Below are positions 1 to 64,000 of a DNA stretch of 64,000 nucleotides, piece by piece; the stretch's first letter is position 1, and each line of letters starts with the position of its first letter. Under the pieces are notes generated by a model. The model did not search any database. It was given only the letters and a program-made list of their open reading frames with translations, and was not told the origin of the DNA. Source of the stretch: Siphonodentalium dalli (taxonomy: Eukaryota > Mollusca > Scaphopoda > Gadilida > Siphonodentaliidae); contig CP136061.1 in the NCBI GenBank assembly GCA_032622095.1, positions 196,462,935-196,526,934 on the forward strand, in the 5' to 3' direction. Made by a program: the position numbers and the translations under genes.

Positions 1-2820
1 GAGCCGATACCCACTCAGGGATTATCAATGCACCATTCGCTCGTTCAGCGTACATTTTCTTAAATACTTTAATTACCGATCTTGGTGGAGGAACCAGCCA
101 ATTATTTTCGCCTTCCCAATTTTGCTGGAAAGCATCGATACCCTCGGTTCCCGGACACCACCATCGGCTATTAAACCGATTACATTTCGCATTGTAAACA
201 GATGCAAATCGATCTACCGTGTGAGGACCCCATAGGTCGTCAAAAAAATTGAACATTGGAGGAGAAATTCCCCAATCATCAGAGTCTCCAACTCTACTTA
301 GCAAGTCTGCTTTACAATTGTCCGATCTCGGTATCCAAATTGGACGGAAAAACACGTTATTCTTAGAACATGTGTCTTGAATTTCATATGCTATACCGTG
401 CAACTCTTTCTACTTCCAATTTTAAGAATTTTGACCACATTTTGATTGTCCGTAAAAATCTTTACATTTGAATTTTGTAATATTGTTACAGAACTCTTTA
501 ATACTCTATGAAGAGCCTCAATTTCACGCCACGTTGAACTCTTATCGGCTTCGAATTCATTCCAACAGCCTGTAACATTTAAAACATCAGCGGGATTTAT
601 ATCTAGCTCAAAATTCGTTCTTTCGTTATATAAGCAAGCCATGTTTTCGTCGCGACTGCATTTAGTTGTAGTCAAATTACTAGAAGACGAATATACTTGC
701 GTCTCGGTATCCACTGCCGTCTCTGTCATATGACATTGAGCAAAATTAGTCAAATGACTATTTGTTGTCATACTGATCAACTGACCGACAACTCCACCAA
801 TTGTCAACTGACGTTCTGTTAAACCATCGGTCAACTGACCTTTAATCTCATGATTATCGACAAAACCACCGTAACCCAATCCTGAAGCATCAAAATATAA
901 TGAACAATCAAATACTACCGTGTCTTTGAAATCCATAGGCGACGCGTTTAAACTGAAAACATCATCTCTCCAATATGTTAGCTCATCTCTCGCCTCCACA
1001 GACACAAATACCAAAGAATTCCAGCCCATCATGGAAACAATGCATCTATATAACGCCCTTGTATTTCTTTGGACTAAATCCCCAAATACTAATTTTAATG
1101 AACTTATCTGTCCTACTATACCAGCTAGAAACCGGACCGGTAAAATTGAAAAATAACTTTTCAACAACTGAGCCAAAGCTGAATTAATACACATAACCAG
1201 TTTATTAATTCTTTCTTCCGAAACCTTCACAACACCAATCCTAGTAGCCAAGATAAAACCAATCCAAGGAACCGATTGTTTAGCCACCCAACAAGACTTC
1301 TCCTCTGCTATCAAAAAACCGCATTCCAAAAGATCCGATCTAACTTTTACAGCCAACGCATTGGACTCTATTTCGCCAATGTCTGCCCCAATTCCGTCGT
1401 CTAAAAACATTATTATGCGATATCCAGAGGCCCTCCAGTATTTAACAACTTCCCTCATTAGTTTTGAGAAAATAAAACTGGCCGACCCAATTCCAAATGG
1501 TAAAACAGCAAATCTGTAGAAAATAACACCACCGTCTACGTAAGACCAAGAGAAACCTAAATAGTCTCTATAATCTGGATGAATAACCAAATGGTGATAA
1601 GCAGATTTCAAATCAAACGTAAAACACCAATCACCAGTGGAAAACATGTCCAAAGCAACTTTGCCATCTTCGTATTTACAAGCAAAATCTGCAAGAAAAG
1701 GATTAATGTGTCGGCAATCCAAAACCAATCGCATCTTGCCCCGTTTTCCAAAAGCTACCGTCAATGGGTTAACAACCTTTGACTGATTTTGTATTAATTC
1801 AATACATCCCATTTTAAGTAATTTTTCTATTTCACCCTCTACAAAAATCGCATTTTCCCTTGCCGATCGATTATCTAGTAGAAAAATTGCATCTGGTGAA
1901 TCAATGAATGGAATTCGGTATCCTTCTTTAAGTATACTCAATATATACGGACTTGCTCCGATATGTTCCCATTTATCTAAATGAGACTTTAGTCTTCCAA
2001 CTGGAGAATTAATATTTTGAGTTAAAGTACACCCAACCCCAAATTGTAGAGCATTACTAGTTGTGGAATTCTCACATTCCTTTGGGAAAGTATTATTTAT
2101 ACTTAACTTATCAGCCAACTGGCTCTGCCTGTTCTGTGCACAAAAGGCAACTCTGTGTCCGTGTTTTCCACAGCCCCAACACGCTCCACTGAATCCTGCT
2201 TGATTACGATAGATTGGCTGAATAGACTGAGTCAGTTGTGCTGATTGACGAGGTGTTGTCGAATCATAGGGGTGAGTGCGACTCGGTGTTTTCTTCTTTC
2301 GCAGCTTAATCTTTTGGCCAGCTTTAACGATCGACTTGGATAAGCGTCTTTCATCATCCGAATTGTCCGCTATAGGATTAGCGAGATACTCCCCTACGGT
2401 AGCCCACCCGTGCTCCGAACTGTCGGCAATTTTGATATGTTTTTGGCGGAATACTAAATCTGCAATACCTTCTGCTAACTTTTCTTGTGCATGTTGAATC
2501 GAATTATTGTCCAATAACGCATCAGCCTCCTTTATCTTGTTTGCAATGGAAGTGTTAAACTTAAATTGGTCTTCACAACCTTTCCGCTTGAACACGTACT
2601 GATCTGCGCACGTTTCCTGAATTTTGGCGATTTGTAAGTCATTGTTCAGCTTTTGTGTGTGATCCAAATCACCTTTAAACGTGTGAAGCTGTGCCTTCAT
2701 CATAGTTTCCATGCTGGATAACATTTCCTTTTGGCAAGTAGTCATTGAGGCTTTTAAACGACCATCGATAACAGCATTCAAATGTGCGGCGTCCATTGTA
2801 AAATTGTGTGCTATCGTCAC
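1..2820 (-). mobile_element. DIRS-like (tyrosine-recombinase type) retrotransposon, 3' part beyond the window
   Basis: Reads right to left. It comprises a long gag-RT-RNase H frame (391-2820) and, in another frame at about 1-410, the continuation of the same polyprotein. That continuation shows the RNase H C-terminal W-x-PRSDN-x-KAD-x-LS pattern followed by the GPHTVDRFAS and RFNSRWW-x-PGTEG motifs common in DIRS/Ngaro-type polyproteins. The tyrosine recombinase expected further 3' would lie left of base 1 and is not seen. Upstream of the start, 2954-2988 holds an inverted repeat (ATTTTCCCGC / GCGGGAAAAT), possibly near the element's end. The DIRS assignment rests on family motifs. Without the recombinase, a different gag-RT-RH class cannot be formally excluded. 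Confidence 0.8.
391..2820 (-). CDS. gag-reverse transcriptase-RNase H polyprotein of a DIRS-like element (809 aa, frameshifted at its end)
   Basis: The frame starts at ATG 2820 and runs 809 codons. Residues 1-210 are a gag-like, Lys/Gln-rich region. A CCHC zinc knuckle (C-x2-C-x4-H-x4-C, CWGCGKHGHRVAFC) lies at about 214-227. RT motifs follow: LVLDCR (365-370), FDLKSAYHH (402-410), PFGIGSA (441-447) and the catalytic FLDDG (472-476), the form usual in DIRS-type RTs. RNase H begins with FDAS (D644), continues with WREIEAL (E768) and FTDN (D791). The stretch between D644 and E768 is longer than usual and contains repeated GQLT words, so it may be an insertion. The frame stops at 391 while homologous sequence continues in another frame, so the copy is broken by at least one frameshift. 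It lies in or upstream of the 5' introns of the MAM receptor, antisense to it. Confidence 0.85.
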   Translation of the reverse strand: MTIAHNFTMDAAHLNAVIDGRLKASMTTCQKEMLSSMETMMKAQLHTFKGDLDHTQKLNNDLQIAKIQETCADQYVFKRKGCEDQFKFNTSIANKIKEADALLDNNSIQHAQEKLAEGIADLVFRQKHIKIADSSEHGWATVGEYLANPIADNSDDERRLSKSIVKAGQKIKLRKKKTPSRTHPYDSTTPRQSAQLTQSIQPIYRNQAGFSGACWGCGKHGHRVAFCAQNRQSQLADKLSINNTFPKECENSTTSNALQFGVGCTLTQNINSPVGRLKSHLDKWEHIGASPYILSILKEGYRIPFIDSPDAIFLLDNRSARENAIFVEGEIEKLLKMGCIELIQNQSKVVNPLTVAFGKRGKMRLVLDCRHINPFLADFACKYEDGKVALDMFSTGDWCFTFDLKSAYHHLVIHPDYRDYLGFSWSYVDGGVIFYRFAVLPFGIGSASFIFSKLMREVVKYWRASGYRIIMFLDDGIGADIGEIESNALAVKVRSDLLECGFLIAEEKSCWVAKQSVPWIGFILATRIGVVKVSEERINKLVMCINSALAQLLKSYFSILPVRFLAGIVGQISSLKLVFGDLVQRNTRALYRCIVSMMGWNSLVFVSVEARDELTYWRDDVFSLNASPMDFKDTVVFDCSLYFDASGLGYGGFVDNHEIKGQLTDGLTERQLTIGGVVGQLISMTTNSHLTNFAQCHMTETAVDTETQVYSSSSNLTTTKCSRDENMACLYNERTNFELDINPADVLNVTGCWNEFEADKSSTWREIEALHRVLKSSVTILQNSNVKIFTDNQNVVKILKIGSRKSCTV

Positions 2821-3852
2821 GCGTTTCGCTTGAAAACTGACTCTACACAGAATATTCTCGATCGTTCACTAAAACATCACGTGACCAATATATGGGACTC
2901 CCCATTGGTCAATACTCCTGAGTTGTTTATTTCGTGCAACGGCACAAGACATAATTTTCCCGCTATACTTGGCGAAACGCGGGAAAATATAATTATTAGG
3001 GTGGTCTAGACCAGGGACCAGAATTCGGCCGTTCAGGTCCTGAGTCTGGTGAAATTGGTTGGGGTTCCATTACTACAAGCAGGAGTTACGTAATTGCCAG
3101 CCAATGGCAATATCATCAGTAAAGCGATGTAACAAATCAGTCAATAGTTGCGTGGAATACCCAAGACTATGGGAATTACATCAGCCAGCGCGATTCCAGT
3201 AAACCCTGCCTTTAGCTAAAAAAAAATAGCGTAATAACTTTCCCGCCGCATGGCTAATTTCACAGAGTGTTTACAAATCCAGAGTTTACGACATCCGATT
3301 ATTTAAACACTAGCTCAAAGGCCTACATGTATATAAAGACTCCAGAATTGACCAATGTTTCTAGCTAACATGTCCAATGGAATTGAATCTGTTCAAGAAT
3401 TTCAACATTTAGTCCGGGCAATCTGAGATAGATTTCACTTTTGGGTTTTAATAGATGTTGAAATAGAATAAGAAGCCATGTTTTTTCTTTTGCGAAAACG
3501 AAAGTCTTTCGCGGAAGCGAAACCGAAAATAAATTATGTCGATCAAGCTATTTTAAAGAAAATGATATGGGCGGTGACGTCATACTGCGGGTGTTGTCTG
3601 TGAAAGTTATTTATAGCGACGGTAATGCGAAAAATAACGAGTTTCATCAGACTCAGTACCTGAAGCGTCTGGGTATGATTTTAGTCAGTACTGATCTCAA
3701 AAGTGCTTACTGAAGAACATTAGTTGCACGATGACCTCTATTATGCTTCCGAAAGTTATTTGGTACGATTCAGACATAGCTTTGAGATATACACCTGCCA
3801 GCTTGACTCTAACAAAAGGAATTCGACTATGTGTGATATACGGGGCTGGCAG

Positions 3853-4095
3853 TTAAACATACAATTTCGGAAATCGAGGAAAGCTGCTAAGAATTGTTGA
3901 TAATATGATAATATGCATACCAACTTTTCGAAATTCCACAAGAATATCATTGTTTGCACAATTAGAATCGTCAGAAATGCACACATGTTCACAATGTTGT
4001 GACATTAAGCTACCTGGTGTGGGGAAGTTGGTACTCCAAACCAAGATGGCTTCCAATATGGCGACCAGGAATAGAAACATTATTATTGTGCGCAT
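3853..4095 (-). CDS. Weak candidate: first exon of a small secreted protein (unproven)
   Basis: An 80-codon frame begins with a hydrophobic, signal-peptide-like start (MRTIIMFLFLVAILEAILV) followed by a short segment with three cysteines (QHCEHVC, SNCANN). A possible donor (GTATGC) follows the residues EFRKV. Against it, the hydrophobic stretch is encoded by the words GCCATATTGG and GCCATCTTGG, which recur in repetitive DNA of this window (for example in the foldback arms), so the signal peptide could be accidental. No second exon was found. Treat it as a possibility only. Confidence 0.15.
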   Translation of the reverse strand: MRTIIMFLFLVAILEAILVWSTNFPTPGSLMSQHCEHVCISDDSNCANNDILVEFRKVGMHIIILSTILSSFPRFPKLYV

Positions 4096-4673
4096 CTATT
4101 TGCTAGAATCGCCATTTCTATTTTTGATCTAGATGGAAATACTGACTTCGTCTTCAGCTGGAAATGGTAACTGGTCACTTGAGATTCAAGTGACATCTGG
4201 TTAAATTCCAGTCCCCTCCAATGTCTCCAATATGTATTTTTAATCATTCGGTATCGCATTTCATAACACAATGACCGTCAAAGGTACAAATCCACAAGCG
4301 CCGGTCTTTGAAATTGAGCACATCTCGACAATATATGACGTACACCCTCTCAATTCTGCAATCTGTATAAGCTTCTGGTATTATGACCACCTATCCACTT
4401 CCTGTGTAACAATAAGCGGGCTAAGTCAAACCCAATACACTGTTAGAAAAGACTAGAACTGCTTTTTCAGGAAATCGACCTCACTGCGCCTTCCCAATAA
4501 TCTAGAACAACATCGGAGATGAAGCCGCATCAAGCCAAAGTAGGCACTGCTTCCTTTAAGAAGCACTTACAGTGAAACACGTTAAGCAATTACTCGGGCA
4601 AATGTACAGTATATACTGTAAACAAAGGATAATCCGACTGCTAGCTCTTCATATGAATATTTATGTAATTGGA

Positions 4674-4775
4674 GTGTGTTTTATTGAGGAGCATATCGAT
4701 GTGGCCATGGGGCTTTCAAACTACATGTAAATGCGACCAAACAGCCACAGCCACATACCGATCAATAAAACACAC
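4674..4775. repeat. Hairpin (short inverted repeat, MITE-like)
   Basis: The arm GTGTGTTTTATTGA is repeated in inverse as TCAATAAAACACAC about 100 bp away, with weaker pairing inside (ATGTGGCCATGG versus CAGCCACAT). The size and structure fit a small MITE, but no target-site duplication is clear. Confidence 0.45.
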
Positions 4776-5482
4776 GCAAACTGCATTACATTCTTATATA
4801 TATAGCTTTTTTATTTTAAATGTCTATAAACTCCGCTGACGTTTCCTCTTAAATATATCTGCATGTTAGCCCTATATTCTGCCTATGATATATAGATAAA
4901 ATAATCTATGGCATCGCACCTAAAACACACCCAGTTATTGTAACCACTGAATTCAGTCATCTAGTTCAACAAGATGTGATCTCGGTTCATGTTATGGTGT
5001 GTTTTATTGGAATATGACACATGTAACCCGATTGACGAATGTCACTGTTAGTCGATGTTCTCAACAACAACAAAAAAACAAAAAAACCCCAGAAAAACAC
5101 CATTTCGGTTAATTAAATAAATTCCTTACATTTTATTCAAATTAAAGGTGTTGTATCTCTTTCCTGAATTTTTACTAAAGTCATTCGGTTGTAAAAATAA
5201 TATTGTTTTAGTAAAAGAGAACAACCTACATGATATCTTCACTATAGGTGAATATTATTATCTCAATTATCGAGTGGAACAGGGACAGAACATGTTAATA
5301 CTGTTTAGCTTGATATTGTTATAACACGTTGTATGTGGGCGAATGAGAACTCAGGGAACATTTGTTTTTTTTATCTCTTATTTCTTGAAGCCACGCTCTT
5401 CTCGTTCGGAACGTCCCTACAACAAAACGATCACGTTATATCGACGATCGAATGTGCCTTCAAACTACATGTGTACATGCAG

Positions 5483-5742
5483 GTGACGGGTGGTATGGTT
5501 ACATAGAAGCAAGTGATCCACGCCAAGAGGGAGATGTGGCAATCTTGAGGTCCGCAAGAATATATGACAGGTCAATCAAGTGCTTCACCATGTGGTATCA
5601 TATGCATGGTAGAGGTATTGGGGAGCTTATGGTCTATCAAGAGTATAAGACGAAGATAGTTCCGCTGTTCTCAAGATCTGGTGAGCAAGCGAGTACGTGG
5701 AAGAAAGCAGTCATGGAGCTAGAATCAACGACGGATTACACG
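5483..5742 (+). CDS. Receptor exon A: central MAM domain
   Basis: The acceptor is TACATGCAG at 5482 and the donor is GTAAGT at 5743. The exon is entered in phase 1 (G|GT gives Gly) and left in phase 0. It encodes the strand typical of mid-MAM: GWYGYIEAS, a basic-acidic stretch, then CFTMWYHMHGRGIG, matching the conserved C-x-x-F-W-Y-H-M-x-G-x-x-x-G core. After it come a LMVYQEY strand and SRSGEQASTWKKA, matching the usual W-x-x-x-G-x-Q-x-x-x-W pattern. The preceding third of the domain (C-x-F-E, C-x-W, D-W region) must be in an upstream exon. Confidence 0.9.
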
Positions 5743-6448
5743 GTAAGTAAATGGTTGGTTTCTAAAAATAGAATCGCACATATCGCAACGCACATGTAAA
5801 TACCCTTAAAACCCAGCTCCTTTGTTCTACCTCGAACTTATATATCTGAATGGACACTTTATACCATGCTTTATTCTAATTTATACACAGCTAGTGAGGT
5901 CCCACGGAGACCTCTAACAGAGAACTAGTTCGCTACTAAACCTGCACACACAAAATAAACATTCATATATAGTTTGTGAACCCCACGTAATCAATGTCCT
6001 TTTCGACAGAATCGTGCTGATCATTTGCATATAAGAGGGCACATGTCGCATTTAAAGATGACATGTCATGCGACACTCCAGTAATAGAGTTACTGTTCCG
6101 CTGGATTGAACGATATGAATGCATTGCCAAAAATACAGATAATTGAGTCGATAGTATATAATTTTCATCTTTAAAACATGGTTATGACGTCACTCATTTG
6201 TTCATCGAGTCCAGTTTATAGGATAATGGATGGTTATTGTCGAGATTGTACAATAATTTGGCAAGAACGATCCATGATACTAATAACGGTCGCTCAATAT
6301 CCAATTTAATGAACGGTTTTATTTTACGTGTGGACGATTTCATTTGATATGACTTGCATATATGAAACCATAATGTATATGCGCGGAGCTATCTATAGAC
6401 AACGGTTCTAAAGTATAACATCGCTCTTATTGATTACCAGAACATGAC

Positions 6449-6480
<32 letters not shown>

Positions 6481-9400
6481 GAACCTCGTCATTTGGGTTC
6501 GGGGAGGGTGGGTGTATAACTTCAAATTCCAGACATGTCGTTTCACGAATAGGCATTGAATTTTCAACTTAAATTGTTTCGAATCTAATTCCGTTCCCGG
6601 ATGGCATTGTAGCACCCTCACGATAAAATCTAAACTGATATAGTAATTTACATGTAAATGTAGTCCTTCGATCTTCAGTATTACCCGCGATCTCAAACCA
6701 CCTCAAATGTATAATTCTCCTCAAAATCCGAAATATGCCGCATAAATAATTTAATACAAATGCCGAAATGTAAGGGCAGAACTCCAGATGATATTCGCAA
6801 ATCTATCGCAGAAGGAGCTCATTGTCGGTACGTCGTGTTCATTCGACGGTCGGAAAGCAATGGTGTAGGCTACTGCATGTCATTAAGTTGACAATGGGTT
6901 AAGATGTCACGCCATACGTGCAGCCAATGAGCGAGTGGATTGGGCCGAACACATGGTACAACTCAGGTGTCTTGACCCAATTTCGGATTAATCCATTCTG
7001 ATAAGAGGTGACGTATCAAACAAATGGACTCGGCCATGTCAGATATAGTAGCTTCAAAATGTAAATTAGTAAATTATTTCAGCGAATGAAACGATATCGG
7101 CCTATGGCCTCGATCGATCCATTCCCTGAAATATTGTACAGTTTTCAACCATTATCATATACATACTACGCTATGTACAGCGCAAATTTACGCACAATCA
7201 TGTATACGATAAAGAGTCCGCTCTTCAATTAGCGTCATTCAATGACACTGAGTGCAGTTATGCAGATTATCAATCATTATGTCATATAAATAGTGCAGTA
7301 TTAAATTCATGTGCATGGAATAGATTATATATAGAGATAGTCTAGTAAATTAAATGTGCACGGAATAGATTATATATAGAGAGGTAGTCTAGTCTCCCGC
7401 ACATTTAGACACAATCACATATATGTGTATTACATGTTTGCGTATGTTTACACTGTAAGAAATAATTCCCTATAAACGCGTGTAATTAAAAACACATGAA
7501 AGACACACTTAAAAGACATGTGATATGTTTTAGTAAAAACACACGTGTTTTATAATTAAATCAGCAGTGTTTATATAAAAACATGTCACAGTGTTTTATA
7601 ATAAACACTCCATCCAATTATGAATAAACACCAGTGTTTATATCAAAACATGTCATAGTGTTTTAAAATAAACACTCCATCGAATTAGGAATATATACAC
7701 ACTAGTGTTTATATTAAAACATGTTATAGCGTTTTATAATAAACACTCAACGTGTTTATTTTACAGACATACTTAATAAACACTATGACGTGTTTATTAT
7801 TATGAAAATAAAAAAACCCGATGTGTTTATAAATATTTTATTCTCAAAAACAAATTCCGGTACAATTCAACAAATTGTTCAACACCTTCTCCAAAATGTT
7901 CGTTGGTTAACTCTTGTTTCTTAACACTTTCATGACGGCTCTGTTTTGAGAACAAGAGGACTGATCGTCACATCATGGATGGAATGTCTGTGGAAAGCTT
8001 GTATTTCATTTTATCACTGCATGCTCTTCATAATAGTTAAATCATGGTTTCAAATCTCAGCTCATGCCGTTACAATTCGTGTGCTCCTCCAATCCTCCTT
8101 TTGTGTACACTAACTGCATATATCGCCAAGTCCTGAACTTTCCCGACCCCTGTAATCTTGTCTCGTCATACAGAATCATAAAACAATGAAGATTTAAATA
8201 AATTAATTAAACATTAGTGAAAATATCTGAAAAGCAAACAGCAAATTAGATCATCCGTACATAGCGATCATATTATAAACCGTTTAAAACACGAACACTT
8301 TTTAATATTCTTACTTGTGTTGACAGCGAACTTTATAACATTGAACAACTAATGCAGGGAACGTTGGATTGATTAATACACGAGATAAATGCAATAATTG
8401 TAAGAGACGCAAATCAAAATCGCTCACAAAAGTCACTTAAATCATGAAATTGCGAACTTGGACATTCACCAACCGTACGTGCAAGACCGATACATAATAT
8501 ACGGTCAGTAATAATGATTTTAAAATAAAGGGTTTGAAACTTATGTGCCGCTTTGAATTTTGTTTATCACTGGTGAGTCCAGCCCCCAAAACGGATTCTA
8601 TATTCTTTCAACTCAAAATGATACACGCGTTACTGAGAGAGTTTGGAATTTAGATAGTGTCATCCTATCCATTTGAGATGACACATATGCAACTATATCC
8701 TTTTCATTTCGATATAGAGCGATTCTATCTCCATTACTTTTTGCTAATACCATAGATATAAACTTACCTCAATTTCACGATACCACAAAATCCAGGAAGA
8801 CTGTTATTCTATGAAGAATTCATTGAACATTGAGTTATAAACATCACAGACAAATAGATACAGTAAACAGACACAATGCAGAGTGTGATTTAAATGAGGC
8901 CAAAATTAACTGGCTTTCCATGCATGGTAACTTAGCACAGATGCTATTCCATCCAAAGGTCATTGAATTATACCATATCAATGATATTGTATTACACACA
9001 GCTGATTATTTGATAGATAAATCATAGCATGCTGCAGGCCGGGGAAGTCGGTCTTGCGTAGTCATAAACACTATGACGTTTTTTTAAATTTACAAGAACA
9101 AAAACCTCAGTGTTTATACACTTGACGGCTCTGTTTTGAGAACAAGAGGACTGATCATCACTTCACTGATGGAATGTCTGTGGAAAGCTTGTGTTTCATT
9201 TTATCACTGCATGCTCTTCATAATATTTAAATCATGGTTTCAACTCTCAGCCCATGCCGTTACAATTCGTGTGCTCCTCCGGTCCTGCTTTTGTGTACTC
9301 TAACTGCATATCTCGCATAGTCCTTACCTTTCCCGACCCACGTAATCTTGTATCGTCATACAGAATCCTAAAACAATGAAGATTTAAAATTAATCAATTA

Positions 9401-12400
9401 AGCATTAGTGAAAATATCTGAAAAGCAAACAGCAACTTCGATCATCCGTATATAGCGATCATATTATAAACCGTTTAAAACACGGACACTTTTTAATATT
9501 CTTACTTGTGTTGACAGCGAACTTTATAACATTGAACAACTAATGCAGGGAACGTTGGATTGATTAATACACGAGATAAATGCAATCATTGTAAGAGACG
9601 CAAATCAAAATCGCTCACCAAAGTCACTTAAATCATGCAATTGCGAACTTGGACATTCACCAACCTGTACGTGCAAGACCGATACATAATATACGGTCAG
9701 TAATACTGATTTTAAAATAAAGGGTTTTAAACTAATGTGCCGCTTTGAATTTTGTTTACCACTGGTAAGTCCAGCCCCCAAAACGGATTCTATATTCTTG
9801 CAACTCAAAATGATACACGCGTTACTGAGAGAGTTTGGAATTTAGATAGTGTCTTCCTATCCATTTGATATGACACATATGCAACTATATCCTTTTCATT
9901 TCGATATAGAGCGATTCTATCTCCATTACTTCTTGCTAATACCATAGATATAAACTTACCTCAATTTCACGATACCATAAAATATAAGAAGACTGTTATT
10001 CTATGAAGAATTCATTGAACATTGCGTTATAAACATCACATCCAAATAGATACAGCAAACAGACACAATGCAGAGTGTGATTTAAATGAGGCCAAAATTA
10101 ACTGGCTTTCCATGCATGGTAACTTAGCACAGATGCTATTGCATCCAAAGGTCATTGCATTATAACATATCAATGATATTGTATTACACACATCAGACTA
10201 TTTGATAGATAAATCACAGAATGCTGCAGATCGGTAGTGTTCACGCTGTCGGTAGCCAAATTAGCCAATGGCTAATCTTTTTCGAATTTGGCTAATAAAA
10301 ATTTCATTTGGCTAAACTTTTGGCTAAACTTTTTTTTACCCCAAATGGAGACTGAAAGCATGGAGTCAGAAAGCTAATTAATAAAAGCGCTCAATAGATC
10401 GACATTCAAGACGAAGTTAGGTGACGAAAGTATTGTCTGTCTGGTCACTCACGGGACTCCCGCACAATGCATGTTTATGATGACATTGTATTTATGACGG
10501 TCGAGGTTTATGAGCACCAAGTGTAAGACAATAGCTTAATCAGCCAAATGTGAATCACGACAGATATTTTGTGGCTATTTGTCGTCAATACCGATACAGT
10601 CAAAATAATATGCATGCTTTTACAGATTGTAATTTGATCTGATCGGGGAAGTCGGTCTTGCGTAGTCATAAACACTGACGTTTTTTAAATTTACAAGAAC
10701 AAAAACCTCAGTGTTTATATACCATACACAACAAGTGCAATTAGGCATAAATATTTGTCTAAGCTAAGTTATTACCACATATGTATATTTTTAAAAGTTA
10801 ATTTGTAGATGAATTAATAATAATGTTTAAAACATGTCGAGTGTTTTATTATAAACACTAGCGATTTCATATTTTGCAAATAAACACATAATCCGTATAT
10901 TTATAAACCAATTGTAATAAAACACGTGACACGCTTATATATCTTCAAATTTTAAAGAGTGTAGTTTCGAGTTCTACCAGAATATATGTCTACAATTGTG
11001 TTCACGGCAAAGTGCACACGCATGCAACCTCCATTAACACAAACCGCATGTCAAGGGACGTGGATTTTTTCTCAGTCAAGGACTGTTTTTATACCGAAAA
11101 AAAAAATCGTATATGTCTCAAGGATCGGAATTGTTCATTGATATGAAAGTAGTTCATCTTTGTATATTTCAAAACGGTGTTTTAAGTCGGTTGATGGATT
11201 CGGAAACTAGAAGAACGCGCGCCCTTTGGGCTCGACTTCTATTTTCCGAATGTACAGTCTATTGTCCATTTAACTCTGACTTATATACAGTCAGTATTGT
11301 CCGACTCACACAGTGTGTTAGCAAGAGAACAGATTAACGTATTATATAAGCGATTGAGATTTGATTACGAACAAAAACTGTCATATTTGGCCGTGTACAC
11401 GTCACGTTAAGTATATGTACATCGAGGGGGCAAAATGGAAGCTAACATTAAGTGCAAGATTGGGTTGGGGGGGGGGGGGTCACATTCGCCATTATGTCAA
11501 CATATCTCAATTCAATTCTTTAATCTCAATAAATCAATAATCATGATATATGAGATATACAAGATTCAAATACAAATATATGACAAAAGCACATTTAACA
11601 GGTACATAAATATATTTTATAGAATATGTAATATTAATGTTAATGCATACATTGAAGGCACATCCACCCAAAAACAGGGTGGATGTGCCCGATACTATAT
11701 ATAAGACTATCTATTTATTTGATACTTTGATACTCGCGTCATTTACACAGGAATACTGTCATAGCGACATGCATATACATAAATGTTGACTTGAGACGAT
11801 GGGGCACATGAGCCACAGATATAACTTTGAATTTGGAAAAAAAAAGAGAAAAAAACGTATGGACAAAATCTGCATTGTATGTTTTAATCAGCATATAACT
11901 TGAGGTCGAAGTTGTGGATGTATTCGAATAATAATGTTTAGAATAAAGCCGGGCTTCAAATAAACAGACAGAGACACCGTTGCTAATAGACCCCATCGCA
12001 TCAAGTGCATGTCCACATCAAGTAAATCCTGCGTGCTCAGTGAGGATCAAGCGAATCCTGTAAACATCGTGCTCAGGTCAACTGAGTGGCACGCGTCAGG
12101 TACTATTTCACGCATTCGATGATCCCACAATAAAATATCAATGTCACGTGATTGCATTCGAGTTGTTCGGGGAATCACCGTCTGAAATATGGGTCAGTGG
12201 TATGTTGTGGCTGTGTTCACGAAAGTCGGGAGGTTAGGGTGAAAACGCTGGAATGCTTCAAGTTGCACCACCGTGAGTATGGTGTTCATTATAATAAATC
12301 AACGGTACATTTTACAGTAACTATTATATACACCAGGCTTTAATCCTTCAAAATATTCGTGATAAATATCGTAAGCGTGATGGAACATAATATCCACGAC

Positions 12401-15400
12401 ATTTGGTGAGTCCACACAGGGACGCGAACGCCCTGTGTGGCGGGGGGGGGGGGGTCATCGATGGAAAATAGTCCGACTCGCCAATTTGCACACTGTCGTG
12501 TGCATTACGGGTGTCTAAGTAGACAATAAAAAGACCATCATGGCGCAGTAGGAGGTATATGATGGTCCTCCCACTGAGATTAGTGGGGCGTACTTCCTTG
12601 TGACAATGTGGGGGGGGGGGGTGAAATGATGATAAAGAGCGTTCAGGTAGAAGACATTATTGCTTTGATCAGATGTTAGACATTGCGCATTACCTGTATT
12701 TTAGTAGTTTCCATCAATTGGCGTAATTGTAAATTGTTTGGGTATTTATAGTAGTATTTGGGGATTAGTTTAGTACGATTTTCATCGAATTTCTCGCAAA
12801 TCAACATCACATGATACTCGTCACCGATTCCGTTGCTACAAAAGGTGCAGGATTTGTTGTTAGTCAGCTCGTAGTTTCTATGGGTAGGTGATGGTTTTGC
12901 GTTCTGAACTTCATAAGTGTCAGTGCTTCTTTAGTTGATAATATCGATAGGTATTCTTCTGTCAGGAACTCATCTTTAATAGTTTTATAAAAATTATATT
13001 TATCAGATGATTGCAACGAGGACCGCCAATTATGTAAATATTGATCTCGAATTTTAAGTCGTGTTGCATTGTTGAACCATTTCTCGCTAATTGTGTTGTG
13101 GGATAGCCCTACGTCTGACATACCTAGTCCATTTAATAAGTTTCTTACATACCGGATCCAAGTAAAACCTGATTTATGCCTATCGAGCATATTATGAATA
13201 GTAGCATATAGTACATATGATAATTTCGACTTATTGCCATTTATTATTCGTGACCAGTAGTTCAACACTCTGTGTTTTATTTTTTCAGTTATTGGGACGA
13301 CTCAAAATAAGAATTTTAATAGAGTATATTAAACACCTTTCGCACAATGAACGACGACTGATAATTATTGCGAATAAGATACTGCGTCACTAGAATTTAT
13401 TTTCTTTCTATTCGTTGTCGTTTTTCCGTAAACGTTGTTACGATTACGGTTTAGGATTTTCAAATCACAAATACATCATATATATATGCGAAAAGGTTTT
13501 TGGACCATCTAAAAAAATACGACTACAAATAGCTATTCGTAATAAGTATCTGTCGTAGTTCGTTATGCGAAAGGTGTCTATTATCAGGTCATGCACATCC
13601 TGAATTCCAATATTACAGTGATATATGACCATTACCGTTTTATGAGTTTGATAAAAGAGGGATAATCCAAAATCATATTTCACACAAATTACTCAAAATC
13701 AGTGTCGCACTAAATCGGTATCATACATATATTTTGTCCAGGATAATAATCATTAAACACGATAAGCAACTCAAGTAGCATTCAATTAGTTTTAATGTTG
13801 TTATGAAGTAGCGAATGAGTCACCCTGTTATTGTCATTTATTAAGTCAAATATTATTAGTATTATTGAATAACAAAGCTGGCGCAAAAGATTGCACAACG
13901 TATTTTGTCGGAACACTGTTCATTCGCTGCGATATTGTTAAGAGTGAAATTTGGCTGTGCACTGGGTATGCGCGCGCCTTCTTCTATTCCGACGCAAATA
14001 AAAGAAACATGACTATTTTATGGTCATATACCACTACAATACTGGAATACCACTATAATAGTGGCATTCATTATGTGCCTGACCTGATTATGTAAACCAC
14101 CGGAAGCCGTGTAGATATATTTTACCGTTTCCCAGTTCATATACTTCAATAGTTTTCATTTTTGTTATGGTGCATGGTGATTCTTTATTTAGATTTCTAT
14201 CCATGGAGTGCGCGGACAAGGTAATCTAGGGGACATCGCTATTGATGATCTTTCAATATCACCAGACGCTTGTGTTATAGGTACGTGCTAGTTGTGAACT
14301 TGACAATACTTTCCAGATGGTCACATTAATTTACAGTTATATGCACGTGGATACAACGACATACGCGAAGCTCGTGTTTATAGATTACACACACGCTTAT
14401 GAAAATGCATTCAACCCAAAGGCGTTATATTGCTCAACCCATCCCGATGTTCATAGTATACATGCATTGCCTCTATTTTACTCATATATGCCTAGCGTTC
14501 TTTTTAAAGGATACAATGAACCAGTTTTTGTCTCATTTCCCCCACACTATTATATATCTGGATTGCGGTGTCATGCATCAACTTGTCTCACCATGCGATC
14601 ACGGTTATTGAACGAGTCAGTCTAGTCAGAGTCAGTCGTCATTCGAAATAGTCCGGCGAGAAACATTTTGGCACCAAGTTAATGTAGGCAGAATATTAGT
14701 TTATAAGATTGAAAATATTGTGTATTTATAGTCACAACACAAATGAGATTCATGGCCGTGACATGATTGTATTCATGGTTTCGTTATGATCTATACGAGC
14801 AGTGTTAGTGATACTAGTTTTGTGTATGTAAAGATACATGCTTATTCGCTCATAACCTCATTCTAAATATATATTTTCTTTAATTTTGTAACAGACGATA
14901 ATGTCAAAAAGTGTCTGTCGACCGATGAGTTGGTGGCATGCGCAAATGGTCAGGTGCTGCAAGTCAGTAATGTTACCTGCAGAACACCGAGTGACGAGGA
15001 TGGTGTGTGTGGAACGTTTGAAGTTGCAAATAATATTCTAGCTTGCAAGTATGAAATTACATCGACAGTTAAAATAATTTGCGAAGAGAAAACAAAGTGT
15101 ACTGAAGGACAGATGAGTGGACGTCTAAAAAATACAACGCTACAACACTGCGAAGAGTTCTGCATTTCATATAAATGTTCACATCCTCGAGGTACGTATC
15201 GCGATGTGTATCGTTATAGTATGTAACTGTTCGATGTGACGTCGGCATATATATGATCCAATCAAACCATATCTGTTTTAGAAAGGAACGTGTATTATTT
15301 AATACATATTTAATAAAGATGAACCAGTCTTTATAATTTACCAGGGACATAACTTGTATGGGGTGATACTAGTATTAGTACGACGATCGTTTTCATTTTT

Positions 15401-18400
15401 TCATTAGCCCTGTGGATTGATTATGCATGTACATGGAAGTGAGGTATCAACAAGCACCGCCGCCCTGTTCAGGTATTGACAGTTACATGTACGTGATCGT
15501 ATTCGGTGTCATGATTGCCTCTCCTGCATATGTTAATAAGGTCAAATGTGACCCGCCGTTGTCAGCTTCCGACCGATGGCATATGGTGTCTTGTATATAG
15601 TCCACGTCATAACATTACAATAGCCAAAATCACTATGCGCTATTCATACTTATATGCACCGAAGTCATATCACCCATTGGTGACTGGCAGATGAATCGAT
15701 CTGCTATTATACACAATGTACAGTACACACACACACAGACGACGGTTTTTTATATATATAGATTAGTTGAACAATGAATACTGTTAAATTAACATAGAAC
15801 ATTAATTTTGCATCGGTCAACATTGATTATGAATCTATATCTATTAAAACGGAACTGTCTCTTATTGAAAACAAGAACGACAATTGGTTTGAAAATAAGA
15901 GAATATTGGTTTGAAAATAGAGACTATTGTTTTCACAAACCACCATTCACTTTTATTTCATGTAATTTCCGACCGAATGGCCGCCCATGGTTTATCACCA
16001 TTTATGGAGCAACGGTATACTTTCTGTCAAGCCAAAAACTTCTGGGGAAATATCGTCTGGTACTTGATATATGCCCGGGAACACACCGTCGGTGTTATGT
16101 TATATCTACAGGGAGATGATGGGGTGGCTTATACAGCTAGCGTGGGAACTAAAGAGTTAATGCATTTTATTTATCGAACACTGACATTACTAAACTATCG
16201 TGTCAGTGCACTGGCCAAAGTTAAGTTGTGTGTCACCTCGAATTTTCGGCTAGAGTGCGCTATGACGATAATTTTGGTTCAGGGACCTTGTTTAGCCCCC
16301 AAACTACATGTTATCATATAATATAATAATGTGTATAATTATCTTGAAGGGTGAATTTAAAACTGACATTAGTGAACATTAGTGAACTGAACTGAACATT
16401 ATATATTTTCCGATGAACATGCATATAACTACATTTTCGATTTATTTCCAATAGAAACAGTGACACTACATCAGTGATTTGTATTCTCAATGACATGTTA
16501 AACAATTCATCAAGGTTATTTTTTTAAACATTTCGCAAATGCTACAATGTTATAACTCAGCGTTCTGGCTAAATTGCAAATGGATGTGGACCACATAACG
16601 TTCATTATTAGTCTACGTATCCGAGCTATAATGTTACATATCCGTACATGGAACAACATGTCATTCGTGGCGGAATAAATTTAATGCTATATTGTTAGCT
16701 CCAAATGGTCCATGAATACATACGTAAACACACACACATGGGAATTATTTGGCGCATGCAATATTATATAAACTCAATTTTACAGCAATAAAGTTCATCT
16801 AGTTATACTTCCATGGTGTAACCAAGGAAGTATATTGTTTTTCTACTGAGGTCGTTTTCCGTTTATTTTGAAATACTCAGAAACTAATTGCAGTAGGAAC
16901 GCGAAATCTCTAGCGAATGTATGCATCTAAGGTCTACTAAAAGTAAAGGTATCCGCATATCGGTCAAAGGTTTCTAAACGGAGTTATGGCCATTTTACGA
17001 TTATTTTTCATTATTATACTTCCATGGTGTAACCAAGGAAGTATATTATTATTTAGAAATGTCAATGCAAGTCCACCATCGGATCATTAAGCACCAATAT
17101 GCATTCGCATGAAGAGGAAAGGAACACACATATACGCATAACAGTCACATGGGATGGGATGGGATACCATGGAAGTATATCTCATTCCATGGAATCTGAC
17201 CTCTAGTTGTTATTATTATTATACTTGACACTTTTGTAATGAATATTACTCAAAACGTACAAGGAGTAGCACACTAAAGCTTGGTACGTATATTGGGGCC
17301 AAAGAGTTGTAAGCCTTAGTCGCATACAGAATATTGTCAGCGTTTTCCCCGCGGAGTTATCTCCTTTTATATGAAAAAATGTCATTTTATTATCTCGTAT
17401 ATTATAAGGAGCAGAGCATCGAAAATTGAACCGTATGCAGACCTCGATATGGCATACTGCCCACGGACATCAAAACTTGTGTCCGCGCTTTCCCTGAGGA
17501 GTTACCACCCATAAATAGGCAAAGCTCGATTTCATTGTACTCAGTTGTCCTCTCGTATCATTCCAGATAACTTAATTTGGTTTCATAGTCTGTCTTGATC
17601 AGTGCCAAAACGAAAACTGGACAGGGTCGATCTCACATTTTTACAATGGGCTGGGGGTGCCAAATATTAAAAAAAAAAATCGTTACGAAACTCGTCTATT
17701 TATGTGCATGGCTTCACTGCGTAAAGCTGATCAACTACTGCGAAAGATTTTTGAAATCTGAGTATAAATACCAGAGTTGTGGGCCCTCAAAAATTGTATT
17801 TTGAGGCCAATCGGCTTATCGCCGGAGCTTCTTTAAAAATGACAAACATTGGAGATAGTGACGCACTTCGAAGTATCCAGAATAGCTATAGTGCTCGGTG
17901 TGTGACAAATTTTGCCAGTGTCCGTTCAGTATTGTGGTTCTGGGGAGGGGTGGTTTATGGTGCCAAAATATTATTTGTTTCCGAATCAGATGAAACTTGG
18001 AATATAACATCTACCATACAAACGTATCACGAAACTGAAAACAGATCGTAAATCCGTTAGGAAATGACGGAGATTTGGGCCTTCAATGTTTGAATTTGGC
18101 CCCAAATGTTTTCTAAGAACCAGAATGATATTCGTCTCCGAATCAGATCAAAGTTATAACATATAATCACGGTGAGTAGTCGATCACAAAACTGAAAACA
18201 GTTTAAAATCCATTGGAAAATAACGGAGTTACGTGCCCTCAAAATTCGCATTTTGGGCCAGGGTTGACAATTTCACAATCCCGTCACCCAATTTCGAGGC
18301 AGGAGTGGGGTTACCTCCAAACATTTGAGATCAATCTACACATGTTAGGACAACATATAATAACCCTACTTTATATTTTCCGCTCCTAAACTGCGATTCT

Positions 18401-21400
18401 TTCAGCTCGTGATTTTCCCTATTATTATACTTCCATGGTGTAACCAAGGAGGTATATTGTTTTTCTACTGAGGTCGTTTTCCGTTTAATTTGAAATACTC
18501 AGAAACAAATTGCAGTAGGAACACGAAATCTCTAGCGAATGTATGCATCTAAGGTCTACTAAAAGTAAAGGTATCCGCATATCGGTCAAAGGTTTCTAAA
18601 CGGAGTTATGGCCCTTTTACGTTTATTTTTCATTATTATACTTCCATGGTGTAACCAAGGAAGTATATTGTTTTTCTATTGAGGCAGTTTTCCGTTTAAT
18701 TGGAAATACTCAGAAACTAATTGCAGTAGGAACGCGAAATCTCTAGCGAATGTAGGCAGCTAAGGGCTACTAAAAGTAAAGGTATCCGCATATCGGTCAA
18801 AGGTTTCTAAACGGAGTTATGGCCCTTTTACGATTATTTTTCATTATTATACTTCCATGGTGTAACCAAGGAAGTATATTGTTTTTCTATTGAGGCAGTT
18901 TTCCGTTTAATTGGAAATACCCAGAAACTAATTGCAGTAGGAACGCGAAATCTCTAGCGAATGTAGGCAGCTAAGGGCTACTGAAAATGAAGGTGTCCCG
19001 ATTTCGACCCAGTTTATTCACGGAGTTATCTCCCTTTTACGATTATTTTTGTTATTATTATACTTAACCATTTTTCAACTCCGTAATCTCTGAAAGTATG
19101 AAGAGTAGCAAACTAACAGTCCCAGCCCCAGTATGTTGGGGCAAATGGGTTGTATGCCTTAGATGTATAGCGGATATTGTCCGCGCTTTCTTCGCATAGT
19201 TATATCCCTTTATATGGAAAAATGTCATTTTATTATCTCTGACATTATAAGTAGCAGAGCATCGAAAATTGGACCGTATGCATACCACGATATGCCCTAC
19301 TGACCACGGGCATCAAATCTTGTGTCCGCGCTTTTCCTGCAGAGTTACTGCCCACAGATTGGCAAACCTCAAATTGATTGTACTCGGCTGTTCTTTCGTA
19401 TCATTATAGATAACTGAATTTGGTTTTCGCAGTCCTCTTGGTCGTTGTCAGTTCAGTGCGAAAACTAAAACTGGACAGGGTCGGTCTTATATTTTTACAT
19501 TGGGGTGGGGGCAAAATTTTCGAGGAAAAAAAATCCTTAACGAAAATAGTCTATTAAGGTATATGCATTCCATGAGTGAAGTTGATCATACAGAAAAACG
19601 AAATTTTTAAATCCGATCAAAAACACCAGAGTTGTTGGTGCTGGAAATTCGCGTTTTTGGGCTGATCTGCTTGCGACCACCACTCCTCTGAAAGTTTTAG
19701 ACATTGAAAGCCGTATCACACGCTGGTGTGACCGGAATAAAGAGCGCAAGTGGTGCGCCAAAATCTGCCAGGTTCGATTCAGTATTGTGGGTATGGAGAG
19801 GGGTGGGGAATGCCCCCCAAATTTGTTTAGTCTGCGAATCAGATGAAACTTGGAATATAATATCTCCTGCATCAGTCAATCAAGAAACTGAAAGAATTGA
19901 TAAAATCCGTTAGAAAATGCCAGAGTTACGTGCCTTCAAAGTTACTATTATGGACCATACTGCTAGCGACCACAACTCCTCTTAAACCATCAGACATTAG
20001 ATCTCGTGTCATACGTCGATGTCACCGGAGTAATGAGCGCAAGTAGTGCCCCAAAATTTGGCAGGTTCGGTTCAGTATTGTGGGTCTGGGGAGGGGTGGT
20101 CCCAGGTCCCAAATTGTTTTTGGTCTCAAAATCAGACGAAACTTGGAAAATAACATCTACCACACAAGCTGATTACGAAACTGAAAACAGATCGTTAATC
20201 CGTTGAAAAATGTCGGAGATTTGACCCCTCAAAGTTTAAAATTGGGCACATATGCTTGTCAATTTCAAAATTATTATTCGTACCTGAATCAGATGAAATC
20301 TATAACATACCATCTCTGAGAGCAGCAGATCACAAAACCGATTTTTTTTTTTAAATCCATTGGAAAATAACGAGGTTGACAATTTGCTAATCCCGTCACC
20401 CAGATTCGAGGCAGGGGTGGGGTCACTCCCATACACTTCAGATGAAAATACACAAGCCAGGATAACATATAGTCACACAACTTAACATTTTATGTTCATA
20501 AACTGCGATTCTTTCATCTCAAGATTTTTTCTATTATTATACTTACATGGTGTAACCAAGGAAGTATATTGTTTTTCTATTGAGGCAGTTTTCCGTTTAA
20601 TTGGAAATACTCAAAAACTAATTGCAGTAGGAACGCGAAATCTCTAGCGAATGTAGGCATCTAAGGGCTACTGAAAATGAAGGTGTCCCGATTTCGACCC
20701 AAGGTTTATTCACGGAGTTATCTCCCTTTTACGATTATTTTTGTTATTATTATACTTAACCATTTTTCAACTCCGTAATCTCTGAAAGTATGAAGAGTAG
20801 CAAACTAACAGTCGGTACGTATGTTGGGGCAAATGGGTTGTATGCCTTAGATGTATAGCGGATATTGTCCGCGCTTTCTTCCCATAGTTATCTCCCTTTA
20901 TATGGAAAAATGTCATTTTATTATCTAAGAAATTATAAGGAGCTGAGCATCGAAAATTGGACCGTATGCATACCTCGATATGCCCTACTGACCACGGGCA
21001 TCAAATCTTGTGTCCGCGCTTTTCTTGTGGAGTTACTGCCCATAGATTGGTAAACCTCAAATTGATTGTACTCGGCTGTTCTTTCGTATCATTATAGATA
21101 ACTGAATTTGGTTTTCGCAGTCCTCTTGGTCGTTGTCAGTTCAGTGCGAAAACGAAAAATGAAAATATTTCATTTTATTATCTCGGAAATTATAAGGAGC
21201 AGAGAATTGGACCATATGCACACCTCGATATACCCTACTGCCCACGGGCATCACAACTTGTGTCAGCGCTTTCCCCGAAGAGTTACCGCCCATAAATAGG
21301 GACACACTATACACCAGGATGAATAAACCGAGTATAGAGCTCTAAATTTTGTATTGCATATTCCGTATTGGACGAGTGATTCGGACTCGAATATACTGCT

Positions 21401-24400
21401 TAAAAATGTTTTTTCCCCGAACTTTCCGCTTTACGGGGTTCGGAAATATTGCAACTATTTTTCCCGCCGAATCCAAACCGGCTTATTAAAGAGCAAGATA
21501 ATGTCGTAGCAGGTACGTTGAAAATTCAAACATCGAGATAATTTGTTTTAGACGGGTACATCTGATGGGTATTGTTCAGGCGCATCTACAGTGCGATTTT
21601 CTAATTTTCAGATGCAACGGTTTACTTGTGACAACGCTATATAACATAAATATGTACACTTATGTAGTCTATCACTATCCTATTTTTAGTCCCAAATCCA
21701 AACGGGCTAATGCAGGAGCGAGTTTAATGCAGGAGCATGTAAGCCGGTATACTGTAGGTACGCCTACAAAATTTGACCGCTCTAGTATAAAAGCAACATG
21801 CTCAACGGGGAGTTTGTGTCGGGTGGGTTCAGATTTGGCAAATTCCACCGAAAATCAAATGGGGAAAATTACTCCGAAAATCAGAAATTGAGATAAAAAC
21901 TTTTCAACGAGTGGATGTGATTAGTAGTATCTAAACGCAAGATTAGTACGCTTTTTAAAGATTTAGACTGGACGGTTTAACCCTGGTAGCGTGTAACGTT
22001 GTTAACGGGTGATATATATTACTCAAATTCAAACCCTCTCTTTATGACGCAAATTCAAACGGACTTATCAAGGAGCAAGGCAAATGCATGAATATGCTCA
22101 CCGATATACTATATAGGTATGTCCGGTTTACTATAAAAGTAACATATTGTCACGATTTGACCAGTCCAAAACACTCCCCGGACAAAAGTTTGCCTAGGTA
22201 TCAAATTTCGTGGAAATCCGTCTGTTTTACCCGATTTGACCTTGGATTTACCTTTTTGAAGGTCAAGGTCAGGTCGGGGGGTCACGATTTGACCCGTCTA
22301 AAACACTCCCTGGACAAAAGTATCCAAATGTATCAAATTTCGTCAAAATCCGTCCAGCACTTTTCCCGGCCATACCTAACAGACAAACAGACAGAAGTCC
22401 CAAAATATATATTAGACTAGCCGATGAGCCCGACGTTGTCCGGGCTATTCAAAAACCAAATTTCAAGTCGATAGCTCCACCCGTTTCCGAGATCTCGTCT
22501 GCGCATGCGCTGCACGGGCGCCGCACGACAACATCCACCGCCTGGTCAAACTACACACACGTACCAAGTTTCGTCCCGATCGGTCGAGAATCGTAGATTT
22601 GTATAAATGACAAACATACATACAAACATACATACAAACGTACAAACAGAGGTCTTCAAAATATATATGAGATTTAGAAATGTCAATGCAAGTCCACAAT
22701 CAGATACAAAGCACCAATATTTATTCACACGAAGAGGAACACACATATGCGCATGACACACACATGGAATGGGATACCATGGAAGTATATCTGATTCCAT
22801 GGAATCTGACCACTAGTTGTCTTTCCTTTTATCGTGTTTTACAGACCACGCGTTCGTCGATCTTTTGATGAAAACTTCTTCTGAAGCCAGCCAGGTGACG
22901 TGATACCTCGAGGTCATCAATTGGTTCGTGGAGATATGTCATAACACAGGAGTTTTATGATTATGGCGCTAATTTGGATCGTTAATTAGTTCGTTGGGCT
23001 TTATCTAGTTTAACATAGGTGGGGTCATGATGAAATTGCGCCGACAATGTACAAGTAGCCATCGCCCTGCCGAATGCAACGATATCAATAACTAATTTTT
23101 TGTTCAAAAGGTGGGTATAGACCATTGTGATTTTCTGGCGACGCTATGTACACGTACACATTCATTGAATGGTCCTCGATCACTCGACTCATATCAGAAA
23201 ATAAATTCATTCGGCTTGTTTCCCCAGACAAGCAGTCGATGCAGACGACGACTCAAGTGTCAGCATATACTGATTCTACCACAAACGTCGCTACCACAAA
23301 CGAAGTCACAGAAAGCAGTGAAGTCTCTCAATCGATAAACACAGGTAAAGCTGCTTTCACAGACCTGCGACTGACTCATGCGGCCAACGCATGCGGCCAT
23401 GCATGGGGACTATCGGGTCAGACGCAACGTTTCAAACCATACATATATCACTGGGGTTGCGGCCGACGTTTAACTACGTCAGGCCGTCAGCCGCAACCCC
23501 AACCCCAGTGATATATGTATGGTTTGAAACGTTGCGTCTAACCCGATAGACGCATGTATTGGCCGTGTCAGCCACATGTTTGTGAAAGCAGCTTAACACG
23601 ATATCTCACATTCTGTTCATAATGTATGCTATGTTAATTGAGCTTAAAATTTCAGGCACGTATGGCATTTTTTCCCTTTCGATCATTTTTTGTACCCACC
23701 GCCAAATTTGTTTCCGTTTTCGGCAGTTTTTTCCGACATTTTTTGACACCCCCCCCTTTTAACACTAAAACAGAGATTTGCGGGGGGAAATTTACTGTAA
23801 ACAGCTGTATATGAATTTCTGTGCATACTATTTATCATTGATGTTAACATGGACATGTAAATAGGAATGAGTCATTATGAGGTCATTCGGCCAAAAAAAC
23901 ATGGCTGCCAGCGGCCATGTTGGATTTCAAAATTTGCAACAAATTACAACACGATAACTGCCTGCAGTCAGTTTACCAGTTAGAATTACATTATTTCTCT
24001 CATTCAAAGTGATTTTGAAGCCCAACTCATTGCCAAAACACTAAAAAAACAAGCAGGAAATGTTTTTTTTAGTTGCGGAAAAAATTGCTTGTTGGTGGCT
24101 TTGACCACCATGCCGGGCCGGAATTTTTTGTTCACCCCCCCCCCCCTGTTTTGTCGAGCCTTTGGGGAGAAAATAAAACGGAAAATTCGAGACGAGTTTC
24201 ATCAATTTCACATGAAATGGATACGAATTAAATTTCATATTAATCATGTGACTCCATTTTAGTTTATTTTCGTGCGAAATACTACGTTGACATGGTATAA
24301 AGTGGTTAAACGAAAATAAGTGCCTCAGCCGCTGCACGACGCCACGAAGCGAATGCATCTACACATTTTTGTGGTTCGAGGATATAGTGACTGTTCACAT

Positions 24401-27400
24401 AACATAATATTTATAATTGTTTAGATGAACTTTTGTGAGAGATAAATATTTGCTTTGAAAATATGAGACATAGGACACAATTAACCCATAGCCACGGCAA
24501 CTGTCGTTAAACTATCTCAAACTTCAAGTTAATTGACTTCCAAGTACAATCCCCGGACATTTTCAACATCGAGGATCGATGTTGAAACAAAACAAAGACG
24601 TGTTAATTTGATACTACATGTGGTACACAACATTGGTTTATATTTCACTCAAATCAGATTCAAATGTAATATTCGGCGTTTGAACTTATATGTTAGTAGG
24701 CGTTTGGTGTCTGATTCTTTGCCAGTGTCATTCGTGTGAACATCGAATGTTCCGCCTTGTTCGACTGTTTTCATTGAACAAAATACAAAATATGGAAATT
24801 AAGCCAAGTCACTACAGTATTCTTATTGTTTCTCACATAGTGTTAATGTTATTTAGGTTGTCCCATTGTGGATATACATGATTGATTGTATATGAACAGT
24901 GTAAACGTGGTCAGAGAAGATATTGTTTCGTGGTCGCTTCTGTGTCAACAACATTTTTGCAGGCGTATTTTAAAATAATTATATTTAAACACGCATGAAT
25001 TCGACCTAGAAGCGATTAGATACTGGAGCTCAGCGCTATATTAGCACCGTTATTATTGTTATTATTAGAACTTTCACGTAACAGTCGCCTTTGACGTAAG
25101 ACGTTTTAAGAAGATGTTATTAGTTACTGACAAATAAAACCTGGAATTATGAAATACCTGAATCACAATAATAGGCGCAAGTGATAAAAAGAATTACCTT
25201 CCAGAAGAAATTCCGTTAAACGCTTGTTCTAGATAGTGGTATCCGACCACTTTTGGCATTTGGTCGCTCCACTGTATATATCAGTCAGGTACCCACGTAA
25301 TTCGTAGTGCATAGCCATGCACTGAACGGAACAAAACTTCAGTTTTCAAAACATGTATCAATATTTTGTTTCCTACAGGTGCAATCGTGGGCTGTGTTGT
25401 CGCAGCGTTTGTGATTGTTTGCATCACTGTGCTTGTTGTATTTCGTCGAAGGTTAGTGGTGATGTTTAGATTGGTAACGTCAGCTTCAAGAATATATATC
25501 TGTATTTGTGAATGTCTGTGTTATATATATAGTAAGGGGTACCATCCAGATGGCTCAATATGGGTTCTAATAGGGTGATTTTTACGAGGAAGATTATGGT
25601 GTAGGTTACAATTTTTCCAAAAACGACGTTGTTCGTGTCAGAGCCAGAAAAAGGGGAGGGGAAACAAAATGGATGACATTATTTTGTTGCCGATTTCCAC
25701 CAAATTTAAAAATAATCATCTCCATGGTATGAGTAGTCTAATTGGTGTGGTTTGAAGTTGGCAGAAGTGGCGACGTTCGAGTCAGGGTTTGGGAAGGGGA
25801 GGGGCACCAACATTGAAAACAAATACAATAGCGCCGATTTCCAACAATTTGATACATGACCTTTCTTCTCCATGATACAAGGATTCTAATCATGTGGTTT
25901 AAAGACACCAAATTGGTACCGTTTAGGTCATTTAGGTCAGAGATGAAGGGTCACTAAATTTTATAAAATGTGTTAGTCGCCGATATCCACCAGATTTATA
26001 TATTGCCATTGCCATGGTATGAGGAGTCTATTTATCTGGTTTAAATATGTCAAAATTGGTCACGTTCTAGTCAGGGTTGGGGGAATGGGGTACCATTTGA
26101 TAAAACAATATTTTAGCGACCAAATTGATACAAATTCTTATCTATGATACGCGGAAAATAACCGCGTGGTTTAAATACGCCAAATTGGTGCCGTTTGGGT
26201 TAGAGGGGGATGGGGGCACTAAATTTGATAAAAATGTGTTTAGCGCCGATGTTACTAAACTTATATGTATTCATCTACATGACATGAGCGGTCTAATTAT
26301 GTGGTTTGACGATGTAAAAATGGCGCCGATCGAGTCAGATTGATACATATTCTTCCTCATGATACGCGGAAAACGTGTGGTTTACAGACGGAATATAATT
26401 GTATTGTTTAAAGATGCCAAATTGGTGCTGTTTGGGACAGGGATTAGGCGGAGAGGGGCACGGACATTGATAAGATTTCCACATATTTATATATAGTCAT
26501 GCATCTCCATCACACAGTGTACGAGAAATATAATGATGTGGTGTAGAGAAACATAATTCGGCCTATTCGAGTCAGTGATGGGGAGGGGCACTAAAAGTAC
26601 ATGGAAAATATGTGGCGCCGAATATCGTACACTTAAGTATAACCGATTGATTCTAATGGTATGGGCATACATTTGGCATCATAGGGGCAGGGAATGGGGA
26701 CAGGAGGGCACCAGCATATCTGGATGAAACATTTTATCGTCAATTACTACCAACAGTAGATATACATGTAGGCATCCCCATAAGTCTAATGGTGTGGTTC
26801 CAAGTTGGCAGAGAAATGACAGGGTCAGGCCGTAATTTGCTCTAAATTTCAACATTCGTGTTTGCTATATTTTCCAAATATATCAGCAGCCTATATATTG
26901 GACAAACGAGCACAATATTCTATTAACTCATCGCGGATACAGTTTTAAAGAGATTTTGGAGTTCAAAATTCACAACCTCTAAAATTCTGACCGACCGAAT
27001 TAAGTCGTATGAACACTTATATCTTCTCACATGTCATATCTCTATATGTGAACGGAACCACGGCATTTATAGTGAGCTAGCAAAACATGGTACATGACTC
27101 ATATATGCTATCGTTTTTGTTTTATTTATTTATATATATGTAAATTAATAAAACAGTAAGTTATCACTTTGATTTGAGTATCTGGCTGCCATTTTAGAGA
27201 AATTTATGATGCATGACTGACACTGAGTGACGTTGGGTGGGGTGCTATGAACACCAGCATGGCCAAAAACCGTATTGGTTACGAAATTTCCGCTAAATTG
27301 GTATTAGTTATTTGCATTATGCGAGGAATCTATTTACATGTGTGGTTTGAAGATGCCAAAATAGCACATTCTGAGTTAGGAGGGGTCGCGGTACAATTGA

Positions 27401-30400
27401 TAAAAACATAATTGCCAATAGAAAATAGAGAATGTTTGGTATTACTTTTTAAAGGCAAACTGTGTTTCAAATTAGTTTGATAATGTGACAATCACGTACC
27501 TTGTTGCCGAGAACCATGTCGATAGTACTATTTAAAAAAAGAAGATAATGTCTGAAGTATGCGCATAAAGTTCTTCCCTATTCGCGGGACGAACTGAATG
27601 CGATAAACAAATGGCACTCATTCCGACAAGGTGAGCCACTGTTTATAATCCATATATGTGGATGACATTTTGTGATGCCCCTCTGGGTATAACATTTATG
27701 AGAACACTTTGAGCAAGAGTATTCTGTATTCCCACCGTAGTCCACATATCAGAGTTCCACATCGCTTTAACATGGGCAACGCCGGGTCACCCTGCTCGTA
27801 GATGTTATCTTCAGCCGACGGCGAGATCTGAAGCATACAATATTATTGTCTAGATTATATGTGACCAACATATCATCGCGTAAATATGTTCATATTGGAC
27901 CTACGTATTCACATGTGATCATATTGGGCGTATTTGATTCTGATATAAAACGATAGTGGACTCTATACTCGTTATTTCGTATTATGACCCGGACCAAAAT
28001 GAAAATTACGCATTATAAAGTGCGTATATCTGGTAAGTCGATTCAGGTGAACAGAGTTTAATTGAGATATAAATAATTCCGATAATTGAAATAAGTTAGA
28101 TATAAGCTTATTTTTCAGGAGAATAGGCTGATGTGGCCGCTATTTGGGCGATACAAATCTCTTGCGTAATTTGGTGATTGTCTTGACATTATTGTAGATC
28201 AACATCAGTGGATATATTTTCTCGCCATTTATGAAATGTTGTATGTCGATGCTTAAAGGGCGACGTTGACGTTCCCAATCTAAACATAAACTCCGATTTA
28301 TTTATACCAAATGCAAGATCTGGTAACATCATCGGCCGAATTCTGGTCCCTGGTCTAGACCAGGGTTTCATGTAAACCATAGTCTAGACCAGGCCGAAAC
28401 CACGGTGATCGCCATGTGTTACCCAGCTTCCAGGCGAGTAAGCTGGGATTATTGGTCAGCACTGGTCCGTATTTTCGTCTTTTTGAAACTCAGGTTTACG
28501 TAAACCAAGGTTTGCCTTCTTATTGTCATTCAAGCCTTTGTCGGTCTGTTCATAATTCGAACCATGTGGTAACGTACAAGTTCTGGTAACAGAAACATAT
28601 GTATTTTTTGGAAGCATTTATCTTTATGTTAACCAAATAGGAATTGTGTTTTATTGATATGCCGTGTAGAAGAAAGATTATAATTATATATGAACTGGAC
28701 AAAATGTAATATAATCGATAATTATGTGTGTTATAGGTAATAGTCTACAACTGAGACCTAGTACCCCCCTGGTCTGAGATTTTTGTATAAACCGAGACTT
28801 GAACCTGAGACGAGAATACCTTTTTCTGTTTTCGCAGTAACGATACAGATTGGTAATTTGATTGTAAATCATGCGTGCGTTTATCTGGCTTTACAGTGGA
28901 GTTTTATTTATAACACCCTTGCCTTGTTTGAAAGCATATTACCGTTAGATGGATTAAGTCAGATTTTCGTGCTATTATTTATAATATGTTATCGATGGGT
29001 TTGGTTGACACGGATAAATAGGGAATGATAGTAGTTTTGCAATCGGAACGTAATCCGCATTGGATGGGGGTGTCTTTCGTTCCGTGTTTCTGAAATGAAT
29101 TGAGGTCGGAGCTAGTTTTGATAGTACTAATTCATCATTTGAGAATAAATTATTGCTGGACTGGATATACAATATAACAGCAAAAATTATATTAAGTCAG
29201 AACGAAAAATTGTGGTTCAAAATAAGGAAATGTCCGATTAAATTGAATTAAATTAAATTAAATGCATGGGACTCCTGCTCTTGATTAATGATTTATTTGG
29301 TCCAGTTTCTTAAGCCTTGACATTTCAAATTGGTTTATTTGTCATAATTTATCTTTAAACATGGATTTGGAAACAAATTACATGGCAATGGAAGTATCTG
29401 CTACTCCTATCGGGAGTGTGATACAACGCACCCATCTGGATTTTTTCCAATACCCCCACCCCCCACCCATCCCACACCTCCCTCCCACCGTTGTGACCAT
29501 TACATTTTCTGGAAAATAATTTTCAATAACTTCAATCACGGCGATAGTTATTTAGAATCTTTCTAAATTTTCAACTTATTGCAAATTCCCAAGTCCGCGA
29601 AATTACGTTGCACATGTCCGGGGTCGGTATTTCTACACACAGCGGAGTGTTTCTCGGTGAATTTACTCTCTGCGTAGACTTTCCTCCACCCGTAAAACTG
29701 ACTTCGTGACATCCGCATAGGGGTGATAAATCCGCACCACCCCTGTCCCGTGATCCCTGTCGAACGGCGACAGCATACAGATACCGCTATACAACACGGA
29801 TATAAGCCGCTTTCACGTGCTCAGGTTTGGAGACACCAACATATCAATCTCGATGCAGCGCTCAGCATGCTTTTGTCCATAGATTGTCGTTGATTGTACA
29901 ACAATGCGCCGATCCCAGCTTGCGACCAGGTGGTTTCGCGAAACCAAGTCCTGACATGGAACACCGTGATTATTAGGGTGGTCTAGACCTGAGACCAGAA
30001 TTCAGCCGCATATGTATGGTTTATGTATATGCTTTCCTGATGATGCGCCCCAATTCAATTTCAATTTATTCACTCAACTCATTAAGTGTGATACAACATG
30101 CAGAGCATGGATGGAATACATTGATCAGTGTATTTCATATAGGCGAAAAACGTCAAAGCGGTGGACAGTAACAATTTAATTTAATAAACAGCGGATTGAG
30201 AACAACCCATGGTAGTTCAAATGTCGGATTTTAATGTATGCCTCACGATTCACGTTTTTTTTAAATATTTTTTTTATAATCAGTAAAGACATGTTTTTCT
30301 AAGTTTGTCTTTGCTTACAGTTAAACAGTTCGTTTAATTTGATATTATTTACTCTACAATGATAATATACAGTTGTCGCCCGCGATTGAGTGAGACACGG

Positions 30401-33400
30401 AGTTTTGTGGCCCACTCTCTACCTGGAATATCACCGGATGAGGGCCCTCAGGCCCGAGTGTGATATTCCAGGTCGAGAGCGGGGACAAATCCCCGTGTTT
30501 CACGAAAACAAGGGTGACAACAATTGCTGTTTTGTTATCTGACAAAGGAGTACAAACGCAACTCCTTAATCACTGACATGCCTAATTGTACGCGTATATT
30601 CTTTAGTCCAGTTAGAAGAGTTAATTTTATGTTGGAATCCTCGATTATTAGAAAATAAAACTTCCAAAGTTTGGATCAGTGAACGCATCCATCATTTGAG
30701 CAGCTATTTTCCTGGCAGTTTGCCGGTCGCATTGTGCTATGCGGCGAAATGTTTGGTTTCGTTATTAATTAGCGTAGACGTGTTAATTTCAAGAACGCTA
30801 AATGTGAAACTAACAAGTGGTGCAAAAGAAATTAACATCTGTTACAGATTGTTACGAAACATAAGGAAAATTATTCTTGTGAATTCGGAGGAATGTCTAG
30901 CCGAAAGGAAATTGTCAACTGATATACAATAAAGAGTGGCTATTTGAACTGCATAGAGCTCAGTACAGAAACGTATTTGTAACGTACGTACATCGTGGGT
31001 GCAATTGTATGCATTATACAATGGAAAGTTCCATAATTCTGTGTTCTTTCTGGCTGAGGGTGCGTCACATTTGTTATTTCCACAATTGTTACTCGCTCAG
31101 CGATGAGACGACTGGCACACAGAGAACCACGAATTACTCAACAATTAAAATTGTCAGCCACCGCTCCCTTAAATACTCCCAAAACACTCCTTTTATGTAC
31201 CCCACCGTTTCGTAACAATCGAGAAATGTGGTGTTTGATAATTCACACAAGTATTGTTTTGAGTTTGCAAATAAAATGCGTTGTGCACAAAGGATGTTAC
31301 GACTGAGATAAGACCGTTCTATTGTGTAAGGACCCTAACTGGCCTTTTATATCAATACCGTGGAACAAACATATACTAATTATTATGCAATTAATGTCTA
31401 ATGCAGCTAATTACACAACTAAGCTCTGAAGTTCAAATATCCGCGTTTTACTTTATATATCAATTGTCAATGTTCCTTTCGGCTCTAAATATATATTCCT
31501 CCGACTCATATCCTGTCACAGAACAGTGTTCTGTAAATTTCTTTTGCACAACCAAAATAGGTTAATTTCACATGTTTACGTCTTTAAAATTGACACATCT
31601 ACCTAATTGAAAACGAAGCAGCTGAACGAAGCGGAAAATTTCGTCGCATCGGTACGCTAGTTGTAAATTGCTTTACTCCTCTTTCCGTCAACCGATTCTA
31701 ACCATTCCACCAGCAAAATTACTGGAATATAACGGCCTCAATGTTAGACGTTTTTGGCGCCATTTTCAATCACCAAAATTTTCAAGTGATAAATACCATA
31801 TCTAAACCAGGGGTAACTTTATTTTCAAATTGAAATTGAAAAATTTAAAACTGAAATTGACATTTTACTTCCATGGCAGTGCTTTATAATTGTTTGACAT
31901 GCGTATGAATTACTATTAAAGCAACTTCATAATGACATTTCTGGCGTGCACCGAAAGCGACATAATCGATATTATTCACGCACCGAAATGACAAAATGTA
32001 ACATAATGTCACATGTTTTGTCGCGTTCGGCGTGCGACTAATGTCGCATGTTTTGTCGCTTTAGGCGCACAACAGAAGCGCCATTAGAAAGTGGCCCTAA
32101 TAGTATATGCATACATTCTATATTCAATATTGGCTTCAACAGGTTTTTCCACTGCATCGCCTTTTGCCGTAGTTAATTTCGAGGACTGAGTTAACAACAC
32201 CCAACACCATATTTCAGTTACTAATGTGTGTACGGTTTATTAAACAAGCTGACAGACATTCGTGATAGCATCATTAGTTAAACAAAATCATATAAACATC
32301 ACATGAAAAATGCAGCTTAGCCGTGAACAGTCGGACGCAGTATAATTGATCACGTTTGATCATGTTGCTATAACTATCTTCAATGTTTCAATCCAACTAT
32401 CTGTGGCTGTTATACTGATACCGTTATGATACATGTACATATATACGGATGTGATGTGCACTTACTAGTATGAATAAATTCAGGATGTGCACATGAGTGT
32501 CTGGACACTTTCACGCCTGTGACTGGACACTTTCATAACGAAACAAGTACCGGTGTGTCAATTCAAATGTTTTACATTTACATACATGTGAGTGATAAGT
32601 GTGATAGCCCTGTTCCTCTGTCTTTAAATGAGAGCCCCGATTCGTATGATTTAGAATGATCGAAAAAACTATTACCCGTAATTTAAAATCTTGCTTGAAA
32701 TTTATTATTTTAAACTATAGATGCAGTTAGTTGGTCTGTGATCATTCAGCCATGCATCAACATTACATCTGTGTTTCCATGGCTTATAGATATACACACA
32801 ACGCATTCTCAGTCATTCAGCATTATGTTGCATACATGTATGTGTGTGTGGGCCTACTGGCTATATGTACATGTACATATGTCAATGGCTGTACCGTTAT
32901 TGCATGTTTGCCTCAGATGAAATAACATATTTGAAGTATTGAATGAATCAAGCAGTATTCAACAAAGACCAAATACATAGATTACCAACTGAATAATTGT
33001 CATATTATAGTGAGCTTATTAATTATGTGGAACCTCATTTTGACCAATGTATTGTCCATCAATTGGGGTGAATGCGACCAAGCCTTGTTTCCGAAAACAA
33101 CGGGGCCTTATCGGTAGAGCGTAACATTATGGAGGAAAATGTTACTACACGGACCATTGGTCTTAAAGGCACGTGAGGCCTTTGTTGTCGAAAATATTCA
33201 TATTTGTTCCAATCACCGTAAACAGAAAAAACATTAAAACGCATACAGTTTCGTTCATATATACCATGACTATCGCGTAAACAGCATCCTATCATAAAGA
33301 TCTACTATATTTTACATAAGCAAGAGCCTGATTGTGTTACAGAAGACAGCATAGTGTTACTGGCTAATCACACACAAATGATATACACGCTCTTTATTAG

Positions 33401-35188
33401 TTCCATATCAGGAATTCAGCAACAAAGAACGTTCTCTATGATTACCATCATAATATAAACAAACACCAGGAAAGTAACTTTTTATGCTTTTGTTTACATA
33501 ACAATGGTCAAACATATGACAATAACATACTGTTTATGCGATATTTCTTATTTGTATACGGACAAAGTCTGTCTACATTTTAATATTCTTTCTGTTTGTG
33601 GCGGTTTTTGACCGGTGGAAATATTTTCGCAGCACACACACTGCCAAGACCAACCGTACCTTTAAACCACATGGCATACACCAATAATTTTATTTATGGA
33701 CGTGTGATTAAAATAACCGCAAGAGAGCACTCAGAGTAGGTGTTTGCGCCATTCTGTGTCGATCGAATTTAACTTAACTGCTAAATAATGGTATACTGTG
33801 GTATAGGGAAATACAGTCTATACTGTAAATTTTGCAGTATAACTTTTAAATCTATGGTGCACAGGGGCGTGTCGCTAAACGAGTACAATTTCAATTAAAA
33901 CATGTAATACTTAAACAACACGCCACTTTAAAACCCCATCGCTATTCATATGTATGTATAGCGAAGAGGTTTTTAATGTGGCGCGATCATTTTAACTATA
34001 TATATTTATTAATTTATATTTTACTTCGTTTTATCGACACGCCCTGTGCTGCGATGTAGGAACATATACAGTGTACTGATTATTGCACGGTATATTTACT
34101 GGGGGTAACTCTACTTTCGGTATTTTACTGTTAAATTTTACAGCCTATATTTTATGAAGGCATGGGATCGTCTGCGGGCCATCGGGTTGTCAGCCTTGTC
34201 TGACTGATTTAAAGGTGTAAGATGTCTGGTTTATAAAGTTGACCTTAATTACATACACATTCATAAATTTGGTCGATTATTTCAGACATTCAGACAAATT
34301 TTAATCCCCGTGCAGTCCCTGCAGGGAAAAGCATAATATCACAATTTGGTACTCCATCGTACCAGTACAGGTTCCTGGACAGGTACTCTGGAGGACACAG
34401 ACAGGTACTCTACAGTTCCTGACCATGTACTCTGGATTACTTGGATAGGTACTTCAGAGTACCTGGGCAGGTTATCCATACAGTACATGGCTATTTGGTA
34501 CTCCAGATTACTCGGCTCATCGACATGTACTCCAGAGTACACGGCAGGTACTTCACATAGTACCTGGATATCTGGTACTCCTGGACAGGCACTCTGTGGA
34601 TTACCTGGACAGACACTCCCGAGTATCAACTCGGGACAAGTATAGTACCTTCGTGGTCACCAAAGGGAACCTGGGATTTTAAGAGTTAGGTTCATAAGTT
34701 ACACTATAGCCAATTAGATGAAATATACTCGGGACTGAAGTCTATCGGAAATGACATCTGTTACAAATAACAATTATATTATACTGAACACACTACGGTA
34801 CATATACATTGTAATTATATATTTGTTTTCCATTTCAAGGATCTGCGTTCGATGTGCAACACTGCGACAATCGACAAAAGACTCTCCTCGAGGTGGACAA
34901 GATTATTTAACAGTTTGTGAGACATCAGGCCAGGACAATAAACATTTGTCAAATGCAAAACAGTCAGCAGCAAATGCAACAGATCCTCAAATATTAAAAT
35001 CAAACAACTATGATTATATATCTGTCGACTACCAGAACACACTCCATGCAACGGCAGAACAAGATACGAGCGCTGGATATGAAGTACCAAGAGATTTGAA
35101 CCGTGGTCCAGCCCACGACGATAATCATTTGAAAGGTGCAACACAGTCGTCACCAAATGCAACCGATCCTCAAATGTGTGGATTATAA
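5483..35188 (+). CDS. MAM-domain type I transmembrane receptor with tyrosine-motif tail (5'-partial, six exons)
   Basis: Joined exons are 5483-5742, 14193-14280, 14895-15191, 23228-23344, 25379-25451 and 34840-35188, about 394 codons plus stop. All junctions are GT-AG and phases agree throughout (entry 1, then 0, 1, 1, 1, 2). Order: most of a MAM domain, a ten-cysteine module, a Ser/Thr-rich stalk, a 20-22 residue transmembrane segment ending in RRR, and a cytoplasmic tail with DYLTV, YDYISVDY and GYEVP. MAM domains mediate extracellular adhesion or ligand contact; the tail suggests SH2-adaptor signalling after phosphorylation. No phosphatase or kinase domain follows. Signal peptide and first part of MAM are upstream of the window. 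Introns are 8450, 614, 8036, 2034 and 9388 bp and full of mobile elements. The exact family is not recognised; the architecture is seen, the signalling role is inferred. Confidence 0.85.
5743..7447. other. Receptor intron 1, first part: no gene seen
   Basis: Contains a (TA)n tract at 6455-6480 and a direct duplication with 45-bp period at about 7311-7400 (the unit contains GGAATAGATTATATATAGAG). Nothing else recognisable. Confidence 0.6.
7490..7830. repeat. Subterminal repeats of about 85 bp with AAACACTGTTTA-type inverted words
   Basis: Successive degenerate units contain CAGTGTTTATAT, AAACATGTCACAGTGTTTTA and TAATAAACACTCCAT, repeated at about 7568, 7632 and 7700. Many words are self-complementary. 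A related shorter block lies at 10680-10930 on the other side of the element. Confidence 0.7.
7930..10230. repeat. Tandem duplication, two copies of about 1.1 kb (period 1191 bp)
   Basis: Copy 1 (7930-about 9080) and copy 2 (9122-about 10230) are nearly identical over their length. For example, ACGGCTCTGTTTTGAGAAC occurs at 7934 and 9125, and GATTCTATCTCCATTACTT follows in both at the same offset. No open frame of note is conserved, so this is not obviously a gene duplication. The copies are separated by the short block with CGGGGAAGTCGGTCTTGCG, which recurs after copy 2 at about 10645. Confidence 0.85.
10231..10640. other. Insertion after the second 1.1-kb copy, with repeated TTTGGCTAA words
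   Basis: This block has no counterpart after copy 1. It opens with several TTTGGCTAA / AATTAGCCAA words in both orientations (10255-10335). No coding potential seen. It probably inserted after the duplication. Confidence 0.45.
10964..12690. other. Receptor intron 1, middle part: no gene seen
   Basis: Unique-looking AT-rich DNA. Features are poly-G runs at 11467-11480, 12444-12455 and 12611-12620, and a small inverted repeat GGCACATCCACCC / GGGTGGATGTGCC at about 11659-11690. Short open frames here have no domain features. Confidence 0.55.
12700..13268 (-). pseudogene. LINE (non-LTR retrotransposon) ORF2 C-terminal remnant
   Basis: The minus-strand frame at 12864-13268 (134 aa) shows the pattern found after the RT in many LINE ORF2 proteins: SKLSYVLYATIH, WIRYVRNLL, a W-x-x-x-L-x-x-S segment, EEYLS, then LMKFRTQNHHLPIE. 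It stops, but the expected zinc-binding tail continues in another frame at about 12700-12860 (C-x2-C in SCTFCSNG, then GDEYHVMLIC). So a small indel breaks the frame near 12860. Upstream RT and endonuclease are missing. It sits antisense in receptor intron 1. Confidence 0.7.
13270..14192. other. Receptor intron 1, last part: no gene seen
   Basis: No repeat family or domain recognised. The polypyrimidine/T-rich run TTCTTTATTTAG at the end forms the acceptor of the next exon. Confidence 0.55.
14193..14280 (+). CDS. Receptor exon B: end of MAM domain
   Basis: The acceptor is TTATTTAG and the donor is GTACGTGC. It enters in phase 0 and leaves in phase 1. It encodes ISIHGVRGQGNLG followed by DIAIDDLSISPDAC, the diagnostic C-terminal MAM signature (x-G-V-R-G-x-x-x-x-G-D-I-A-I-D-D-x-S-x-x-x-x-x-C). 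Joining to exon A in phase restores a continuous MAM domain. Confidence 0.93.
14895..15191 (+). CDS. Receptor exon C: ten-cysteine extracellular module
   Basis: The acceptor is TTTGTAACAG and the donor is GTACGTAT. It is a symmetric phase 1-1 exon of 297 nt (99 codons), the form typical of shuffled extracellular modules. The translation has ten cysteines (KC, AC, TC, VCG, AC, IC, KC, HC, FC, KC) and no hydrophobic segment. NVTC and KNTTL are possible N-glycosylation sites. The spacing does not match EGF, LDLa, Ig, CUB or SRCR. A distant resemblance of the first half to SUEL/galactose-lectin modules (ACANGQVLQV) is too weak to call. Confidence 0.88.
15192..16790. other. Receptor intron 3, first part: no gene seen
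   Basis: AT-rich, with an (AC)n tract near 15725-15740. Two overlapping open frames around 15808-16321 lack any domain feature and are probably chance. No repeat family recognised. Confidence 0.5.
16795..21300. repeat. Higher-order tandem repeat: 211-bp hairpin units alternating with a 0.5-1.5 kb block
   Basis: The 211-bp unit begins TTATACTTCCATGGTGTAAC at 16803, 17014 (cut short), 18424, 18635, 18846 and 20536. The adjacent units at 18424-18846 are exactly 211 bp apart. Each starts with an inverted repeat, TATACTTCCATGG / CCAAGGAAGTATA around TGTAA. Between groups lies a second block, starting near TTATTATACTTRAC at about 17216, 19055 and 20750. It contains shared words such as CATCGAAAATTG and internal subunits of about 300 bp ending in CAGTATTGTGGGTCTGGGG. 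The pattern is block + n x 211 bp repeated two and a half times, suggesting unequal exchange or an element with internal satellites. Confidence 0.8.
17054..17213 (+). repeat. Dispersed short repeat (copy 1 of 2)
   Basis: It begins TTTAGAAATGTCAATGCAAG and ends TTCCATGGAATCTGACC..CTAGTTGT. A second copy lies at 22674-22822 in the same orientation at roughly 85 percent identity by eye. Here it interrupts a 211-bp unit, so it inserted after that repeat formed. Class unknown. Confidence 0.65.
21301..21990. other. Receptor intron 3: no gene seen
   Basis: Unassigned sequence between the tandem repeat and the short retroelement-like repeats. No domain or repeat recognised. Confidence 0.5.
22020..22412 (+). 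repeat. RTE/SINE-like short repeat ending in (ACAG)n and AATATATATT
   Basis: Two internal direct repeats (GATTTGACC..TCCAAAACACTCC at about 22156 and 22286) each run into ATCAAATTTCGTGGAAATCCGTC-type words. They end in TTTTCCCGGCCATACC, ACAGACAAACAGACAG and an AT tail. Words of this kind are common at 3' ends of short RTE-related elements in invertebrates. Boundaries approximate. Confidence 0.45.
22413..22672 (+). mobile_element. RTE-derived SINE-like element
   Basis: It starts at AGACTAGCCGATGAGCCCG, passes through CGTTGTCCGGGCTATTC and the characteristic CCAAGTTTCGTCCCGATCGG, and ends in a (CATACAAA)n tract and ATATATAT tail. This is the layout of short non-autonomous RTE-related elements. 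No coding sequence. Confidence 0.6.
22674..22822 (+). repeat. Dispersed short repeat (copy 2 of 2)
   Basis: Second copy of the repeat described at 17054-17213, directly abutting the SINE-like element. It has the same ends, with several indels between copies. Confidence 0.65.
22823..23227. other. Receptor intron 3, end: no gene seen
   Basis: No repeat recognised. It ends with the acceptor TTTCCCCAG of the stalk exon. Confidence 0.5.
23228..23344 (+). CDS. Receptor exon D: Ser/Thr-rich stalk
   Basis: The acceptor is GTTTCCCCAG and the donor is G|GTAAAG. It is a symmetric phase 1-1 exon of 117 nt (39 codons). The translation is rich in Thr, Ser, Val and Glu with no cysteine (for example TTTQVSAYTDSTTN, ESSEVSQSINT), a typical O-glycosylated juxtamembrane stalk. 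The donor abuts a MITE (separate entry). Confidence 0.85.
23349..23593. mobile_element. Palindromic MITE, PIF/Harbinger-like, flanked by TAA
   Basis: A 245-bp near-perfect hairpin. Its ends are AGCTGCTTTCACA and the exact inverse TGTGAAAGCAGCT, each flanked by TAA (23346-23348 and 23594-23596), a 3-bp duplication of the TWA type used by PIF/Harbinger. The arms extend about 115 bp, including ACGTTTCAAACCATACATAT and its inverse. The left TAA is also bases +2 to +4 of the splice donor of exon D, so the element begins at intron position +5. Confidence 0.85.
23597..25378. other. Receptor intron 4, remainder: no gene seen
   Basis: Contains C-rich runs at about 23748 and 24136 and an ATGGCTGCC..GGCCATGTTGG motif pair near 23900-23922. 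No domain or known repeat recognised. Confidence 0.5.
25379..25451 (+). CDS. Receptor exon E: transmembrane segment
   Basis: The acceptor is TTTCCTACAG and the donor is AAG|GTTAGT. It enters in phase 1 and leaves in phase 2 (73 nt). It encodes GAIVGCVVAAFVIVCITVLV followed by VF and arginines: about 22 hydrophobic residues with a small-residue start and a basic stop-transfer end, giving an extracellular N-terminus and cytoplasmic C-terminus. Confidence 0.88.
25487..27440 (-). mobile_element. Element with tandem ~145-bp units (pearl/Helentron-like array), minus orientation
   Basis: It starts 35 bp after the donor of the transmembrane exon with ATATCTGTATTTGTGAATGTC (the inverse of the (GACA)n end of the array at 54.7-56.8 kb). 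It then runs through at least eight degenerate units containing GTGGTTTAAAGAYRCCAAATTGG, GAGGGGCAC and GCGCCGATTTCCACC, near 25750, 25897, 26037, 26168, 26302, 26406, 26540 and 27340. Core tandem repeats next to a short microsatellite are the layout described for bivalve pearl elements. The link is by structure, not by a database match. Confidence 0.65.
27441..28320. other. Receptor intron 5: no gene seen
   Basis: No repeat or exon recognised. Confidence 0.5.
28320..28520. repeat. Palindrome-rich block with CCCTGGTCTAGACCAGGG
   Basis: An 18-bp perfect palindrome (28348-28365) is followed by a second TCTAGACCAGG (about 28383) and by GGTTTACGTAAACC (about 28492). The longer block CTAGACCAGGGACCAGAATTC is shared with about 3008-3028 in inverse orientation and, more diverged, with 29981-30004. 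Confidence 0.65.
28521..30372. other. Receptor intron 5: no gene seen, one diverged CTAGACC repeat copy at its end
   Basis: Holds a (TTAAA)n tail-like run at about 29240-29262, a C-rich tract (29453-29490) and a diverged copy of the GTGGTCTAGACC repeat at about 29970-30004. No coding region supported. Confidence 0.5.
30373..30520. mobile_element. Hairpin MITE (148 bp)
   Basis: The ends TTGTCGCCC and GGGTGACAA are inverse with one mismatch. The two arms pair over about 70 bp, including CTGGAATATCAC and its inverse GTGATATTCCAG around a GC-rich centre. No clear target duplication. Confidence 0.7.
30521..33162. other. Receptor intron 5: no gene seen
   Basis: Contains an inverted-repeat patch at 31943-32072 (GCACCGAAAGCGACATAA against TTTTGTCGCTTTAGGCGCAC). 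No domain-bearing frame or known repeat recognised elsewhere. Confidence 0.5.
33167..33661 (+). mobile_element. TTAA-flanked foldback MITE, copy A
   Basis: A 495-bp element with ends AGGCACGTGAGGCC and (inverse) AGGTACGGTTTGG-like sequence, flanked on both sides by TTAA (33163-33166, 33662-33665). Both halves are imperfect inverted copies (about 150 bp each). Same family as the elements at 45698, 49938, 51200 and 51709. Confidence 0.85.
33862..34046. mobile_element. Hairpin MITE with CAGGGGCGTGTCG ends (hAT-like termini)
   Basis: The ends CAGGGGCGTGTCG and CGACACGCCCTG are inverse. The centre CGCTATTCATATGTATGTATAG is flanked by a further inverted pair (CGCCACTTTAAAACC / GGTTTTTAATGTGGCG). 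CAGGG(G) termini are usual in hAT elements, but an 8-bp target duplication is not clear here (ATGGTGCA against TGCTGCGA). Confidence 0.6.
34345..34640. repeat. Degenerate minisatellite of GGTACTC / GAGTACCTGGACAG words
   Basis: About nine degenerate units of roughly 30 bp built from TGGTACTCC, ACAGGTACTCTGGA, AGAGTACCTGG and GTACCTGGATA, with frequent inverted pairs (GTACTC/GAGTAC). Open frames in both strands across it are products of the repeat. Confidence 0.65.
34840..35188 (+). CDS. Receptor exon F: cytoplasmic tail with tyrosine motifs, ends at TAA 35186-35188
   Basis: The acceptor is CCATTTCAAG, entered in phase 2 (AG|G gives Arg). It encodes a hydrophilic tail of about 115 residues. 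Tyrosine motifs are QDYLTV (YxxV), NYDYISVDY (YxxV within a tyrosine cluster) and GYEVP (YxxP, Crk/Nck-SH2-like). From about 34934 the coding sequence is built of tandem units of about 62-65 codons (NATDPQ, NNYDYISVDY, EQDTSxGYEVPRDL, NHGPAxDD). The stop falls inside the second unit. No enzyme domain. Signalling through SH2 adaptors is inferred from motifs only. Confidence 0.88.
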
Positions 35189-35389
35189 TCTAATAACTAT
35201 GACTATATATCTGTCGACTATATGAGCCAAAACACACTCCATGCAACGGAAGAACAAGATACGAGCTCTGGATATGAAGTTCCAAGAGATTTGAACCATG
35301 GTCCAGCCCAGGACGATAATCATTCGAACACATGGAAAGAACAAGATACGAGCTATGTAAATGAAGTTTCAAGAGATTTCGTCTCCTAA
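35189..35389 (+). other. In-frame continuation of the tail repeat beyond the stop (66 codons)
   Basis: Immediately after TAA the same frame goes on for 66 codons to TAA 35387-35389. It repeats NNYDYISVDY, EQDTSSGYEVPRDL and then a truncated third unit with SYVNEV (YxNx, Grb2-SH2-like). At the stop, repeat 1 has TTA AAA TCA and repeat 2 has TTA TAA TCT, so one A-to-T change explains it. It could be lost coding sequence, a readthrough extension, an RNA-edited stop, or an allele or assembly error. Confidence 0.75.
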
Positions 35390-35870
35390 AGGCGAAACAA
35401 ATATCAAATCTCGAGATGTACATAACTTTCTGTTGTAACAGTGGCCAGAAAGAGAAAACCGGCGGTTTCATTCGTATATAGCTAGCTACATTATATACAA
35501 ACATTATATACAAAGGAAACTATTTTCAAAAACTTCTATCATTGACTCGGATGGCACCATTAGTAAATTGGTATATACTCAGCACACCCGAATGTGCAGT
35601 TTGAAAATTTCTTTGAATTTTCACTCACCGGTGTCGTAAATTTCGCATTACATATACCAGTAAAACCGTGGAACAGATCATAATTAATGTAGGATTTACT
35701 GACATCAAACAAGCGATTGAATAAACTCTGGCAAATCCTTCCACAATGTTCAGAACAAGATAGGAACATATATTTCTAATAGTGTAGCGCAAATCAGTAA
35801 AGCCTTCCCGAAAGCCAAATTTTTTTTTCAACTCTTAAATTTCAACGAGAATTTGATGAAAGACCAAAAC
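35390..35870. other. Probable receptor 3' UTR and flank
   Basis: No gene. A canonical AATAAA lies at 35720-35725, within plausible 3'-UTR distance of the stop. Confidence 0.4.
35720..35725 (+). promoter_or_regulatory. Candidate poly(A) signal of the receptor gene
   Basis: First AATAAA downstream of the last receptor exon. It lies before the decayed Penelope-like element. Position only; no transcript evidence. Confidence 0.3.
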
Positions 35871-35879
35871 AACTAATTC

Positions 35880-37240
35880 CAACTTCAACTCCACGGTGAA
35901 GAACATTAGAGATAAAAGTAATTTCACAGCAATTTCCTCTTTGTCGGCAAACCAAATTAATAAATTAATTATATTAATTACATTAATAATTTGGGTTCAA
36001 AATCTCCTACCAAGCTCTAGCATAACATATTGCATAAACCTTTGAACTAATAACGTCGGCAAACAGATTAGAAGTTAGAGATTTAGGATAACGGACAGAA
36101 ATTGTCAACCTGCATCCGAGTTTAACTTTGGCCAAAAACCACATCTCTACTCAAACTGGGTTTAACTTTCATTTACGGAATCGTTTAGGGTTCAGACGAG
36201 GAGGAATTCAAAATTCTTCTGAAACTAGATGAAATCAGGATTCCAATGCAGTATCCCTTTTTAACAGGAAGTTTGCGTTAGCTATTTTCTTCCATAATAT
36301 GAATGGCATTAATGCCACTATATTCAAACATATTGATCATGTAATACCCTTAAAATTTGCAAGGAGGTTGAAGCTGGAAAGTCAACTTCCCTCGCAACCC
36401 TCAGAACAAGCAACGAGCAATTAAGGTGTTACGCAACATACCATAACGACCAGTAGGTTCAGATTGTGCATCAGAAAGCTATCATATCTCAGAACACATT
36501 GATTCTGTTCTTCAACCTTTAGAATGTATGCATCCGTCATCTATCACAGAGACATGTCATTTTTTATTACGTTTGAAGTCTGCATGGTTTCAGTCCACAA
36601 GTATACAATTGTAATCACTTGGGATATTGCTAGGTTGTTCACATCAATGCCAGTTAAAGCAGGCATGCGATCAATCGAACCATTTGAAATATATCCGGAC
36701 CCGAATAGACCCACATCGGAAGTATTGCAACTGTTGTAAATTTACCTTAAAGGCAATGATTTTGAATTTAATTATGAATAATGATTTCAAATCCAGGGTG
36801 TCGCAATGGACAAACAGTTCGTTTCCAGCTTGGCGACAATCTCTGCTGCGAAATGGGATAGAGGCGCTTTATCCCAGTGTGACAGAAAACTTTGATTTAA
36901 TTATATATCAACTCATTCGATGGCGACAACAAATAAGAATCTAAGGCTTCAACTATTTTAAGGGCCGCCGTTTCCAAGACAAGGGTACTTAGCCACCAAA
37001 GATATCTTCGAGGCAACTGATACCCATGCCTTTTTGCACAAAGGCTCATTTTCTCATGTATTTATTAATGGCCTCATAAAATCTCAAATCATCTACTTTC
37101 TCAGAATTTGTTCAGATTCACATGATCTTAATAAGGCTTGTAACACAATCTTTCAATCTCTCATTCATCAAAGACTATACTCAATACGCCAACTCAGTAA
37201 AAATAAGTCTATGACTATGATTATTTATTCATAACTCATT
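35880..37240 (+). pseudogene. Decayed Penelope-like retroelement (reverse transcriptase)
   Basis: Translations in shifting + frames give the Penelope-like order: SDCASESYHISEHIDSVLQP and MHPS (36450-36540), WDIARLFTSMPVKAGMRSIE (36618-36690), EVLQLL-x-IYLKGNDFEF then FQIQGVAM (36715-36812), AKWD (about 36857), and then THAFLHKGSF, NGLIKSQII, FLRICSDSHDLNKACNTIFQ (37020-37160). Frames are broken by many stops and indels, and no GIY-YIG endonuclease was recognised. It is inserted shortly after the receptor gene in the same orientation. Long dead by appearance. Confidence 0.75.
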
Positions 37241-37398
37241 GAAATAATATATACAAATTATCTATATATACACAGTGTAATATTATAACATACAATGAAT
37301 ATAACTACACATGTAATAATAATTTGATTTTATGTAGGTTTTGTCTTGTTAACTCTAAACACCTGTTTCTATAAATAATATTATAATTCGTTCATCGT

Positions 37399-37690
37399 TC
37401 ATCGCTCTATTTGTGATGTGATATATGAAGTACAAACATGTGGATGAGGCCAGCGCAGAACCATGATTATTGTTTGTTGTTTATCCAAGAAGTTTTCAAA
37501 TGAATTTGGTAACTGGTCGTGAAAGCAATCATGAGCAAGGAGATTTGAATGCAGAGTATAGTTATCATTGAATTTCAAAATGTCCATAGTTTTAAATATC
37601 GGATCTGTGTGACTATTATATTTTTTGTTTATTATGTGCATTGATTTTTTCTGAAGTTTGAATACTCTATCACTTTTATTCGAGTATAAA
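37399..37690 (-). pseudogene. LINE ORF2 C-terminal remnant (minus strand)
   Basis: The minus-strand frame reads FKLQKKSMHIINKKYNSHT then DPIFKTMDILKFND and HDQLPNSFENF, the usual sequence following the RT of Jockey/CR1-type LINEs (LQK-x-A-x-R-x-I, HT-x-P-x-F-x-x-L-x-I-L). Only this short part remains. It is convergent with the + strand LINE remnant that follows. Confidence 0.65.
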
Positions 37691-37989
37691 ATTCGTCAAG
37701 TTTGATCGACTTCACTTTCTTTTAAACAACAGCACATGAACGACCACACCTTCTCGAACGGAAACGCCAGTCACTGTAAAAATAAGCATTGCGCCATTAA
37801 CAGCAGAAAATATATTCAGAAAGGGAATTTCTTTCAGAGCGAATCCATTCGCACTCAATATATCACCAATCACCACACGGATTGCTGCTCTGCAAATGTA
37901 ATTTATCCCACAGGGTCATATGATAACAAAGAAAGGTTTGCCCGACTCACAAACTTTAATCATGAATGAACAGAAATTAGAACAGGTAG

Positions 37990-39490
37990 CCGAGACATGT
38001 TGGTCTAAACATTATGATTTCATCCATTGCAAATTTACGCTCCTTTTTTGGTCCCATAAGCGACACGTCCCTCAGACGTATATTCAATTTATCATTTACA
38101 AATGGCATTTTCCCCACATCCATGAAAACAGCCAAAGTTATACAAATTTTCAAAAATGGAGACTCGAAATTATTTAATAATTATCGACCAATAAGTATTC
38201 TACCTTCATTTTCAAAGATATTGGAAAAACTTATGTTGAAACGACTAACGTCTTTTTTTAACTAAGTTGGATCTTCTATATGAGCATCAGTACGGTTTTC
38301 GAAAATCGCATACAACAACTCAACCGATTCTACAAAAAAACTAAAACAAGTCACGGAACGAATATCGCAACAACAAGGGACTCTACATTATCAATATGTA
38401 TTGTCTTATCTAAAGCATTTGACACTATTTATCATGACACTCTGCTCTCCAAAATGCAGTCTTACAGCATAAGGGGTATATCCCTGTCTTGGTTTAGAAG
38501 CTACCTCACAAATAGACGTCAATTTGTAGATTTTAATGACCACAAATCCTCATATAAGAGCATTCCATGTGGTGTCCCACACGGATAAGTTCTTGGACCC
38601 ACAATGCTTTTTTTTATACGTCAATGACCTACCCGAAGCCACACGCCTAAATACTCTATCTTTCGCCGATGACACAACTTTATACACTTCCGATTCTAAC
38701 ATGACACGTCTTACCACTAATCAAGGTATGGGGACATGTATCACTGACCAGTAAACTTTTTAAATTACAAAAACGAGCAATACGAGTTATCTGCAGAAAA
38801 AAAGTACAACAGCCACACCAGTCCACTATTCAAATCAGAGCACATCCTAAATTTGAAGAGCTATATAAACCACACGTTTCACTATTTATACATGACTGAC
38901 ATTATAATGCACTACCAAATGCATTTACCTCATATTTCCAAACAACAAGCAGTAGAACGAAACAACGCGGTGACATCGCTTGTCAAACGCCTAAAACATC
39001 ATTTTCCGCCGTACTTCCGGTTTTTTCGTTCGTCAAAATCTGGTCTAGCCTCCACAAAAATCTAAGAAAGCTCACGTCAAGAACCATATTCAAATCTCTT
39101 TTGACCAAATCAACGTTAGAAATGTATCCGTCAAATGTCAAATGTAAGAATACCAAGTGCTATAACTGTAGACAGTTCCGTGCTAACTACAATACTGATT
39201 AATTACCCCCCACAGCCTAATCGACACTCCTGTACTCGTCTAAACTTAAATATGTGTAATTAATATATATTATATACGGACATATAAATATAACTTTATT
39301 AATATACTTGTATATTTGTTCAATGAAATCATCACCTGACTTCTCGTCAATAATTATTATTTATCTGCACTTGGAGGTGACGGGAAAACGGTCCTCGAGA
39401 CCTCGTCATCTCATGCAATATATAGTTATAAATATTGTATTGTATTTTGTATTTAGATAGATTATATTGCAGAATAAAATCATACCATAC
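37990..39490 (+). pseudogene. LINE ORF2 reverse transcriptase remnant with 3' end
   Basis: In shifting + frames: NLSFTNGIFPTSMKTAKVI and NNYRPISILPSFSKILEKL (38075-38240), then FDTIYHDTLLSK and WFRSYLTNRRQ-x-V (38400-38530), IPCGVPHG (38560-38587; motif B, now before a stop), FFYVNDLP and LSFADDT (38610-38680; catalytic ADD box). The text then jumps to KLFKLQKRAIRVI (about 38752) because several hundred bases between palm and C-terminus are deleted. The tail includes GDGGG-free 3' UTR sequence and ends near AATAAAATCATACCATACC at 39474-39495. No frame is intact. Confidence 0.75.
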
Positions 39491-39495
39491 CATAC

Positions 39496-40075
39496 GGATA
39501 CATATATACATATGCTTATTTACGAATCGGTATTCAGGTTTTGTTCATGCAGATAGACTGTTATATATATGGCACCACGCTTGCTACACGTGGGAATAAT
39601 ATGTGTTTACATTTGTGTAGTCATGCGTTGGGGAATTCCAATTTGAACTCGGAATAACCATATATGGGCGTTGTAAACCGCACTCGCACATCCATCAAAC
39701 TGCCAATAAAAAAACATTATTATAGGCCGTTTAAGGCAAATATGATATCGTGATTGGTAATGTTGTGAGTATTTATTGGCAATAAACTAATTTTGATAAC
39801 TAAATCGGCTTTTGATGAAATTATGTTGTTGTTGTTGTTGTGACTGGATGATGCGGGGGACCAACGAATCAGATTATGTATCTTTAAAGGACTTTTTCAT
39901 CTGTAGCCGAGCTTCTTGAAACCAAGGTTACCATTGAAGCATCCAGCTGTGGGGAAGAAACTGTTCAATATTTGATTATATTTGAAAACCACTTACAAGA
40001 CACCATCTATAACATCGCCGCATATGCCAATGTGCCCAGGTGAGATCCAATATAGACTTGACAGCGGCCCATGGT
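39496..40075. other. Intergenic stretch: no gene seen
   Basis: Contains a (GTT)n run at about 39824-39840. No coding or repeat family recognised. Confidence 0.5.
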
Positions 40076-40079
40076 AATT

Positions 40080-40220
40080 AGTTATTGCTCAATCCAATAT
40101 ATGTTGCCAACGTTGGATGGCTGCAGCTGTACTCATTGGAAGAATATAAAACTGTATGCGAGCTCTGTCGTCATGGTGATCCGTATGGAGTGATAGAGGA
40201 ATACGCGTTCTTTGACGAGT
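40080..40220 (+). promoter_or_regulatory. Duplicated promoter/5'-leader segment, copy 1 (TATA box 40145-40150)
   Basis: Shares ATATGTTGCCA-x-CGTTGG, CTGCAGCTG, GTCGT-x-x-TGGTGATCCG and CGTTCTTTGACGAGTTT, in order, with 47495-47616, the segment just before the signal-peptide exon at 47621. It has a clean TATAAA at 40145. After the shared CGAGTTT, however, the sequence diverges and no signal-peptide exon follows. It is probably the orphaned 5' end of a duplicated gene. Confidence 0.55.
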
Positions 40221-40470
40221 TTTAATTATATAACATGCCAGACAATAATCTAGAAAATTTCGAAATTGTTGCCGAAATAAGATTTATGTGGTACTAACCG
40301 GTACTAACTCAATGTGTAATAATTAGATGGTTAATATCCTTCTGCTAATCAGCAAACTTCAAATTCAATTGTCAATGGCGTAATTTCCATTTCGATACAA
40401 CGTCAAATGTCATAATGTCAATGCAGCAGTTAATATAGTCTGGGAGCCAAGAAAGTTTAATTTGATCTAA

Positions 40471-41857
40471 TAGTCCGGGAGCTAATAGGGGTACCCTTGC
40501 ACCCCCCCCTGGGACTTAACTTCACCCCATTTATTTTTTGTTCCTTATTATGTCCTTCAACTTTTAAGCAATGTTAACAAGAAAAAAATGTGGCCGTGTA
40601 GACTCCAGACAAGATGGCGTCCATCATGGCCGCCGTTTTTCAGACCAGACCCTAGGTCAGTTTTATGCAAATTATAGCGGGAAAATCTTGTAAAATGTAT
40701 ACAAATGTATATATTTTCGTGAAACTAAGACATAATGACACTTTTTTGGGTCAAAATTGAAACTCACCATCCAAGATGGCCGCCAAAATGGCCGCCGGAA
40801 GTTGAAAATATGACATTTTTTAACAAATATCTTCTAGATCAATTCATGCTGTTTGGAACTGGTTGAGAAATATGACTTTATTTAGTGTTGGGTATATTAA
40901 CTGATCATTGGAGCAATTAAATATGCAACTAATGGGGTCCTAGCCCCTTCTGATCCCTCAAAAATTCGATTTTATAGAACGCGGTACAAAATTTTACAAA
41001 AAATCACAATTGGGATTGTAGTCATATTTCAAAAAGAAATGAAAAGAACATTGTAATGTAAGTGAGGCATATCATTACCTATAAATATTCCAACTCTCTG
41101 GAACCAAAAATCTTACCTTGGCTCAAAATGGCTGCGAAAATGGCCGCCAAAATATGGAAAATGGTAAATATTGCCCCAGGGTGTCCTGCAATCGCTTACA
41201 AGTTGTGGTTGATGTATACAATTAGCTAATCTGTATTCTATACATTGCATACTAACATATCTGATGCACCATGGATCATTTTTACTATTGTCACCACTGA
41301 CATCACCAAAAATATGGGATTTTTCTCTCACAAACTTGACATAAATATCGGCAAAAATTCACTTTTCAGGGTTCGACCATTTGTTCAAGTAAAATGCAAC
41401 TATCTTTGGTATCAAAGGTATTTATTGTTTTGGTATATCTTAAGTGTGTCACACGGTGGTGTTTAAAGACTAAAATGCTCAAGATGGCTTCCAAATTTGT
41501 AAAAAGTTAAAAGTTAACATATCCCGAACATTATTCTCTGCGTTATCCGAAAAAGATAGCAAATTGTGACTCACTTGGTTATTTTACGTATTAGTTAATT
41601 AACTGACAAATACGTTTTATTATATTTGTCCCAGTTCCGTATGGGGCAAGACAAATTCATTTTAAAGTTGCAGTTTGGAATTTTGCGGAGAACCTCTTTT
41701 GTGATTCTGGCCATATTATTGAAAGGAAATGGGCAGAACTTTGAGACGGAACTGAGATGAACCATCATGATATGTGGGTATTCAGGCCCACTATGATACA
41801 AATTTATCAACTGGATACAGGGTGGAAGCCAAGATGGCAGCCACGGAGTTACTCTAT
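40471..41857 (+). repeat. Left arm of the foldback element
   Basis: It pairs with 44186-45565 on the opposite strand with scattered substitutions and small indels; identity is higher toward the outer end. It contains several AAGATGGC-x-x-CC / AAATGGCCGCC words. Open frames within (for example 41113-41331) have counterparts only by virtue of the repeat and no domain features. Confidence 0.85.
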
Positions 41858-44185
41858 GGTCATAGATGAGGATAATAGGTATACAGGGAGTTATTGTATT
41901 GCCATGAATGATGTGTGGGTATATAGGGAGTCCCCTGTTGGTGACGGTGGGACATATATTTATATATGTTGTGGATGTTTTATCATTGGTGGTGTTTGGG
42001 GAGTAGATGTATGATCATGGATGGCGTGTATATAACTTATGAGTGGCAAGTATGGAACTTATGAGTGGTCGTATGTGCGGGTATTGGTATATCTGGAAGG
42101 GCTCACCATTGGTATTGTGCATATGTATACCTGGATTGACTCTATGGTCATGTGTATGGCGAATAGGTATACATGTAGTGGCTGTATGGTCCATGGTTAG
42201 GTGAATATGTATACAATGAGTGACTGTATGATCGTGAATGTAGTGAATATGTATACATAGAGTGAATTTTTGGTCATGTGTCGGGTGTAGGTGTATACCT
42301 GGTGTTCATGCATGGTGACTCGTGGCTGTATCGTCATTTATGGTATGTACGGGTATAACCAAGTATGGTTGCATGATCAGGTGTACGTGTATAAAGTGGG
42401 TTACTATGTTGGCATTTATGTGGTGTTTATGTACATATGGAGTGACTTGGGTAATGGGTGGGTTGTACATGTGTATCTTGGGTGGCTATCGCTTTCCACA
42501 ATAGCTCAAGGGTATGTTAATCAATAGAGAGGTCATGTCAGAGAGTTTTCCATCTTGATGATGTTTATGTAGATGTGGGACGTTAAGCTGTATACATGTA
42601 TACATGTACACCTGACCCATGACCACGGGTGACAATACAGCCATGCGTCACAATGCAGGCACACCGGGTATACTCCTAAACATGACCCATAACCAGATAG
42701 TCACTCCTTGTATACCCATTCATCTCACCATTGGCCATAAGGTCACCCCCTGTATACCTATTCTCCAAACGCATGGTCAAATAGACAATCAATATCTACA
42801 TCAACACCATAAAGTCATTCCGGTATACATATGCACCTCACCAATGGCCATATAGCCACTCGCTTCATACACACACCCTCACCCATGTCACCTGGTATAC
42901 TCCTTCACCTGACCAATGGCCATATAGTCACCCCGTGTACCTTTTCAAAACATTCATACATCATCATGGCCAATTCTTGTATACATATTCACCTCAACAT
43001 TGGACATGTCACTCCCTGTATCACTATTTGTCACACCATAGCAGAATAGCCACTCAAGATATACTAATACACCCCATCCATGTCAGTATAGTCACTCCAT
43101 GTATGCATATGCACCTCATCCATGGCCATATAGCCAATCGCTATATACTCATATCCCTCGCCCATGACAATAAAGCAACACGTGTGTATGCTGGTATAAC
43201 CTACACATGACCATACCGCCACGAGTCACCAAACAGGAACACCAGGTATACGCCTGACACATGACCATTTAGTCACCCCTGTATAGATGTTCATTACATT
43301 TGTGACCATACAGTCACAACTTGTATACCTACATGTACTCATATCACCATTAACAATACAGTCATTACTTGTATACCTATTCGACACACATAGTCAATTA
43401 ACCACTCGATATACATAATCAGCCCACCCTAGACTATAGATTCACTCCAGGTATACATGTAAACCTCACTAATGGCCATTCATCCCTTCCAGATATACAA
43501 AAAAAACGCACACACGACCACTCAAACACTCCATACTTGCATATACACCTCACACATGACAATTCAGCAATTCACTGCATAATCATACACGCCATCCATG
43601 ATAATACAGCTCAGCCGTATACACCCACAAATGATAATACATCCACGAGATATATAAATATACATCCCACCATTACCACACGGACACTCCCTATATACCC
43701 ACACCCTCGATAATGTCCACCCAGCTTACTCCAGGTATTCATATTCAATCATGACCGTACAGTCATTCCATGTATACCTGTACACATTACCCGTAACCAT
43801 AAAATCACTCCCTATTTATCCACACACCCCATCCATGATCATACAGACAACACATGCACATACCACCCATGACCTTACAGTCACTCCATATATACATAAT
43901 CAACACATAGATGACCATGTAGCTATATCCATACACCACACCAATGACCATACAGGTACACCGGTTGCACCCGTACTGAATATACACAATCATACACCAT
44001 AGAGTCACTCCATGCATACCGATTGACCTCACACCTGACCATGACCTCTCCATGTATACCTAGATGCATCTTACCATGGACAACCCACTCATAACCATAT
44101 AGTCACTCATTGTATACCTACTCACATCAGTCATGACATACAATAACTCCCTGTATACCTATTCACCTCACATATTATCATAGAG
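41858..44185. repeat. Spacer satellite of the foldback, ~55-bp units, orientation flips near 42560-42610
   Basis: Left part (41858-about 42540) has units of the type GGTATAC..GAGTGACTGTATGGTCATG. Right part (about 42610-44185) has the inverse, CATGACCATACAGTCACTCC..GTATACC, repeated some thirty times with drift. The flip point contains GTATACATGTATACATGTAC. Many short open frames in both strands (for example around 42619-43210 and 43751-44053) are by-products of the repeat. Confidence 0.8.
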
Positions 44186-45565
44186 TAACTCCCTGGCTAT
44201 GATCTTTGCATCCACACTGTATCCTGTTGACATTTTATAATAATGGACCAGAATAGCCAAAGATTGTGGTCCATCTCAGTTCTGTATCAAAGTTCTGCCC
44301 ATTTCCTTTCAATAAATGTGGCCAAAATCACAAAAGAGGTTATCGGCAAAATCGCATACTTTAAAATGAATTTGTCATGCCCCATACGGAACTGAGACAA
44401 CCAGACTAGAACATGTAGTTGTCAGTTAATTAACTAACATGTATAATAACCAAGTGAGTCACAATATGCTACCTTTTCGGATAATGCAGAGAATGTTCGG
44501 GATATATGTAAAAAATTAACATTCTACAAATTTGGTTGCCATTTTGGAAGCCATCTTGAGCAATTTAGTCTATAAACACCGTAGTGAAACACATTTAAGA
44601 TAGACCAAAACAATAAACACCTTTCAATCCAAAGATAGTTATATTTTACCTGAAAAAACGGTCCAAACCTGAAAAGTGAATTTTTGCCAATATTTATGTC
44701 AAGTTTTTGAGAGAAAAGTTCAATATGTTTGACGATGTCAGAGGTGACAATAGTAAGAATTAACCATGGTGCATCAGACATGTTAGTATTCAATGTATAG
44801 AATGCAGAATAGCCAATTTTTGTACACCAAACACAACTTGTAAGCGATTGCAGGACACGCTGGTGTAATATTTACCATTTTCCATATTTTGGCGGCCATA
44901 TTGGCAGCCATTTTGAGCCAAAGTAAGAATTTTGGTTCCAGTGATTTGGAATATTAATAGTTAATGATATGCCTCACTTACATTACAAAGTTCTGTTCAT
45001 TTCTTGTTGAAATATGACTAGAATCCCAATTGTGATTTTTTGTGAAATTTTATACCGCATTCTGTAAAATCGAATTTTTGAGGGACCGGAAGGGGTTAGG
45101 ACCCCAATAATTGTATATTTCGTTGCCCCAATGATCAGTTAATATACAAAACACAAAATAAAGTTGCATTACTTAACCAGTTCCAAACAGCATGAATTGA
45201 TCTAGAAGATATTTGGGAAAAAATGTCATATTTTCAACTTCCGGTGGCCATTTTGGCGGCCATCTTGGATGGTGAGTTTCAATTTTGGCCTAAAAAAGTG
45301 TCATTATGTCTTAGCTTCACGAAAATATATACATTTGTATACATTTTACAAGATTTTCCCGCTATAATTTGCATAAAACTTACCTAGGGTCTGGTCTGAA
45401 AAACGGCGGCCATGATGGACGCCATCTTGTCTGGAGTCTACACGGCCACTTTTTATTCTTGTTAACATTGCTTAAAAGTTGAAGGACATAATAAGGAACA
45501 AAATAAATGGGGTGAAGTTAAGTCCCAAGGGGGGTGCAAGGGTACCCCTATTAGCTCCCGGACTA
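44186..45565 (-). repeat. Right arm of the foldback element
   Basis: Inverse copy of 40471-41857. Outer terminus CTCCCGGACTA. It includes the same ATGGCGGCC-type words in inverse form. Confidence 0.85.
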
Positions 45566-45697
45566 TATTGAGTACGAAAGGTTGTCTATGCCTGAATTGT
45601 CAGGACTGGACTGACGGAACAAGCCCGAAATTTAAGTTCCACAATGACATTATAAAGGGGCCAGGTGGCCCAACAGAAACCGAAAGTCATTTGTTAA

Positions 45698-46189
45698 AGG
45701 CACGTGAGGCCTTAATTGTCGGAAATATTCATATTTGTTCCAAACACCGTAAACAGAAAAACATTAAAACGCATACAGTTTCGTTCATATATACCATTTA
45801 CCATCGCGTAAACAGCATGTTACAAATACCTACTATATTTTACCTAAGCAAGAGCCTGATTGGGTTACAGAGGACGGCACAATGCTACTGGCTCATCACA
45901 CACAAATGGCATAAACGCTCTTTATTAGTTCCATATCAGGAATTCACCAACAAAGAACGCTCTTTATATTTACCATCATAATATAAACAAACACCAGAAA
46001 AATTACTTTTTATGCTTTTGTTTACATAACAATGGTTAAACATATGAGAATAACATACTGTTTATGCGATATTTCTTATTTATATACGGACAAAGTCTGT
46101 CTACATTTTGATGTTCTTTCTGTTTGTGGCGGTTTTTGACGGGTGGAAATATTTTCACAGGATACCCACCGCCAAGGCCAACCGTACCT
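45698..46189 (+). mobile_element. TTAA-flanked foldback MITE, copy B
   Basis: 492 bp, left TTAA at 45694-45697; right flank TGAA (46190-46193) looks like a mutated TTAA. Same ends and internal sequence as copy A. Confidence 0.85.
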
Positions 46190-46193
46190 TGAA

Positions 46194-47144
46194 AAGAGCT
46201 TCCGACTTCGTGCATGAATTTAGCTGTTATCACACTTCAATACCATGAAGCGTTTTCTTTGTAAGATTATACAGTTGTTTGTATGACATAACAATTTGTA
46301 ATACGACCCTGCCTAACTATGCTTAAAAGCCATGTCCTGATTGGCCAGTGGCCCGAGTTACCATGGCTATCTCGTTCCAGTTTTGTGGTACAATTCTACT
46401 TTTTCCAATTGTACCACGAAAAAATCGGTTTATTCAGATCGCCGCACGCGACTTTTCCCGTCTTTTCTAACTCCGCGCAAACGGGGCATCAACGGAGTAC
46501 ACCCGCACCCGTAACTCTTTGAATTAATTTGCTACATCTTGACAATCTTGCGAATTTTCTAGCGATTTTTCGCTTGAAACCAGTTTGGTTGCCAATGAAT
46601 ATGGTCCAAATGATGTTATTATATACTGATATATGTTACGACCAAAGAAAGTTACTTAATAAGTATATTAAATGACAAAATAAATCCATGGGGCCGGGCT
46701 GTGCATTCGTCGATTCGAATCTCGATCATATTCGATATTTCGGAATCAAGTTGAAAATGAAAGCGCTTGTTCACCAGTACAGAAGGGGAATAAGATTAGT
46801 TTAGTAAACTAGATCATTTAGATCGCTTTGTGTAAGGAAAATGGTCCATAGTCGATGATAATATTCATGTTGTCCCAACAACGTTCAACACAGAAATGAC
46901 AGCAATCGTATTTCCTGTACAATTTAAATGAAAGACACGGGCGCCGCTGAAAACACATCGTTTTTTAGCCAATCATAACGATTATTCACGCAAACAAATT
47001 ACTGGAGTACTCCATGCAAAGAATCTAGTACGCCCAATACGAATTACACCACGAAATGTTTTCTCACCTGAGACCGAAAAAGCGCAGTATTTCGTTGACT
47101 ATTCAGTCGAATTGTGACCATAAACTTTCAGTCGTATTACAAAA
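46194..47144. other. Intergenic stretch: no gene seen
   Basis: Holds a small hairpin TTTTGTGGTACAATT / AATTGTACCACGAAAA at about 46380-46425. No coding region supported. Confidence 0.5.
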
Positions 47145-47287
47145 GAAATAAATACAAGGTGTATCGGTGTGTATGGTCAAGTTGTACCACAAAAAACTTA
47201 TTGTAGGACTCCGCTACGCGTCATCCTACAATCAGTTTTTTGTGGTACAACTTGACCATACACACCTCTACACCGTGTATTTATTTC
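47145..47287. mobile_element. Hairpin MITE with TTGTACCACAAAAAA arms
   Basis: A 143-bp near-perfect palindrome. GAAATAAATACA pairs with TGTATTTATTTC, and GTGTATGGTCAAGTTGTACC with its inverse. The centre TGTAGGACTCCGCTACGCG is itself self-complementary. A diverged relative lies at 52739-52866. Confidence 0.75.
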
Positions 47288-47459
47288 TTAAATCTCATTC
47301 CGCTAATACTATGAACCGACGATTACAAGTACACTGATACTACACTGATCATAAAACACATGCATAGCTTAAGAAATAACAATCTTATATCAAGTAAGGT
47401 TCAGGACGATACTACACAATAACGTGCAAATACCCACTGGGAGATCCACAATAGCCCAG
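47288..47459. other. Short unassigned stretch before the duplicated promoter segment
   Basis: Nothing recognised. Confidence 0.4.
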
Positions 47460-47620
47460 CGGTTCATCATAATTATGCATATTGGAAACTCCAAAGTCAT
47501 ATGTTGCCATCGTTGGCTGCAGCTGCGCACAATCGAAGTAGAACTATAACAGACATGTCTGAAGTCGTGGTGATCCGCGTGGGTTCATAGCCGAATAGAC
47601 GTTCTTTGACGAGTTTGGAC
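47460..47620 (+). promoter_or_regulatory. Promoter/5' leader of the signal-peptide exon, copy 2 of a duplicated segment
   Basis: Collinear with 40080-40220 (see there). The TATA-like element is TATAAC at 47545-47550, at the position of TATAAA in copy 1. The leader ends GACGAGTTTGGAC directly before the ATG. Confidence 0.5.
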
Positions 47621-47684
47621 ATGACATGCATGAGTCGCGCTTGGTGTGTGCTCATTCTAGTGATCTTATGTGGAGTTCTGTATG
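47621..47684 (+). CDS. First coding exon (signal peptide) of a second secreted or membrane gene, 5'-partial only
   Basis: ATG at 47621 opens 21 codons (MTCMSRAWCVLILVILCGVL, then Y and a split Gly codon), an n-region with one Arg and a strong hydrophobic core. The exon ends in G|GTGAGTG, a near-consensus donor in phase 1. Phase 1 after the signal peptide is the rule for modular extracellular genes, including the one upstream. A promoter-like segment precedes it. The next exon was not found in the remaining 16 kb, so what the gene encodes is unknown; a paralogue of the MAM receptor is possible. Confidence 0.55.
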
Positions 47685-49795
47685 GTGAGTGTTATGTCAT
47701 CAACAATTACTTTCGCCAGTCTATGCTGGACGCAAGTGTAATGTTTTCGGTCTCTCCGGATCGTTGTCTGTTGAGCCGCACGTCATGGCACCACGACGAA
47801 CACCACGAACTACTTCGGCGCGCAACACTCAAGAAAGGACTGTGGGCGTCAGTAAAACAGGAAGCGGCGCGCATATGAGTAAATTTCCCACAACAAGCTT
47901 GGTTAAATTACAATGTAGCTTCAAGTGGTGCATTTAATAGTTGTGTTAGAAAACATTGATTTTTCGGACCACTTTTACGAACTCGCCAACGGAACTGTTG
48001 ACGGACGGACGTTAATATGGACGATAGCGCGCGTCCTTGTGAGTTGCGTTCTTTTGTTCAAGTCACTTGTGGGGTGCACATCGGCATTGACTTACCTTTA
48101 AGTCTTAAAAAATATGAAATAAATATTTTTCATAAAAATCGTTGTACCGCAAAAGTACATTGTCGCGGGAACGGACGGAGGGAAGCCAAACCCAAAAAAG
48201 TTGACGCTGCACGCATGTCCCAACGGACGATATAGCTGGACATCAACTGACGACAATAGCTCAGCTTCAACATTGGCGAAATGTTGGTAACAAATATGTT
48301 TTGGTCAAGCATGTTTTTGTTTTTGGAGAAATCTAATTTTCCGTATTCAGCGGAATGAAAATGCAGACGAAATAACTGTTATATATATGAACAGTACTCA
48401 ATTAGCATTTCTAAATATTTCACTCTCAATTTCGTTACCGAGAAAGCGTCTTGGGTTAATCTTTGCATTTCTGAGTTCTCATCCAGTTATCAACCATTAT
48501 TGCAAAATTAATTCCGATCCACATCATTGGCCTCTAGACATAGAGATTAAAAAGTGCATGTGATCATTATAGTCCAAATTAGTTGATAGTACTACCCAAA
48601 AGATAATAGCTGCGAAATTGTACACTCTTGTTTATAAAATGAGTACACGTGAAAAACAGTTTAACTTTATCGACCTTTATAAAAATACTGACTCAAACTG
48701 GATTGATGTAAACAGTATTTATTCCATATAATTCAAAAAACAATACATGTTACCAAAAAAAAGCATGGCATGAATATTGGTTGCATGGAGGGGGTCCGAT
48801 TCCGATTACGTGTGAATAAGCCCACGCTGTGAGAATGATGACATGATATTAGGTAATTGGTTTCATAATAATTTTAGAAGATCGTTGTTGGTATATATGT
48901 TACTCAGCTACTCACAGTGTGGGCTGGATCGATAGATATATCAAATGAGATTGAAATTGATTGAAAATGATTTAGTATAGCGGAACGAAGTATAGATCGG
49001 TATAGACAAGGGTATATATATGGTGACATGTCAAACGTTTGGGTGAGTCTGATATGCAGTATAGGGAGGGAGATGGGGAGTGTAAATGATAAGCTATTGC
49101 TTTTAATTATACACTAATTTTGTATTCTGACCTAGCATTTTTGCATCCGAGCCGACACCACTATTATTTGGATTTGTATGAATATTTAATAACATCAACA
49201 TTAATAGTTCTATTTCTCACGCGATTTTTGATGATATGAGTCGATTTGGTAACAGTTATTGTTAGATGATAGACGATATGAATGTGTGTGGTTCAAGTGG
49301 AAGCCGTTGGTTTGTGGTCGAGATATTAGTTGAATCTTTTTGTTCGAATAATGTATTTCTGAACTTCTCGTTATGTTATCTTCCTGCGATAGTTCATTGG
49401 AACCTCGTAGAAGTATATTGGTGGTGATGTTACAACAGTTACATATATCAGATACTTCGTGCATAAATAAAATCGCTGTTCACTGTATAATTGGCATTCA
49501 ATTAGATAATGTTATGTGTCCTCTGCTTCACCACAGGAACACATGGGTTGGTCCGAAACGAATATTTGTGGTAATTCAAATTGCTACAGTTTAATCTGTG
49601 GCAGGCATGATAATGTGCGCGTCACGCGTGTTAGCGTGGTATATCCATTTAGGGGTCATCTTTCGTTTTGGGTTCCAGAGAACTTGAGAACATCGCCAGG
49701 GAGTCCATGGTTACATTGTTTGTGTCTATGTTGTTCCATAAAATTGTTTTTGATGGGAGAAACGATTGTTTGTAATAGTCATAGTCAAAACTAGG
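47685..49795. other. Intron or flank of the second gene: no exon recognised
   Basis: Frames at 48017-48235 and 49373-49794 carry no domain features. A splice-acceptor-like TTCACCACAG at about 49538 is followed by a frame that closes quickly in phase 1. Confidence 0.45.
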
Positions 49796-49799
49796 GACC

Positions 49800-50659
49800 A
49801 TAAGCTTGCTAGACTGTATAGTTGCACGTTGTGATATCTGCCCGTAGGAGGAACTATGTTTCTAAGATAGACAGGTGATTGACCTGTTACCATTTTATAA
49901 AATAAATTCAGTTTGTGTTTTTTCCGCCGTGATTTAAAGGTACGGTTGGCCTTGGCGGTGGGTATCCTGTGAAAATATTTCCACCCGTCAAAAACCGCCA
50001 CAAACAGAAAGAACATCAAAATGTAGACATACTTTGTCCGTATACAAATAAGAAATATCGCATAAACAGTATGTTATTGTCAAATGTCTGACCATTGTTA
50101 TGTAAACAAAAGCATAAAAAGTAACTTTTCTGGTGTTTGTTTATATTATGATGGTAAACATAAAGAGCGTTCTTTGTTGGTGAATTCCTGATATGGAACT
50201 AATAAAGAGCGTTTATGCCATTTGTGTGTGATTAGCCTGTAGCATTGTGCTGTCTTCTGTAACACAATCAGGCTCTTGCTTAGGTAAAATATAGTAGATC
50301 TTTATGATAACATGCTGTTTACGTGATGGTCATGGTATATATGAACGAAACTGTATGCGTTTTAATGTTTTTCTGTTTACGGTGATTAGAACAAATATGA
50401 ATATTTTCGACAACTAAGGCCTCACGTGCCTTTAAGGGTTTCCCCAACTAGTTTCTCTAAGAAGAGATACACCTCTGACAGACCTAGTCGCGCCTATCAC
50501 AATACGAGCTGCCTCGTGTTGTATATCTTCGATGTTGTCAGAGTTTTGCTGCCTACAACCATCCCAAACAACACAAGAATATTCAAGGATTGACCTTATC
50601 ATTGTAAAATAAAATTTTACGAGAGCTGCTCTGTCGAGATATAATCGATATTTTCTCAA
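49800..50659 (-). pseudogene. LINE ORF2 C-terminal remnant interrupted by MITE copy C
   Basis: Minus strand. 50436-50659 encodes YRLYLDRAALVKFYFTMIRS then LEYSCVVWDGC, IEDIQHEAARI and LLRETSW, the usual post-RT segment of Jockey/CR1-type LINEs. After the MITE (49938-50431) the match resumes at 49800-49936 with RRKKHKLNLFYKMV and SPVYLRNIVPP, which normally follows directly. The two parts meet across the TTAA target, and an extra G in the GGGG before it shifts the frame. The MITE therefore landed in this LINE after the LINE inserted. Confidence 0.8.
49938..50431 (-). mobile_element. TTAA-flanked foldback MITE, copy C (inside a LINE)
   Basis: 494 bp, perfect TTAA on both sides (49934-49937, 50432-50435), inverse orientation to copies A, B and D. 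Confidence 0.88.
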
Positions 50660-50879
50660 GAGTGAAATGAGTTTTCATGCGGTTTTCATCACGTGTTCGA
50701 TTTACATGCATTGGCGTGGGAAAACAATATCCACTCACCCCGACTATGATAAATAGCTTACACAAGGCATTGATAAACCACTTTCACATGACGTGGACGG
50801 ATGACGTTACTAAATCATCAAGGGGGCATTTTATACCCACTTGAAAGATAAACCGTCTATGACCAAATGTTACACTTTG
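50660..50879. other. Short stretch between LINE remnants
   Basis: Nothing recognised. Confidence 0.4.
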
Positions 50880-51195
50880 AATTTTACATTTTGTATTTAT
50901 ATACAGCAGCTGAGGACAGCAGATCATAGACTGGCTGTTTTAGTGACTCGATGGAAGAAAGTAAAGGAAAAACAAACAATGGCTTCCAGCGATTCATCGT
51001 GTATCATTTGTAAAGGGGAACACAGCTAGGGATGAGTATCACGTTCTGATGAACGCCACAATCTTCGGGAACTTAGAATTAAATATTTAACAGAGTGTTA
51101 TCGAAAAGTGTTTTCCAAAGAATCTTGTTATGCTTTATTAAACGAAACCGATATCAAGACATTGCGGAATATATCGGTGTTCATTAATAAGGTCC
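50880..51195 (+). pseudogene. LINE ORF2 C-terminal zinc-binding tail remnant
   Basis: The + strand reads LRTADHRLAVLVTRWKKV, SSCIICKG, a stop, then DEYHVLMNATIF and, in another frame, LRIKYLTECYRKVF. It matches the general LINE C-terminal layout (x-HRL-x-x-x-x-x-R-x-x-K, C-x2-C, DE-x-H-x-L, LR-x-x-Y-L). One stop and one frameshift are seen. It is directly followed by MITE copy D. Confidence 0.6.
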
Positions 51196-51199
51196 TTAA

Positions 51200-51693
51200 A
51201 GGCACGTGAGGCCTTAGTTGTCGAAAATATTCATATTTGTTCCAATCACCGTAAACAGAAAAACATTAAAATGCATACAGTTTCGTTCATATATACCATG
51301 ACCATCGCGTAAACTGCATGTTATCATAAAGACCTACTATATTTTAACTAAGCAAGAGCCTGATTGTGTTGCAGAAAACAGCACACTGCTACTGGCTAAT
51401 CACACACAAATGGCATAAACGCTCTTTATTAGTTCCATATCCGGAATTCACCAACAAAGAACGCTCTTTATGTTTACCATCATAATATAAACAAACACCA
51501 GAAAAGTTACTTTTTATGCTTTTGTTTACATAACAATGGTCAAAAATATGACAATAACATACTGTTTCTGCGATATTTCTTATTTGTATACGGACAAAGT
51601 CTGTCTACATTTTGTTGTTCTTTCTGTTTGTGGCGGTTTTTGACGGGTGGAAATATTTTCACAGGATACCCACCGCCAAGGCCAACCGTACCT
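51200..51693 (+). mobile_element. TTAA-flanked foldback MITE, copy D
   Basis: 494 bp, perfect TTAA on both sides (51196-51199, 51694-51697). Almost identical to copies B and C. Confidence 0.88.
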
Positions 51694-51708
51694 TTAAGTT
51701 AACAGCAC

Positions 51709-52239
51709 CTTAAATATATGGGCGGCGTTGGCGCTGGGTATGCTGTTAAAATATTCACCTCCGTCAAAAACCGCCACAAACAGAAATAATAGTAAAATAT
51801 AGACAGACCTTGTTCTTATACCAATCAGAAATATGGCATAAACAGTATGTTATTGTGAACTATTTTTCCTTTGTTATGTAAACAAAAGCAAAAAACGTTA
51901 CGTTTCCTGGCTTTTGTTTAGATCCGGATATGGTAAACATAAAGAGCGTTATTTGTTACTGTTTTCCTGATATGGAAATAATATAGAGCGTTTATATGAA
52001 TTGTGTGTGATTAACCAGTAGAATTGAGCTGTGTTATGTAGACAGAAGCAAAACTTTCGTAACACGATCAGGCTCTTGTATACGTACACCATCGTACGTC
52101 TTATGACGACAATATACTATTCACGAGCTGATTATGTTTGGCACATAAACAAAAGTATATATATTTTAATATTCCTTCTGTTGATGGCGATTTGAACCAA
52201 TTTGAATAGTTCTGCAACGAACGCCGCCCGTGCCTGTAA
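51709..52239 (-). mobile_element. Diverged relative of the TTAA MITE, copy E
   Basis: Inverse orientation, about 530 bp, 15 bp after copy D. Its termini pair as GGGCGGCGTT / AACGCCGCCC. The interior follows copy C throughout (ATAAAGAGCGTTATTTGTTA, CGATCAGGCTCTTG) with many changes and a short extra segment. Older or a different subfamily. Confidence 0.75.
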
Positions 52240-52254
52240 GTAATATGATACAGT

Positions 52255-52710
52255 GATGAAGACGATGATACTGACGGTGATGACGACGATGATGATTATT
52301 ATTATTATTATTATATAATGCCTATGCTACTGCTGATGTGTTTACGATGATGTTGTTTTTGCTGTTGTTGTTAATGTTTACACAAGGAAACGATGGAGAC
52401 AATGATTATGGTTATGGTACTGACACCAATATTTTGGTTTTGCATGGCCAACAACAATGTACATGTAGCTAATGTATAGAAAAGACACGAAGCTGACTGT
52501 AATGCAAATAGTGATGACGACGGGTGATGCTGATGCCGACTATGATGATGATGAATAATATGGCACTACTGCATGATGATGACGATGTAGACAATTATTA
52601 CGATATGCTTACTGATGCTGATGATGATGAAGATGCTGATGACGATGCTGATGCTAATGATGATGGTGGCGATGATGATAATGTTGTTGATGATGGTGAT
52701 ACTGGTGATG
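52255..52710. repeat. (GAT)n / (ATT)n trinucleotide-rich tract
   Basis: Interrupted GATGATGAC repeats. The poly-Asp open frame at 52524-52778 is a product of the repeat and not supported as a gene. Confidence 0.8.
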
Positions 52711-52738
52711 GTGCATCATTTAAAATAAGTACACTGAG

Positions 52739-52866
52739 CATCGGCGTGTATATTGGAATATTACCACAAAGAAACTAATTGTTGGACGACGCGAAGCGGA
52801 GTCCTACAATCAGTTTATGTAGTCAAATTCTACTAAACACGCCGATGCGCTGTGTATTTATTTCTT
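52739..52866. mobile_element. Diverged hairpin MITE related to 47145-47287
   Basis: GCATCGGCGTGTATATT pairs loosely with CTAAACACGCCGATGC. The core TTGGACGACGCGAAGCGGAG and TCCTACAATCAGTTT correspond to the centre of the 47-kb hairpin. Confidence 0.55.
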
Positions 52867-53620
52867 TTGTAACTCAACTGTATGTTTTGGTCGAAATTGT
52901 TGTGACATTCGTTCAACCTGCTATATAGTAGCCCAGTTTCTAGCTCTGCATGGTATGATTTTCCACCAAACAGTTCTTCTCTTAGAATCGTAACGTCAAC
53001 CATGAAGTCACTATTGAACGGCGACCCCTTTTTATTGGCTTTTTGGCAAACAAATTCAGTTAATACTTATTTTTGTTCTATCTTAAAATAAAATTCAGTA
53101 TAGTACAGTAGGTAGTCATTATATATCTCTTTCTTTAGTCTATAGCATGACATAATTTAGCCAATGCCCGTATGGTTTGACTTCTGAAAGTTTGAGGCGT
53201 TGGGAGCATTTCGCATTTCACTGATTGTACCACATTTGTTGTGGTACAATTCAGAATATCTAGAGTTGTATCACAAAACGACGGTCGTGTCTCCATGGGA
53301 ATACAGGCTACCAACCAATCAGGACGAGCCTTGTATGTATGTTTAGGCAAGATCGTATTACAAATTAGCGTAGACAACGTTGTGGCAGTGATGATGCGTG
53401 ATGCTTATATGTTTGTTGTATTCTGTGTTATTGATCTAATACGTATGTTGCACATATTGTGTCTGAGTAATAAACCATTACAATATGTCAATAGACCCAT
53501 ATTACTTAGAAATGAGAATACGTGCATGAAACATAGCGCCCAATATTGATTAACTATCTCACAATCCCGGCAGCTTGCTCTGACGATGTGACACATGTGG
53601 TATGATTTAATATATATATT
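52867..53620. other. Intergenic stretch: no gene seen
   Basis: Includes the palindrome TTGTACCACA..TGTGGTACAA at about 53227-53251. Overlapping frames on both strands (53135-53377, 53241-53549) lack domain features. Confidence 0.5.
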
Positions 53621-53624
53621 ATAC

Positions 53625-54600
53625 TAGAAGGGTTACCCGGCCTTGCCCAGGTTAAAGTGGTGGGAAACCCTCTGCATACTGTGGATATATATGGCGGGAA
53701 TAGAGGATACTCTTGTTCAAAGCGTTACTCATATTTTCATAACTTATATATCCAAATAGCATCACAAAACATGATTCTTACACACGAAATATAAGTAGTA
53801 GCTCACCTTGTCGGATCGGAGCGATTGTCATGTTGTTTATCGCGATTAATCCGTCCCACCAATAAAGAACTATTTATTTATTTACAACTGCGTATACCTC
53901 AGACGTTATAACATGAACATCATAAACACATTAGTTCGCAAAAATAAAAGATGACAATTGGGTTTCATATAGAGATGTATCAATCAATCTAGTGGGTTTG
54001 ACTAAGATTTGAGGACACCTGGTTATCATATTTCCATGAAGATACAGATATTTTAATGAAATATCCAGGTGCTCCTCTGTTCATGGTGCTATATACTGGC
54101 TAATTATTCTCAGTTTTAAAGAAATGTTGCTATGCAACTATATCAGCTGCATATGCCCGACTCAAAGCGAGATTTTGAGTTGTTTATGTTAGGCGATGAG
54201 TCTGTTCTAAAACATGAATATATCTTCTGTATATTGGGCAGATATAACCTTGTCAGATGTCAGTATTGGAGGATCCTGAAATGTTATGTTCCACTGACTC
54301 CGTTTTCTTTTATCTCAGAAGAAATTATATTTGACGGCACACTGTGATCAATATTGTTGAACAGGCCTTCTATATATACATTTCCATATCTCTTGTAACT
54401 TTTGTATGGAAACTATATTGAATGGGCAGACTCAATTTTGTTAAAATATTAACATGTAACTAATATTTTAACATGTACCATTCTCTTCCTCGTAATAAGT
54501 TACCACTTTTAGAATGCCTTGGTGCCATCTCGATTGTATCCCGTGAAGTTATATATAAAACACATACAGACAGACATATATTTGCATATATATTTAGGCA
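53625..54600 (+). mobile_element. Retroelement-like repeat with GGGTTACCCGGCCTTGCCC head and (GACA) tail
   Basis: The head ATACTAGAAGGGTTACCCGG and the tail ACAGACAGACATATATTTGC at about 54566-54590 are the kind of ends seen on short RTE-related elements in invertebrates. No coding region recognised in between. Confidence 0.4.
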
Positions 54601-54679
54601 TCAAGTGTGACGTTTTAACACGCACGATTTGATTCGTCGTATCATTTGAGAAGAACGTGTATGAATTTGATGTTAATTT

Positions 54680-56835
54680 GCACTGAACATAATTCTATCA
54701 GTTTTGGTCATCCGCCCCGTCCCTTTTTAGGACTCAAGTGGCACCACATTTGACATAATTAAACCCCAAACTTACGACTCGTTATAGAGATGAATATATA
54801 TAAAAAAAATTAACATTGGCGAGTATACAAATTCGTATCAATGTAGGGCCCCCACATCTCTCACCGAAATGGCACAAATTTGGCGTATTTAAACCACACG
54901 ATTAGATTCCTCGAATCACGGAGAAGAAAATGTATCAGTCTGGTGGAAATCGGCACTAAATATAATTTATTGTTTATCAATTGTTGTGTCTCTCTCACCC
55001 TGTCTCCAATGCCACCACTTTTGACATCTTTAAACTACACAATTAGACTCCGGATACCATGGAGATGATTATTTATAAGTTTAGTGCTGATCGGCGACTA
55101 AACAATATTTTTTTTATCAAATTTAGTGCCCACCCCACCCCATCTCTCACACAAACAGCACCAATATATCGTCTTTAAATCACATGATTTGATTTTTCAT
55201 ATCATGGATAAGAATGTTTATCAATTTGGTGAAAATTGGCGCTAAAATTATTGAGTATGAATTCTGGTACCCTCTCATATTCAGTGCACCCTGACTCGAA
55301 TGACGCCACTTTTAAGTTTTAAGCCACACCATTAGACTCATCATACCATGTGGAGGATTTTTAAAAAGTTTGGTAGCAATGAGTGACTAAAACAATTCTT
55401 AACAATGTTAGTGCCCCCCCCCCCCCGCCCCCACATTCCCACATCCAAACGACACCAATTTGGCGTCTTTAAATCACACAATTAGATTCCTTGTTTCATG
55501 TAGAAGAATGTGTATCAATTTGGTGGAAATCGGCGCTAAAATCATTTGTGGATGATTTTGTAAAAGTTTTTGTATAAAATTGCGAGTATACAAATCCGTA
55601 TACAATTTAGGGCCCCCATATCTCTCAACCAAAACGGCACTAATTTGGCGTATCTAAACCAGACGATTAGATTTCTCGTATCACGGAGAATATATATCAA
55701 TCTGGTGGAAATCGGCGCTAAACATATTGTTCATCTTTTTTGTGTTCCTCTCACCCTCTATGCTTCCTGACTCGAATGGCCCATGTGTGACAGTTTGCGA
55801 CATCCTTATACCTCCCACTTAAGACTCCTCATATCATGGAGATGATTATTGATAAGTTTGGTACTAATCGGCGACTAAACCAGTGTTGATCAAATTTAGT
55901 GCTCACTAACCCCCAACTGTCACCCAAACAGCACCAACATGGCGTCTTTAATGGCGATCAGACTCCTCGTATTATGGATAAGAGTGCGTATCACTTTGGT
56001 GGAAATTGTCGCTAAACTTATTGCGTATCAATCTTGGTGCCCCTCTGCCTTTCCCGGAATGTGGTGGCGACTAAACCCATTCAAATTGAGTGCCCCTTCC
56101 ACAAACTGTCATCCAAATGACAGCAATTTGGAGTCTTTACATCGCACAATTAGATTCCTTTTATCATGAAAAAGAATATACATCAATTTGGTGGAAATCG
56201 GCGCTAAAATTAGTTGTATTGATGGCCCTCTCCCCTTCCGTGCATCCCTGACGCGAACGACGCCATGTTTGACATATTTAAACAGCACCATTAGATTCCT
56301 CATATCATGGCAATGATTATATAAAGTTTCGTGGCAATCGGCGGCAAAAAATTTGTCTGCCCCTCCCCTGTTCTGCCCCTGACAACGGCGTCACTTTAGA
56401 AAATTCTAAGCCGCACCATTATCTTTCTCGCAAAACGTTACCCCTAGTAGACCCGTTTGGTGCCATCTAGATGGTCCCTCGGCGCTAAACTTAGTCTATC
56501 AATTTTGGTGCCCCTCTCCCCTTCCATGCGTCCCTGACTCGAACGGCGCCACTTTTGACATATTTAAACCATAGCATCAGATTCCTTATATCATGAGGAT
56601 GATTATATATAAGTTTCGTGGCAATCGGCGACATTTTTTTCCCTGCCCCTCCTCATTTTTTGCCCCCGACAACAACCGCGTCACTTTAGAAAATTCTAAC
56701 CCGCACCATTATCTTTCTCGTGAAAAGTTACCCCTAGTAGACCCCTTTAGTGCCATACAAATGGTCCCCTGTGAATTTCTATAGAACACAGACAGACAGA
56801 CAGACAGACATTCGCAAATATAGATATAGATATGT
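54680..56835 (+). mobile_element. Element with tandem ~145-bp units ending in (GACA)n (pearl/Helentron-like), plus orientation
   Basis: About a dozen degenerate units contain TTTAAACCACACGATTAGATTCC, TCATATCATGGAGA and TTTGGTGGAAATCGGCGCTAA, near 54904, 55026, 55188, 55334, 55483, 55668, 55823, 55961, 56152, 56291 and 56580. They are followed by two CGTTACCCCTAGTAGACCC end units, (GACA)5 at about 56793-56812 and an ATAGATATAGATATG tail. Same family as 25487-27440 but reversed. Confidence 0.7.
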
Positions 56836-56879
56836 CTGAAGAATCTTGAAGAATATACCAAATGTACGTACATTGATTC

Positions 56880-57070
56880 CCGCTGTGACGTCATGATTGG
56901 CGCGAGGTCAGAATTGTGTCTGCTGACATGTAACGATTGGCACGAGGCGATAACTGTGGTAAGCGAACTTCACTCAGGCTTAGGTCTTCGAATTATTTAT
57001 CCGACTGCTGACGTCGCGATTGGCGCCAGGCCAGAATTGTTCCTGTTGACATGTCACGATTGGCGCGCGC
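56880..57070. repeat. Degenerate tandem repeats, GACATGTMACGATTGGC units
   Basis: CTGCTGACATGTAACGATTGGC, GCTGACGTCGCGATTGGCGC and TGTTGACATGTCACGATTGG recur within 190 bp, each followed by CAGAATTG or a similar word. Confidence 0.55.
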
Positions 57071-57113
57071 GAGAGAGAAAGAGAGAGAGAGAAAGATAGA
57101 GATCGCGAAAGAT

Positions 57114-57167
<54 letters not shown>

Positions 57168-57172
57168 GGAGG
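57066..57172. repeat. (GA)n microsatellite
   Basis: About 107 bp of nearly pure GA/GAAA. Open frames across it (poly-Arg-Glu or poly-Leu-Ser) are artefacts. Confidence 0.95.
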
Positions 57173-58680
57173 TTTAAACATGGTTTACGGGGAAACCGCG
57201 CCGTCTTTAGACCTGGCCTGTGGGGACTTATGTGTTATGGGGACCTACTCTCCTGGCCCATAAACCGGATGGTGTTTTCTGTGTCTAAAACTACGTAAGT
57301 GGATTCATTGTGACTACTGTGATACAAATAATGATATTCCCAGTCAGAAATATTATGAAATTAGTATCAGTTGGGAATAAAATGCATTTTAAGAATAGTA
57401 TTGGGTGACAATTTACCAGATTGAGTTATCCCCCTTTGGCCACTGACCAGATTTGACCAATACTGGCATGGGTTCATTTAGGGTCAACACGTTTTATGTG
57501 CGTTTTATGTGCGCTATCAATTGGCACCATCTGGGATGTTGGGAACTGAACACGAAGGGTCATCCATTAAAGATTATAGATTTCGACAGCTACAATTAAA
57601 TTGCTTTCACATATAAATGACCGCACATACTATTATTATCTGGTCATGGTCGTACGAGCTGCATGCATGAGGGTAAGCCAGGCGGCTGCATGAAGCCCCC
57701 CCCCCCATCCCCGCCAATCTAAAATTTTCAGAAACAGAACATGAGGGAAATTTTAGATATTGGGGCATAAATCTGTATTAAATTTCACATAAAATAAAGC
57801 AGTATGGGGGTGTGTACCTAAATTTTGGTAGTACAAAATTTGCGGATATGGGTGGGTCCCAAAAGTTCCCGAACGCAGAAAATAAGCATACGTTCCTGGA
57901 GTTTTTCCCCACCCCCCCCCCTGGTTTTCCGCGTATAATATAATTATGGAAATACGTCGACATAATGACATCTAAAATTCGGTACCGTAGCTAGTCATGC
58001 AAAGAAATTATAAACTTCTTGGGGAAGAACATTTTATTTGTCACTAGGACCGGACCGCGGTCCACCCCTGGACCGCGGACCGGACCGGTCCAAGGCGGTC
58101 CGGTTCACATCACTAATTCGACTGGTAGACTATGACCGTAGTCTGCATTAGTAAGAGGGTTAATGGGGTCAATATCACATGTAAACCAACGCAGTGGTCA
58201 TCCAAAATTGTTTTATGTGGATTGCACTACTCATGTATATCTGATTTGGATATTAAGGTTAATCCATATTCTATAAAATGAAAGAAAATTGAATTTGGAG
58301 TCTGCAAACACATGTTTGGAAAAAACTTACAAGAATAATTTTTCCACATTTCACCGACAACCCACCCCTAAATGAATAATTTTTTTCCGCCAATGCATCT
58401 GGCCCGCATGTATCAAAATAATCGTTGACAATTTCTGCAAACGATCTATTTATTCAGCATTGTAAGAAATTTCATTCGTTTTTCTTTTAATTAGACCTTT
58501 GATTTGGCCATCACAAATGTCGACCAGATTTTGGGGAGGGCATTTTGTGTTTAGCAAACTGTAGCTGTAGCTGTAGCTGTAGCTGAGCAACCGATGGGTG
58601 GATTTTCATAATTATATTATGTGTGGGAGAGCAAGTTTATGTGGCCCACTGGAGAGAGAGTAGTTTTATGAGGACGCCAT
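57173..58680. other. Intergenic stretch: no gene seen
   Basis: Contains C runs at about 57697 and 57910, a GC-rich palindromic patch GGACCGCGGTCC..GGACCGGACCGGTCC at 58048-58100, and (CTGTAG)n at 58558-58583. Confidence 0.5.
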
Positions 58681-58854
58681 ATCATGGACAGGGAGGTTTA
58701 ACGGGCACACTGTGTTGCTGTCTTACATTCTTGGAGTTCACCGTCATTCACCTGATCAGCAATTAATTTTTTTTTTTTTATATGACAGTGATCATGAATA
58801 ATATCACTGACAAATAAATTGATGTATATTACTATATAGCTTGCAGACTGCAGT

Positions 58855-59420
58855 ATCCACCCCTTGCATCCGGATATCGCCATAGCGGAGGATATCGCCA
58901 TAGCGGAGGCACCACATATGAAATTATCATAAAAGTAAACCTGCTACGATCATATCATTTAAAAATCGCTGGTGCTGTATACGGCCATATCATGCATTGC
59001 TACAGACATACCATATTTTCTAGCTATGACCTGCATATCTGGTTATTTTTTAGCATGGAAAATTTGATGTATGATTGGAAATGTTAACTATAATACTAAG
59101 GAGATACCCGCGCAAACAGCAATGTATGAAACTACTTGATTTTCCGCACTGTTTCTACAGCAATCTTATAATTATGTAAGAAATTCTAATTTGGCCACAA
59201 TGTATGACCTAATTCCCGGGTATAATAGGATTAAACTACACCGAGAATTCAAGAACTTTGATTCACAGTTGGGCAAATTATAGCCCCAAATGATACCACC
59301 ACTGCCAACCACTGGTGTGTGTTGGTTTCTGAGCAACATGCGTCTAACCATGAGCGACCTTCAATTCATGGACCATGTGGTGCCTCCGCTATGGCGATAT
59401 CCGGATGCAAGGGGTGGTAT
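58855..59420. repeat. Inverted repeat pair around ATCCGGATATCGCC
   Basis: CCACCCCTTGCATCCGGATA..GGCACCACAT at about 58857-58917 is repeated in inverse at about 59374-59420. In the left copy GGATATCGCCATAGCGGA is doubled in tandem; the right has it once. Possible ends of a decayed foldback element. Confidence 0.6.
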
Positions 59421-60980
59421 CTATAGTACCCACCTGTGTACATGCATGCGTACAGGGCGGCAACATCCATAACATAATGTTATTTCAAATAATAATATAA
59501 TAATATAATTCCAGGACCGGCCAGGACTACTAGATCAATGACACAGACTGAAATCACCACATGTGACTGACTCATGGTACCATATATGCAAGTTACAGTC
59601 CAGTGTGGCAAAAAATCCATACCGGTATTTACTATTACGTCCCATCCAACCAGTGTGGATGCTAGTGTGTTGCTGGGCTGGAAATCGCACCATGGTGGTA
59701 ATTTTTTACTCACACCTTTTTCATCAAAATTCACAAGCAATTTGGGCAAATATATATAGTGAGACCTACTGTTCGAGCCCTATAGCCATCACTATACTCG
59801 AGAATGACGCGCAGTATTAAAATCATGAATTGCGGCTGGCAATGATTTCACATGTTTACTCATTCACACTATACATCGTTGGTGTGCAATTTATCCCTGA
59901 ATGGAACATTATTGGTGTGTTGTACACATGACATAATGATTATTACATGGGGACACTTTATATGCTGGGATGGGCCCTGATGGCTGAGTGGCAGTGTATT
60001 ATCGTGTAGAGATTGTTAATGTGAAGTACGGTATACATGTATGTGATTCCCACAAGTATAAACCGGAATAATATGGCAGCTTCATGCATAATGAATAAAA
60101 TATGGTGATTTGATAGGAATAATTTTTGATAACCTTACAAAAAAAAACATTTAAAAAAAATTAAAATTTAGTTAAATTTTAGATTTTTTAAAAGTTTTTT
60201 TAGTTTTTGTTTTGTCAGAAAAGGCTCAATTCGGTGAGAAATTATAGTGACTGTGATTAAAATCAACTTTCGACTTGCTGGAGAATTTGTCCAGCAGAGT
60301 TGATTCTGAAATTATCACTATGACATTAGACTCTGGGAAATCTACATTCCAATATCAGTCTTAGAAAAGAGTAGATGTACCATAGTCTAATAAATTTGAC
60401 TAGTGTTTGTGATATCGAATTGATATTAAACATTCTTTTTTATGACTGTATCATTTAACCGAAAATCATGTAATTGTTTGATTATTACCGCGGAAAATCG
60501 TTTTAAAAGGCGGTGGGTGGCCCAAATATGGAGTAAAAAACTCGTCCAAAAAAAATTACAGGTGTGGTGGGTCCCAAACCAATCAGAAAACGAAAACATC
60601 GCATACGTGTCTGAAATTTTCTACGACCACCCTCGCCCAATAGAGGTCCCTGTGGGAAATCTTCACATGGTGTTTGGGAAATTATTGCCATCCTTGTACC
60701 TAGTATCACATATTGCTAACAGATTGTTAAATCCAACAAACCCATCTCAGATTCCGGACAATAACGGCATGATATATCTTGAATACAAAGAACTCTTTAT
60801 TCAAACCAACAGCAGGAATTCCTCACACTGATATCCAAGACACAATTAATTCTCAATGGCAAAGGTTTTGTAATCCACAGGCGTGATGCCTGCTGGCCTG
60901 GTGTGTTGCTCCCTGGGGAACTGAGAAAAGTAGTAACTTATATGCATGTATGGTACGCTTGCCTATTCGCGTAGAGGTTC
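59421..60980. other. Intergenic stretch: no gene seen
   Basis: A segment at about 59970 (TGGCTGAGTGG) matches a tRNA/SINE A box, but no B box or cloverleaf follows. The 129-codon frame at 60442-60831 has no recognised domain or close repeat; I do not call it a gene. Confidence 0.45.
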
Positions 60981-60984
60981 TTAA

Positions 60985-61945
60985 GGCCTTTTTACATGAC
61001 CAATATTTGATCTGGGGGTAAAATTTGATCGGGGTGTAAATTATACTCCCCGTGTTAAATGGGATTTTGATCTGCGTCTACATGCATTATAAATAGGGTA
61101 GCAAAGCTATCTACGGTCGGCCTTTATATGCTTAATATACACTATTTGGATCACACATTCAACTTTAACCATGTATACACTTGGGGTCGACCGATGCGGC
61201 TGCACACTGCATGCATATGGGGTATTGTGGGTAGCACCAACTCCAGCATTGGCCGAAGTGTAAAACTGCAAATTCCATGCATCAACTGACTTTAAAACAT
61301 CCATGCAGTTTTTTTTACTTTTGTTTGTCCAGCTATCATGTATAATGGCATTAATATATATGTGTACATGCAATTGCGTGCGTTATACACAAACAACGGA
61401 GTGCCAATCCCCTTATATTCTATAGTTTATATGTATATATATTGAGATAGGACGAGTATTTAGCATTTAAAACTAAATTATAACCGAAAACTAACATATA
61501 TTCTATATTTGATATATTGAGTCAGAATCATCAGTATGTGGCATTTAAAACTAAATTGTAACCGAAATATCACCATCTATTCAGCTAATTGTACAACCAC
61601 AATACATTAATAGTGTAATTTTACCATCAGATGACCATATAATGTTAATCCTTGTGATATTGGCTGAAATTGTCACCCACCACCCGACAAATCATACAGA
61701 TACACGGGGGGTAAATCTCGTTTTGCGTTCCCATGTGCATTTACTCGGGGGGTAAACCGATTTGCTCCTGGTCCGGAGGTGGAGCAAATATTACACCCGG
61801 GGCAAAAAATACACCTGGGGCAAAAGCGTTTACATGAGGTAAAAACCCACTCCGGGTGTAAATTCTGCCACCGGGGGGGTATCGCTTACCAAAAAGTAAG
61901 TTATACACGGGGGGGGGGGGGCAAATCTCTCCATGTAAAAAGGCC
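60985..61945. mobile_element. TTAA-flanked non-autonomous element, 961 bp
   Basis: Ends GGCCTTTTTACATG and exact inverse CATGTAAAAAGGCC, each bordered by TTAA (60981-60984, 61946-61949). The right subterminal half has repeated GGGGTAAA / GGGGCAAA / ACACCCGGGG words and a G run; the left has GGGGGTAAAATTTGATC words. No transposase frame. TTAA targets are typical of piggyBac-type transposases; the class is inference. Confidence 0.75.
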
Positions 61946-61949
61946 TTAA

Positions 61950-64000
61950 AGGCCTTTTTAGGAATATGATAAGTTACTGTCTACGGGTCCAGTCGAAGAT
62001 CGTTTCCTTCACAAATGCATGAAAACAATGACCGCGTCACATAAATATCCTTGGCTTAAATGCATAAAAGACAACCTTTATAAATATAATTATATGGTTT
62101 CGGTTATGTATGGGAATCCCCACCGATAGTCCTGGATCCCGATAAATTTATCGCAGCCTTTGGTACAAGGATTAAAGATCATTTTATACAGAGGCAACGA
62201 CGAAAATAGTGTTAAATCAGTATAAATTGGAATTTCTTGGTCACACCCCATGTGAACCGGTCCTGCATAAAGGATATAAAGCGTTTACATTCTGTCAACG
62301 AGCTGAATACAGTTTACGTCAGTCATGGTCATATTTACAGTTTACACTTTTTCTTGGCATTTTAGTATGATTTTACTCTCAACCAAATATTTAAAAGGTT
62401 TTTTTGTGAAGATAGTCTTTCAATTTAGATCATGGTACATCTATCATGCTAATGGTTTATCACACAGAGCCGTATTAATTTGACAACACTCTCTTTTGTT
62501 TATGATAGCGTTTACATGTGGTGTTCGCGGATACAGTTTACATCAGACAGCGAAATATGTACAGATGTAAACCTTTCGTGCATGACCGTGACATATGTAA
62601 ACCTTTCGTGCATGACCGTGAAGATGTAAACCTGTGTGCAGGACGGATGCGACTAAATATACTGAGACATGAAGAGTCAACAGCAGTCAATAACAGTCAA
62701 CAAGTAAAAAAACAGGCGACTTAATAAACTTATGAACCACGTACACGAGACGGCAAAATTGCAAACATCGACAGACGGACGACTGACAAATCGACAAAAA
62801 CTTAATTAGATTGAAATACTTCAAAAGACGCACACTCCCCGTAAATGTGGGTAATTGCGCCGAGATCCGGGGAGGACTCGAGTGCCCAAAAACTGTACAA
62901 AAACAGGGCACTATATATAAACACAAAAAGAACGTTGATGCTAAAATAAAATGTGTCAAAATATGTACAATGTACGACACACACAAAAATTCTAACGCAG
63001 CCTTGCCTTAAAATAAGTATCTTTTACTTTGGCATGCCGGTCCACAGCCCGGATAAATTGTGGATGGGAATAACTAAATACAGGCAACAAAGGCCAGCGC
63101 AACAGTATAGGCTATCGATAGGCATTTTAATTAGATTCACCCTATGGCTACCGCTGAACTTTGCCATAATATCGCGCGGGCGCTATTGGAGGATAGTTTT
63201 AAAAAATGTCAATAAAGTAACTTTTAATACTCAAAACTATACCACGCTCCACAAACGACTAACTAGTATCTACTTAGATACCACCCTACTGTGACCCTAG
63301 GCACTTTATTTGTTATAGTTCCGGTTCACCATGGCCGTACGGGGCCCGGATTTTTTTTGGGGGGGGGGGGTGAACATTTTGCCCGAATGGTTTTATATAA
63401 CAGTAAGCGCTCCACACATGACTTTGGCAGACCAACATGCATCTATACCATGGAAATGCAGAAACGAACATCCATAACTTATATTTATACTCAAATGTAC
63501 CTTTCGAACAAACTGGCTCAATTTTAGAAGTATACGCTATAGATGCATATTGCAAACGGTTCCATACGATATAGACACATGTTGCAACCGGTTCCCGAGC
63601 GTCACGTGGTGGACTCTAAACCAATCCCGAGTTTAAATTCGCGTTCCATAGCCACTGACATATTGGAGTGTAAATATTGACTGATGAATTGAATGGTTAT
63701 AGCATGCAAGTTTGTAAATTTTACATTGGTTTGTATGGAGGAACAGTTACTGTTAGGGTCCTGTGAATATCGGAAATTCCGAAACGTCGAATCGAAAATT
63801 GCTCCCTTGAATTCAATTGATTCAATTTGGAACCCAGACTATAACAACGGGTGAAGTTATTAACTAACGAGCCCAAACTGAACCTATTTCATTTTGGAAT
63901 TAGTGAACCAAGAACTTAAACAATAATAAAGCGATAGATGTGCACTTATGAAGAATATTAGTCGATTCGTTTTTCATCGAATCTCGATTATTCCCAGGAC
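61950..64000. other. Right end of window: no gene recognised
   Basis: Includes three tandem units of GATGTAAACCTTTCGTGCAT at about 62573-62635 and a G run at 63355-63370. Open frames at 62687-62986 (minus) and 62953-63294 (plus) overlap each other and show no domain features. Confidence 0.45.

Follow-up and report, generated by a model that had tools for sequence, protein, structure and literature searches.

What does it mean when a stop codon interrupts a tandemly repeated coding tail and the reading frame behind it stays open? Does such a frame record a recent mutation, or is it still read? These questions are raised by a stretch of 64,000 nucleotides from the scaphopod Siphonodentalium dalli (contig CP136061.1; hereafter the window), for which an earlier note had proposed a recent nonsense allele, programmed readthrough or A-to-I editing of UAA as possible explanations.

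A stop codon within a predicted receptor tail repeat

The structure described by that note is found in the sequence as it stands: unit 1 of the repeat reads TTA AAA TCA (34994-35002), unit 2 reads TTA TAA TCT (35183-35191), and the frame past the TAA (35186-35188) stays open for 66 codons, through the conserved second half of the unit (SNNYDYISVDY, GYEVPRDL) and a partial third unit, up to a closing TAA. Two codons, TGT GGA, precede TTA in unit 2 and are absent from unit 1; because both units of a second copy of the region (copy A, see below) carry them, a six-base in-frame loss from the window's unit 1 is probable. The sequence behind the stop is encoded by paralogues whose frame is not interrupted there, so that, judged by homology, this frame is genuine tail sequence and not a chance open reading frame. 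The gene is predicted to encode a single-pass cell-surface receptor, according to a model assembled from the following features.

14895-15191, plus strand: predicted cysteine-rich ectodomain exon, phase 1 to 1, flanked by AG/GT and in phase with the exons that follow; taken to belong to the same gene
23228-23344, plus strand: predicted Ser/Thr-rich stalk exon, phase 1 to 1; protein identical in copy A
25379-25451, plus strand: predicted transmembrane exon, with AG/GT borders and a phase that fits stalk and tail
34840-35389, plus strand: predicted last exon, the cytoplasmic tail, with the acceptor TTTCAAG ahead of it; acceptor and frame common to copies A and B
34994-35185, plus strand: first tail repeat unit, followed by the part of unit 2 that precedes the stop (unit comparison)
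35186-35188, plus strand: TAA in frame; copy A and three other paralogues have GAA here (copy comparison)
35189-35386, plus strand: 66 more codons in the same frame, with homology to the tail that is open in copies A and B; probably not translated (copy comparison, simulation)
35387-35389, plus strand: stop codon common to copies A and B

The three exon-like stretches upstream of the tail are open in the window, with compatible phases, and are 99.5-99.7% identical to copy A when their flanks are included; the protein of the ectodomain exon is identical in copy A, and a 66% identical match to the transmembrane exon, with one stop within it, lies 5' of the tail of the C3 paralogue. Exons before 14895, or the 5' end of the gene, were not found. 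No Pfam family was matched at the cut-off by seven frames of the window or by the ectodomain exon, nor was any family matched by two longer paralogue tails, and the 115-residue window tail has no match below E 0.5 among PDB sequences. An old pseudogene was considered, but the three upstream stretches found are open.

A glutamate codon in four other copies

Most of the window has a second, inverted copy (copy A) about 2.2 Mb away in the same assembly. All comparisons between copies concern one assembly of one genome, and both a true duplication and two haplotypes assembled side by side fit them. The tail of copy A has 182 open codons and carries GAA at the place of the window's TAA, and the two copies are identical at all other bases from 69 before to 23 after this site. 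Among the nine unit instances recovered with a motif script, TAA occurs in unit 2 of the window only, GAA in unit 2 of copies A and B and in copies C and D, and GAT in copy E, the first units of the window, A and B having AAA, AAG and ACA at the same site. The change from AAA to TAA that the earlier note implied is thus unlikely: since copy A and three other paralogues carry GAA, the simplest path is G to T.

The reading that we prefer, at a probability of roughly 85%, is a recent single G-to-T nonsense substitution on the branch of the window copy, giving a truncated receptor, either as an allele or as a second locus. The substitution, at 35186 and in this copy alone, would have turned the glutamate codon of unit 2 into TAA. 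An mRNA with a stop codon in its last exon is expected to evade nonsense-mediated decay, and as the stop lies within the predicted last exon, this transcript should escape as well. Its product would carry a tail of 115 residues instead of about 182, keeping one full unit but little of the second and nothing of the partial third; the frame behind the stop would still be open through the recency of the change, and not through translation. The gene model, the truncated protein and its expression are predictions. A nonsense allele was, of the three explanations offered beforehand, the best supported one, although an allele and a second locus are indistinguishable here. The suggestion that the stop sets two forms of the receptor, unlike in their number of docking sites, also holds at the DNA level, with four Y-x-x-hydrophobic/Pro motifs (a pattern of our own, for putative docking sites) up to the stop in the window and seven in copy A, but these forms belong to two gene copies or alleles, and are not two readings of one gene.

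Raised divergence around the tail exon

The alignment of the two copies delimits one further feature.

28000-36000, no strand: block in which the window and its inverted copy have diverged more than in the other aligned parts, covering the tail exon

In this block, 190 differences were counted over 6230 aligned bases (3.05%), against 209 over 46945 (0.45%) elsewhere in the alignment, and its seven scored kilobase bins are the seven most divergent of 55. Such a raised divergence of the tail between the copies was unexpected. The two versions of the tail may predate the sequence around them, or recombination may have brought one of them in.

Could the long (GAA) and short (TAA) tails then be old forms kept by selection, as alleles or through exchange between copies, because the number of docking sites is useful? 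The divergence of the tail block, about seven times that of the rest of the aligned window, points this way, as does the variation in tail length among the paralogues. For two noncoding pieces taken from the block, copy A is also the closest among the candidates scored, the other long matches reaching 68-77% (40 of 920 first-look candidates scored) and, for the second piece, a repeat family, 72-84% (40 of 2311 first-look candidates scored). After copy A, the nearest sequences to the 3' half of the tail exon are copy B (88% over 193 bases, 94% over 139), then C and D (81-87%), all five candidates having been scored. However, a single recombination with a diverged haplotype would raise divergence without selection, and a donor may sit among the candidates that were not scored. 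Nor is raised divergence unique to the block, as other parts of the inverted pair have diverged: one pair of 4-kb pieces is 92.5-95.4% identical, another 99% over 495 of 4001 bases, and a third 77-88% in five pieces. We regard old, selectively kept forms as unlikely. If they were real, a single nucleotide would change how many docking sites a repeat array offers, and if the two tails are old alleles, they would offer a clean natural case in which the number of repeated tyrosine motifs sets receptor signalling.

To the left, the copy itself probably runs out less than 28 kb from the window. Outside its repeats, a 3-kb probe at C1 196.433-196.435 Mb matched its own place only, among the 23 of 1284 first-look candidates that were scored, and a 219-base inverted match lies inside this probe.

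That the stop stems from a wrong base or a misassembly of the window copy is decidedly improbable. A single base is involved, and two copies of a region that, outside the block, are about 99.5% identical invite mis-joined reads; against this, the exon has several other copy-specific differences, including the six-base in-frame deletion, and neither the window nor the compared loci contain runs of N.

The open frame and its likeness to known systems

The recent nonsense change that we favour leaves the 66 open codons to be accounted for. Over about 40 codons past the stop, units 1 and 2 of the window differ by six synonymous and four nonsynonymous changes (pS 0.24, pN 0.042), a silent excess that had been taken as a sign of coding constraint until recently. 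Constraint there is, but the units of copy A differ from each other in the same way (nine synonymous, seven nonsynonymous), so that it largely predates the stop and says nothing of its aftermath; that it was recent is unsupported. Between the window and copy A, six nonsynonymous and one synonymous changes lie past the stop (pN 0.040, pS 0.027; small counts), and four and three before it (pN 0.015, pS 0.038). A relaxation specific to the window copy is nevertheless unsupported, because copy A, which lacks the stop, likewise changed at nonsynonymous sites only in this part (two or three changes of its own and no synonymous one, counted by hand).

No frameshift is found past the stop in the window, the indels relative to copy A being in frame (3 and 9 bases). 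In simulations of 20000 runs starting from the window's own 198 post-stop bases, no new stop appeared in 89% of runs at half the local noncoding divergence and in 79% at the full divergence, and neither stop nor frameshift in 67% and 45%, respectively. The open frame needs no function, since it persists in 67% of the half-divergence runs; an old stop would be harder to explain without constraint, because only 10% of frames survive three times the local divergence. Hence a general caution: a frame that stays open after a recent stop is to be expected and does not speak for readthrough.

Programmed or leaky readthrough, by which some full-length receptor would be made, has in its favour the 66 in-frame codons with their conserved motifs, but is very improbable and, as a proposal of the earlier note, unsupported. 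The excerpted text of one study ranks UGA highest for readthrough, followed by UAG and UAA, with 0.3% for a TAA control, and gives the UGA CUA motif as the leaky context (PMC12233894); the window has UAA followed by U, its stop is present in one of nine unit instances in one genome and is not conserved among paralogues, and the changes behind it bear no sign of constraint. Restoration of a sense codon by A-to-I editing is barely credible, since one edited A turns UAA into UGA or UAG, both still stops, and two edits into UGG (Trp), so that neither Glu nor Lys can be recovered, and the paralogues have plain GAA in their DNA; its sole support is that it had been suggested, and that stop-codon editing as such exists, edited tandem UAG stops being reported, in the excerpted text of one study, in a fungus (PMC4817773).

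How does this stop compare with known cases? Genes with UGA CUA readthrough also have an open frame past their stop, but differ from the window by their motif, whereas the window has UAA without CUA, a stop not shared by relatives and no sign of constraint behind it. Multigene immune receptors of the KIR type offer an analogy in tail length: members of the family vary in the length of their tails, partly via premature stops, and in owl-monkey KIR alleles, as described in an excerpted account, two one-base deletions alter splicing and introduce a premature stop, leading to short tails (PMC3819253). In contrast, the window stop would be due to one substitution, placed within a repeat unit of the predicted last exon, and some motifs remain. 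Recent nonsense variants in one copy of a duplicated gene share with the window a single substitution, an open sister copy and an open frame behind the stop, the difference being that the block around the window exon has diverged much more than most of the duplication that could be aligned. On present comparison, the change looks like an ordinary recent nonsense mutation in one copy of a duplicated receptor.

The stop codon in the tail of a predicted receptor gene

From four exon-like stretches, the three upstream ones each with AG and GT borders and in phase with the last, we infer that the copy in the window (W) is a predicted single-pass receptor gene:

14895-15191, plus strand: cysteine-rich stretch
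23228-23344, plus strand: Ser/Thr-rich stalk
25379-25451, plus strand: hydrophobic segment, probably membrane-spanning
34840-35389, plus strand: open frame of the tail, with TTTCAAG directly before its start

The tyrosine motifs YDYI, YISV and YEVP recur in the tail. No 5' end of the predicted gene was found, a Pfam scan of seven window frames (cysteine-rich, stalk and tail among them) gave no family at its cut-off, two longer paralogue tails matched no Pfam family, and a PDB sequence search with the 115-residue W tail gave no match below E 0.5. Downstream of the predicted cysteine-rich exon and ahead of the predicted stalk exon lies a tandem array (211-base unit, 3.1 copies, 18421-19065), and an open frame of 824 codons on the minus strand (391-2865) resembles a retroelement polyprotein, perhaps a DIRS-like one.

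The tail frame of W reaches a TAA at 35186-35188, in the second of two tandem units, where TTA TAA TCT stands at the place of TTA AAA TCA in unit 1; the next 66 codons are open, up to a TAA at 35387-35389. The earlier note had described exactly this in-frame stop inside a tandem tail repeat, and correctly. When the assembly that holds the window (2.23 Gb, 9 contigs) was searched at the protein level, all 13 candidates were scored and nine matches were listed, in the window and at five other places:

Contig C1, near 198.7177 Mb, minus strand: copy A
Contig C1, near 198.927 Mb: copy B
Contig C1, near 196.3527 Mb: copy C
Contig C3, near 71.164 Mb: copy D
Contig C1, near 196.387 Mb: copy E

All five paralogues have an open frame at the place matching the W stop. 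The codon preceding the SNNYDYI-type motif, read in nine unit instances located by a motif script in this one genome, is TAA in W unit 2 only; it is GAA in unit 2 of A and of B and in C and D, GAT in E, and AAA, AAG and ACA in the first units of W, A and B, respectively. The simplest origin of the TAA would be one G-to-T substitution along the window's branch, and the AAA-to-TAA change implied previously is not a likely path, given the GAA that four paralogues have there. In the interval that reaches from 69 bases upstream of the stop site to 23 downstream, W and A are otherwise identical.

Age of the stop and the frame beyond it

Noncoding divergence between W and A around the tail exon is 2.7% (77 differences in 2815 bases). 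When random change scaled to this divergence was applied to W's own 66 codons past the stop, they stayed stop-free in 89, 79 and 51% of runs at half, full and three times the local value, and also frameshift-free in 67, 45 and 10%, respectively. An open frame past the stop is unsurprising if the stop is recent; survival falls with divergence, so that a much older stop would be harder to explain.

Silent differences between units had been taken as a sign of coding constraint until recently. The differences themselves are real (W units 1 and 2: pN 0.042, pS 0.24). The two units of copy A show the same pattern (pN 0.076, pS 0.36), so that most of these differences date from a time when both units were being translated, and recent constraint does not follow. 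Between W and A, with gapped codons and the stop excluded, there are four nonsynonymous and three synonymous changes before the stop, and six and one after it. Polarised by hand against B, C, D and other units, the window's branch has, ahead of the stop, two nonsynonymous and two synonymous changes plus a single in-frame deletion. Past the stop it has three nonsynonymous and one synonymous; two further nonsynonymous changes there lack dating (codons missing in A), and one difference is assignable to either copy. In the same stretch, copy A, which has no stop, shows two or three nonsynonymous and no synonymous changes, which counts against a simple story of relaxation after the stop. These counts lend no support to constraint beyond the stop, and the numbers are too small to judge relaxation.

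A-to-I editing of the UAA, also proposed, is unsupported, as both adenosines must change and Trp is the sole sense outcome that the genetic code allows. Programmed readthrough is likewise unsupported: the stop is UAA followed by U, which is not a known leaky context, and in PMC12233894 leakiness follows UGA > UAG > UAA, with a TAA control at 0.3%.

The inverted copy and its divergence block

From 297 to about 56,977, beyond which the fetched copy shortly stops, the window matches C1 at about 198.697-198.757 Mb, some 2.2 Mb off and in reverse orientation, some insertions aside. The pair may reflect a recent inverted duplication, or the assembly may have placed two haplotypes within one chromosome. 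In the intron that precedes the tail, copy A is longer by about 5.9 kb at the point matching window 32560 (fetched stretches L006 and L011), and its translated introns hold a frame that we take to be a LINE-type reverse transcriptase.

Divergence was scored in 1-kb bins over the aligned parts (297-17918, 17946-28332, 30009-48088, 48134-49941 and 50431-55886), with the remaining window parts, including a 97.9% match at 56139-56977, excluded. Outside 28-36 kb, 209 of 46945 bases differ (0.45%, about 99.5% identical); inside, 190 of 6230 do (3.05%), about seven times the proportion outside, and the seven scored bins of this block are the seven highest among 55, bin 29 being unaligned. The block takes in the tail exon together with part of the intron that precedes it and the adjoining 3' flank. 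Among the matches listed in DNA searches with the 3' half of the exon and two noncoding pieces of the block, A was the closest overall; the next best for the exon was B (88% over 193 of its bases, 94% over 139), and elsewhere the best were repeat-like matches at 68-84% (40 candidates scored per noncoding search). This points either to a diverged tail segment recombined into one copy or to the two copies being haplotypes that split long ago at the tail. Any special claim for the tail is weakened by other diverged parts within the inverted pair, namely one pair of 4-kb pieces at 92.5-95.4%, a second pair matching at 99% over 495 of 4001 bases, and a third at 77-88%.

Tail length and the likely product

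The stop lies in the predicted last exon, and mRNA decay is not expected. The truncated W protein would keep four of the seven Y-x-x-hydrophobic/Pro motifs (a pattern of our own) of the copy A tail. Measured from the same start, the tail has 182 residues in A and 131 in B; those of C, D and E reach about 245-250, with a distal part that has no counterpart in the W tail. By the same pattern, the longer-tailed receptors (L008:6473-7255, L010:5400-6155 and the C3 copy in L009, in fetched genome stretches) have seven to nine tyrosine motifs.

We read W as one copy of a predicted duplicated receptor gene that has recently taken a nonsense change; a short-tail product is plausible. This reading, already among those first offered, is supported by GAA in the paralogues and agrees with the open frame beyond the stop, which is unsurprising after a recent change. 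The stop is genuine and, for the most part, an ordinary find; what merits a population test is the divergence block. Short tails produced by premature stops are known from other receptor families, for example the owl-monkey KIR alleles described in PMC3819253.
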